Positions 1-42,049 of a stretch of DNA of 42,049 nt are shown one piece after another; position 1 is the first letter of the stretch, and every line of letters starts with the position of its first letter. Below the pieces are notes generated by a model. That model saw nothing but the letters and a program-made list of their open reading frames with translations. It was not told the DNA's origin and searched no databases. Position numbers and translations under genes: made by a program. Source of the DNA: a virus. The DNA lies in the IMG/VR virus record IMGVR_UViG_3300035701_000086, positions 1-42,049 of that record. One strand, 5' to 3'.

Positions 1-872
1 GTATCACAGTTAACGCAGTTACATACAATGCAGGAACAAGAGTTACAACAATCAACTTGACCTCATCTTGTGCGGCTGACAAAGTTATCAGAGCTGTTGT
101 TATGCAATTCCAATACAATCTGGAAGCGAATACTGATATCCCAGAGTTGAATATAACTATTGACAAAGATACAGTCGAAGCCAAGACACGAAAGTTGAAA
201 ACAGTGTGGACACCTGAATCTGCTCAAGATTTTAAGAGCTATCACGGGATTGATATTGAAGCCGAACTTACAGCTTTGATGTCCCAGGAAATTGCCCTTG
301 AAGTTGACAGAGAGATTTTAGCGGACCTTTTGAACGTAGGTTCTCAGATTACACATTCTTTTGATCAAGGCGCAGCGACAAACTACAACTACCTAGATAG
401 ACACGTTGCTCTTATGCAGAGAATCTTACTTGAGTCTAACAACATCATGAGAGACACACTTCGTGGCAAAGCGAACTGGATCGTTACATCTCCTGAAGTC
501 GCTTCTATTCTTGAAACACTGAAAGAATTCCGTCCTTACGGCGGTCAGGTTTTCTCTGGAGTTAATCCTTCAGGTATCGGAGCCCGCGGAACATTGTTAA
601 ATCAGATCGAAGTTTATGTCGATCCGATATTCCCGAGCAACAAGATCCTGTTAGGTTACAAAGGCGCATCAGTAATCGATTCTGGTTACTACTATGCTCC
701 TTATATTCCAGTTGAGCTGACACCTGTCGTTTATGATCCGTATGACTTCACTCCGAGACGTGGTTTACTTACAAGGTATGCCACAAAGTTGGTCGAGTTA
801 GGTCAACTTTTCTACAGAACGATCAGGATTCGTAATAGCGCATCTGACGAGAACTTTACAGTTCTTAGCTAA
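1..872 (+). CDS. Major capsid protein, T4 gp23-like (3' part)
   Basis: The reading frame (codons from base 3) is open to the left edge, so the gene begins outside the window and only about the last 289 residues are seen. The sequence resembles the C-terminal half of T4-type gp23 capsid proteins: the VEAKTRKLKTVWTPESAQD stretch followed by a conserved helix around DIEAELTALMSQEIALEVDR, and near the end VVYDPYDFTPRRGLLTRYA. In that family the protein forms the hexameric shell of the head. A TTG at 57 could be read as a start but has no ribosome site, and the coding frame clearly continues upstream of it. A terminator follows 28 bases after the stop, so this is the last gene of its unit. Thr is mostly encoded by ACA, matching the tRNA in this window. 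Confidence 0.9.
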   Translation, partial: ITVNAVTYNAGTRVTTINLTSSCAADKVIRAVVMQFQYNLEANTDIPELNITIDKDTVEAKTRKLKTVWTPESAQDFKSYHGIDIEAELTALMSQEIALEVDREILADLLNVGSQITHSFDQGAATNYNYLDRHVALMQRILLESNNIMRDTLRGKANWIVTSPEVASILETLKEFRPYGGQVFSGVNPSGIGARGTLLNQIEVYVDPIFPSNKILLGYKGASVIDSGYYYAPYIPVELTPVVYDPYDFTPRRGLLTRYATKLVELGQLFYRTIRIRNSASDENFTVLS

Positions 873-897
873 AAGGAATGAAAACGAATAAGTAATA

Positions 898-936
898 ATA
901 AAGGGGCTAATTCACAAAGTTAGCCCCTTTATTTTT
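898..936 (+). terminator. Rho-independent terminator after capsid gene
   Basis: Arms AAAGGGGCTAA (900-910) and TTAGCCCCTTT (920-930) pair perfectly over a 9-base loop and are followed by ATTTTT. It ends the capsid transcript before the next gene. Confidence 0.9.
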
Positions 937-962
937 AAAATGATATTTAAGGAGATATTTTT

Positions 963-1730
963 ATGGATAGAGGAACAGAGACCCAGATAGAATTAGAGAA
1001 AAATAAGGTTGATGATGCTATTGTTGAAAATGTTTTATCTTTAGGAAGTGGAGTTAATGGTACATTTTTGACAACAGACCCATATCAAGTAACAGTTCAA
1101 GATGGTATCGTCGTGGATATTTCTGCTCCTCCAGTTCCTCTTTTATCAAAGATAGGAGTTAATTTCTGTGTTGGCGCAGGTGCTCCTAATGGAGAGATTT
1201 CTGGAGCATATCCTGGCGGGTTATATCCTCAAGTTAATTGGAATAATGCAAATTACGGAATTGGATTACCCCCTGTGAGTGGTGATTTAATTCCATTAGC
1301 ACCATATGTTAATAGCAATGGTGCTTTAGTTCCTGCATTAACAATCAATACAACAAATCAGATGTGGCAGATGCCGGATAATATAGTTGGTGCCCCAAAG
1401 CATGGTGGTATTTATGTAGCACCTGGACTTGATAATCCTTCTGCTCCAGGCGATGCTGAATATGATGGTTGTGGAGGCGATACTTTCCCAACAGATATCG
1501 TATTGACAGTTACAAACATACCATATGCGAGTTATAAGGTGGCATTATTGATTGGTTGGTATGAGAATTCTTATAGATGGCATGAATTTGATCCCGCTAA
1601 CCCACCGACTATGAGTGGAGCAGATGATTGGGTAAGTAATCCATACTCTGCTACAATTGTAGGGAGCACATTTACGTTCAATGGTGGCGATGGTCATGGT
1701 GTTGCGGCTGTTCAAATCATAGAAGTTTAA
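963..1730 (+). CDS. Putative virion-surface protein with beta-sandwich domain
   Basis: 255 residues, preceded by AAGGAGAT. The first 19 residues (MDRGTETQIELEKNKVDDA) recur exactly in the next gene. Residues about 20-60 form a short linking module (GVNGTF, then VTVQDGIVVDI). Residues about 62-255 have the look of a secreted beta-sandwich domain: IGVNF at the start, a QVNWNNANYG segment, and later VTNIPYASYKVALLIGW. I recall similar patterns in extracellular PEP-CTERM-type proteins of Planctomycetes and Verrucomicrobia, but could not search. Position directly after the capsid gene suggests a head decoration or carbohydrate-binding role; this is inference. It could also be a tail-fibre-type protein. 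Confidence 0.6.
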   Translation: MDRGTETQIELEKNKVDDAIVENVLSLGSGVNGTFLTTDPYQVTVQDGIVVDISAPPVPLLSKIGVNFCVGAGAPNGEISGAYPGGLYPQVNWNNANYGIGLPPVSGDLIPLAPYVNSNGALVPALTINTTNQMWQMPDNIVGAPKHGGIYVAPGLDNPSAPGDAEYDGCGGDTFPTDIVLTVTNIPYASYKVALLIGWYENSYRWHEFDPANPPTMSGADDWVSNPYSATIVGSTFTFNGGDGHGVAAVQIIEV

Positions 1731-1743
1731 GGAGGATACAAAT

Positions 1744-1914
1744 ATGGATAGAGGAACAGAGACCCAGATAGAGTTAGAGAAAAATAAGGTAGATGATGCT
1801 GCAGCAGAGGCAGTTCTTGATGCTGGTGCTGGAGTTAATGGAACATTCGTGTCAGCAGATATGGTTCCACAAACAATTGTTGTTCAGAACGGGATTATTA
1901 TTAGCATAACTTAA
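1744..1914 (+). CDS. 56-residue paralogue of the preceding protein's N-terminus
   Basis: Starts at ATG 1744 after a strong AAGGAGGAT site. Its first 57 bases match 963-1019 with only two differences, both silent. The next part is a diverged copy of the same module (GAGVNGTF, then TIVVQNGIIISIT) and the protein stops exactly where the larger protein moves into its beta-sandwich domain. It therefore looks like the anchor module without a cargo domain. Likely a tandem duplication. It could compete with or space the full-length protein on its target, possibly the capsid. No known family recognised. Confidence 0.75.
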   Translation: MDRGTETQIELEKNKVDDAAAEAVLDAGAGVNGTFVSADMVPQTIVVQNGIIISIT

Positions 1915-1916
1915 AT

Positions 1917-2411
1917 ATGAACTTAGATAACTATGATTGGGGTTTTAGTGCCTTATGTTCAACCGTTAATGGAACTAACGGCATTAGAACCCCACTCACT
2001 ATATCTGATAGAATCAAGCAGGATATTTCAGGTAAGGTATTCTGCGATTTAGGTTGTGGTGAGGGAGATTTTGCTCTTTGTTGTGAGAGGTATGCTTCAC
2101 AAGTCATCGGAGTAGAGTTAGTTCCAGAAAGAGCTGAAGTCGCCAGAATGAAGGGTCTAAATGTCATTACTGGCGATATTTTGTTAAAACTGCCTGAAGC
2201 AGACGTATATTATTGTTGGGTAGGTGTTAAAGTTCGACAATTATACGATATGATACCTGTAGGCAAGATGATTATATTTGGATTCGGCGATCCTTTAGAT
2301 CTTAAACCATGGTTGGAAGGTTTGCCTGGAGTAATACATGAAACCATGGAATATGTAAGAGAAGGCATTAAAATGACCTTCAATATTTACAAAGTTAAAA
2401 AGGAGAATTAA
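1917..2411 (+). CDS. Class I SAM-dependent methyltransferase-like protein
   Basis: 164 residues, starting two bases after the previous stop, so probably translated by coupling. A Rossmann-type SAM site is visible: motif [14 protein letters not shown] at residues 41-53 and the acidic end of the second strand in [14 protein letters not shown] (about 63-76), followed by [19 protein letters not shown]. The protein is short compared with most class I methyltransferases and no target-recognition domain is seen, so the substrate (protein, small molecule or nucleic acid) cannot be named. No DPPY or PC catalytic motif typical of DNA methylases is present. Confidence 0.75.
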
Positions 2412-2415
2412 AGAA

Positions 2416-2610
2416 ATGGCACGTGGAAAGGTTAAGTGGTTCAGTAATCAGAAGGGTTTTGGTTTTATTACAGATGAGGAAGGTAAAGATATATTCGTCC
2501 ATTATTCAGGGATTGTAGCTGAAGGTTATAAAAGCTTAAAAACCGAACAAGAAGTAGAGTTTGAAGTTACAACTACAGAAAAAGGTTTACAAGCGATAGA
2601 CGTAAAATAA
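2416..2610 (+). CDS. Cold-shock protein (CspA family)
   Basis: 64 residues, the usual length for the family. The single cold-shock domain carries RNP1 (KGFGFI) and RNP2 (DIFVH) and the KWF start motif. Such proteins bind single-stranded RNA or DNA, melt RNA structure and can act as antiterminators. The gene follows the methyltransferase by four bases, with an AAGGAG site inside the end of that gene, and is closed by a terminator. Its place in a plus-strand unit behind virion genes suggests expression with them. Confidence 0.95.
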
Positions 2611-2621
2611 GAAGGCATAAT

Positions 2622-2656
2622 AATAGCGGCAAACTATTAAAAAATTTGCCGCTATT
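2622..2656. terminator. Bidirectional terminator hairpin
   Basis: Arms AATAGCGGCAAA (2622-2633) and TTTGCCGCTATT (2645-2656) pair perfectly over 11 bases. It lies between the convergent ends of the cold-shock gene and the minus-strand pair and can serve both; the T-run on the plus side (AATTTT) is modest. Confidence 0.8.
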
Positions 2657-2660
2657 AATT

Positions 2661-2849
2661 TTAACTATAGACGGAATCTTGACATTCTTGGCACATTCCG
2701 CTAATTTCGAATTCTTTTTTACTAATTTCATTTATCAAACAATTATTATCTACAGCTTTCCCGCATGTTGGGCATAGTCCTTTTTCAACTCTTTCTACAA
2801 AAGATCCTAAACCAGCTTGTTTCAACAGATTTTTCTTAGCTTCGTTCAT
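2661..2849 (-). CDS. Small zinc-ribbon protein (62 aa)
   Basis: Second gene of a two-gene minus-strand unit; its ATG overlaps the stop of the upstream gene in an ATGA arrangement. Two CxxC knuckles, CPTC (about residues 26-29) and CQEC (about 53-56), should bind one zinc ion. The rest is a short helical N-terminus. No family recognised; small zinc-ribbon proteins of this kind in phages often bind nucleic acid or host proteins, which is inference only. Confidence 0.75.
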   Translation of the reverse strand: MNEAKKNLLKQAGLGSFVERVEKGLCPTCGKAVDNNCLINEISKKEFEISGMCQECQDSVYS

Positions 2850-3100
2850 GCAAGTTCTCCTTTCTCTTCCTTCTTTTCTTTCTTTTCTTTCTTTGGACTG
2901 CTATCTGTCAAATCTAAATCTTGAACTAGAACAGATTCTAATCCTAATTCTTTTCTCTCGAATATTTCTACTCCTCTAGTTCTTACCCTAACAGTATATT
3001 TTTCAGCTACAATATCTATAGCATCAACATTATATTCTAACACTTTACTTCCGTCAGGAGCTTCAAAACCTGCTTCATTCTTCGATAAATATACTTTCAT
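2846..3100 (-). CDS. Hypothetical small protein (84 aa)
   Basis: First gene behind promoter 3128-3156, with an AAAGGAGGG ribosome site directly upstream of the ATG. The N-terminal part alternates strands (MKVYLSKNEAGFEAPDG) and the C-terminus is strongly charged, rich in Lys and Glu (about residues 68-82). No domain recognised. Strong promoter and ribosome site suggest high early expression. Confidence 0.75.
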   Translation of the reverse strand: MKVYLSKNEAGFEAPDGSKVLEYNVDAIDIVAEKYTVRVRTRGVEIFERKELGLESVLVQDLDLTDSSPKKEKKEKKEEKGELA

Positions 3101-3127
3101 TTTCCCTCCTTTCTTTATTCTACTTAT

Positions 3128-3156
3128 ATTATAACATGCATTTTTAAAAGTGTAAA
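3128..3156 (-). promoter_or_regulatory. Minus-strand sigma-70-type promoter P1
   Basis: On the minus strand: TTTACA (3156-3151), 17 bases, TATAAT (3133-3128). Start of transcription would fall near 3121, giving a leader of about 20 bases to the 84-residue gene. Same architecture as four other minus-strand promoters here. Confidence 0.85.
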
Positions 3157-3206
3157 CTACTATTTACTAAATAATATCAAATGAGTAAACTACTGAGTAA
3201 ACTACT
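3152..3206 (+). repeat. Three copies of GTAAACTACT
   Basis: Copies at 3152-3161, 3185-3194 and 3197-3206. The last two belong to a perfect tandem 12-mer, GAGTAAACTACT (3183-3194 and 3195-3206), which encodes the repeated SKLL at the ligase N-terminus. The first copy covers the -35 element of P1. A shared operator or a recent slippage duplication are both possible. Confidence 0.7.
3166..3173 (+). promoter_or_regulatory. Late-type promoter element ACTAAATA
   Basis: ACTAAATA stands 7 bases before the ATG of the ATP-grasp gene. If it works like the T4 late -10 box, transcription would begin within a few bases of the start codon, so the message would be nearly leaderless. Other copies of this octamer in the window lie 22-112 bases from their genes. 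Confidence 0.5.
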
Positions 3207-4200
3207 AAAAATCGGTTTGACATACGACTTAAAAGATGATTGGAAATTAGATAGCTCAGATCCTTCTGACGCAAGCGCAGAATTCGATTTACCAAAAACA
3301 ATAGACTCGTTAGAGAAAGCTTTTTCAAAGAAATATAATGTTCACCGTATAGGTAATGTTCACCGCTTGATGAACATTATCGGGAATATAGGGGTAGATG
3401 TAGTTTTTAATATAACTGAAGGAAGAAAAGGAAGGAATAGAGAATCACAAGTTCCGATGCTTCTAGAATTATTCAATATTCCGTATATTGGATCTGATGC
3501 TTTGACCATGGGATTGACACTAGACAAGGTTATCGCTAAAAGGATATTCATTTCAGAAGGAATACCAACTCCAGAATTTGACGTTATTGATGACGTGTCA
3601 GAATTTAAGTTTAATGACATAATCAAGTTTCCGATAATCGTGAAGCCTAGATACGAAGGTTCTTCAAAAAGCTTATCAAAAGATTCAATAGTATATTTTG
3701 AGAGTGATCTCAGACGGCAAGCGTTATTTATAAATCAGACATATAATCAACCAGCATTAATTGAAGAGTTTATAAGAGGAAGAGAGTTTACTGTAGCAGT
3801 TTTGGGTAATGATAATGCCTACACTCTCCCGATAATACAGATCCAGATAGACGGAAAGTTAGATTTGGGTAGTAGATTTTATGATTATTCAATGATACAA
3901 TCAGATGAATTGCAGTATATTTGTCCTGCTCAAATAGACATCAATCTAGAAAATAAGATAAATGAGCTTGCTTTAAGAGTCTATAAAGCTGTAGAATGTA
4001 AAGACTTTGGGAGAATAGATTTCAGAGTAGACAAGCACGATAACGTATACGTTTTAGAAATCAATCCTCTCCCTGGTTTAAACGACGTATTTTTAACGTT
4101 AGCTAATACTATGAATAAAGAATATGATGATATACTTCTGCAGATCCTTGAAGAAGGATTAAGAAGATTAAAAATGGAGGGTAAACTTGAGAAATTCTGA
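3181..4200 (+). CDS. ATP-grasp ligase, D-Ala-D-Ala ligase-like
   Basis: 339 residues. After a repeated SKLL start, IGLTYDL opens the N-terminal domain typical of ligases related to Ddl. ATP-grasp signatures follow: VKPRYEGSS (lysine 155) for ATP, IEEFIRGREFTVAVLG (about 194-209), and the metal-binding end GRIDFRVDKHDN to VLEINPLPG (Glu293, Asn295). These enzymes activate a carboxylate with ATP and join it to an amine. The substrates cannot be told, but the next gene, overlapping by 14 bases, is a radical SAM aminomutase, so a beta-amino acid may be one of them (inference). There is no ribosome site before the ATG at 3181. Confidence 0.85.
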   Translation: MSKLLSKLLKIGLTYDLKDDWKLDSSDPSDASAEFDLPKTIDSLEKAFSKKYNVHRIGNVHRLMNIIGNIGVDVVFNITEGRKGRNRESQVPMLLELFNIPYIGSDALTMGLTLDKVIAKRIFISEGIPTPEFDVIDDVSEFKFNDIIKFPIIVKPRYEGSSKSLSKDSIVYFESDLRRQALFINQTYNQPALIEEFIRGREFTVAVLGNDNAYTLPIIQIQIDGKLDLGSRFYDYSMIQSDELQYICPAQIDINLENKINELALRVYKAVECKDFGRIDFRVDKHDNVYVLEINPLPGLNDVFLTLANTMNKEYDDILLQILEEGLRRLKMEGKLEKF

Positions 4201-5302
4201 ATGGTATGATTGGAAATGGCAACTTAAGAATAGGTTTATGACTTTAGAGGAACTAGAAAAAGTTATAAATTTGACTAATGAAGAAAAGGAAGCAATTAGC
4301 CAAGTTGATTTTCCAATGTCTATAACACCGTACTTAGTTTCTCTTATAGATAAGGACAATCCTAATTGCCCTATAAGAAAACAATCTATCCCTTCAATGG
4401 ACGAGCTTTGTATATCTCCTTACGATATGGAAGATCCTTTAGATGAGGACAATGATTCACCTGTCCCTTTATTGGTCCACCGTTATCCTGACAGAGTGTT
4501 ACTTATGGCTACAGAAAGTTGTGCATCATATTGCAGACATTGCACTCGTAGGAGAAGAATAGGGTATAATAGGAATGAAGACCTGTCTAGGGCATATGAA
4601 TATATTAAAAGCAACAAAAGAATTAGGGATGTATTGATTTCTGGAGGAGATCCTTTAATATTAGATGATGATAGTTTAGAAGACATTGTAAGAAGCATTA
4701 GAGAAATTGACCATGTAGAAATGATAAGAATAGGAACTAGAGTCCCAGTTACTATGCCTATGAGGATAACAGATCAATTGATTTATACATTAAAGAAGTA
4801 TTCTCCTATATGGTTCAGCATACATTTCAACCATCCTAAAGAGATAACAAGAGAAGTTAAATATGCATGCAATAAGCTTGCTGAACACGGGTTCCCTTTA
4901 GGAAGCCAAACAGTTTTACTTAAAGGAATTAATGACAATGCTTATACGATGAAGAAGCTATTGTGCGAGTTGTTGAAGATACGAGTAAGACCATATTACC
5001 TTTACCATTGCGATCAGGCAAAAGGAATCAGTCACTTTAGAGTTCCATTAAGCCAAGGATTAGAGATAATCAAGAAGTTAAGAGGACATATCTCGGGTTA
5101 TGCAATTCCTACATATGTTATAGACATGCCTAAGGGAGGTGGTAAAATACCATTAATTCCTGAGTATGTTACTAAGATTAACGATTCTTATTTATTGCAG
5201 AACTATAAAGGTGAGACTTATATGTATAGTGACAATGAGGAAAATGAGCTAAAAAGTGACCTAGGAGGCACATTAAGGCACGTATCTGGTGCCCCCAGGT
5301 GA
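4187..5302 (+). CDS. KamA-family radical SAM aminomutase (lysine 2,3-aminomutase-like)
   Basis: 371 residues from a TTG at 4187 that is placed correctly behind GGAGGG; the resulting N-terminus WYDWKWQLKNR matches the family. The radical SAM cluster motif CASYCRHC gives Cys112, Cys116 and Cys119. The PLP lysine is present in MPKGGGKIP (Lys320), and the two aspartates that hold the amino acid in lysine 2,3-aminomutase have counterparts in YHCD (Asp276) and VIDMP (Asp313). It should move an amino group from the alpha to the beta carbon using SAM and PLP. Cotranscribed with the ATP-grasp gene. The last roughly 20 residues (from EENELKSDLGG) are an extra tail that overlaps the convergent gene. EpmB-like activity is an alternative. 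Confidence 0.9.
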   Translation: MRNSEWYDWKWQLKNRFMTLEELEKVINLTNEEKEAISQVDFPMSITPYLVSLIDKDNPNCPIRKQSIPSMDELCISPYDMEDPLDEDNDSPVPLLVHRYPDRVLLMATESCASYCRHCTRRRRIGYNRNEDLSRAYEYIKSNKRIRDVLISGGDPLILDDDSLEDIVRSIREIDHVEMIRIGTRVPVTMPMRITDQLIYTLKKYSPIWFSIHFNHPKEITREVKYACNKLAEHGFPLGSQTVLLKGINDNAYTMKKLLCELLKIRVRPYYLYHCDQAKGISHFRVPLSQGLEIIKKLRGHISGYAIPTYVIDMPKGGGKIPLIPEYVTKINDSYLLQNYKGETYMYSDNEENELKSDLGGTLRHVSGAPR

Positions 5303-5308
5303 CCTAGG
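5256..5308. repeat. Direct repeat GTGACCTAGG in a GC-rich patch
   Basis: GTGACCTAGG occurs at 5256-5265 and 5299-5308. The patch is visibly richer in G and C than its surroundings, covers the overlapping 3' ends of two convergent genes, and also contains AGGCAC twice. No T-run follows, so I do not call it a terminator. Confidence 0.5.
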
Positions 5309-5521
5309 CGGGTTAGTAGGTTGGTTGGATAGATGTTTTATTGTCTGAGTATACTTATCTATAACCTTATTTAAAATATTGTATATCCTGCATCTCCCGC
5401 AAATCTTAAGATCAGAGTTTTTATACAGAGTTTTTGGCGGTATATATTTCTCTTCTTCCGTAGAGCAGAAGAATATTTCTCCACATTTTTCACACTTTAA
5501 TTTCCATATATAAAGATGCAT
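5273..5521 (-). CDS. Small zinc-finger protein (82 aa)
   Basis: Preceded by AAAGGAGGAG. Two knuckles, CEKC (about residues 10-13) and CGRC (about 41-44), suggest one zinc site in the first half; an extra Cys lies at about 19. The C-terminal tail is proline-rich (QPTNPPRSPGG) and is encoded in the stretch that overlaps the radical SAM gene by 30 bases on the other strand, so the tail is probably not conserved. Lies downstream of the VWA gene with a 15-base gap, likely the last gene of the MoxR-VWA unit. Confidence 0.7.
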   Translation of the reverse strand: MHLYIWKLKCEKCGEIFFCSTEEEKYIPPKTLYKNSDLKICGRCRIYNILNKVIDKYTQTIKHLSNQPTNPPRSPGGTRYVP

Positions 5522-5536
5522 ATTCTCCTCCTTTTC

Positions 5537-7324
5537 TCAGATCATCCTATCAAAACCGTCAATTAGAACTTTCTCCATTTCTCTAGTGTTATTAACCAAT
5601 CTTCCCATCAGTATCTCTTTAAAGAACTTGTCTCCTGCTCCGAATACTGTGCTCTTTCCTAAATCTCCGATACCGATGAAGATATGTCTTTCATTCCTTG
5701 CATTATATTCTTCTAAGATTTTCTTCATTGAACTATCATCGAACTCTCCATCAGTAAAGACTAAGATAAACTTTCTATCTTTGACGTTGGAATTCTCTTC
5801 TAAAGTCTTATAAGCTTCTTCAAGAGCTGGTATTATTTCAGTTCCACCGCCAGAAAAGTTCAATGAGTATCTAGATTTCAAATCTTCCTCAGTGATCGTT
5901 TCGCTGAACGTCTTTATTATCTTGGGGCTGTCAGCGAACACTCCAACCTCGTATTCTATATTATATTGTTCTTTGGTTTTTTCAATTAATCTTGTCAAGT
6001 TAGTAACACACTCTAATAATACTTTACTTTTTGTTGATGATTCATTTTTCATGCTTCCAGAAACGTCAAGCAGCATCACTATTTTATTGTTGTATGTTTC
6101 TTTTATCCTGTCCTCAACAAATATATCGTTGTAGTCTTCTTCAGATTTAAATATCTTGTATATCTTATTTATATTTATTTTGCCTGAAGAGTTGTTGATT
6201 ACTTTTTTGTGCTCTAATCTTTTGAAGATTTCTTTCATGTTATCTTCAAAGTCAATTACTTCTTCTCTTTTAATCTTCCAATTATCGCTATTTTCTAGAC
6301 TCTTAAAACCGTTGAACATTTCTTGTATATCTTCTGAAGTCAATTCATTGTTAATCGCTGTAGAAACATCGACATCCTTTTTAGATAGTTCTTTTAAACT
6401 TTCAATTCCTCTTTCTACTTCTCTTTTTTCTCTTTCAACTTTCCACGACTTGGTATTCCTTATTGCTTTTTTTCTGGAAAGAGTTTTCTGTTCCTCTCTC
6501 ACTTTATTCATTTCTTCGCATATTTCTTTTCTTTCTTTCGAGTCTTTAGTTCCCCACATCTTTTTCTGATCTTTATTATATTTATCGTAGTTGTCGTTTA
6601 TCTTTTTTGTAAGTTCTTGTTCTTCTTTTTTAATTCCGTCTATTTTGTTCTGAAGGTCTTTCACCTCCTGTTTTTTACTTTCAATCTGATTATCAAAAAC
6701 TCCTTTTCCATCTTTGTCTTTTTTGCTGAGATTTTCTTTTACTAAATCTTTTACTAAATCTTTAAGACTAGATACCGAAGATTTTATATCGGCAGTTTTC
6801 TTAGCTCTTTTTAAGTCATCAATTATATTATCTATTTTAGTTTTATTTTTTGCCATTATCTCTTTCATCATTTCAGGGTCGAAATAAAATTGTTCAAATC
6901 CGACTCCGTAGAGATAAACGTGCTGGAGAACATTGATAAATTCTTCAGTCACAGCACTTTTATTCCATTGACGTCTCAAAAATACTGTCTCAACAAGCTT
7001 GCTGTAAATGTATCTTGAGTTCTCGTAATCTTTGAAAACTTTGTTGTCGATTCTAATATCTTCTGCAAGGTTGGTGCAAGTTTCTTGAATTTTATCATCA
7101 TACTTTTCATTAGCAATTTTTCTATACTCTTCTGAATTAGTATACTTTATGTGATAGCATTCGTGGATCGTCGCTCCAACAGTTGCAAGTAAATTCTCGT
7201 CTGGTAAAGATTTTGGAAGATATACATCTCTACCGTCAGTGTGAGGAGTGCATTTACTTTCGAAGTATACGTTAGTCTTCAGTTTTCCGGCGAAGTGCTT
7301 GGCGATGGTTTCGAAACTAGTCAT
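5537..7324 (-). CDS. VWA-domain protein with HExxH N-terminus, CobT/DUF2201-like
   Basis: 595 residues from ATG 7324, chosen because AGGAGGG at the end of the MoxR gene lies 8 bases upstream; an ATG six codons earlier overlaps that site. The N-terminal domain has His54-Glu55-Cys-Tyr-His58, the zinc-binding HExxH pattern of VWA-associated putative metallopeptidases. A long charged, coiled-coil-like middle (about 130-400) follows. The C-terminal von Willebrand A domain (about 415-590) has a complete MIDAS: DVSGS (420-424), Thr495 in GGGTE and Asp525 in TDGEF. Partners of this type work with MoxR-like ATPases, as CobT does with CobS, to remodel or insert metal into a target. The upstream gene is that ATPase. 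Confidence 0.85.
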   Translation of the reverse strand: MTSFETIAKHFAGKLKTNVYFESKCTPHTDGRDVYLPKSLPDENLLATVGATIHECYHIKYTNSEEYRKIANEKYDDKIQETCTNLAEDIRIDNKVFKDYENSRYIYSKLVETVFLRRQWNKSAVTEEFINVLQHVYLYGVGFEQFYFDPEMMKEIMAKNKTKIDNIIDDLKRAKKTADIKSSVSSLKDLVKDLVKENLSKKDKDGKGVFDNQIESKKQEVKDLQNKIDGIKKEEQELTKKINDNYDKYNKDQKKMWGTKDSKERKEICEEMNKVREEQKTLSRKKAIRNTKSWKVEREKREVERGIESLKELSKKDVDVSTAINNELTSEDIQEMFNGFKSLENSDNWKIKREEVIDFEDNMKEIFKRLEHKKVINNSSGKININKIYKIFKSEEDYNDIFVEDRIKETYNNKIVMLLDVSGSMKNESSTKSKVLLECVTNLTRLIEKTKEQYNIEYEVGVFADSPKIIKTFSETITEEDLKSRYSLNFSGGGTEIIPALEEAYKTLEENSNVKDRKFILVFTDGEFDDSSMKKILEEYNARNERHIFIGIGDLGKSTVFGAGDKFFKEILMGRLVNNTREMEKVLIDGFDRMI

Positions 7325-7325
7325 A

Positions 7326-8459
7326 TTAAAGTCCCTCCTCATCTTCGTTTACTTGCTTAATTCTTTTGCATTCTTCTGGCATTTCGGCGACCAGCTCAGG
7401 GAATATACCGAAGGCTAAAAGCAACATTGCCTTTTTGTCTTCAGCATTGTTATTTACCATGATGCTGTCAAGAAATCCCCAATGAAGCGCTTGAGACAAT
7501 GAGAATCTTTCGTTCAGAAGATGGGTGATACTCTGCAGATCCCTGATTGTAATCAGGAACTTTTTGTTTTGCTTCTTGCAGATATCCTTAGTCTCTTTGT
7601 AAAACTGAAGCAATTTTCTTTTCAAGCTTTTATTATCCATCTGGATAATCTGATCGAGCTCATTATCACTAAAGTCGTCTAATACTTTAGTCATAAACCT
7701 TTTAATCAATGCTTCATTCATCTTATTATTACCTATATATAAGCTGTTGCGGAAGTTTCCCGTAGCGTATATATAGCACTGAGGATGCTGCTCTATAACT
7801 TTTCCTAACTCTTTAATGAATATTCTTTTCTCTTGTAAAAGCTCGTGCAGTTTGAAGAAAATCTCAGGGGTGGCCGATGGAAGTTCATCCAAGATTATCA
7901 AAGATGGTTCTTGTAAAAACTTGACGAATAATCCTGGTTCGTATGTTGCAGTCGCATTTACGAAATTGACCTTGTAAAGCAAATCATTGAAGTTCAAGCT
8001 AGCGTCAATCTGAACTAACAGCATAGGAAGTTTGTGCTTATAAGCTAAATATCTTCCCATTGCAGTTTTACCGGTTCCAGTATCTCCAACTACGAAGATC
8101 GGTTTCCTTTTTTCTACAGGGAGTTTCATGATTGATTCAACTTGGCCTAAAACGTCTTTTCTTTCAAGGTAATTTGTTTCAATGTTTTTCGGGATGAAAT
8201 CTCCAAGTGAGCTGTCATCTGATGCTGGAGATAAATCTACTTCTTCGCGAGAAATCGTTGTCGAAATCGATACTGGAGAATTCACGGTCTTTCTTTTCAT
8301 TTCCCTTTCAATTTCTTCGATTCTCCATCTGATAACCTGTTCAGTTCTTTCTACATTAAATGTCTGCTTGATTGATGATACGATTTGTTTCGGCGTGTTG
8401 CTATCCTTCATTTTCTTTATCATTAACATCTCTTCGTCTGTCCATCTTTTTCCTGGCAT
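7326..8459 (-). CDS. MoxR/CobS-like AAA+ ATPase with SANT-like N-terminus
   Basis: 377 residues from ATG 8459, preceded by AAAGGAGGG; a GTG at 8504 would extend it by 15 residues but lies only a couple of bases from the predicted transcription start and has no ribosome site. Residues 1-55 (KRWTDEEMLMIKKM onward) look like a Myb/SANT-type helical DNA- or protein-binding domain. Walker A is GDTGTGKT (125-132), Walker B is LIILDE (187-192), and an arginine-rich sensor region follows. MoxR-type ATPases act as chaperones together with VWA proteins, and that partner starts two bases after this stop. T4-like phages often carry CobS-like ATPases of unknown role. Confidence 0.85.
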   Translation of the reverse strand: MPGKRWTDEEMLMIKKMKDSNTPKQIVSSIKQTFNVERTEQVIRWRIEEIEREMKRKTVNSPVSISTTISREEVDLSPASDDSSLGDFIPKNIETNYLERKDVLGQVESIMKLPVEKRKPIFVVGDTGTGKTAMGRYLAYKHKLPMLLVQIDASLNFNDLLYKVNFVNATATYEPGLFVKFLQEPSLIILDELPSATPEIFFKLHELLQEKRIFIKELGKVIEQHPQCYIYATGNFRNSLYIGNNKMNEALIKRFMTKVLDDFSDNELDQIIQMDNKSLKRKLLQFYKETKDICKKQNKKFLITIRDLQSITHLLNERFSLSQALHWGFLDSIMVNNNAEDKKAMLLLAFGIFPELVAEMPEECKRIKQVNEDEEGL

Positions 8460-8512
8460 CCAGCCCTCCTTTGTTTTGAGCTTTCGCTCTAGTTTAACTG
8501 CCACTCATATAC

Positions 8513-8541
8513 ATTATATCATGAATGTGCATATTTGTAAA
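8513..8541 (-). promoter_or_regulatory. Minus-strand promoter P2
   Basis: TTTACA (8541-8536), 17 bases, TATAAT (8518-8513), with an A-rich stretch upstream. The spacer ends in TGCACATTCATGA, identical to P4. It drives the MoxR-VWA unit. The leader contains a small hairpin, GAGC-GAAA-GCTC (8489-8478), just before the ribosome site. Confidence 0.85.
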
Positions 8542-8575
8542 CTTTTATTTTTGTATTTTGGGATGGTTTGGAGGT

Positions 8576-8631
8576 GCGGGCTATTCTAACAAGTAAAAGA
8601 AAGGAGGTAAAAACCTGTTAAAATAGCCCGC
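8576..8631. other. Long hairpin without T-run
   Basis: Arms 8576-8591 (GCGGGCTATTCTAACA) and 8616-8631 (TGTTAAAATAGCCCGC) pair over 16 bases with one mismatch. On the plus strand the loop contains AAAGGAGGT, a perfect Shine-Dalgarno sequence with no start codon behind it. It lies between the end of the phosphoesterase gene and promoter P2; no T-run on either strand, so RNA processing or 3'-end protection is more likely than simple termination. Confidence 0.6.
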
Positions 8632-8640
8632 TGGGACGAA

Positions 8641-9531
8641 CTAGGCTGATGCGTGTATATCTACGTAAAAACAATCTCTTATAAAATTACTATTTTCTCT
8701 TCCGTCATGTATCTTTCTGTGGATCCTTCTTGGAGTCATTTCAATCTTAATAACTCCGATATCAGTTGGAGGATACGCTCCTGCAGATACATAGCTTGCT
8801 TTGCCAGGTTCGTATCCTTTTAAGAATGATCCAGTCCTTCCAAGAAGTATCTTTCTGTTCGTGATAGTGAGACCTCCACCGCCTTCAGATAATCTCATAC
8901 GAGAACTATCATAAACAAATTTCTGGTGGTCATGGGCCATAAGATAAATATCAGCATCGCCTATTTTTCTCATAGCTTCTACAGAATTAACCGAACTTCC
9001 TGCAGTTCTTCCTCCACCTCTTCCATGATGGGCATAGATGTCTAAAGCATATTTTTTATTTCCATACCCGAAAGATAGTCTAATAAAGGATGATTTACCA
9101 AGGAACTTACATCCCATCTTTTCACACATCAACTGAGTAGTTGACATTCCAGTTTGAAGCATGCCAAAATGGTTACCTTCAATTAGACCAATTAGCCTTC
9201 CTTTCATGAATGATATTTCTTTAATGAACTTTTCAACAAAATCGTTGTAAACTCCGTCGAGTCTGCTTAATGTTGTGTCGTGCAGGGCGGCTTGAGAGAG
9301 ACCTTTTCTTTCTGACGTGCTTGCAATATCGTCATAGTCTCCCATACCTAAGAAGTAGCATCTTTTCTTCTTTTTAGCCCACTCGCAAAAACTCTTCCAC
9401 TTATCCACAGCGCACAAGTCTGCGAATCGATGAACATCCCCAAAGGGGATTAAGTAAATCGGCTCTTCAAGTTTGTCGACGGTTATCTCAACTTTATGAG
9501 TTGTGAAAGTCTGTTCTCCATTAACAACCAT
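8641..9531 (-). CDS. Calcineurin-like metallophosphoesterase
   Basis: 296 residues from ATG 9531, preceded by AAAGGAGAAA; an upstream in-frame ATG at 9588 would add a poly-A-encoded hydrophobic stretch inside the terminator region and is rejected. The two-metal phosphoesterase motifs are all there in order: GDVH (31-34), GMGDYDD (62-68), EGNHF, an AHHG, and AHDHQ. Such enzymes hydrolyse phosphomono- or diesters, including nucleotides and nucleic acids. Nothing in the sequence picks the substrate. The gene sits between a terminator upstream and the hairpin at 8576-8631 downstream; a promoter of its own is not obvious. Confidence 0.85.
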   Translation of the reverse strand: MVVNGEQTFTTHKVEITVDKLEEPIYLIPFGDVHRFADLCAVDKWKSFCEWAKKKKRCYFLGMGDYDDIASTSERKGLSQAALHDTTLSRLDGVYNDFVEKFIKEISFMKGRLIGLIEGNHFGMLQTGMSTTQLMCEKMGCKFLGKSSFIRLSFGYGNKKYALDIYAHHGRGGGRTAGSSVNSVEAMRKIGDADIYLMAHDHQKFVYDSSRMRLSEGGGGLTITNRKILLGRTGSFLKGYEPGKASYVSAGAYPPTDIGVIKIEMTPRRIHRKIHDGRENSNFIRDCFYVDIHASA

Positions 9532-9588
9532 ATTTATGTTTCTCCTTTGTAAGATTAATAGCATAAAAAATAAAAAAATTAAAAACAT

Positions 9589-9624
9589 AAAAAAAAAGGC
9601 CAGAAGCTTTTGGCTCCTGGCCTT
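9589..9624 (-). terminator. Rho-independent terminator (minus strand)
   Basis: Arms AAGGCCAG (9596-9603) and CTGGCCTT (9617-9624) with an inner AGC/GCT pairing. Read on the minus strand the hairpin is followed by a run of eight T. It ends the transcript of the 190-residue gene. Confidence 0.9.
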
Positions 9625-9640
9625 ATGCGTTTCTCTTTTT

Positions 9641-10213
9641 CTATTCGTCTCCCAAAGTTTCTTTCTTGTATTTGGAAGTAATGTAACCTCTCGTCGCTAG
9701 ATTTAAATCAGTCACTTCTGAAAATATGAAAGGTCTATTCCGTATTTTCGTCATGAACTGACTTTTTTCTCCGCCTTTAAACGTTCCTACCGGTAACTTT
9801 TGGTCAAGTCCTGGAAAATCGCTATCATTCGTCCCGTAGAGGTAAGCGTTTTCATTTCCTTTTTCTTTGATAAGAACAGAATCCTGCTCAAAATATTTAC
9901 CTAATTTTATTATTCTGCCAATAAAATTTGGATCTGACTTTAAATTTACAACGAAAAAGGAGTTTTCTTTTACTTCTCTTTCTTTAGGAGAACCATACCC
10001 TTCTATAAAAGAACCGTCAGTCGCTGTTACACCACATCCAACTTCCAATAATGAACCTTTGAGCTTTTTGTTTCTTTCCAGGTTCTGATTTTTTGGATAG
10101 CTTCCCCTGAAAGCTGTAATGATGGCACAATCGTGGTTTGATATATGTTGCCATATCCGTGATAAATTAGACTCATTGACGTCTTGTTCTCTAAGAATGT
10201 CTTTTAATTTCAT
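9641..10213 (-). CDS. Conserved phage-type hypothetical protein (190 aa)
   Basis: ATG at 10213 behind AAGGAGGGAAAC. Recognisable elements, in order: SRIWQHISNHDCAIITAFRG, a region around VTATDGSFIEGYG, SFFVVNL, a YFEQDSVL segment, YLYGTNDSDFPGL and IRNRPFIFSE. I recall this arrangement from proteins in many T4-like and marine phages, with no function assigned. It has its own transcription unit: a hairpin (10256-10288) separates it from the gene upstream, an ACTAAATA element stands just before it and a terminator follows, so it may be expressed late, unlike its minus-strand neighbours. Confidence 0.75.
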   Translation of the reverse strand: MKLKDILREQDVNESNLSRIWQHISNHDCAIITAFRGSYPKNQNLERNKKLKGSLLEVGCGVTATDGSFIEGYGSPKEREVKENSFFVVNLKSDPNFIGRIIKLGKYFEQDSVLIKEKGNENAYLYGTNDSDFPGLDQKLPVGTFKGGEKSQFMTKIRNRPFIFSEVTDLNLATRGYITSKYKKETLGDE

Positions 10214-10246
10214 TGTTTCCCTCCTTTCTTATTACCTTTCTTATTA

Positions 10247-10254
10247 TATTTAGT
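10247..10254 (-). promoter_or_regulatory. Minus-strand ACTAAATA element
   Basis: ACTAAATA on the minus strand, 34 bases before the ATG of the 190-residue gene and immediately after a hairpin. It is the only copy I found placed before a minus-strand gene. The following TATAAT (10247-10242) could also act as a -10 box, but no TTTACA lies 17 bases upstream. Confidence 0.45.
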
Positions 10255-10255
10255 T

Positions 10256-10288
10256 GGAGCAGGATGCAACAACATCACACCCTGCTCC
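10256..10288. other. GC-rich hairpin between minus-strand genes
   Basis: Arms GGAGCAGG (10256-10263) and CCTGCTCC (10281-10288), with inner GATG/CATC pairing. No T-run follows on the minus strand. It separates the 281-residue gene from the ACTAAATA-driven gene, so it may end or protect the upstream message. Confidence 0.6.
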
Positions 10289-10300
10289 CCACCGCCGCTT

Positions 10301-11146
10301 TTATAATTCTGCTAAACCAGTTCTTGCTTCAGTTGCTTTAGCTTTCGGAGAAGGTTTGCTTTCGATGATTGGCATAACGAATTCTGAATTTTCCCAATCA
10401 ATTTTCTGCTTCGCAACCTTCATCGTTAAAGCAAAGCACTGTTTACCATTCACATCTTTAATTACAGGTCTGATCAACCCATAATATTTGTTGTAAGAGT
10501 TTCCAGAGGTAACATATACCACTGCAAACTTGTTCTTTTCGACGAGATATTTCTTCGTGAACTGATACAGAGAATAAATTGCATCCTCTTCTTCTGCCCA
10601 AACTTTATACATTCCCTGGCCAGATTCGAGCATCCAATCCTCATATTCGTCCATATCTTTGAGTGCCAAAACATTGAACTCGTCCGTCTTCTTGTATTTC
10701 TCGACGTATGTTTCTTTTCCATCAACTACCTGGTAAGCTTTCACTTCATCTTTATTTATTAGCTCACCGTTAGCCGTCGTCGGATATCTATTTTGAGTCA
10801 CTACGTTGCTCAGATTAGGATTGAACCATCCCTCTTTGTCGTCAGCATCAGTTTTAATGATTTTACCATCAACCCACATCTTATTTCTAGTTTCCTCACC
10901 TTTAGCATTTCTGTAAATTACCGGATATTCCTTATCAACATCCCTAGAAGCAAATTTCTGCCATCTTACAGGGACATCAATAGAGAAGTTTTTGTCCGAG
11001 TAAACAAATCTCGCTTTATATCTGATGCTACCACGAGCTGCATATCCGCCTTTTTCCTGATCTACTTTAACCACCTTTACCACTTCAGCAACGACTTCCT
11101 TAGCACCTTTACACTTTTCAACAACCACTTTTACTGCTTTTGCCAT
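10301..11146 (-). CDS. Hypothetical protein (281 aa), probably abundant
   Basis: ATG 11146 is chosen because AAAGGAGGGAAC sits directly before it; an in-frame ATG at 11176 has no such site. The first 35 residues are rich in Lys, Val and Ala (KAVKVVVEKC, then EVVAEVVKVVKV). The body is mixed alpha/beta with many aromatic residues (VDVPVRWQKF-like, EDWMLESGQGMYKVWAEEED, NSYNKYYGLIRPVIKD) and no motif I recognise. It has its own strong promoter (P3). A role in DNA binding would fit strong early expression, but nothing in the sequence proves it. Confidence 0.7.
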   Translation of the reverse strand: MAKAVKVVVEKCKGAKEVVAEVVKVVKVDQEKGGYAARGSIRYKARFVYSDKNFSIDVPVRWQKFASRDVDKEYPVIYRNAKGEETRNKMWVDGKIIKTDADDKEGWFNPNLSNVVTQNRYPTTANGELINKDEVKAYQVVDGKETYVEKYKKTDEFNVLALKDMDEYEDWMLESGQGMYKVWAEEEDAIYSLYQFTKKYLVEKNKFAVVYVTSGNSYNKYYGLIRPVIKDVNGKQCFALTMKVAKQKIDWENSEFVMPIIESKPSPKAKATEARTGLAEL

Positions 11147-11199
11147 GTTCCCTCCTTTTTTAGGCCTGTCGGCCATGGTTTAATTTAACTTTCAATTAT

Positions 11200-11228
11200 A
11201 TTATATCACTACTTTGTCATTTTGTAAA
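11200..11228 (-). promoter_or_regulatory. Minus-strand promoter P3
   Basis: TTTACA (11228-11223), 17 bases, TATAAT (11205-11200), with AAAATAAAAG directly upstream. It lies in the last codons of the preceding gene. The leader holds a short hairpin, GGCC-GACA-GGCC, before the ribosome site. Confidence 0.85.
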
Positions 11229-11701
11229 CTTTTATTTTCACCAATTTGGGCCTCATGGATGAATTTTATGGGTGCTGGATTTAGCATTCTTTTCAACTTA
11301 TGTTTCTCTTTATTCGTAAGTAAAAAGAACCCCTTATTCTTGTTGACTGAATAATTCTTATAACGATAAGCGAAATATTCATTTTTGTGATTTTCATTTA
11401 AGAACTTCCTTAATCTCTGCATCTCTACATGAGTAAACAAACCAATATACCTTTTTTTAGTTCTGCTTTTACTGATGTTAGATATAAAGAAGTTCTTCCT
11501 AAAATGTGACAGAACCTTAGTCGCTCTTTTCATTTCTCCGCAAAAAGAACTTTTAGTCTTTTCTCTTTCTATTACTTTATCTAATCTATGCTTTTGATAA
11601 TATTTCCTATATGTTTCAATTCTGGCAAGTTTTTGGTTCAGTTTCCTAATTCTTTTAGATTGGCTGTTTATTCTATTCGTCAACTGTTTAAGTTTATCCA
11701 T
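11201..11701 (-). CDS. Basic coiled-coil hypothetical protein (166 aa)
   Basis: ATG 11701 abuts the stop of the 37-residue gene and uses its AGGAGG as ribosome site. The protein is very basic; residues about 1-45 are a helical, Lys/Arg-rich stretch likely to form a coiled coil, and the middle (about 60-140) stays rich in Lys, Arg, Tyr and Phe. Nucleic-acid binding is plausible from charge alone. No family recognised. Last gene of the P4 unit. Confidence 0.65.
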   Translation of the reverse strand: MDKLKQLTNRINSQSKRIRKLNQKLARIETYRKYYQKHRLDKVIEREKTKSSFCGEMKRATKVLSHFRKNFFISNISKSRTKKRYIGLFTHVEMQRLRKFLNENHKNEYFAYRYKNYSVNKNKGFFLLTNKEKHKLKRMLNPAPIKFIHEAQIGENKSLQNDKVVI

Positions 11702-11815
11702 TTATCCTCCTGTTAAAAATTTTTCGTAATCGCCTCTTCCTCTAAAGTCCAGACACCTCGGACAACGTTCTTCTTTAGTTTTCTTTTTCCCACAAATTTT
11801 ACATTTATTCTTCAT
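11702..11815 (-). CDS. Mini zinc-ribbon protein (37 aa)
   Basis: ATG 11815 behind AAAGGAGGGG; its stop touches the ATG of the next gene. Two knuckles only three to four turns apart, CKIC (residues 5-8) and CPRC (18-21), make a minimal zinc ribbon; the rest is basic (GKKKTKEER) and ends LTGG. Tight packing with both neighbours and a strong ribosome site support a real gene in spite of its size. Confidence 0.7.
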   Translation of the reverse strand: MKNKCKICGKKKTKEERCPRCLDFRGRGDYEKFLTGG

Positions 11816-11952
11816 TACCCCTCCTTTATCTCTTCACAATATAGATTAGCATCTGCCACAAGTTGTCTCAACGCTTCCAATTCATTTTCTGCTTCAATTA
11901 TTTCTTCGCTAGTTTCAACTCCGTTAGCTATGTCTCCAACTCTAAATTTCAT
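11815..11952 (-). CDS. Small acidic hypothetical protein (45 aa)
   Basis: ATG 11952 (a second ATG directly upstream at 11955 is also possible) preceded by GGAGGT, which lies within the end of the upstream gene. Starts MKFRVGDIANG and continues as an acidic helix rich in Glu (EEIIEAENELEALRQLV). Its TAA shares one base with the next ATG, so it is part of the tightly coupled P4 unit. No function recognised. Confidence 0.65.
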   Translation of the reverse strand: MKFRVGDIANGVETSEEIIEAENELEALRQLVADANLYCEEIKEG

Positions 11953-11956
11953 CATT

Positions 11957-12271
11957 TTACCTCCACGGATCTAGTTTTGGATTCGGTATGAGTTTCCAAC
12001 TCTTCTCGTAACCGATTGCATCTTTAGGAAATGCGACTGATATCGCTTTATTTTTCAGAGTTTTTAGAGCCCCTTTCCAATCTTTACCTTTGATTTTCTT
12101 TTCGATAACTGAATTCGTTTTTTCATCGACGTCTGCCATATACATTACAGCATGCCTTTGCCTGTTGCAATTAGCTCTTAAGAACAAGATGAACTTTCTT
12201 TGCTTATCAGCTTGCCTTTCATCAAAATAACTCTCAATTCCGTGAGCATCAGCGATCCCGTATTTTACCAT
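11957..12271 (-). CDS. Hypothetical protein (104 aa)
   Basis: Overlaps the end of the 87-residue gene by 23 bases and ends with GGAGG inside its last codons, which serves the next gene. The start reads MVKYGIADAHGIESY, and the middle FILFLRANCNRQRHAVMYMAD resembles a strand-turn-helix, followed by a lysine-rich helix. Similar small proteins occur in phages, but I can name no function. Confidence 0.7.
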   Translation of the reverse strand: MVKYGIADAHGIESYFDERQADKQRKFILFLRANCNRQRHAVMYMADVDEKTNSVIEKKIKGKDWKGALKTLKNKAISVAFPKDAIGYEKSWKLIPNPKLDPWR

Positions 12272-12512
12272 CGTATCTCATCCCCCTTTCTTTATATTTT
12301 TTCAACTCCTTTTCGTAACCAATCACCGGTTGACCTTTTTCTCCGAGTTTCATCTTTAATAGAGAAATCTTCGCGATAAAGTATCTCAGCCATAAAGATT
12401 TACTCTTTTTCAATGCCAACGAATATTCGGAGCAAATCTTAACTAATTCATCTGCTGATTTGTTCTTTAACCAATCTTCAGACAATTCTTCTATAAATTC
12501 CCAATCAAGCAT
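12249..12512 (-). CDS. Hypothetical helical protein (87 aa)
   Basis: First gene of the P4 unit, with AAAGGAGGTG before the ATG. Predicted mainly alpha-helical: WEFIEELSEDWLKNKS, then DELVKICSEYSLALKK and a Leu/Ile-rich helix. Both this protein and its downstream neighbour contain IGYEK near the C-terminus. No domain recognised. Confidence 0.7.
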   Translation of the reverse strand: MLDWEFIEELSEDWLKNKSADELVKICSEYSLALKKSKSLWLRYFIAKISLLKMKLGEKGQPVIGYEKELKKYKERGMRYDGKIRDR

Positions 12513-12540
12513 TTTTCACCTCCTTTCAATATCTGATGCA

Positions 12541-12569
12541 ATTATATCATGAATGTGCATTTTTGTAAA
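12541..12569 (-). promoter_or_regulatory. Minus-strand promoter P4
   Basis: TTTACA (12569-12564), 17 bases, TATAAT (12546-12541). The spacer's last 13 bases are identical to P2. It drives five packed small genes ending at 11201. Confidence 0.85.
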
Positions 12570-12603
12570 CTAAAATTTCGTCTATTTTGATGTATGTCAA
12601 TAG

Positions 12604-12611
12604 ACTAAATA
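12604..12611 (+). promoter_or_regulatory. Late-type promoter element ACTAAATA
   Basis: Stands 22 bases before the ATG of the first neck gene, back to back with minus-strand promoter P4. It would drive the neck and tail-terminator genes up to the terminator at 15705. Confidence 0.65.
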
Positions 12612-12633
12612 TAACATAAGAGGTAATAGTTTG

Positions 12634-13485
12634 ATGACTGATCTACAAAAACTATCTAGGATGAGACAATTAGTTTCAGAGCCTATCCCTGACACAGACT
12701 GGGTATTCAATCCAAAAGTTTCGAATAAATCAAATATCCTTCAAAGACTTAGAGAAGAAATAAGGCCTGACTGGTTGAGCAAAGAGAAGTATGAAGAACT
12801 AAAAAGATTCATTATTACTATGTTAGGTGCTCCAGCTGTGAAAGTTGAATTGACAGACGAACAGTTACAACAATCAATAAATTTAGCTTTAGAAGTTTAT
12901 ATAAGATATTTGGGAAGAGAAAGATATGCTTATACGGTTGCAAAATCTCATCAATCAGAATATGAGTGGCCTTCAGACTGCAAAGAAATATTCCATGTAT
13001 TCTTTAGACCTGCAACTCTTTCTGCTTTGGGCAATATCAACCAAGCGATGTTTTCAGATTTTTATTTGTTAGCGACAGACCTTGCTGTAGATATTTATGA
13101 AAGTCCTGTAACGTTCTGGTGCTACTTGGCTTCAAGAGAAATGCTAGAGAAAACATACGGAGTCTGGGGAAGTTGGGAGAATATTGATTTTAGAAGGTTT
13201 AGAATTTATCCGATACCATTCAAAGACCAGATTATAGGTATATGGTATAAATCAAATGACTTAGATTTTGCAGAAGAAAAGTTCAATTTATTAAGAAAGC
13301 TTGCTCTCGCTTATGCTAAACAGATTCTTGGTAGGATTAGAAGTAAATATGCTAATATCCCAGGAAGCAATAATAACATGTTGACGCTTGATGGAACGGC
13401 ACTTCTTGCGGAAGGTGCTCAGGAAGAAAAAGACATTACAACATATATAATGCAGCTGGTACCGTTAAGGTTCGAGATTTTCTAA
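12634..13485 (+). CDS. Neck / head-tail connector protein, T4 gp13-like
   Basis: 283 residues; ATG 12634 has AGAGGT nine bases upstream (a TTG one codon earlier is less likely). After a polar start, the stretch ELTDEQLQQSINLALEVYIRY (about 72-92) matches the helix found at the start of many head-tail connector domains, followed by PVTFWCYLASREMLEKTYG and a long C-terminal helix. Position as first gene before a gp14-like, a gp15-like and the sheath gene follows the T4 order 13-14-15-18. Such proteins sit between portal and tail. Identification rests on order and general pattern, not on a catalytic motif. Confidence 0.6.
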   Translation: MTDLQKLSRMRQLVSEPIPDTDWVFNPKVSNKSNILQRLREEIRPDWLSKEKYEELKRFIITMLGAPAVKVELTDEQLQQSINLALEVYIRYLGRERYAYTVAKSHQSEYEWPSDCKEIFHVFFRPATLSALGNINQAMFSDFYLLATDLAVDIYESPVTFWCYLASREMLEKTYGVWGSWENIDFRRFRIYPIPFKDQIIGIWYKSNDLDFAEEKFNLLRKLALAYAKQILGRIRSKYANIPGSNNNMLTLDGTALLAEGAQEEKDITTYIMQLVPLRFEIF

Positions 13486-13494
13486 GGAGATAAA

Positions 13495-14094
13495 ATGTCA
13501 GATAACGCGTATGAAGAAATTCCTGGAAGTTCATATTCTAATTATCCTTCAGCAGATAATCCTTTCAGGATGTATGATCCGCAGAATCCTGCAGACGTCA
13601 ACCTTGGAAAAAACCTTCAAAAAGAGCTTAACGAAATATCTTCGGCTCCTTGCACAATTTATCTCCTTCAAGATACTGAGATCGATCCTTTACTCGGAGA
13701 GACTAAATCAGCAATATACGGAAAACCAATTTATAATGTAATTGGTCATTTTAGCCCTCAAAGCGTTAAGTTTGAGTTAGCTAAATGGGGGATAGATAGC
13801 GATATTGATATGATTCTATTCTTTACTAAAGATGAGGTCATAGGTAAATGTGGAAGAGTTCTCCAACATGGAGACCTGATATTAGACATTTACAATAGGC
13901 TATTTGAAATAACAGAACAATACGACGATACTAACTTTAATTATACTTGGATTTCTCAGTATGTCTTATGCAAGCGTCATCTCGGAGATGCATCATTCCT
14001 CGCAGGAGAATATAAGAATAAGCCTGAAGGTGAGACCAATGCAGATACTCAAGCAATTAAAGATGATCAGAATAAGAACTTCTTCTCTTATTAA
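13495..14094 (+). CDS. Neck / head closure protein, T4 gp14-like
   Basis: 199 residues, preceded by AAGGAGAT. The core around TIYLLQDTEIDPLLGE and IDMILFFTKDEVIGKCGR, then QHGDLILDIYNRLFEITEQ, is the beta-rich pattern seen in small head-closure proteins: a strand, a loop with the word GD, and FEI near a Trp. The C-terminal 30 residues are polar and probably disordered. Position between the gp13-like and gp15-like genes supports a role in closing the neck. Not certain at sequence level. Confidence 0.55.
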   Translation: MSDNAYEEIPGSSYSNYPSADNPFRMYDPQNPADVNLGKNLQKELNEISSAPCTIYLLQDTEIDPLLGETKSAIYGKPIYNVIGHFSPQSVKFELAKWGIDSDIDMILFFTKDEVIGKCGRVLQHGDLILDIYNRLFEITEQYDDTNFNYTWISQYVLCKRHLGDASFLAGEYKNKPEGETNADTQAIKDDQNKNFFSY

Positions 14095-14098
14095 AAAT

Positions 14099-14410
14099 AT
14101 GCGTGAATTTATCATAGATGATTCAAAAAGTGCCAACAATATAAAAGAATCTTTAGCTAACTTCCAAAAGGAATTGTTTAAGGATTTAAGAGTATTAGGT
14201 GAACAAGTAGCAACTTCTGAAGCTGATTATATTAAGACTACCATCGAAAATACTCATAGAATGAAATATAATGTATTCGTAAAGAAAGAAAAGGACGGAT
14301 GGATAATATTTCCAGATAGGTTCGATGTCGCGACTCAAGAAGAATTCGGGTTATCATTCCCTATTTGGAGAAAGCTTTACCAGGATTATAAGGTAGCTGA
14401 AAGAAAATGA
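14099..14410 (+). CDS. Hypothetical protein in neck operon (103 aa)
   Basis: ATG 14099 lies four bases after the previous stop; no ribosome site is seen, so coupling with the upstream gene is likely. Residues about 10-60 are helical and polar; the C-terminal half, VFVKKEKDGWIIFPDRFD, is beta-like. Ends by overlapping the next start in ATGA. In this position other phages have small tail-completion or neck factors, but I recognise no family. Confidence 0.65.
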   Translation: MREFIIDDSKSANNIKESLANFQKELFKDLRVLGEQVATSEADYIKTTIENTHRMKYNVFVKKEKDGWIIFPDRFDVATQEEFGLSFPIWRKLYQDYKVAERK

Positions 14411-14655
14411 GTGATATATTAAAAAAGATAGATTTTTTGTTTGAGACACCTTGGGTATCTTTAGGCAGCAAGACTATTGATTTAGAATTAGAAAAAGTTC
14501 CTCAAGATAAACAAGTAATAATCAACCATATAATAAACAAATTAGATAATATGAAGTTTTCATTTCATGACAGAATAAGATTTGTAAATCATTTGTTTCA
14601 GACTTTTCCTGTCATGATGAATAAATTGGGACTTAAAAAGAGTGACATATGGTAA
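14407..14655 (+). CDS. Hypothetical protein in neck operon (82 aa)
   Basis: ATG overlaps the preceding stop by four bases (ATGA), and the end overlaps the next gene by seven. Mostly helical, starting MSDILKKIDFLFETPW, with a second part rich in Phe and Met (MKFSFHDRIRFVNHLFQTFPVM). No motif recognised. Tight overlap on both sides supports a genuine gene cotranslated with the tail terminator. Confidence 0.65.
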   Translation: MSDILKKIDFLFETPWVSLGSKTIDLELEKVPQDKQVIINHIINKLDNMKFSFHDRIRFVNHLFQTFPVMMNKLGLKKSDIW

Positions 14656-15434
14656 GAAAACTTATTAACTATAAGAAATACTTAGTCGATTACGAGGGAG
14701 AAGGAAAAGGCGGAGCTCGCAAGATAGTTTTATTTGAAGAGGCGTTTAGGAAGTATTCTGAAGAAATGCAGAAGTGGCTTCAGGATATAGTAGTTCCAAG
14801 GAAAGATAAAACTATCCAAGTTGAGGTGTTATACGGATCTCCTCAGATTTCTACGGCTTTAAGAGCTGCTCCAAGTCAGCAAGAAAAACCTGAAGTAAAT
14901 AGAGAATTTGGCCAGAAGTTAGTAGACCTAAGAGAAGACAGAACTAAAATACCGATTATAGGTTTCTATATTAGTGCTATGACTTATGACCAGTCAAGAG
15001 AGCTTCCTGGAGAGATATTTTATAAAGGTCAATATGTCGATGATTCTAAGAAAGATATTATAATGCTGAATAAAGAGATTCCTTTTGTTCTTCAATACAC
15101 CTTATCAATATGGACTAAATCTAAGTCTGACATGTTTTATATCCACCAACAGTTATTGAATAGATTTAATCCTAACATTGTCTTCTATATTGACAAGCAA
15201 GAAATACCTTGTAGGTTAGATTCGATTGTAGACACAAGTGCTTTAGAGGTTAGGGATGGAGCATACCAATTAGTAAGAAATGATGTAGTTTTGACTTTAG
15301 ATGCTTGGATAAAAAGGAATGCTGCGTCTGTAAGGACTGTTCAAAGGGACAAAATCGCCTACCACGAGATGGTAGTTACAGATGACGGAAGAGTAATTTC
15401 TGGAGAACAATGGCTGGTTACAGAGGCAACATAA
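14649..15434 (+). CDS. Tail terminator / sheath stabiliser, T4 gp15-like
   Basis: 261 residues. The middle shows the pattern of tail completion proteins: a PIIGFYISAMTYDQSRELPG stretch (about 98-117) followed by PFVLQYTLSIWTKSKSDMFY (about 143-162) and QQLLNRFNPNIVFYI. These proteins cap the finished tube and sheath so that the head can attach. Position just upstream of the sheath gene fits. The start ATG 14649 overlaps the previous gene by seven bases; no separate ribosome site is clear. Confidence 0.65.
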   Translation: MVRKLINYKKYLVDYEGEGKGGARKIVLFEEAFRKYSEEMQKWLQDIVVPRKDKTIQVEVLYGSPQISTALRAAPSQQEKPEVNREFGQKLVDLREDRTKIPIIGFYISAMTYDQSRELPGEIFYKGQYVDDSKKDIIMLNKEIPFVLQYTLSIWTKSKSDMFYIHQQLLNRFNPNIVFYIDKQEIPCRLDSIVDTSALEVRDGAYQLVRNDVVLTLDAWIKRNAASVRTVQRDKIAYHEMVVTDDGRVISGEQWLVTEAT

Positions 15435-15482
15435 GTTAAAAAAAATTAAAAATATGCAATATATTATATAAGGAGAATTAAA

Positions 15483-15683
15483 ATGTCAAAGGTTAAAGTA
15501 ATGAATCAAAGCTTACAGGTGATAAATATATTGGTTAAAGAGACAAAGGATAATTCAAGTGTTCAGCTTCTTCCTAAACAAGAAATAATAATTGACAAGT
15601 CTCAACTTACAGAACAGATAAAAAGATTAAGCGATCTTAGTATAGTATCGATTACCCCGTTCGTTGAAACGATAACTATTTAA
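15483..15683 (+). CDS. Small hypothetical protein before sheath gene (66 aa)
   Basis: ATG 15483 with AAGGAGAA directly before. Begins MSKVKVMNQSLQVINILV and is rich in beta-forming residues, with short Gln/Lys segments; it may be a small beta-barrel. The gene is the last before a terminator. The stretch before its ribosome site resembles that before the gene at 18659. Confidence 0.65.
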   Translation: MSKVKVMNQSLQVINILVKETKDNSSVQLLPKQEIIIDKSQLTEQIKRLSDLSIVSITPFVETITI

Positions 15684-15704
15684 TCCCGGGAATCTTATAC
15701 CCGC

Positions 15705-15741
15705 AGGCCCATATATTAAAGTATATGGGCCTTTTGCTTTT
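15705..15741 (+). terminator. Rho-independent terminator before sheath gene
   Basis: Arms AGGCCCATATA (15705-15715) and TATATGGGCCT (15722-15732) over a six-base loop, followed by TTTGCTTTTT. It closes the neck operon. Confidence 0.9.
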
Positions 15742-15743
15742 TA

Positions 15744-15751
15744 ACTAAATA
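15744..15751 (+). promoter_or_regulatory. Late-type promoter element ACTAAATA
   Basis: Directly after the terminator, 112 bases before the sheath ATG, leaving an untranslated leader of roughly 105 bases that contains the element described at 15788-15855. Confidence 0.65.
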
Positions 15752-15787
15752 AAACATAGAGAACATAAACGCATAATCATGAGTTAG

Positions 15788-15855
15788 ATAGAGGGCCTCC
15801 TAAAATATCTCTATTAAAAATGTGATAAAAATTTAAATATTATACCTTAGGAGGT
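15788..15855 (+). promoter_or_regulatory. Possible RNA switch over sheath ribosome site
   Basis: CCTCCTAA (15796-15803) is the perfect complement of the sheath gene's TTAGGAGG (15847-15854), extendable by one G-U pair. It lies in the loop of a small hairpin (ATAGAG 15788-15793 with CTCTAT 15809-15814). The leader could therefore hide or expose the ribosome site. Confidence 0.4.
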
Positions 15856-15863
15856 ATTAAAAT

Positions 15864-18038
15864 ATGGGCGTGTATTTGTCCCCGGGTGTATATACCCGTG
15901 AAATTGATGTATCGTTATACCCTGCAGCAGTTTCCACAACCATCTGTGCGATGGTAGGAACTGCGATAAAGGGCCCAGTCAATAGTCCAAGATATATTAG
16001 TAATCCTCAACAGTTCTTGGATACTTTTGGCGATCCAACCCCGATAAGCTACCTAGGTTACGCAGCTTTAGCTTATTTAGAGAAAGGAAATCAACTTTAT
16101 ATTACAAGAGTCGGAACCAAATTAGGTCCTGATGCTTTAGCAGACGCTACAAGAGCAGTAGTTTCAGGTTCATTTTCATCTTGTCAGGCTGCGTTAGCAG
16201 GTCCTTACACTTTCTTGAGTGAAAGTTTTGATATTATTGCTAATGGCAATGCTCTTCAAACAGTTTTTGTTTCTAATTCTGCAAAATCAGCTACAGAATT
16301 AGCAGCAGAAATCAATACTCAAGCAAAAGGTTTTTATGCTGAACTTGCTGCCGGAACTGTTAAGTTAAGTTCTACAGCGCATGGTGATTTATCACTATTG
16401 GAAGTTTCTAGGTTAAATAACACAGTATTCAGTTTTCCGAATATAACTGCAGCGACAGTAACTGGATCAGCTGACGGTCCTTTCAATATCACTGCTTCTA
16501 ACAGATACTTATATCTCAAGATAAATGGATCAACAGAAGTTACAGTAGCACTTACTACAGGAGCCACTCAAGCAGCGTTGGACGTAGTTAATGATATAAA
16601 TACAGCGTTAGCTAGCGTTGAAGCTATTGCTAGTGTGTCTGGCGTTACCAAAGTAAGAGTAGCGACAAAAGAGTCAGGCTCAGGAGTTTCTGTGGAGTTT
16701 ATGTCAATTTCTGATTCCGCATACACAACATTAGGATTCTCAGTCGGAAGTACGACAGGGACTTCTACAATTCCTGCTGGAGCTGACACAGTAAATACAG
16801 TTCTCAACTTCTCAGCTATTAACGAAGGAACTTGGGGCAATGATTTGACATTAGGATTGTCGAATAGAAGTGATGATACTTTCGACGTTTTAGTATATTA
16901 TCAAGGTGTTCAGGTAGAAGCATTCAGGATGTTAAAGCGTGGTTCTGCTGAAGTTGCTGATGATAATTATATTGAAAAAATCATAGGAACATCAACAACA
17001 GCTGGTCAATCTCAATTTATTACTGTTGCTGACGTTGTGGCACAAACAGGCCAACCTCATGATGTTAATCCTGGAACAACTGCTAGTTTATTTTCAGGCG
17101 GTAAGAATGGTATAACTGGAATAGCAGACGCAGATTATATTGGAGTTCCTTGGGATCCTACAACTGATAAGCCGACAGGTCTTCAAACTTTTGCAGATGC
17201 TGAAAGAATTAGCATTAACATAGTTTGTATTCCTGGAGTTTCTTCAACAGCAACAATTAACCAAATGTTACAACTTTGCACAACAAGAGCCGACTGTATG
17301 GCCATCATCGATCCTCCTTTTGGTCTTAGACCTCAAGAAGTTGTCGATTGGCACAATGGTATAGGTTCTGGAAATACCGCAGCATTCAATTCAAGCTACG
17401 GAGCTCTTTATTATGATTGGTTAAGGATATACGATGTATATAACAGACAGGAAGTTTATGTTCCGCCGTCAGGTTATATTGCAGGCGTATACGCTCTTAA
17501 CGATTTCGTTTCTGAGCCTTGGTTCGCTCCGGCTGGTTTAAATAGAGGTAGGATTTTATCAGCGATTGGAGTCAGATATTCTCCTACTCTTGGAGAAAGG
17601 AACCTTCTTTACGGGAACAGTAACGCAATCAACCCGATAGTAAACTTTGTTCAGGACGGTATTACAGTCTGGGGACAGAGAACGTTACAGAGGATGCCTT
17701 CTGCTTTGGATAGGGTAAACGTTCGTAGGTTGCTACTCTATTTAAGGAAGGTTGCTGCTAATTTCAGCAAATACTTCGTATTCGAGCCAAATGATCCAGT
17801 TACATGGAGAAGGGTGAGATTCAGCTTTGAACCGTTGCTTTCAGACGTCCAGAGCCGTAGAGGTATCATTGATTACAAGGTTATCTGCGATGAGACAATT
17901 AACACTCCTGCACGCGTGGATCGTAATGAATTGTGGGTTAGGATTCTTATCAAGCCTACAAAAGCGGCAGAATTTATCCAGATCGACTTTGTCATCTTGC
18001 CTCAGGGTGCTTCACTTGAGTCAGAAATACTGATATAA
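15864..18038 (+). CDS. Tail sheath protein, T4 gp18-like
   Basis: 724 residues behind TTAGGAGGT. The N-terminus YLSPGVYTREIDVS and the following VGTAIKGPVNSPRYI are typical of contractile sheath proteins, as is the C-terminal core with WRRVRFSFEPLLSDVQSRRG (about 649-668). Sheath subunits stack around the tube and contract to drive it into the host. Residues about 115-300 are an inserted pair of modules; the second ends in TTLGFSVGS, the same type of module found in the 716-, 768- and 1285-residue proteins downstream, and probably lies on the sheath surface. Single-gene unit: late element upstream, terminator downstream. Confidence 0.95.
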   Translation: MGVYLSPGVYTREIDVSLYPAAVSTTICAMVGTAIKGPVNSPRYISNPQQFLDTFGDPTPISYLGYAALAYLEKGNQLYITRVGTKLGPDALADATRAVVSGSFSSCQAALAGPYTFLSESFDIIANGNALQTVFVSNSAKSATELAAEINTQAKGFYAELAAGTVKLSSTAHGDLSLLEVSRLNNTVFSFPNITAATVTGSADGPFNITASNRYLYLKINGSTEVTVALTTGATQAALDVVNDINTALASVEAIASVSGVTKVRVATKESGSGVSVEFMSISDSAYTTLGFSVGSTTGTSTIPAGADTVNTVLNFSAINEGTWGNDLTLGLSNRSDDTFDVLVYYQGVQVEAFRMLKRGSAEVADDNYIEKIIGTSTTAGQSQFITVADVVAQTGQPHDVNPGTTASLFSGGKNGITGIADADYIGVPWDPTTDKPTGLQTFADAERISINIVCIPGVSSTATINQMLQLCTTRADCMAIIDPPFGLRPQEVVDWHNGIGSGNTAAFNSSYGALYYDWLRIYDVYNRQEVYVPPSGYIAGVYALNDFVSEPWFAPAGLNRGRILSAIGVRYSPTLGERNLLYGNSNAINPIVNFVQDGITVWGQRTLQRMPSALDRVNVRRLLLYLRKVAANFSKYFVFEPNDPVTWRRVRFSFEPLLSDVQSRRGIIDYKVICDETINTPARVDRNELWVRILIKPTKAAEFIQIDFVILPQGASLESEILI

Positions 18039-18052
18039 TAAGTAACTCATGA

Positions 18053-18089
18053 AAAAAAGGGCTAATCTAAAAAATTAGCCCCTTTTTTT
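18053..18089 (+). terminator. Rho-independent terminator after sheath gene
   Basis: Arms AAGGGCTAAT (18057-18066) and ATTAGCCC (18074-18081) followed by CTTTTTTTG. Ends the sheath transcript 15 bases after the stop. Confidence 0.9.
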
Positions 18090-18108
18090 GCTATTTATAT
18101 ATAATAAT

Positions 18109-18181
18109 GCTGGAGTAACTCAGTTGGTAGAGTGCCTGTTTTGTAAACAGGTTGTCGGGGGTTCAAATCCTCTCTCCAGCT
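18109..18181 (+). tRNA. tRNA-Thr (anticodon UGU)
   Basis: A complete 73-base cloverleaf: acceptor GCTGGAG with CTCCAGC and discriminator T, D stem ACTC/GAGT, anticodon stem CCTGT/ACAGG with loop TTTGTAA (anticodon TGT), and T arm with loop TTCAAAT. The T stem has two G-U pairs. CCA is not encoded. It reads ACA, the preferred Thr codon in the capsid gene. It lies 20 bases after the sheath terminator and seven bases before the structured element that follows. Confidence 0.95.
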
Positions 18182-18187
18182 TAAATT

Positions 18188-18285
18188 TGGCAAGACGGAC
18201 AAGGCTACCGACGTCGGTGGCCCGTAATCTTGTGATAACTGAAAGTAGACAAGTAAATCGGGGTGGGAAGCGAGTGGTCTTGCCA
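18188..18285 (+). ncRNA. Candidate structured RNA between tRNA-Thr and receiver gene
   Basis: About 98 nt enclosed by a perfect 9-bp stem, TGGCAAGAC (18188-18196) with GTCTTGCCA (18277-18285). Inside is a stable hairpin, GGCTACCG (18203-18210), loop ACGT, CGGTGGCC (18215-18222), then a weaker hairpin CTTGT...ACAAG and a G-rich strand (CGGGGTGGGAAGCG). It is richer in G and C than its surroundings and is not translated in any convincing frame. It begins seven bases after the tRNA and ends seven bases before an ATG lacking a ribosome site. It could be an independent RNA, a leader switch or part of a tRNA-linked transcript. I could not match it to a known class. Confidence 0.6.
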
Positions 18286-18292
18286 TAAAATT

Positions 18293-18625
18293 ATGAAAGT
18301 ATTTATACTCGAAGACAGCGATTCTAGGATAGAGTGGTTTAAACAGCATTTCCCTAATGCTGACATCGCTAAAACTGCGAAAGAAGCTTACATTTATCTT
18401 GAAAATGAATACGATTTAATTTTTTTGGACCATGATCTAGGCGGAGAGATATTAGTCGATTCTAACAAAGATAATACAGGTTATCAAGTCGCTAAATTCA
18501 TTTCAAACAGCATCAATAAAAATACAGAAACAATTATCCACACGTTGAATCCTTGTGGAGCCCAGAACATGAAAAATGCTCTTCCTCATGCCAGATATAT
18601 TCCGTATATTATGTTAAAATTTTAA
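18293..18625 (+). CDS. Receiver-like protein, cyclic-phosphate-processing (cREC) type
   Basis: 110 residues from ATG 18293. The fold is response-regulator-like: VFILEDS at the first strand, then YDLIFLDHDLGGE (about 40-52) with Asp46-His-Asp48, and IIHTLNPCGAQNM later. The FLDHDLGG and HxxNPxGAxNM pair is what I know from the stand-alone receiver-like family predicted to act on cyclic phosphates in RNA repair. It lacks any output domain. No Shine-Dalgarno sequence precedes it; a structured RNA ends seven bases upstream. A tRNA-repair link is suggested by the neighbours but not shown. Confidence 0.65.
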   Translation: MKVFILEDSDSRIEWFKQHFPNADIAKTAKEAYIYLENEYDLIFLDHDLGGEILVDSNKDNTGYQVAKFISNSINKNTETIIHTLNPCGAQNMKNALPHARYIPYIMLKF

Positions 18626-18658
18626 TAATTTGCAATTTATTATAATAAGGAGATAAAA

Positions 18659-19219
18659 ATGATGAAAATATTGGTCAGCAAAGGAAACAAACCTGAAGAC
18701 TCACGAATGATAATAACTAAACCATTAACTGAGAAGGATATAAGTGAAAGGAAGATATTAAGTAAATATAAAAAGATATTCAGACAAAAAGATCTTCCTA
18801 TGACGCAAACATGCATGTGCTGGGGGTTAGATATAGGTTACGGTTGGCATCCGCTAGTGGATATGTTATGCGGTTGTATTCAATCATATATCGATCATAA
18901 TAAGAAGTATGATCCTAAAATAAATCAAGTGGAAGCTGTGCAAGTTAAAGAAAAGTTTGGAGGGTTAAGGTTCTATACTAATGGTGAGTGCGAAAGGATT
19001 GATGGTATGATATGGTTAGCTGAATACATGAGCAATTATATCTGTGAGAGTTGCGGTACGACGAAAAATGTTACCCAAAATAACAAAGGTTGGATTCTTA
19101 CTCTTTGCGATGAGTGTAGAAATAAAAAACATGAAACTTTGAAAAAAGAATTACAAGATATAGATTTTAATAAAGACTTGCAAGGTAAAGATTTGAAGAA
19201 AAGAGGAAAGAAAAAATGA
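18659..19219 (+). CDS. Phage hypothetical protein with zinc knuckles (186 aa)
   Basis: ATG 18659 (or the next codon) behind AAGGAG. Conserved landmarks seen in many phage proteins of unknown role: MCWGLDIGYGWHPLVDMLC (about 53-71), VKEKFGGLRFY (about 99-109) and a zinc pair CESCG and CDEC in the last third. The C-terminal 25 residues are lysine-rich. The gene overlaps the next by four bases and heads a run of five overlapping genes. Confidence 0.75.
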   Translation: MMKILVSKGNKPEDSRMIITKPLTEKDISERKILSKYKKIFRQKDLPMTQTCMCWGLDIGYGWHPLVDMLCGCIQSYIDHNKKYDPKINQVEAVQVKEKFGGLRFYTNGECERIDGMIWLAEYMSNYICESCGTTKNVTQNNKGWILTLCDECRNKKHETLKKELQDIDFNKDLQGKDLKKRGKKK

Positions 19220-19449
19220 AGTGGTCTGCCAAAATAGATAATATTGATAATGGTTTTTTAATAACCTACGTTGATGGAGACGGAACGAGGGTATGCGCTT
19301 ATGAAGAAAAGATTGATGCTTGTACCTATGAAGAAGATTCATCACACATAGTAGAAATGTTTTACGATATTTTAGATTTTTTCGGTAAGTCAGGTTCTAA
19401 ACACGACAAGAAAAGGATAAAGATAACTTATGAAAAACAAAATGATTAA
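19216..19449 (+). CDS. Hypothetical protein (77 aa)
   Basis: ATG overlaps the previous stop in an ATGA arrangement. The N-terminus WSAKIDNIDNGFLITYVDGDG is a beta-hairpin-like pattern common in small phage proteins, followed by an acidic helical part. No motif recognised. Overlaps the next gene by 20 bases. Confidence 0.65.
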   Translation: MKWSAKIDNIDNGFLITYVDGDGTRVCAYEEKIDACTYEEDSSHIVEMFYDILDFFGKSGSKHDKKRIKITYEKQND

Positions 19450-19891
19450 AATAACCACTTTGCCAGGAAATTTTCAGATATATGTAAAAAAGCCTGTTTC
19501 AGTTAAAGCTGTTCAGATTGATAGACCATTTGAGGTAGAAACATTAGAGGGAACATTTAAAGCTAAAGCAGGAGATTATCTTGTAGAAGGGGTCAGAGGA
19601 GAACTTTATTCTTGTAAAAAAGAAATATTTGAAGAAACTTATGATCTTACAGATGATATGTTGCCGATAACTAATAAGATTAAGAATATAATCGCTGAAG
19701 CGTGCGGAAGAAAAGTCAGCGAAATTAGGCTAATAGACAATTTCAATAACGATTTGGATTGCGACGATTTAGATATGGTAGAACTGATCATGGAATTAGA
19801 AGAAGAATTCGGGATGACAATTCCCGATAGTATTCTCGATAACGTTAAAAACGTCGGACAACTAATCAATTATGTAGAGAACAATAAATGA
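19430..19891 (+). CDS. PGDYG-like domain fused to an acyl-carrier-like domain without Ser
   Basis: 153 residues. Residues about 15-72 resemble the small PGDYG-type domain: KPVSVKAVQIDRP, then TFKAKAGDYLVEG and ELYSCKKEIFEETYD. Residues about 78-153 are a clear acyl carrier protein fold (IKNIIAEACGRKVSEIRL, then the helix-two region, then MELEEEFGMTIPD). The attachment motif, normally DSLDxVEL, reads DDLDMVEL (112-119): Asp113 replaces the serine that carries phosphopantetheine. It therefore should not be pantetheinylated and probably acts as a binding partner or mimic. Start 19430 overlaps the upstream gene; a Met at 19442 is an alternative. Confidence 0.75.
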   Translation: MKNKMIKITTLPGNFQIYVKKPVSVKAVQIDRPFEVETLEGTFKAKAGDYLVEGVRGELYSCKKEIFEETYDLTDDMLPITNKIKNIIAEACGRKVSEIRLIDNFNNDLDCDDLDMVELIMELEEEFGMTIPDSILDNVKNVGQLINYVENNK

Positions 19892-20118
19892 TGGATGAAC
19901 ATAAGTGGTTGATGGTAAAGATAACAGGGATACTTATTTTCTTTGCTTTAACTCTTATACTCGCAGTCGATGGGCGTTCAAGAAAGAGAAATGAGCAGGA
20001 GTATGATAGATCTATATACGTAGTATTGTCAAAACAGAATGAGCTGATAGAAAGACAAAATGTACTTTTAAAGAGTATGTACGAAGCCAGAAAGGAATGC
20101 AATTGCGAAAAACAATAA
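19888..20118 (+). CDS. Single-pass membrane protein with coiled coil (76 aa)
   Basis: ATG 19888 overlaps the previous stop by four bases. One membrane segment, ITGILIFFALTLILAV (about residues 12-27), is followed by basic residues and a polar helix (SKQNELIERQNVLLKSMYEA) likely to form a coiled coil. The layout resembles an inner-membrane spanin, but no lysis genes adjoin it, so this is only a possibility. It ends in CNCEKQ. Confidence 0.65.
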   Translation: MMDEHKWLMVKITGILIFFALTLILAVDGRSRKRNEQEYDRSIYVVLSKQNELIERQNVLLKSMYEARKECNCEKQ

Positions 20119-20324
20119 TTGAAAATATAGAAAAAATAAGAGAAAGGCATAAAAAAGAAATAGATACCTTGCAATCTAATTGTAAACATAAGAAGATAAG
20201 TAAATGGATGGAATATCAGTGGGCTCCTGGACATTTTGGCTATCCAGTTAAGGTGTGTGAGTTTTGTGGTAAGATAGTAAAGACTAAATCACTCGTTTTT
20301 GAAAGCGTAAAGGAGATAAAATGA
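20103..20324 (+). CDS. Small protein with CH/CxxC zinc-binding pattern (73 aa)
   Basis: TTG at 20103 is chosen because AAAGGA (20091-20096) is six bases upstream; an ATG at 20097 would touch that site. A basic helical N-terminus is followed by CKH (about 28-30) and CEFC (about 52-55), a likely zinc site around WMEYQWAPGHFGYPVKV. Overlaps the upstream gene by 16 bases and the dehydratase gene by four. No function recognised. Confidence 0.65.
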   Translation: MRKTIIENIEKIRERHKKEIDTLQSNCKHKKISKWMEYQWAPGHFGYPVKVCEFCGKIVKTKSLVFESVKEIK

Positions 20325-21307
20325 AGATTATAGTTACAGGCGGAGCTGGTTTTGCTGGACACCATTTAGTAGAACACGTTATCAAAAATACAGATTGGGA
20401 GATAGTAGTATTAGACAAACTTACTTATGCTTCTAATGGATTTGATAGATTAAGAGATATAAATTGTTTTGATGAAAAAAGGGTATCTATATTAACTACA
20501 GACTTTACCAACAAGATCCCGGAAGGAATAGTCAAGGAAGTAGGTAACGTTGATTATATCGTTCATATGGGAGCAGAAACTCATGTTGATAGGTCTATAG
20601 AAGATCCTGCACCTTTTGTTATGAGTAACGTTGTAGGAACGATGCACATGCTCGATTTTGCTGTTAGGATAGGTGCAGGATTGAAGAAGTTTATATATTT
20701 TTCTACTGACGAAGTGTTTGGTCCTGCTCCTGAAGGAGTTAATTATAAAGAGTGGGATAGATATAACTGCACTAACCCTTATGCCGCCTCAAAGGCTGGA
20801 GGAGAACAGTTAGCTCTATCTTACGCAAATTGCTACAAACTTCCTATCATGATTACTAACACTATGAACATATTTGGAGAAAGACAACATCCAGAAAAAT
20901 TCATTCCAGGAACGATAAGAAAAGTTTTAAAAGGTGAAACAGTAATAATCCATTCTAATGCAGATAAAACTAAACCAGGATCAAGATTTTATATTCATGC
21001 AAGGAACGTAGCCTCTGGGGTATTGTTCGTTTTAGATAAAGGTGAGTTTAGGCAGAGATATAATATAGTTGGAGAGAAAGAGGTTGACAACCTTCAGTTA
21101 GCTCAGATGATAGCAATGGTTGTTGGTAAAGAACTTAAGTATGAATTAGTAGACTTCCATAGCAGCAGACCGGGGCACGACCTGCGATATGCTTTGGATG
21201 GAAATAAAATGAAACATATCGGATGGTGCCCCGGAATGGCTTTTGAACAATCACTTGAAAAAACTGTTAAGTGGACCTTAGAGAACGATAAATGGCTCCA
21301 GGTATAG
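20321..21307 (+). CDS. NAD-dependent sugar dehydratase, RmlB-like (SDR family)
   Basis: 328 residues, similar in length to dTDP-glucose 4,6-dehydratase. The cofactor loop TGGAGFAGHH is at 6-15, the dehydratase-specific Thr129-Asp130-Glu131 lies in FSTDEVFG, and the SDR pair is Tyr154 and Lys158 in YAASK. HVDRSIEDP and RPGHDLRYA are also family signatures. It should oxidise, dehydrate and reduce a nucleotide sugar to the 4-keto-6-deoxy form. No companion RmlA, C or D is in the window, so it may feed a host or distant phage pathway, for example glycan or surface modification. The end overlaps a convergent gene by 41 bases. Confidence 0.9.
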   Translation: MKIIVTGGAGFAGHHLVEHVIKNTDWEIVVLDKLTYASNGFDRLRDINCFDEKRVSILTTDFTNKIPEGIVKEVGNVDYIVHMGAETHVDRSIEDPAPFVMSNVVGTMHMLDFAVRIGAGLKKFIYFSTDEVFGPAPEGVNYKEWDRYNCTNPYAASKAGGEQLALSYANCYKLPIMITNTMNIFGERQHPEKFIPGTIRKVLKGETVIIHSNADKTKPGSRFYIHARNVASGVLFVLDKGEFRQRYNIVGEKEVDNLQLAQMIAMVVGKELKYELVDFHSSRPGHDLRYALDGNKMKHIGWCPGMAFEQSLEKTVKWTLENDKWLQV

Positions 21308-21590
21308 AAGTCATAAACGATGGCGATCCTGAACTTGAACTTTTTTCCTGTTTTACAACTCGTTTATGTTCATGAGTTTGTGGAACCAATATCCCTAATT
21401 CGTTTCTTATCCTTACATCAATTTTGTTAAGTTCTTTTTCTATATGAGCATACTTATTATGTTTAGGAGAACCGCTTCCATGAACACGATAAGCTTCGTC
21501 GAGTAATTTGAAGTTTTCTTCATATAACTTCGAGTTTTTTGTTAAGTCGTTAACTGTATACTTTTTCTTTTTTACGCTCACTCTTCTCAC
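21267..21590 (-). CDS. Hypothetical basic protein (107 aa)
   Basis: GTG start at 21590, supported by AAGGA six bases upstream. Lys- and Arg-rich N-terminus (VSVKKKKY), a central helical part (HIEKELNKIDVRIRNELG) and a Ser-rich tail encoded opposite the dehydratase C-terminus. It overlaps the upstream 60-residue gene by 41 bases. No domain recognised. Confidence 0.6.
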   Translation of the reverse strand: MRRVSVKKKKYTVNDLTKNSKLYEENFKLLDEAYRVHGSGSPKHNKYAHIEKELNKIDVRIRNELGILVPQTHEHKRVVKQEKSSSSGSPSFMTSIPGAIYRSLRST

Positions 21591-21732
21591 ATCCTTTCCT
21601 TAAAACCATTCTATCTATGGCTTTTTCTACTTCTTGAGATAGTTTCCAGTTTTCCAATACAAACGGAACAGTTACGTTACTTTCTTTTCCATCTGCGAAC
21701 TCAACTACCAGACACCATCCGTATCTAACCAT
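21550..21732 (-). CDS. Hypothetical small protein (60 aa)
   Basis: First gene behind promoter P5; ATG 21732 follows GGGGGTGAT. Starts MVRYGWCLVVEFADG, a beta-hairpin, then an Asn/Trp turn and a basic helix. No family recognised. Promoter and spacing make it a credible early gene. Confidence 0.65.
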   Translation of the reverse strand: MVRYGWCLVVEFADGKESNVTVPFVLENWKLSQEVEKAIDRMVLRKGCEKSERKKEKVYS

Positions 21733-21756
21733 TTATATCACCCCCTCTCATTGGCA

Positions 21757-21785
21757 ATTATAACACACTTATCGACTATTGTAAA
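21757..21785 (-). promoter_or_regulatory. Minus-strand promoter P5
   Basis: TTTACA (21785-21780), 17 bases, TATAAT (21762-21757), with AAAATAAAAG upstream as in P2 and P3. It is back to back with the late element at 21821. Confidence 0.85.
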
Positions 21786-21820
21786 CTTTTATTTTAACAT
21801 TTTTAGACGTAAGGAATATT

Positions 21821-21828
21821 ACTAAATA
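21821..21828 (+). promoter_or_regulatory. Late-type promoter element ACTAAATA
   Basis: Stands 68 bases before the tail tube ATG. The leader behind it can form a hairpin, TATATA/TATATA with TGGG/CCCA inside. Confidence 0.65.
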
Positions 21829-21896
21829 GTATATAGCTGGGATAAACAAGCCCATTTATATAGATTATGTAAAAATTTTAAAGAGGAGATTAAAAT

Positions 21897-22445
21897 ATGG
21901 CCACTTCAAATCTAGGTTTTAGAGCAAATAACCAAACGCTAGGTAATTATAAATTCGAGCCACTGAGAAAGTTCAGATGGGAACTCGATATATTCAGCTT
22001 AGCAGGCTTTGACAAAGTAAAGTTATCTTTACTTACCTGTTCAAGACCAAACGTTTCTAGCGATTTAACGACAGTTGAGCATTTCAATGACAGATTCTAC
22101 ATTGCTGGTAAGACAATATATGAACCGATTACATTTAGGTGCTATGACACAATTCCTGACAGTGATATTGGTTTATATACTTCTCAGATGCTCGAGCAGT
22201 GGAGAGATGTTATATTCAATCCTAGAACAAACTTAATGTTTCCAGCTGGCGGAACTACAGGATATAAGAGAGACGGAACCCTGACGATGTATGACGGCTT
22301 AGGAAATGAGCAGGTTTCATGGACCTTAATAGGTCTATGGCCGATAACCTTCAACTTGAACGATTTAGACTATGGATCATCCGATCCCGCGATGATCGAT
22401 GTTACGATGAGAATTGACAAAGCTTTCTTAAATCCGACAGCTTAA
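21897..22445 (+). CDS. Tail tube protein, T4 gp19-like
   Basis: 182 residues behind AGAGGAGAT. Shows the usual tube features: a short N-terminus, FRWELDIFSLAGF, then a TCSRPN segment, ITFRCYDTIPDSDIG, QMLEQWRDVIFNPRTN and a C-terminal strand VDVTMRIDKAF-like region. Tube subunits form hexameric rings inside the sheath. In T4 it directly follows the sheath gene; here about 3.8 kb of accessory DNA lies between. The next gene is the tail assembly protein. Confidence 0.9.
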   Translation: MATSNLGFRANNQTLGNYKFEPLRKFRWELDIFSLAGFDKVKLSLLTCSRPNVSSDLTTVEHFNDRFYIAGKTIYEPITFRCYDTIPDSDIGLYTSQMLEQWRDVIFNPRTNLMFPAGGTTGYKRDGTLTMYDGLGNEQVSWTLIGLWPITFNLNDLDYGSSDPAMIDVTMRIDKAFLNPTA

Positions 22446-22455
22446 AAAAACAATG

Positions 22456-22503
22456 AGAGATTTGAGGGCAATCACTGCCTATGCGGGGGTTGCCCAAATC
22501 TCT
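22456..22503 (+). other. Hairpin between tube and tail-assembly genes
   Basis: AGAGATTTG (22456-22464) pairs with CAAATCTCT (22495-22503); after a two-base bulge GGCAA (22467-22471) pairs with TTGCC (22490-22494). No T-run follows, so it may slow or process the transcript and set the ratio of tube to downstream products. Confidence 0.6.
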
Positions 22504-22534
22504 GGAGATAAAAATTATACAAAGGAGAATTAAA

Positions 22535-23323
22535 ATGGATCAAAAACAAGAAGCTACCCCCGCAGCAAACACACTTCAATCAAATTACGAACCGGTTCTT
22601 CTCCCATCCAAGGGTTTTCTGTATCCTTCAAATTGGACGACGAAAGGTAAGATTAATGTCCGTCCTATGACTATTAAAGAAGAGAAAATTCTAAACACGG
22701 TAAGACTAGCTAAAACTGGAAAAGCTCTAGACATGATTTTTAGGGCTTGTATTGACAACCCGAATAATTTTGATGTCTCAGATTTATTATCTGGAGACAG
22801 AAGCTTTTTATTATATCATTTAAGATGTATCTCTTACGGTGCAGCTTATGAGTATAAAATAAACTGCCAGAATTGTAACGCTCAATTTGAGAACGTTTAC
22901 AATCTGAATGATATAGTAGTCAAGTATCTTCCAGACAATTTTAAAGAGCCGATCGAGTTTACTTTACCTATTTCTAAAAAGAAAGTTTCGTATAGGTTGA
23001 TGAGAGGTAAAGATGAGATTGATCTTATCGAAGAGAGAGAAAGAAGGATAGCTAATTTTGGTGCTGATCAGTTAGATAATACAATATCTACAAGATTAAG
23101 TATGACAATTAGCGCTGTAGATAATATTGTTGATGAAGTTGAGATAGTTAAATTTGTTGACAGTATGATTGCCGGAGACGCATCAGCTCTAAGGAACAGT
23201 ATGATTGAGAAGGATTGCGGAATTGATACTACTACTCAGCATATTTGTCCGAAGTGTTCTTCAGAATTCCAGGCTGATATACCTCTTACTGTAGACTTTT
23301 TTCGTTACAGCTCCAGAAGCTGA
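22535..23323 (+). CDS. Tail assembly / baseplate hub protein, T4 gp26-like (PF12322 type)
   Basis: 262 residues from ATG 22535 behind AAAGGAG; an upstream in-frame ATG at 22481 lies in the hairpin and is rejected. The LLPSKGFLYP start (about 21-30), VRPMTIKEEKIL and FLLYHLRCISYGAAYEY identify the T4 gp26-type family, and two zinc pairs (CQNC, CPKC) are present. In this place, between tube and tape measure, long-tailed phages usually carry tail assembly chaperones made in two lengths by frameshifting. The 0 frame ends VDFFRYSSRS at 23323, but a 64-residue coding stretch continues in the +1 frame without a start codon (see 23301-23498). Confidence 0.8.
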   Translation: MDQKQEATPAANTLQSNYEPVLLPSKGFLYPSNWTTKGKINVRPMTIKEEKILNTVRLAKTGKALDMIFRACIDNPNNFDVSDLLSGDRSFLLYHLRCISYGAAYEYKINCQNCNAQFENVYNLNDIVVKYLPDNFKEPIEFTLPISKKKVSYRLMRGKDEIDLIEERERRIANFGADQLDNTISTRLSMTISAVDNIVDEVEIVKFVDSMIAGDASALRNSMIEKDCGIDTTTQHICPKCSSEFQADIPLTVDFFRYSSRS

Positions 23324-23498
23324 ATTTGATTCAACTTATAATAACTTACTGGAGCAACAATTCGTCCTTCATAAATACGGCAACTATTCTTGGTTAGACG
23401 TCGAGAGCATGCCGACAGATGAGAGACTAAATATTCTTAAGAGACTTGATAAAGCCTTAGAAGAAGAAAAAAGAAGAATATCAGAATACAAAATGTGA
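23301..23498 (+). CDS. +1-frame C-terminal extension of the tail assembly protein
   Basis: This frame has no start before the overlap and opens only after a TAG at 23291. It reads FVTAPEAEFDSTYNN, then a conserved-looking helical part (EQQFVLHKYGNYSWLDVE, MPTDERLNILKRL) and stops at 23498. The shift site is T6 followed by CGT (23297-23305): Phe-tRNA on UUU can slide one base onto UUC. The fused product would be about 320 residues. Lambda G/GT and Listeria phage PSA use frameshifts at the equivalent genes. An internal ATG (23409) would give only the last 29 residues. Sequencing error is the main alternative. Confidence 0.7.
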   Translation, partial: FVTAPEAEFDSTYNNLLEQQFVLHKYGNYSWLDVESMPTDERLNILKRLDKALEEEKRRISEYKM

Positions 23499-23509
23499 TA
23501 TAGAAATAA

Positions 23510-23517
23510 ACTAAATA
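23510..23517 (+). promoter_or_regulatory. Late-type promoter element ACTAAATA
   Basis: Located 12 bases after the frameshifted stop and 31 bases before the ATG of the 716-residue gene. It would start a separate late transcript for the rest of the tail genes. Confidence 0.65.
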
Positions 23518-23548
23518 TATTAAAAGATATATTAGAGAGGTATATTAA

Positions 23549-25699
23549 ATGGCTATTTATGAACGCTTCAACGCACGTGTGGATAATTACGCTAGATTAA
23601 GACGTAATTTCTTCAACGACGGGATATTATTTGATCCCTTTAAAATTGATAAGATAGAAATTTGGAAAACTAGATACGATCCTGAATATGAGGCTGAGAA
23701 TCCAGGAAGTTTGTTAATGGATACTCTTTACGGTTCAAGATTAGTATTGGGAGCATTAAGTAACAATGCTTACAATATTTTAGGATTAGAATCTGGCCAA
23801 TCTACTCCTGACATTGTAACGACGTCAGAATTTGAATTGGATTTTACGTCTGTCACGAGTGTTACAGTTCCTCATAATCTAGGTGACAGATATCCTATAG
23901 TAACAGTTTACGATAATTTAGGAGTTGTTTTAATTCCTGACACGATAACTTCAGTAGATGCTAATACAGTTACTGTGACATTTGTGATTCCTCAATCAGG
24001 AACAATTGACGTGTTAGGTGCTACTTCTGTCGGATCTGGGATTCCAGTTTCAACTGTAAAAAAATATCAACAATCATTCGTAGACCAAATTCAAGTAACT
24101 GTAAACCATAATCTTAATGATGATATGCCAAATGTCGTTATTTATGATGGCAGCTATAATCAAATCTTCCCGGATTCGATTCAATCTTTAGGAGCTAATA
24201 GCTTAGTAATTAATTTTGGTATTGCTCAGTCAGGGACGATTATAATAGTCGGAGGTAATGCTGGATACGCTGTTGCAGGATTTGGAGCTCAAGCTGAAGT
24301 TATAGGAACAGTAGCAGAACCTTTTTACATTTTTGTCGGTCAAAATGATAGGTTATTAATTTCAGTAGACGGCGGTGCTGATCAGTCTATTACTTTACCT
24401 CAGAAGTGTTATGTAACTGCTACAGACATCGTTGCGACGATAAATGCTACATTGACGGACGCTTATGCTGAAGTTTATGATACGAATAAAGTAAGATTGG
24501 TATCTAATTCTTACGGAATGAGCGCTTCTATAGAATTAAAAACTGTTATAAATGCTGCTTATGCCACGATAGGTTGGACGGTAGGGGTATATAACGGGCT
24601 TGGTTATCCTCCTGCACAAACCATTGGGACAAGATCAGGAACTTTTACGATCACAGATACTACAAAATGGTTAAAATTATCTTTTGACGGTGGAGCAGAT
24701 TTTGATATTGATCTTTTAGAAGGTGACACAGTAGAAAAGCTTCTTACCGCTAATCAAATAGCCGCTATAATTAACTCTGCTACAGATCCTGACATAAGAG
24801 CTTCAGTTGATGCGAATAGATATATTCAATTAGATGCTGTAACTTCTGTAGAGATAAAAGCTGTTGCTGACAATGCATATACAGAATTAGGATTCGTTAT
24901 AGGGCTGTACGGTCCTTCTTATACTGGTTCGTCACAAGAGTATTATACAATCGACTCAACTAACTTCAGAATGAGAATCACCAATAACTATCAACCGTGG
25001 GTAGATGTAAATCTATCTTTCGGCAATCTGACAATTTTTGATATAGTATCTGAAATAAATGCTGTATTAGTCACAAACGGAATAGACGCAATTGCGGAAG
25101 TATCGACTGGGACTCAAGGCGGAAAGCTTATATTACGTTCATTGAAAAATGATGGAATTAAAAGATTAGGCGTAGGTCAATATTATGTCGACTATCTAGT
25201 TCCTACAACTTTTGTAGAAGATGGAGTATTTCTCAAGAGATTTTTAGATGTTTGGTATTACGCTCCTATCCAGCTTTGGGATAGTGATATTGCCGATGAC
25301 ACTGACGCTTTTATAGTTTACGCTGATAATTATTTTCTTGATTCAGGTTTCAGCAATTATGATTTTGCTTTTACTTTAATGAGAGATTTATATTATAAGG
25401 GAGAAATTAGGTATCTTATCACTAAAGTCACAGCTCTCCCTAAGTATAGCACTCCTATTATAAATGATTGGATTATGCCGTTGGCTAATGCTCAGTATAG
25501 AATTTACACAGACGAAAATACCTTGATTCAAGATTGGCTTAATACAGATGTAAATTCTGGAACAGAAATTAGGATTCAATTTGATACTACTAATCCAACT
25601 TATAGAGAAGGATTATATAATCTTCAATTAAAGATCAATTTACCTAACGGAGAGATTGTTTTATCTAATCGTCTTAAGTTTAGGGTTACTGCAAAGTAA
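23549..25699 (+). CDS. Multidomain virion structural protein (716 aa)
   Basis: ATG behind AGAGAGGT. No overall match recognised. The N-terminal ~90 residues (YERFNARVDNYARLRRNFFND) are unique. Two tandem copies of a beta module follow (about 94-160 and 173-240), each with a HNL motif (VPHNLGDRYPIVTVYD, VNHNLNDDMPNVVIYD) and closing on SGTI. Three copies of a second module come next (about 258-345, 363-455, 464-540); their shared pattern is a strand with DGG, an I--IN helix and a final LGF or IGW-type motif. The C-terminal part (from about 560) is again unique. Placement before the hub-like protein and tape measure suggests a tail or baseplate component. Confidence 0.6.
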   Translation: MAIYERFNARVDNYARLRRNFFNDGILFDPFKIDKIEIWKTRYDPEYEAENPGSLLMDTLYGSRLVLGALSNNAYNILGLESGQSTPDIVTTSEFELDFTSVTSVTVPHNLGDRYPIVTVYDNLGVVLIPDTITSVDANTVTVTFVIPQSGTIDVLGATSVGSGIPVSTVKKYQQSFVDQIQVTVNHNLNDDMPNVVIYDGSYNQIFPDSIQSLGANSLVINFGIAQSGTIIIVGGNAGYAVAGFGAQAEVIGTVAEPFYIFVGQNDRLLISVDGGADQSITLPQKCYVTATDIVATINATLTDAYAEVYDTNKVRLVSNSYGMSASIELKTVINAAYATIGWTVGVYNGLGYPPAQTIGTRSGTFTITDTTKWLKLSFDGGADFDIDLLEGDTVEKLLTANQIAAIINSATDPDIRASVDANRYIQLDAVTSVEIKAVADNAYTELGFVIGLYGPSYTGSSQEYYTIDSTNFRMRITNNYQPWVDVNLSFGNLTIFDIVSEINAVLVTNGIDAIAEVSTGTQGGKLILRSLKNDGIKRLGVGQYYVDYLVPTTFVEDGVFLKRFLDVWYYAPIQLWDSDIADDTDAFIVYADNYFLDSGFSNYDFAFTLMRDLYYKGEIRYLITKVTALPKYSTPIINDWIMPLANAQYRIYTDENTLIQDWLNTDVNSGTEIRIQFDTTNPTYREGLYNLQLKINLPNGEIVLSNRLKFRVTAK

Positions 25700-25733
25700 T
25701 TGGATATAAAAATTTTATTTATAGGGAATAAAA

Positions 25734-28226
25734 ATGGGTATACCTTCCACATCTAATTTGATGCCTGTTATCCACATCATTCCGGTAAATCAAGCTACTA
25801 ATCAATTTGTTACTGTTGCCGAAATAAAACGTAAACTTAAAGATGCTAAATTTGACGTGAACATCGTTTCTAGCGTTAGAGGAAACCTGAACGTCGTCGG
25901 TGACCCTAATGAATATTATGATCTTGGTTCAACTTTCAATTTTGTAAGATTTAATAAGGTGATAGAGGGTTCTACTTGGAAGGTAACTCTAGAATTTGTA
26001 GATCCAACATTCTGGCAATTTGAGAAGGTCCTTGCAGCGATAAATAGAGAAGCGTATAGTTCTTCTATATGCAATATTAAATTCAGAATACAAATTGGAT
26101 GGAAGGCTAGCGGGATTAGAAATAAGAGTGTAGTTTATCCGTTGCAAAGAGATGCTTCTTTACGTGCTGGAAAAAGCCTTCATTTAATAAATCATGAATT
26201 AGTAGCAGAACCTTTTTATGTGACAGTAGTAAGGACTAACTACGCGATTCAAAATACCGGGATTAGATATACTATGGAATGTGCTCCGATATCCCATACT
26301 GGTGAGCAGTTATATTCTCAATCTGATCAAGTTCAAGAAGATTCTCAGAATTTATCTTACTTTACATTATTTTATTATCTAGCTTCTCAAATGAATATAT
26401 TGATTTATTTTGATGAAAGCGTTAATTTTGACCAGTTAGTAAATGGTCCTCATAAGTGGGCGTTTGAAAATAAAATGAATGTTGATAACATGAGAAGACT
26501 ATTAGACACGGTAAATAAAGGTGACGAAAAATCAGATAAAGAAACCATGCGTCAGCTCCAAGCTACAATTTCTGGAAAAAGGGAAGACGCGTTAAATGCT
26601 ATGAAGCAGATGTTAAATACTGCGTCTAAAATGATTGGCGCAAAAGAACAGCAGAAACAGTTACTTAGAGAAAGGTTACCTGATATCGGGAAAAAAATAG
26701 TTTCTAAAACACTTGGCCCTAATTGGTTGACATCATTAGTGGCTGCCGTTGGAGCAGTTTTTAATCCTATCGGGACAGCAGTAATGGGCGAAATTACTAC
26801 TGTAAACACTATAAAGGAAGAGTATAATAATTTTATAGATGATCAATATAATAAGGAAGGACCTGTCGCAAAGCTTCCAGAAAATGAGAGACAGAAGGCT
26901 TTAAAATACATACAGCCTTTATTGGACCATTATAGAAAGATGTCAAATTATCAATCTCAAGATTGGAAAACTTATATAATTTCAGAGATTCCTTCTATGA
27001 TGCAGGATTCTGATGAAGATACGGTAGTTTATAAATCAGATTCTACTTTTGACATGAGTGGAGTTAGAGCGAAAAAATTTCTTGGAATGTATGCTCACTT
27101 TGCTCAAGATCTGCATAAACAAGAAGGAGATGAAAAATTAGGAATTGATTCTTCTGTCGGAATGATAACTTCTACGAATGTAAGTATAGATGAATCTTTC
27201 GCTTTTATGAATCAACAAAAAATGTATTCTGCGATTCAAGAAAGAACAGGCATGATTATAGATAATAGCTGTAATTTATTGCAGAAAAGTCAAAGCTTTT
27301 TAGGAAACTTCGCTAAAAGTTTCGTCAGTGAAAAAGATAGAGTATCAAACTCGATTAAACAATTTATTGGGAATAGAAATCCGCAAGATCTTGACAATCC
27401 AGTAATAAGACAAGAGTTATATAGGAATCTTAACAGACCAAATTTAGCTCCTGGTCTTCTTCCTTTAGCAGGAGCAGACGTAATCACTGACGAATTAGTT
27501 AATGAACAGACAGTTGCTAACAATCTTGCTAAGGTGATGGATCTTCCAGAAGGTAAAAACTACACTTTTGATGAGATAACTGTGAATAATGACGTTATTA
27601 AAGAATTAGAAGAAGATAATTATTTTAAAAAATCTACTGTTATAAGAGATTTTAATAAATTTTATGAAAAGAAAGGAAGAGAATGGACGACAGGAAGTTT
27701 GAATCCTGAAGATAAAAGAGTAAAAAAGATTATACAAGTTGCAAGATACCAAGGGCTAGTTGAATTGAAATATGAACAACAAAGAAACGCATCATTAAAC
27801 ATAATTTATAATCATGAAGGTATTTTGACTACTATCAAAACTATAGGAGATATAGGAATAACCCCAGACCTGCAGGGAAGAGCGATAGCGTACGTGAAGT
27901 TTTATAATCAAGCTGGGAGTCTTAATGAATGGCTTACAGGATTTTATATTTTATTAGGAATTACTCATGATATCAGTTCTACAGGAATTTTTTATACGGA
28001 GCTAAGTTTAAGAGGATTATCTATGAAAGTAATTCCTCGATCTCTATATAACGACAAATTAGATTTTGAAGCAGCGAAGATCCAATCAGTTACCGGAGTC
28101 ATTCCAGAATTTCCGACAGGAAGAACAGGATTCGAAAGCGGTCAGACCACAAGCGTTACAGATACTTTTATTTCTGCGACTATGGGAAATGTTGGTCAAA
28201 ACATTCCTATTGAGCAAGGACAATAA
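25734..28226 (+). CDS. Baseplate hub-like structural protein (830 aa)
   Basis: ATG preceded by AGGGAATA. The first ~190 residues form a beta-rich domain (VDPTFWQFEKVL, IKFRIQIGWK, PFYVTVVRTNYAIQNTG) similar in style to hub proteins such as T4 gp27 or P2 gpD. A large, mostly helical middle (about 240-640) is unusual for hubs and contains a Gly/Ala-rich stretch (LVAAVGAVFNPIGTAV). The C-terminal part returns to beta (SLNIIYNHEGILTT, YVKFYNQAGSLNEWLTGFYILLGITHDI). The gene precedes the tape measure by two bases. Assignment is from position and fold style only. Confidence 0.5.
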   Translation: MGIPSTSNLMPVIHIIPVNQATNQFVTVAEIKRKLKDAKFDVNIVSSVRGNLNVVGDPNEYYDLGSTFNFVRFNKVIEGSTWKVTLEFVDPTFWQFEKVLAAINREAYSSSICNIKFRIQIGWKASGIRNKSVVYPLQRDASLRAGKSLHLINHELVAEPFYVTVVRTNYAIQNTGIRYTMECAPISHTGEQLYSQSDQVQEDSQNLSYFTLFYYLASQMNILIYFDESVNFDQLVNGPHKWAFENKMNVDNMRRLLDTVNKGDEKSDKETMRQLQATISGKREDALNAMKQMLNTASKMIGAKEQQKQLLRERLPDIGKKIVSKTLGPNWLTSLVAAVGAVFNPIGTAVMGEITTVNTIKEEYNNFIDDQYNKEGPVAKLPENERQKALKYIQPLLDHYRKMSNYQSQDWKTYIISEIPSMMQDSDEDTVVYKSDSTFDMSGVRAKKFLGMYAHFAQDLHKQEGDEKLGIDSSVGMITSTNVSIDESFAFMNQQKMYSAIQERTGMIIDNSCNLLQKSQSFLGNFAKSFVSEKDRVSNSIKQFIGNRNPQDLDNPVIRQELYRNLNRPNLAPGLLPLAGADVITDELVNEQTVANNLAKVMDLPEGKNYTFDEITVNNDVIKELEEDNYFKKSTVIRDFNKFYEKKGREWTTGSLNPEDKRVKKIIQVARYQGLVELKYEQQRNASLNIIYNHEGILTTIKTIGDIGITPDLQGRAIAYVKFYNQAGSLNEWLTGFYILLGITHDISSTGIFYTELSLRGLSMKVIPRSLYNDKLDFEAAKIQSVTGVIPEFPTGRTGFESGQTTSVTDTFISATMGNVGQNIPIEQGQ

Positions 28227-28228
28227 AT

Positions 28229-30448
28229 ATGGCAGATAAAACTTCATTATCAGATCATTCTCTTAAGCTTCAGATATTAATTAAAGAAGCTTCTCCTATG
28301 ATTATTGATAAATTCAGAAACGAATTTAAAAAATTATCAGGAGCTGTAGAGTTAGTTTCCAAGGCTACTAAGGATTTCGGAAGTATAGCCAAGCTTATAG
28401 GAACGAATATTCTTGTTGCCTTAGCTGGAGCAATTGTTATCGCTTCTAAAGAGATAATCTGGATGGATGATAAAGTTGCTAGAATGGGTATACAATTCGG
28501 AATGTCATTTAAGCAGATAAAAGAATTTAATGCCGGACTTTATTCTACTAGTTTAAAAGCAGGCGTCGTAGCTGACCAACTTGCTGTCGTAGCACAAAAT
28601 TTAATAGAATCTAATTTTAAAGGAAGTACGAATGATCTTTTAGAACTATCGGCAACCGTTTACAAGTTTTCAGAAGTGACAGGAGTTTCCATATCAGAGA
28701 CTGCAGACTTTGCTGGAGAACTTGCAAAGTTAGGAATAAACTCTAACTTATTATTAAAAGGATTAGGAAATCTAAGAGCATCATTACAATTATCTACAAA
28801 AGAATTTAAAACTGTAATCGAAGTTACAAAACTTGCTACTGAATCATTATACGCCTACGGGACTGCTACTAGAAAAATTTCTGATAAAGAGATGGCAGCA
28901 TTCGGGAAATCAGCCGGACAGATGGCAGCAATGTTACAGAGTATAGGTCTATCTGCAGAATCGACAACTAAAATAATGCAAGGATTAGTTGATCCTATGG
29001 AGTGGTTAAATAACCCTTTATTAATGACGATGTTAGGATCAAATTTTCAAGATACCTTAACCGCGGCACAAGGACTTGGAAATCCTTTAGAAAATAATGT
29101 AGAACTTATTATAAAAATGAGCGACAAAATTAAAGAGATGCAACGGTCTACTGGATTAGGATTCGGTTTTATCGCCAAGCAGATGGGACTTCCAGCAGCC
29201 CAACTTGCTAGACTTGCTAATTTGTCAGAAGAAGACAAATTGAGAATGATGGAACAAAGTAAGATGACTACAGAATTAAACGACATATGGGAGAACATGG
29301 GAGAAGCTGTGACACACTTCCAAAGAGCTGCTCAGAGATCATTTTCAGCATTCATGGCGGTAATGAAGCCAGTAATAAACGTTTTATCTCAAACATTAGA
29401 AATTTTTTCATTTATAGTTGATAAGTTGGCCCAAGGAACAAAGTGGATAAGCCAATGGGGAAGTCTTGGAGAAGTTATTACAAAAATTATCGGAGTTACA
29501 GTTATCGCCGGTTTGGTCGCTTTAGCAGGAGCGATGTGGGAAATGTCTAGAAAGACAAGACAGGCGATCATGGGTTTTATAGAATTAGGAGCCGGAATAA
29601 ATAAAGTTGCTGCTGGTTCTTCTCAAGGAACGCTAACGATAGAAATGATGGCGGCAGCTATCGCTAATTTAGGAGTTCAAGCGTCAGTAACAAGCCAAAA
29701 GATGCAACAGCTTAATATGGCAACATCACCAATTCTAGGGCCAAGAGGCCAACCTCTCCCAGCTTCAGCAACATCTAAAACTAATCCAGCAGGATCAGCA
29801 GCGATGGCTAGTTGGTCGACGATGTTCTCTTCTAAGCAGATGCCAATTACAGAAGAATTAGTAAAAAATAAATCTAAATGGTTGGGTGCTGGGCAAGAAG
29901 CTGGAAAATCTTTTTGGGGATCATTTGGGAAGGTTTTCGGAGTTATGATGGCAGCAACAACAGTTGTAGGAATGTTCCAGAGAAAGAGATTTACAGTAAA
30001 TGATGTCGCAACGTTACTTATGTCTATTGGGCCTTTCTTAGGGCCGTATGGTTTAGCAGCAGCAGGAATAGGAGCATTATTAGCTGGAGCAGGAGCGCTG
30101 TTCGGTTTTGGTGATATGTCAATTTTCGGATCTAATGTCGGATCAGCGATAAAAGGTAAAATGGCTGCTCAGAATGCATCTGCCCAAACTCATGGTTCAG
30201 GAAATAGATATAATATCGATCCAATTAAGGATAAAGAACAGTATATGTCTATGCTTGAAAGAGAAAGAGCGATGATAATAGCATATAAACAAGAACAATT
30301 GCTTGGAGAAATTGCTAAAAATGCCCATGATACAAAAGTAGCGGTAAAAGATGTTGATGGATCAATTAAAAAAGGTGAAGTAAGAAAATCAAATAATGAT
30401 TTTGTAAGTAGCGTAAAAGAAACTAATCGGAATATTAGGCGGGAATAA
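28229..30448 (+). CDS. Tail tape measure protein
   Basis: 739 residues. Typical makeup: a long helical, Lys/Ala/Gly-rich protein with hydrophobic segments, at about residues 56-72 (LIGTNILVALAGAIVIAS), about 410-430 (VTVIAGLVALAGAMW), and a Gly/Ala-rich one near 600-630 (GPYGLAAAGIGALLAGAGA). It sits between tail assembly and baseplate genes, as usual. With the roughly 0.15 nm per residue rule the tail would be near 110 nm, an estimate only. A separate peptidase or lysozyme domain is not seen. The C-terminus is basic and ends NRNIRRE. Confidence 0.8.
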   Translation: MADKTSLSDHSLKLQILIKEASPMIIDKFRNEFKKLSGAVELVSKATKDFGSIAKLIGTNILVALAGAIVIASKEIIWMDDKVARMGIQFGMSFKQIKEFNAGLYSTSLKAGVVADQLAVVAQNLIESNFKGSTNDLLELSATVYKFSEVTGVSISETADFAGELAKLGINSNLLLKGLGNLRASLQLSTKEFKTVIEVTKLATESLYAYGTATRKISDKEMAAFGKSAGQMAAMLQSIGLSAESTTKIMQGLVDPMEWLNNPLLMTMLGSNFQDTLTAAQGLGNPLENNVELIIKMSDKIKEMQRSTGLGFGFIAKQMGLPAAQLARLANLSEEDKLRMMEQSKMTTELNDIWENMGEAVTHFQRAAQRSFSAFMAVMKPVINVLSQTLEIFSFIVDKLAQGTKWISQWGSLGEVITKIIGVTVIAGLVALAGAMWEMSRKTRQAIMGFIELGAGINKVAAGSSQGTLTIEMMAAAIANLGVQASVTSQKMQQLNMATSPILGPRGQPLPASATSKTNPAGSAAMASWSTMFSSKQMPITEELVKNKSKWLGAGQEAGKSFWGSFGKVFGVMMAATTVVGMFQRKRFTVNDVATLLMSIGPFLGPYGLAAAGIGALLAGAGALFGFGDMSIFGSNVGSAIKGKMAAQNASAQTHGSGNRYNIDPIKDKEQYMSMLERERAMIIAYKQEQLLGEIAKNAHDTKVAVKDVDGSIKKGEVRKSNNDFVSSVKETNRNIRRE

Positions 30449-30451
30449 ATT

Positions 30452-31420
30452 ATGTCGCAAAATGAAAGTTGGAATGAATTAAGTTCAATAGCAAAAGCAG
30501 TGATGCCGAGAACCGCCATATCAGATAATATATTTAGTCTTACGATAGAGTATTTTGGAGGGGCTATAGAGAAAGTTAGTTTCCAACTTCCTCCTGAGTC
30601 TATTACAGAAAGTAAGGGATCTAATTTCGCTTCTGATAGTGTATTAGGCAGATTTGAGCCAATAAGGATGTATACTAATTCAGAAGCAACTAAAATAAAC
30701 TTCTCAGTCAATTATTACTGGCTAGAAGATTCATTTTTAAACTCTATAGGTTCTTGGCCAGGAATAAAGGATCAGATCAACAAATTAAGAGCAATAATGT
30801 ATCCGTACGACAGCGGAAGATCTTCAATAGTTGCTGGTGCCGGTCCTATTACTTCTCCTGGTAATGTTGGTGCTCAAGCTGCAACAGATACTGCGGCGCA
30901 GGAAGAAGAGTTTAATAATTTCTGGAATTTAAATGCCTTTAATCAATTTGTCGGTAAATCTTCTCCTCCGCCTATAGTCAGACTTTGGTACGGAGATTTA
31001 TACAGAGGGACTCCTTGTATTCTGACGAATATATCAATTGAATATAAGGGTCCTTGGAACGATGCTAGTTTTGCTTCATTTGCTAGAAGGATGGCAGCGT
31101 CAACAACCGCTAGATATAGTAATGGTTTAGCTCAAACTGTAAAAAATTTAGATCAGATAATTTCTCCTATTACAAATATTGTTAACTATATTCCTCCAGA
31201 TTTTACCACTAAATCTAATCTTGTTAATAATTTAATTGGAGCTTTAAGATCAGATAAACTGTTTCCATTTTGCACGACAGTAAATGTTACACTAGAATCA
31301 AATTACCCGTTTGGAACTCAAATGACTTATGGAGATGTTCGTTCTTTTGGAGCGTGGGCTAAGAGCGGGTTATCAAAGATAATTGAAAATGTTCCAATAG
31401 TCGGGAAGATGCTGGGGTAA
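30452..31420 (+). CDS. Baseplate / tube-cap protein (322 aa)
   Basis: ATG three bases after the tape measure stop. The core resembles small tube-initiator proteins that follow the tape measure: VSFQLPPESITE near the N-terminus, then IVRLWYGDLYRGTPCILTNISI (about 176-197 in part) and KGPWNDASFASFARRMAA. Pro/Ser/Gly-rich linker about 125-160. Likely the T4 gp48/gp54 counterpart linking tube to baseplate; I am not sure which. Confidence 0.55.
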   Translation: MSQNESWNELSSIAKAVMPRTAISDNIFSLTIEYFGGAIEKVSFQLPPESITESKGSNFASDSVLGRFEPIRMYTNSEATKINFSVNYYWLEDSFLNSIGSWPGIKDQINKLRAIMYPYDSGRSSIVAGAGPITSPGNVGAQAATDTAAQEEEFNNFWNLNAFNQFVGKSSPPPIVRLWYGDLYRGTPCILTNISIEYKGPWNDASFASFARRMAASTTARYSNGLAQTVKNLDQIISPITNIVNYIPPDFTTKSNLVNNLIGALRSDKLFPFCTTVNVTLESNYPFGTQMTYGDVRSFGAWAKSGLSKIIENVPIVGKMLG

Positions 31421-31424
31421 AAAT

Positions 31425-31751
31425 ATGAACTCAAATTTAGATTACTACGATAATTCTTCTAGATATTTTAAAAACATTGAAATTACTAAGATAAATGTAG
31501 AAAACGTGAACAAGGCTTTTCCTCTGATGCTTGACAATATAAAGTTCACTAATGAAGATATAAGATTCTTTTATATAGTAGACCAGAACGAAGAAGGAAG
31601 AATTGATTTAATATCGAACAAAGTATACGGTAATACAAAGCTATGGTGGGCAATCGCATTAGCAAATTTGATAGAAGATTTAATGATTAGTCCAAAAGCA
31701 GGAGATATATTAAAAATTCCTTCTTTAACAGCGCTAGAGAGATATATTTAA
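31425..31751 (+). CDS. Baseplate wedge protein with LysM-like fold, T4 gp53-like
   Basis: 108 residues. The pattern FTNEDIRFFYI, then DLISNKVYGNTKLWWAIALAN and AGDILKIPS is the compact gp53/LysM-type arrangement found in small baseplate wedge proteins. Overlaps the next start by one base (TAATG), so the two are cotranslated. In T4 gp53 joins neighbouring wedges around the hub. Confidence 0.8.
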   Translation: MNSNLDYYDNSSRYFKNIEITKINVENVNKAFPLMLDNIKFTNEDIRFFYIVDQNEEGRIDLISNKVYGNTKLWWAIALANLIEDLMISPKAGDILKIPSLTALERYI

Positions 31752-33778
31752 TGAGGATAAATCACGAAAAAGCTACTTTTGATACTACGATAGGGACAGC
31801 GGTTAACAAGGAGTACGATTTAAATAGAGATAGTTTCCTTAAATCGTATAATATCCATCCTGCTAAAGTCGTGACTTTAAAAGATCCTTATAGATCTGGG
31901 AATATAGGAATAAGAATAGCAGGAGTCCATGAAGATGGAGTAACCAACAGGCCTCAAGACGTTTTATTTGCTCCGATGCTTATGCCTTTTGGAGGAGGAG
32001 ATAATTACGGCTTTTTTGCTATGCCTCCAATAGGATCAGACGTCATGGTAGCTTTTATAGATGGTGATCTTAAGAATCCAATTATTCTCGGTGCATGGCA
32101 ATCTAGGAAGATGATTAAGAAAAATATGACTTCTCAAGATGAAGTCAGTTCTACTTTAAATTCCTCTAAAGCTAGAGCGATGCAGAGTGTTTCTTCTCCT
32201 AATAATTTAGGTTCAGTTTCTACTAATTCTAATCCTGTCGAAAATCTTGCAACAAACATAAAATCTTATGTCGGCGGGATGCAGAATATGGCGATAGGTA
32301 AATTATCTTCCAACGCGTTAAGTATGGTAAGCAATTTCGTAAAGGGTGGAGAATTTACAAGTCAATTATCTGGCATACTTACCCCGAACCCTGACGGAAG
32401 CATTCCTGGCATTCCTAAAGGATTATCTACTGCTTTCAGTGATATGATGAATGGTAAAATTGGTCAGGTTCCAGGGTTCAGTGATACGATCCAAGGGTTA
32501 AACATTAATTTAGATAGTCAATTTGGAACAGTTCTAACAGATTTGACTAACACGCTAGGAACAGTAGCACAAACTTCTGTTAATACAATAACAGCTAAGA
32601 TAGCTCAAGGAACTGCTCAAGCTAACATTTTATTGGATAAGCTTAACATCCAGGACACCCTAGCGACTGCATTAAAGACTAACGTTATGGATATGATGAC
32701 TGGCGCTCCTGGCCTTTTACAAAAGGGATTAAACAATTTAAAATCTAATTTGTTATCAGGAGCAATTAGTCCAGCAATTTCCGCTACTTTGAATCAAGTT
32801 AATTCAATTAGTCCTCAGCTTGGAAGCGCGATTGCAAGTAAAATAACTTCTTCAATTAACAGCAGTTTAAGTCAAGCAACTTCATTAAACTCTTTGAATT
32901 CTACTTTAGATAATGTATTAAAGCAAGTTAAGTTTGCTGATAAAGCGATAGCCGGCGGAATTAATATAACTGATGCGATTAAAGCTGTAGATAAGGGATC
33001 TGTAGAATATGAATTGGCGAAGGATGATGAACAGTCAGTAAGTTATATATTTGGGCCACAATGCCCTTTACCTTATAGAAATCAACTTCCTTCAAGAAAC
33101 TTAGAAGAATTAGGAGAAAATTTCTCGCAAGGAGTAGTCGACAACGATAAACAAGAAATAGATAGTTGTTATTTATCTACTGATAAAAAAGATGAAAACA
33201 ACGGCAAATATATTACTCCTGAGCCTGTAGTTTATATGTGGAAATCTCCAGAAGGAAGCTCGATAGAAATAGATGATACTGGCTACGCTAATGAAAATTC
33301 GGATGCCAAAGGATTAGATAACAGAGGAGTAAGATTAACTACTAAAAAAGGTGCTTTGTTACATCTAATAGACGAAAAGAATTATGAAGGTATCCTTCTT
33401 AGAGACAAGAACAATAATTACATATGGATAGATAGCGTCACTAATACAATTCATATGTATGCTCAAAATGGAGTAAGTGAAGAAACTGTAGCAGACAGAA
33501 ATTTTAATTGTTTGAACAAGAGGCAAATGATATCAGGAGATAAGGTCCAGGTAATTAAAAAGGACAAGAAGGATACGATTAGCGGAAACCACAATAACAA
33601 CATTAATCAGAACCTTATAGAAAATATTGGCGGAGCTTGGTCTATTGTAGTTCATGGTAACGCTAATATATATTCTAATAAAGATGTAAGTGTTACAGCA
33701 GCTAATAAATGCATTATCGGAGGAGCTATTCATACTATTATCGAAGGAAATAAGATAGATATGAATTCAGGAATATAA
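31751..33778 (+). CDS. Baseplate spike / central hub protein, gp5/gpV-like
   Basis: 675 residues. Residues about 35-125 are an OB-fold gpV domain (VVTLKDPYRSGNIGIRI, then GVHEDGV, GFFAMPPIGSDVMVAF and PIILGAWQS). The middle (about 130-420) is a low-complexity Ser/Asn/Leu helical region; no lysozyme domain like that of T4 gp5 is present, so cell-wall cleavage must come from another protein. The C-terminal ~120 residues (HNNNINQNLIENI, then IVVHGNANIYSNKDVSV) look like the repeating beta-helix of a trimeric spike. The stop overlaps the PAAR gene by one base. Confidence 0.85.
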   Translation: MRINHEKATFDTTIGTAVNKEYDLNRDSFLKSYNIHPAKVVTLKDPYRSGNIGIRIAGVHEDGVTNRPQDVLFAPMLMPFGGGDNYGFFAMPPIGSDVMVAFIDGDLKNPIILGAWQSRKMIKKNMTSQDEVSSTLNSSKARAMQSVSSPNNLGSVSTNSNPVENLATNIKSYVGGMQNMAIGKLSSNALSMVSNFVKGGEFTSQLSGILTPNPDGSIPGIPKGLSTAFSDMMNGKIGQVPGFSDTIQGLNINLDSQFGTVLTDLTNTLGTVAQTSVNTITAKIAQGTAQANILLDKLNIQDTLATALKTNVMDMMTGAPGLLQKGLNNLKSNLLSGAISPAISATLNQVNSISPQLGSAIASKITSSINSSLSQATSLNSLNSTLDNVLKQVKFADKAIAGGINITDAIKAVDKGSVEYELAKDDEQSVSYIFGPQCPLPYRNQLPSRNLEELGENFSQGVVDNDKQEIDSCYLSTDKKDENNGKYITPEPVVYMWKSPEGSSIEIDDTGYANENSDAKGLDNRGVRLTTKKGALLHLIDEKNYEGILLRDKNNNYIWIDSVTNTIHMYAQNGVSEETVADRNFNCLNKRQMISGDKVQVIKKDKKDTISGNHNNNINQNLIENIGGAWSIVVHGNANIYSNKDVSVTAANKCIIGGAIHTIIEGNKIDMNSGI

Positions 33779-34044
33779 TGGGGCAACCAGTTTCTAGAAT
33801 AGGAGATACATCAAGTCACGGCGGAGCTTTAGTATCAACTCCAGTTATAAATGCTTGGTGTAATGATAGAAAAATATGTACGATTGGAGCTATTTTGGAT
33901 TGTCCGCTTCATGGTCCAAATCCTATAGTTTCGACACCAGTCATAAACATATGGGTAGATGGGAACAAACTATCAACGATAGGAGCTACGACGCAATGTG
34001 GGGCTACCATAAGCTCAGGTAGTCCTGATACATATGCAGAATAG
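33778..34044 (+). CDS. PAAR-repeat spike tip protein
   Basis: 88 residues, starting within the stop of the spike gene (TAATG). Begins PVSRIGDTSSHGG and has two matching halves, each with STPVIN, the PAAR pattern. Likely metal ligands are His in SSHGG, His in CPLHG and Cys in TQCGA. Such proteins form the sharp cap of the spike that pierces the outer membrane. Confidence 0.9.
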   Translation: MGQPVSRIGDTSSHGGALVSTPVINAWCNDRKICTIGAILDCPLHGPNPIVSTPVINIWVDGNKLSTIGATTQCGATISSGSPDTYAE

Positions 34045-34066
34045 ATAAGAGGTCTAAATATAAAAC

Positions 34067-34450
34067 ATGGCTGTTAGAACAAACAAATATTACGGGATAG
34101 GATTAAATTTTGGGAAAGGTCAGAATGGTTATTTCTCTATTTCAGCTGATAAAAGATTAGTAAAAGAGAATATAAAGCAGATACTTCTTACAAATCCTGG
34201 AGAAAGAATACATTTACCTGATTTCGGAGTAGGGTTAAATAGATACTTATTTGAAATGAACGATGAACAGCTGTCTTCAGTAATAAGACAAAAAATTATA
34301 GAGCAAGTAAGCAGATATGAACCTTTAGCAGAGATAATGGATATACAATTTAAGCGGCAAGATAACCTTATGCAAATAAGATTGATATATAGAATGAAAG
34401 ACATCGCAAGCGCTCCAGAACAATTGGTGCTTGAACAGATGATGAGTTAA
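34067..34450 (+). CDS. Baseplate wedge protein, gp25/gpW-like
   Basis: 127 residues. The signature NPGERIHLPDFGVGLNRYLFE (in its two parts, about 44-64) is the EPR core of gp25-type lysozyme-fold wedge proteins, which fasten the sheath to the baseplate. Follows the PAAR gene by 22 bases and precedes the gp6-like gene, the usual order. Confidence 0.9.
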   Translation: MAVRTNKYYGIGLNFGKGQNGYFSISADKRLVKENIKQILLTNPGERIHLPDFGVGLNRYLFEMNDEQLSSVIRQKIIEQVSRYEPLAEIMDIQFKRQDNLMQIRLIYRMKDIASAPEQLVLEQMMS

Positions 34451-34461
34451 GGAGATTAAAA

Positions 34462-36768
34462 ATGCCAGTACCTATTCAAATAGGAAATTTAAACCAGTTA
34501 CCATCTTTAGACAAAATTAATTATACAAGACTTGACTTTGATTCGATTAAAGAAGGAGTATTGAATTTTATAAGAACTAATTATCCAGATCAGCAAAATG
34601 ACTTTTTTGAATCTAACGCTGGTATCATGATAATTGATATTCTTTCTTATATAAATGATATTTTAGCATTTAGAACAGATTTCTTGGTAAATGAAGCTTA
34701 CTTATCTACTGCATCAACTGACAAAGCGATATTAAATCTATTAAATTTAATTAATTATTCACCGTCAGGAAAATCGTCTGCGATAGGAACAGTCCAGATA
34801 AAAATAACTGATATAGATCCTGCATTGTATATCGGAGGAGCTTTAGGAAGAGACGTTATAATTTCTGTAGGATCTAATCCTTATAAAATAAGCATTTCTG
34901 ATAATGCAGGAAATCCCTTAGCTTTCGAATTATTTAAAAGCTCTTCAGATCTTACTAGCGCGGTAATATTCCCGGCAGGATCAGTTATTGGAGATACAAT
35001 GAATGCTACGATTATAGAAGGAAATACAGTATTTAATAATTTAACTCTTCCTTCTTCAGTTACACAAAATTTTGTTATTACTTTACCAAGTACCAATATA
35101 ATTCAGGACAGTATTGAAGTAAAAATTAACGGAATAATCTGGAGAAATACAGCTAATTTTGCTTATGAAAACGGAACAACAAATTCTTATGAGATAAGGC
35201 CTACCGAGAATAGTCTTCTTCAACTTATATTCGGAGACGGGATATTCGGAGCAATTCCTCCGGCAGGGGCAATTGTAGAAATAAAATACAGGACTGGTGG
35301 AGGAGCTCTTGGAAATATTAATAGAGGCGTAATGAATGTCATACAGCCTATCAATGTTGACGGAGGTCTTCCTGTGACGTTTCAATTTACAAACATCACT
35401 TCTACGACTGGTGGTAAAGATCCTGAGAATCTTAGTTTTTCTAAAAAAATAGCTCCTAAAAATTATGCGGCTCAATTAAGAACAGTCACAGGAGAAGATT
35501 ATACAGTTTATGCTATCGGTTATAAAGATGGGACTAATGGTTCTATTTCTAAAGCTTTAAGTATTATAAGACCTTATTTAGCCGCTTATTCAAGGAATAA
35601 TGGACCTTATAACATTGACAGCACTAAGAATACGATTAAAATAAGAATCGATGATATAACAAGAGTAATTTCTCTTGATACCGGATCAAATTTGACGATA
35701 GAACAGATAGCTGACGATTTCAACTCAAAAGCTGCAGGTTTATTTCTTGATCCTCTTGCATTAGATTTTCAAGCGTTTGCATATCCTACAACAAATTATA
35801 AGATGCTCGGAACTATAGCGCAACCAACGGCAGGAATAGTAACAATAGACGTGAATAATAACAATCTATCTTTTAAATATGGAGCGAGTTTATTCAATGT
35901 CGTTCTTCCTACTGGAGATAGAACGTATCAGCAGATAATAGACGACATAAATACCCAAATTAATGTTGGGATTAATACTAATTTATCAAAATTTAGAGCA
36001 GATATCTATAATTTTGGAGGAGACTTATTCGTTCAATTTGTCACAGTAAGCGTCTTTAATCCAGCTATAGATATATTCCAAATTGCTCCTGCAACTAATA
36101 ACGCTTATGTTTTATTAGGATTTTCTACTGGTCAATCTAGTTCTGAATATCCTAGCTTCAAATTTGCTATCGGACTAAACTATCATAATCCTCATGCAGC
36201 TTTAGAAGTTTTGAACTCTGGGAACAATGCTTATTCTGTTTTAGGAATGGATTATAGCGATGTTATTAACGGTAACGGGATAGGAAGAGCTCTCCCGATG
36301 GCTGCTAATTATGTCGATATATATGTATTAGCTAACGGAGAAAATAACTCTTTGGTATATGCCTCTGATTCGTTGAAGGCTGCGTTAATTAATTTTATAA
36401 ACAGATTTAAAGTTCTTACTGATCAGATAACTGTATGGGACGGTTTATTAAAAAATATAGGATTTAATATCACTTTATACGTAAATAAAAACTTTGACGC
36501 AAATCAAGTTAAGTCTGTCGCTTTAGCATTTTTGAATGTTTATACTAACGGGACTTTAAATAATTTTGGAGATACAATGTATCTTTCTAAGATATACGAA
36601 TTGCTTGAGTCTATTAACGGTGTAGATCATGTGACGATAAATGATATTTCAGAAAATGGAGTATCACAATTGACTACAGGAAGTAAAGTATTAAGAGATG
36701 TTCCAGTGAGATTCAACGAAGTGTGGGTTCAAGATTTCATAACTATGTCGGCGGTGTATAATGGATAA
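34462..36768 (+). CDS. Baseplate wedge protein, gp6/gpJ-like
   Basis: 768 residues behind AAGGAGAT. The start PDQQNDFFESNAGIMIIDI and ILAFRTDFLVNEAYLSTAS (about 39-57 and 68-86) and the later FGDGIFGAIPPAGAIV are the markers of gpJ/gp6 wedge proteins. In the middle (about 382-600) two modules of the LGF type are inserted, one ending in YVLLGFSTG, which makes this protein larger than P2 gpJ. The C-terminal domain returns to the family (FNITLYVNKNFDANQVKS). Overlaps the next gene by eight bases. Confidence 0.85.
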   Translation: MPVPIQIGNLNQLPSLDKINYTRLDFDSIKEGVLNFIRTNYPDQQNDFFESNAGIMIIDILSYINDILAFRTDFLVNEAYLSTASTDKAILNLLNLINYSPSGKSSAIGTVQIKITDIDPALYIGGALGRDVIISVGSNPYKISISDNAGNPLAFELFKSSSDLTSAVIFPAGSVIGDTMNATIIEGNTVFNNLTLPSSVTQNFVITLPSTNIIQDSIEVKINGIIWRNTANFAYENGTTNSYEIRPTENSLLQLIFGDGIFGAIPPAGAIVEIKYRTGGGALGNINRGVMNVIQPINVDGGLPVTFQFTNITSTTGGKDPENLSFSKKIAPKNYAAQLRTVTGEDYTVYAIGYKDGTNGSISKALSIIRPYLAAYSRNNGPYNIDSTKNTIKIRIDDITRVISLDTGSNLTIEQIADDFNSKAAGLFLDPLALDFQAFAYPTTNYKMLGTIAQPTAGIVTIDVNNNNLSFKYGASLFNVVLPTGDRTYQQIIDDINTQINVGINTNLSKFRADIYNFGGDLFVQFVTVSVFNPAIDIFQIAPATNNAYVLLGFSTGQSSSEYPSFKFAIGLNYHNPHAALEVLNSGNNAYSVLGMDYSDVINGNGIGRALPMAANYVDIYVLANGENNSLVYASDSLKAALINFINRFKVLTDQITVWDGLLKNIGFNITLYVNKNFDANQVKSVALAFLNVYTNGTLNNFGDTMYLSKIYELLESINGVDHVTINDISENGVSQLTTGSKVLRDVPVRFNEVWVQDFITMSAVYNG

Positions 36769-39700
36769 AGTTATATCAGGATTAATAACATTTATTACAG
36801 GAAGCGAAAGAATTACAGGGGCAATAGATCCGTTAACAGGTAAGCTTCCAGCATTCACTGCTGAGATTACTCCTGGAGATTTAATAAAACTCCCATCTGA
36901 TATAGATTCATTTTGGACCTCAATTATCTCTATAGAATCAGATACTTCTCTTACTTTAAACAGAGCATATACAGGAAATTCTGGCACTACAGATTACTGT
37001 AAAGTTAGAGTCAACGAAGTTAAAAATTTCATAAATAAAAAGATTCCTGACATGTATAGAGAAGAAATTTCTGCAGATGATATGCACTCTGTTACTGACG
37101 TAATTTCTTCTGCGTATCTAGAATTACTTCCAAAGATTAAAGATATGAGGTATTTATATGATGTTAATAACGTCGATCAGGACCTTCTATCTTACGTCGC
37201 TTACATTGTAGGGTACCAATTTGACGAATCTTTAGGCCAAGTGTCATCTTTTTTACAACAGCCAATTTTAAAAAGGAATCAAGTAGCTAATGCTGTCGCT
37301 TGGGAGAAATTAAAAGGAAGCACTTTTGGTATTAAACAGTATCTAAAAACTCTATCTCTTGAAGCAACATTAAAAGAATTGTGGTATGATTCTTCTTTTA
37401 GAGAACTTTTAGATTATGTCGAGGAAGTAACTCCTGCAAGAGAACTTTGGCAAAAAGATATAATGAACAATTCAATCCAATTGTTCGAGGGTAATAACGG
37501 TGTAGATACTTCAGGGATAAACCATCTAGTTTATACAATTGTAAACGGAAATTTGATTTTTGTTCCCGCAATTAACGGATCAATTACTGCAGAAATATGG
37601 CAACAAGAAATAACTCCAATTTCAGGAGGCTCAACTTTTGTAAATTCTAGTAATATTGTTATAGGAACTTTAACATCTTATGTAACAGAAGTCCAGCCTG
37701 GAGACAGAATTAAGTTAAATTCAGTAACGTCTACAAGTCCTTGGTATATTGTTGCGAGTGTAGAATCTAATACCCAGTTAACTTTAACTAAAACTTATAG
37801 TGCTGTTACTAACGGTCCTTCGGCTTCTTCTATAATAAAGCCTGTAAAAGTATTAAAAACAAGAATTGTCCAAGATATCCATAACAATTTTATATATGAT
37901 CCAGTTACTCCGAACACTTTGGAAGTTAATCTTGGACTTATTCAGATAAAAGGCTCTAAACAAGAATTATTCAATATTCCTCAGATACACCCGACACACA
38001 AAAATCGGCTCAGAATAAAAGTTGATGATGGGATTGAACAAGTAGCTATTCTTCCAGGAAGCGATCAACAAAGTGCCGGAGTTATCATCAACGCAATAAA
38101 CAATCAAATAAGCGGCATAGTCGCTTCTGGAGAGGATGGAAGAATAGTATTAACTTCTCAGAATAATTCTTATTATACAACATTAGAAATTGTAGATGAT
38201 CCTCACTCAGCCCATTTAATTTTAGGACTTCCTTTGGGAAAATTCAGCGCAACAACACAAACTAAATTTGATTCAGAATCAGAATATTTAACAATAGAAT
38301 TAAGAGAGCCTTTAGATTTTTCAATATTGACTGGTGATATTTATGTAAATTATAACTATACTAACTATGTCCCTCCTGCATCTATAGAAGAGTATAATTA
38401 TAAAACTGGAGCTAAATCTAACTGGTTCGACATAGAACTTAGCGCTAAGAACAACGCTTTTATACTTTTAGCAGAAGATGTAGAGAGAATTGTAAGTAAG
38501 ATAAAAACTGACGTTAAGCCTTTCCATGCTTTGCTCAGGACGATAAGATACGTTTCAGGATTTGAAGATACATGGCAATATCAAGCAGACCAACCTTCAT
38601 TTTTTATTCCGTGGAGAGATCAGTTTAGGGGCGATATAGAGGGAGAGTTTGTAGAAAGAATGAGATTCGGTTTCTCATCTTGTGCATGCCAATGCTGTCT
38701 GCTTTATGATAACTGTGTTAGGAAAATATATAATGGGTCAATTAATTACAATTGGAGTTTTGGAATTTATTATAACTCTGAGAGTTGTTTTCCAAGAGAT
38801 TTGTTAGTTATTTATAATGGTTATATTACTAAGTATGGTGGCTCAAGTCTTCCTACAAGCATTTTAACTGGAACTTTAACTTTTACTAATGGTTCTACCG
38901 CGGTATCAGCTGCAGGAGGAGCATTTTTAAGCGAAATTATTCCAAAAATATCTTATGTCAGGTATCTTGGAGGTAACTGGCTCAGGGTTGAATCAGTAAT
39001 CGACAACGATAATTTATTACTTGAACAACCTTTCAGCGAAGTTGGAGGAACAGGAACAAGTATAGAAACGATGGATCCTTTTTTCCACACTCAATACCGT
39101 TATACATTAACCTATATAACTCAAAACATCATCAACAAGCAAGATCCTAACCGCTTGATTGTGTATTATGATGGAGATAAATACTACGATAAGCAAAAGA
39201 ATTCTTATTGTATCTTCCATTATGATTTAGGCGAATTTGCTAAAACAATAGGCCTTAATGACGAAGATTACGCGATTACAGTATCTAATAACATGATGCT
39301 AATACAACCCTACGGTGTCAAGGAAGTCACAGGACAATCAACCTGGGCTAACGGGACAGATACAATTGTTGGTTTTAATACATTTTATACCACTGAGCTT
39401 TCGATAGGAGATTGGATCAAACCTTCTTCTATAGGAACAGCTTGGTACCAGGTCCTTAATATAGTAGATGACTTGAATTTGCAGTTGTCTTCAAATTATG
39501 CAGGTATAACTGTTACAAATATTGTAACAGATAAGCAGAATGTTATTTATTCTCCATTAACCATAATATTGACGACTGGAACAAGAACAGCAGACCAGAT
39601 AGCTCAAGAGATCAACGACCAAATAGGTCAGCAGTCGACAATCGAAGCAGTGTTCACAGGAGTGGTAACATTTACTAACGGTGACGCGACTGTGACAGCA

Positions 39701-40618
39701 GTCGGAGGTAATTTTGACGCTGAAGTAAAACCTGGAGATTGGATAAGACCGACAGGAACTTTGACTTGGTATCAGGTAAAGTATGTTCACACTAACTACG
39801 ATTTAGAATTGAAGACGACTTTTGCTGGTGTTACTGTTTCAGGAAATGCTGATAAAGGTTATTCTCCAGTAATTTTGTCTTGGGGAATTCCGGTAGGATT
39901 CAATACAGGATTTGTCCGTTTATTGGCGAATATTAGATTGAATACGTTAACTAGAGAGAAAGGTGCAATTTTATTAGATGCTATCGCTAACGATGCCTAT
40001 ACAGTTTTGGGATTTGACAAACTGTATTCCAAAGCAAGTATATGTTTTATGTTATACAATCCTTCTCCTACTAATACTTTATTGATAAATTCTCTTACAG
40101 GAAATATAACTTTCACCAATGGAAGCAATTCAGTAACAGGATCAGGGACTTTATTCCTGACTGAAGTAAGAACTGGAGACTTAGTTAGATGTTCAACAGA
40201 TCCTGAAAGTGATTATGCCTATGTTACCCAAGTAATCAGTAATACCAGTTTAACTCTTGACGGAAACTATACAGGTACTGGTGGGACTACCTCAGATAAC
40301 AAAGCTTTGAGAATATCATATAATTCAAGGATTACAGGAACAGTTTCTTTTACTAACGGTAATACGAGTGTTACAGGAGTTAATACATTATTTACAACTG
40401 AACTTATTGCAGGAGATATGATAAGACTTCCTGGAGACACAACATGGGGAACTATAAATAATATTGTTGATAACTTCAACTTGCAGTTAGTTTCAGGTTA
40501 CGGTGGAACCACTGGTACAAGTACTTTTGGAACCACTCGTAAGATTAAAGCTATAAATTATAATTTAAGCTCGTTCAGCTTGCAAGAAGATTTACTTTTA
40601 GCTGAAATTGGAGCTTAG
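36761..40618 (+). CDS. Very large tail protein I / gp7-like protein with seven repeats (1285 aa)
   Basis: Residues about 90-240 are the tail protein I (P2 gpI) domain: LLPKIKDMRYLYDV, LLSYVAYIVGYQFDES, AVAWEKLKGSTFGIKQYL. The rest is modular. A ~75-residue beta module (consensus TFTNGS--VTG then FxTE---GD-I, ending L-L---Y-G) occurs near residues 1, 289, 703, 856, 966, 1113 and 1190. LGF-type modules are near 414-494 and again split around the fifth repeat (about 934-960 and 1040-1090, ending TVLGFD). A Cys cluster, CACQCC (about 642), may bind metal or form disulphides. P2 gpI is only about 175 residues, so the phage has greatly enlarged this wedge protein, perhaps fusing it with fibre-like parts. 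Confidence 0.75.
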   Translation: MDKVISGLITFITGSERITGAIDPLTGKLPAFTAEITPGDLIKLPSDIDSFWTSIISIESDTSLTLNRAYTGNSGTTDYCKVRVNEVKNFINKKIPDMYREEISADDMHSVTDVISSAYLELLPKIKDMRYLYDVNNVDQDLLSYVAYIVGYQFDESLGQVSSFLQQPILKRNQVANAVAWEKLKGSTFGIKQYLKTLSLEATLKELWYDSSFRELLDYVEEVTPARELWQKDIMNNSIQLFEGNNGVDTSGINHLVYTIVNGNLIFVPAINGSITAEIWQQEITPISGGSTFVNSSNIVIGTLTSYVTEVQPGDRIKLNSVTSTSPWYIVASVESNTQLTLTKTYSAVTNGPSASSIIKPVKVLKTRIVQDIHNNFIYDPVTPNTLEVNLGLIQIKGSKQELFNIPQIHPTHKNRLRIKVDDGIEQVAILPGSDQQSAGVIINAINNQISGIVASGEDGRIVLTSQNNSYYTTLEIVDDPHSAHLILGLPLGKFSATTQTKFDSESEYLTIELREPLDFSILTGDIYVNYNYTNYVPPASIEEYNYKTGAKSNWFDIELSAKNNAFILLAEDVERIVSKIKTDVKPFHALLRTIRYVSGFEDTWQYQADQPSFFIPWRDQFRGDIEGEFVERMRFGFSSCACQCCLLYDNCVRKIYNGSINYNWSFGIYYNSESCFPRDLLVIYNGYITKYGGSSLPTSILTGTLTFTNGSTAVSAAGGAFLSEIIPKISYVRYLGGNWLRVESVIDNDNLLLEQPFSEVGGTGTSIETMDPFFHTQYRYTLTYITQNIINKQDPNRLIVYYDGDKYYDKQKNSYCIFHYDLGEFAKTIGLNDEDYAITVSNNMMLIQPYGVKEVTGQSTWANGTDTIVGFNTFYTTELSIGDWIKPSSIGTAWYQVLNIVDDLNLQLSSNYAGITVTNIVTDKQNVIYSPLTIILTTGTRTADQIAQEINDQIGQQSTIEAVFTGVVTFTNGDATVTAVGGNFDAEVKPGDWIRPTGTLTWYQVKYVHTNYDLELKTTFAGVTVSGNADKGYSPVILSWGIPVGFNTGFVRLLANIRLNTLTREKGAILLDAIANDAYTVLGFDKLYSKASICFMLYNPSPTNTLLINSLTGNITFTNGSNSVTGSGTLFLTEVRTGDLVRCSTDPESDYAYVTQVISNTSLTLDGNYTGTGGTTSDNKALRISYNSRITGTVSFTNGNTSVTGVNTLFTTELIAGDMIRLPGDTTWGTINNIVDNFNLQLVSGYGGTTGTSTFGTTRKIKAINYNLSSFSLQEDLLLAEIGA

Positions 40619-40625
40619 TAAGTAT

Positions 40626-40633
40626 ACTAAATA
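40626..40633 (+). promoter_or_regulatory. Late-type promoter element ACTAAATA
   Basis: Eight bases after the 1285-residue gene and 22 bases before the next ATG; a new late unit for tail-associated genes. Confidence 0.65.
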
Positions 40634-40655
40634 ATATAATAGAGGGAGTATAAAA

Positions 40656-41204
40656 ATGATCAAGTTTAATGACTATATACCTTTAAAAGGTCAATTATCA
40701 ATTAAGGTAGAAAATATAAAGACTGGAGAATCATTTTTCCATTACATCGAAAAAAATACTATAGTTTTGATTGCTAAACGCGACGTTGTCAGGTTGCTCG
40801 GAAATGACAATATAAATCAAAGATATCTTTCAAAAATGAAATTTGGAAACGGCGGACATGTTTCTAATCCTGCAGATCCAAATTATGGACAAGCGCTTGC
40901 AACTAACGAAACTATGGAGGATTTAGTAAATCCTCTTATAACAAAAAGTTTATCTTCAGTAACTTTTGACGATAATTTGGTAAACAACACATCTTCTATT
41001 ATTTGTGAGGCGATGTTAGATACATCTGAAGGAAATGGTCCAGGCGGAACTCAGATATATTCTGAAGCAGGATTGTTTACATTTAACGAAACTTTGATTA
41101 CAGCTGGCATTAAGAATAGCGGATTATTCGCTATAAAATTCTTCCCCATTTTAACAAAAACGGCGGAGCTCAGATTCATCTTCAGGTGGACAATTACTGT
41201 TTAG
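40656..41204 (+). CDS. Tail-associated protein (182 aa)
   Basis: ATG 40656 behind GAGGGAGT. Visible pattern: MKFGNGGHVSNPADPNYGQ (about 62-80), ETMEDLVNPL, IYSEAGLFTFNE and a C-terminal ELRFIFRWTITV strand. I recall this type of protein after the tail protein I gene in several phages, where it is thought to help attach fibres, but the exact function is not known to me. Confidence 0.6.
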   Translation: MIKFNDYIPLKGQLSIKVENIKTGESFFHYIEKNTIVLIAKRDVVRLLGNDNINQRYLSKMKFGNGGHVSNPADPNYGQALATNETMEDLVNPLITKSLSSVTFDDNLVNNTSSIICEAMLDTSEGNGPGGTQIYSEAGLFTFNETLITAGIKNSGLFAIKFFPILTKTAELRFIFRWTITV

Positions 41205-41212
41205 GAGAAATG

Positions 41213-41992
41213 ATGCAAGGTATATATTTAAGAGATGAAAAATGGTTAGAAAGAAGAAGAAAAGGAATAGGAAAAAAGACGTTTGATGGAGTATGTCTTA
41301 AATGTTCTAAGCCATTTGAATCTATAAGAAAAAATCAGAAATTTTGTTCTGTCAGCTGTTCTATTATTTATAGACAGCCTAAAGGTAAATATAATCGTTT
41401 ACCGTTTACAGAAGAATGGAAAAATAATATAAGTAAATCTAGACAAGGACTTATACTCTCTAAAGAGTGGAAAAAAAATATTAGTTTAAGTGGTAAAAAA
41501 GCTTGGGCAGAAGGAATAAATAAAGGATTTACTGGTCATTATCATTCAGAAGAATCAAAGAAAAAATTGGGTCATAGTTATAGAAAAAATTGCAAATGTG
41601 CTACTTGTAGAACTAAAAGAGGAGAAACTCTATCTGATCATTTGAATTTCTTATATGGTAAGTTCAAATCTAATAAGAATAATTGCGAAATTAGATTTCA
41701 ATCTTCTTTCGAATTGAAAACTTGCATTAAATTAGAGAACGACGATTCTGTAAAATTATTCGGAAGATGCACTTTTGGAATACCTTATATTTTAGAAGGT
41801 AAGGCGTATATGTATTTTCCTGACTTTCTAGTTGAGTATTATAATGGAGATAAAGAAATTATTGAAGTTAAACCTTCATGTTTGTTAGGCAATAAAATTA
41901 ACGTAGCTAAGCTTAATGCATTACGAATTTATTGCGAAAAAAATAATTTTGTAATTAGAATTATTACAGAAAATCAATTAAAGGAGAAATAA
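41213..41992 (+). CDS. Putative homing endonuclease: zinc finger, NUMOD3 repeats, PD-(D/E)XK
   Basis: 259 residues from ATG 41213, the second of two adjacent ATGs, better spaced from AGGAGA. A treble-clef-like zinc pattern (CLKCSKPF, then FCSVSC) near the N-terminus is followed by three NUMOD3-like DNA-binding repeats (FTEEWKNNISKSRQG, LSKEWKKNISLSGKKAW, HSEESKKKLGHSY). The C-terminal part has the nuclease core Pro-Asp in YFPDFLVEYY and Glu-x-Lys in IIEVKP, like TnsA/Vsr-type PD-(D/E)XK enzymes. It has no GIY-YIG motif. Inserted between two tail genes and strongly lysine-rich, it looks like a mobile free-standing endonuclease. Confidence 0.75.
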   Translation: MQGIYLRDEKWLERRRKGIGKKTFDGVCLKCSKPFESIRKNQKFCSVSCSIIYRQPKGKYNRLPFTEEWKNNISKSRQGLILSKEWKKNISLSGKKAWAEGINKGFTGHYHSEESKKKLGHSYRKNCKCATCRTKRGETLSDHLNFLYGKFKSNKNNCEIRFQSSFELKTCIKLENDDSVKLFGRCTFGIPYILEGKAYMYFPDFLVEYYNGDKEIIEVKPSCLLGNKINVAKLNALRIYCEKNNFVIRIITENQLKEK

Positions 41993-41994
41993 AA

Positions 41995-42049
41995 ATGCAA
42001 GATAATGATTTGTATTGGGCAAGCATTGCTTCAAATACTAACACCGAAA
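41995..42049 (+). CDS. Start of next gene (partial)
   Basis: ATG 41995 three bases after the endonuclease stop, with AAGGAG (41981-41986) upstream. Only 18 residues (MQDNDLYWASIASNTNTE) are visible before the window ends; function cannot be judged, though the position suggests a tail or fibre gene. Confidence 0.6.
   Translation, partial: MQDNDLYWASIASNTNTE

Follow-up and report, generated by a model that had tools for sequence, protein, structure and literature searches.

Why a T4-like phage should carry genes for an aminomutase and an ATP-grasp ligase, where these genes came from and what their products would make are the questions raised by the locus analyzed here. The window, that is, the whole stretch of 42,049 nucleotides, is a 42-kb virus record of a T4-like phage (IMGVR_UViG_3300035701_000086), and the locus within it is laid out as follows.

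Positions 3181 to 4200, plus strand: Ddl-fold ATP-grasp ligase (P0001, 339 aa), with an ATG start and a TGA stop (PF07478, E 3.6e-36).
Positions 4187 to 5302, plus strand: KamA-family radical SAM / PLP aminomutase (P0002, 371 aa), with a TTG start (TIGR00238, above the cut-off).
Positions 4187 to 4200, plus strand: 14-base overlap of the ligase and KamA genes, from the ORF coordinates.
Positions 4176 to 4180, plus strand: Shine-Dalgarno sequence GGAGG, 6 bases 5' of the KamA TTG, read directly from the sequence.

A first-pass annotation of this DNA had described an aminomutase gene overlapping a ligase gene by 14 bases. Both frames were found open at these coordinates and the overlap was confirmed; the two-gene pair is real, but the ligase comes first and the aminomutase second, not the aminomutase first. 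The overlap is likely to couple the translation of the two genes. The TTG start of KamA is credible, because it is preceded by the GGAGG sequence and because homologues can be aligned from residue 3–5 on, the N-terminal EWYDWKWQ being conserved.

We compared the aminomutase with protein family models and known structures. It scored 369.8 bits on TIGR00238 (KamA family radical SAM; cut-off 199.2) and stayed below the cut-offs of TIGR03820 (AblA, lysine 2,3-aminomutase; 485.1 bits, cut-off 525.4), TIGR04368 (glutamate 2,3-aminomutase; 440 bits, cut-off 650) and TIGR03821 (EpmB; 242.5 bits, cut-off 369.3). Lysine 2,3-aminomutase was nevertheless the best equivalog, ahead of the glutamate model, the arginine aminomutase model (410 bits) and EpmB, and the sole PDB match was 2a5h, the clostridial lysine 2,3-aminomutase (E 1e-129, 347 residues alignable). 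The cysteines of the CxxxCxxC motif (C112, C116 and C119), D313 and the PLP lysine K320 were invariant in both KamA alignments, which contained 12 and 21 sequences, and D276 was invariant in the smaller and almost so in the larger; all six residues are present as the first-pass annotation had reported. R121, which aligns with the carboxylate-binding arginine of the clostridial enzyme, was invariant as well. D276 and D313 align to aspartates 293 and 330 of 2a5h (C. subterminale), which bind the lysine side-chain ammonium. Since both are kept, lysine is the likely substrate of KamA. A different substrate (ornithine, arginine or a lysine derivative) is possible, given the score below the AblA cut-off and the missing C-terminal Cys-rich Zn-binding extension, which is present in the Clostridium sequence L012 and absent from the window KamA and the other aligned relatives.

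The ligase was analyzed in the same manner. It matched Ddl structures at E 4e-30, and its AlphaFold model (pLDDT 91.4) had only Ddl enzymes as top Foldseek matches (8evx, 4c5a and 1iow), yet it scored under every NCBIfam Ddl cut-off (186.2 versus 243 and 162 versus 245.65). When the structure of E. coli DdlB (1iow, a reference that carries Y216F) was mapped onto it, K97, K144, S150, E187, R255, D257, E270 and N272 were found to be kept; the ATP/Mg and transition-state residues of the ligase are K116, K155, S161, E202, R278, D280, E293 and N295, the last four being the catalytic Arg, Asp, Glu and Asn of Ddl. The D-Ala-binding residues, in contrast, are replaced (E68 by R85, K215 by M238, Y216 by I239, H280 by V303 and S281 by F304). 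The loss of the D-Ala pocket despite retained catalytic residues indicates that the enzyme is not a Ddl, and the pocket residues together with the missed cut-offs rule out a plain Ddl or a vancomycin-type ligase. In an alignment of 22 members, D30, E34, R85, R87 and E88 were invariant and specific to the family, which suggests a dedicated ligase pocket. Judged from sequence and model, the protein is a predicted amide- or peptide-forming ligase of the Ddl type with altered specificity.

A genome scan with KamA detected a bacterial contig (L010) on which a ligase (52% identity), a second ligase (40%) and KamA (61%) stand one after another, as well as a contig from Clostridiaceae (L011) on which KamA follows the ligase. 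In the uncultivated phylum to which L010 belongs, the ligase was found at 45–56% identity, nearly full length, in 67 of the 193 sampled genomes. KamA came after the ligase in all 36 genomes inspected, often with a second ligase in between (36/36, all different: 30, five more and L010 itself). The intervening ligase, found in most genomes of the phylum, is 38–41% identical to the window ligase; the two-gene form seen in the window occurred in six sampled genomes (L094, L096–L100). The genes are mostly spaced by –29 to +20 bases and usually by –4 to +20, the most frequent arrangement being an overlap of 4 bases ahead of KamA. The cassette KamA is usually the sole full-length, strong KamA-family match in those genomes, and one such protein scores 530.9 bits on TIGR03820, above the cut-off of 525.4. 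In Bacillota, 48 of 200 genomes matched the ligase with an E value of at most 1e-35, and KamA adjoined the ligase in about half of the 21 loci read (two of them reversed), so that the pairing there is a looser version. The strength of the structural matches of both proteins and this adjacency in dozens of bacterial genomes indicate that the pair is not due to chance.

The surroundings of the bacterial cassette are housekeeping genes (purH, folC, an EF-G paralogue, a YchF C-domain, mnmE, an M20 hydrolase and PAC2), and two alternative functions can be weighed against them. The first is remodelling of the cell wall or envelope, in which a dipeptide made by the ligase, for example of D-Ala or another amino acid with beta-lysine, would enter peptidoglycan precursors and alter the host wall. 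The Ddl fold accords with this idea, as do the DapE/ArgE-like M20 hydrolase, whose gene precedes the cassette by a few genes in many members of the phylum, and an LD-carboxypeptidase S66 homologue near the reversed pair of a second phage described below. However, the five D-Ala pocket residues of the E. coli enzyme are not kept, and the nearest bacterial neighbours are purH, folC, EF-G, YchF-like and mnmE genes with no mur genes among them; we consider a wall function unlikely. The second is attachment of the beta-lysine made by KamA to a protein or translation factor such as EF-P, the comparison drawn in the first-pass annotation. Beta-lysine is the product of EpmB in E. coli, and EF-G paralogue, YchF-like and MnmE genes near the bacterial cassette would fit a role in translation. 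EpmA, however, is a LysRS paralogue, whereas the partner here is an ATP-grasp enzyme, and Ddl-type ligases act on small molecules; moreover, the window KamA reaches 242 bits on the EpmB model against a cut-off of 369 and 485 on that for lysine 2,3-aminomutase, and the bacterial cassette KamAs also fall below the EpmB cut-off. The EF-P/EpmB pathway was rejected on these EpmB scores, and protein modification of this kind is very improbable. A product carrying a beta-amino acid is still the best inference from the earlier interpretation.

We then considered the origin of the genes from two phylogenetic trees, which were built by a quick method and carry SH-aLRT values as their sole support. The window ligase fell within the clade of the phylum's first ligase (22 rows, support 100), beside genome G016 (95), and four true Ddls formed a separate clade (98). 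In the KamA tree, the window sequence and the KamAs of that phylum were sister groups (90). Because both trees point to one donor lineage, the two genes were probably acquired together, and the pair is most likely a captured bacterial cassette rather than a phage invention, to judge from these sequence comparisons. Of the earlier proposal, the intact and functionally coupled enzyme pair stands, upheld by the bacterial adjacency and the second phage. Two further genes of the window resemble those of the cassette phylum's genomes, namely the cold-shock gene (2416–2610, plus strand; 71–79% DNA identity) and tRNA-Thr (up to 88% identical); both are conserved genes, and their matches are hints that the host may belong to that phylum. 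When positions 1–20000 of the window were compared with the phylum's genomes, no spacer-like match providing a CRISPR link to a host was seen among the matches listed, which comprised the cassette, the cold-shock gene and the tRNA only.

The cassette lies inside phage DNA. The gp23 capsid gene (57–872) stands to its left, as do a methyltransferase gene and the cold-shock gene, and to its right are T4-like genes for a gp15-type sheath stabiliser, the tail sheath, the tail tube, the baseplate hub and wedge and the tail fibre; no host junction was observed. The GC content of the cassette is 0.34–0.36, compared with 0.35 for the phage. An assembly chimera with a bacterial contig is unlikely, as the housekeeping genes around the bacterial cassette are missing here, the GC content matches that of the phage and phage genes flank both sides. 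Among named records, the capsid protein was best matched by that of a 595-kb uncultured phage (47%), which makes it probable that the window covers a small portion of a large genome. Several other genes of this phage were also recorded. A VWA protein and an AAA ATPase (CobT/CobS or MoxR-like) are encoded to the right of the cassette on the opposite strand (5537–8504, minus strand). An S-adenosylmethionine lyase, which degrades SAM, is encoded at 9641–10213 (minus strand; PF23780, E 1.4e-12) of the phage that also has the SAM-dependent aminomutase. The product of 19430–19891 (plus strand) fuses a phage PGDYG-like N-terminal domain to an acyl-carrier-protein domain (PF00550, E 5.9e-12) in which aspartate replaces the pantetheine serine (DDL versus DSL), and which would therefore be unable to carry the usual arm. 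A NAD-dependent nucleotide-sugar epimerase/dehydratase is encoded among the tail genes (20321–21307, plus strand).

It might also be supposed that the genes are passenger cargo, swept up from a host and kept neutrally or transiently with no role in infection. The clear bacterial donor lineage in the trees is consistent with this, and the cassette was not found near the capsid gene in two more distant T4-like relatives. Against it, both frames are intact with all catalytic residues kept, the GC content is close to that of the phage, and the pair recurs independently in another phage. In addition, the end branches of the window genes are long in both trees (0.64–0.81), which suggests long residence without decay. 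Passenger cargo is accordingly a decidedly unlikely explanation. Among close relatives of the phage (L206–L208 and L211, with capsids 84–100% identical), the contigs end at the capsid gene, and a scan with the adjacent genes for the VWA protein and an exonuclease, meant to detect relatives whose contigs overlap, found none.

The search for the pair elsewhere that the first-pass annotation had called for was thus successful in bacteria and in one unrelated phage, though not near the capsid gene of the distant T4-like relatives. The ligase sequence by itself found no match in a viral scan, but a scan with an alignment did find viral loci. In IMGVR_UViG_3300037011_000258, a KamA of 397 aa is directly followed by a ligase of the window family (34% identity), beside genes for DNA polymerase A and a terminase-like protein; given the reversed order and the position of this ligase elsewhere in the tree, the association is regarded as independent. 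In two relatives of this phage (L121 and L123), the ligase adjoins terminase and portal genes, and KamA is absent. The terminase-like ORF in the phage with the reversed pair (L122, 7151–10369; 1072 aa) is interrupted by an intein splicing domain.

An alignment scan of viral contigs with KamA yielded 61 loci, nearly all of which lack an adjoining ligase (about 58 contigs; L002–L005, L130–L190). Among the contigs with KamA as a single gene are phage genomes of 462–735 kb, and KamA is also found in phages of Pseudomonas and Vibrio, with the annotation lysine 2,3-aminomutase in two of the latter. Phage KamA hence does not need the ligase as a partner, and in the contigs without it beta-lysine by itself, or some other reaction, must be enough. 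Some phage KamAs (L007, L008, L179 and L186) stand beside QueC-like 7-deazaguanine synthases, with a GNAT acetyltransferase as a further neighbour in the Vibrio phages; these KamAs are possibly linked to DNA modification. Radical SAM enzymes resembling KamA take part in the hypermodification of thymidine in phages, and together with the QueC-like and GNAT neighbours of this other KamA clade in Vibrio phages and related contigs, such a role leads to the hypothesis that the amino acid rearranged by the window KamA is one that will be, or already has been, joined to bases of the phage DNA. However, the four sequences of the QueC/GNAT-phage type that are on the tree, L186 not being among them, form a separate clade (100), whereas the window KamA groups with the bacterial cassette KamAs, and no base-modification gene was found among the window ORFs scanned, the window being a minor part of the genome. 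We regard hypermodification as highly unlikely for this locus.

On balance, we favor the reading that this T4-like phage has captured a working cassette for the synthesis and ligation of a beta-amino acid, leading from lysine through beta-lysine to an amide, and we hold the functional coupling of the ligase and KamA, taken by itself, with greater confidence than the reading as a whole. In the proposed pathway, KamA, using SAM, PLP and a 4Fe-4S cluster, would most likely produce beta-lysine (3,6-diaminohexanoate) from L-lysine, and the ligase would most likely activate a carboxylate as an acyl phosphate and convert it into an amide. Beta-lysine would be the shared intermediate, joined either as the acid or as the amine to a small partner, and the product would be a dipeptide-like small molecule. 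As to its use to the phage, we can guess that the product may serve as a polycation or solute, or that a host metabolite may be sustained during infection.

We searched the literature for a pair of an aminomutase and an ATP-grasp or D-alanine ligase, or for its product, and found no description; likewise, no paper in the library searched was found to treat KamA as a phage trait, of which there are about 60 contigs with the gene. A broader and more tentative proposal is that the cassette represents an undescribed bacterial pathway to a peptide or an amide with a beta-amino acid in it, that this pathway is nearly core in one candidate phylum and has been captured by phages at least twice, and that beta-lysine is recurrent in large phages, perhaps as a polycation for DNA packaging or in DNA or protein modification. 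If true, a conserved and seemingly undescribed beta-amino-acid ligation cassette, which phages take over, would be added to bacterial metabolism, and phage-made beta-lysine would become a testable question. The larger interest lies in the conserved bacterial cassette and in how often KamA occurs in large phages; it is moderate for the phage itself.

Comparison with known systems places the locus as follows. Window KamA shares the CxxxCxxC motif, the PLP lysine, the two aspartates and the carboxylate arginine with lysine 2,3-aminomutase (KamA/AblA, 2a5h, Clostridium subterminale), but stops shortly past the PLP-lysine domain and has no Cys-rich Zn-binding tail, and its partner is an ATP-grasp ligase, whereas that of AblA is the beta-lysine acetyltransferase AblB. 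The window ligase has the fold (TM 0.75/0.83), the ATP and Mg residues and the transition-state arginine in common with Ddl (1iow), although the D-Ala-binding residues are replaced and D30, E34, R85, R87 and E88 are its own invariant positions. With the beta-lysylation of EF-P by EpmA and EpmB, the common element is a KamA-family enzyme making beta-lysine, and the ligase fold is unrelated. The solo KamAs of large phages (LR756500, LR756501, Pseudomonas vB_PpuM and Vibrio vB_VcorM) are 37–55% identical to window KamA, but lack an adjoining Ddl-like ligase and fall into different clades of the KamA tree. The ATP-grasp/ATP-grasp/KamA cassette of the phylum of G003 (SCPY01000064.1) has genes 53–61% identical to those of the window in the same order and with tight spacing, although a second ligase mostly stands in between there and the surroundings are housekeeping genes.
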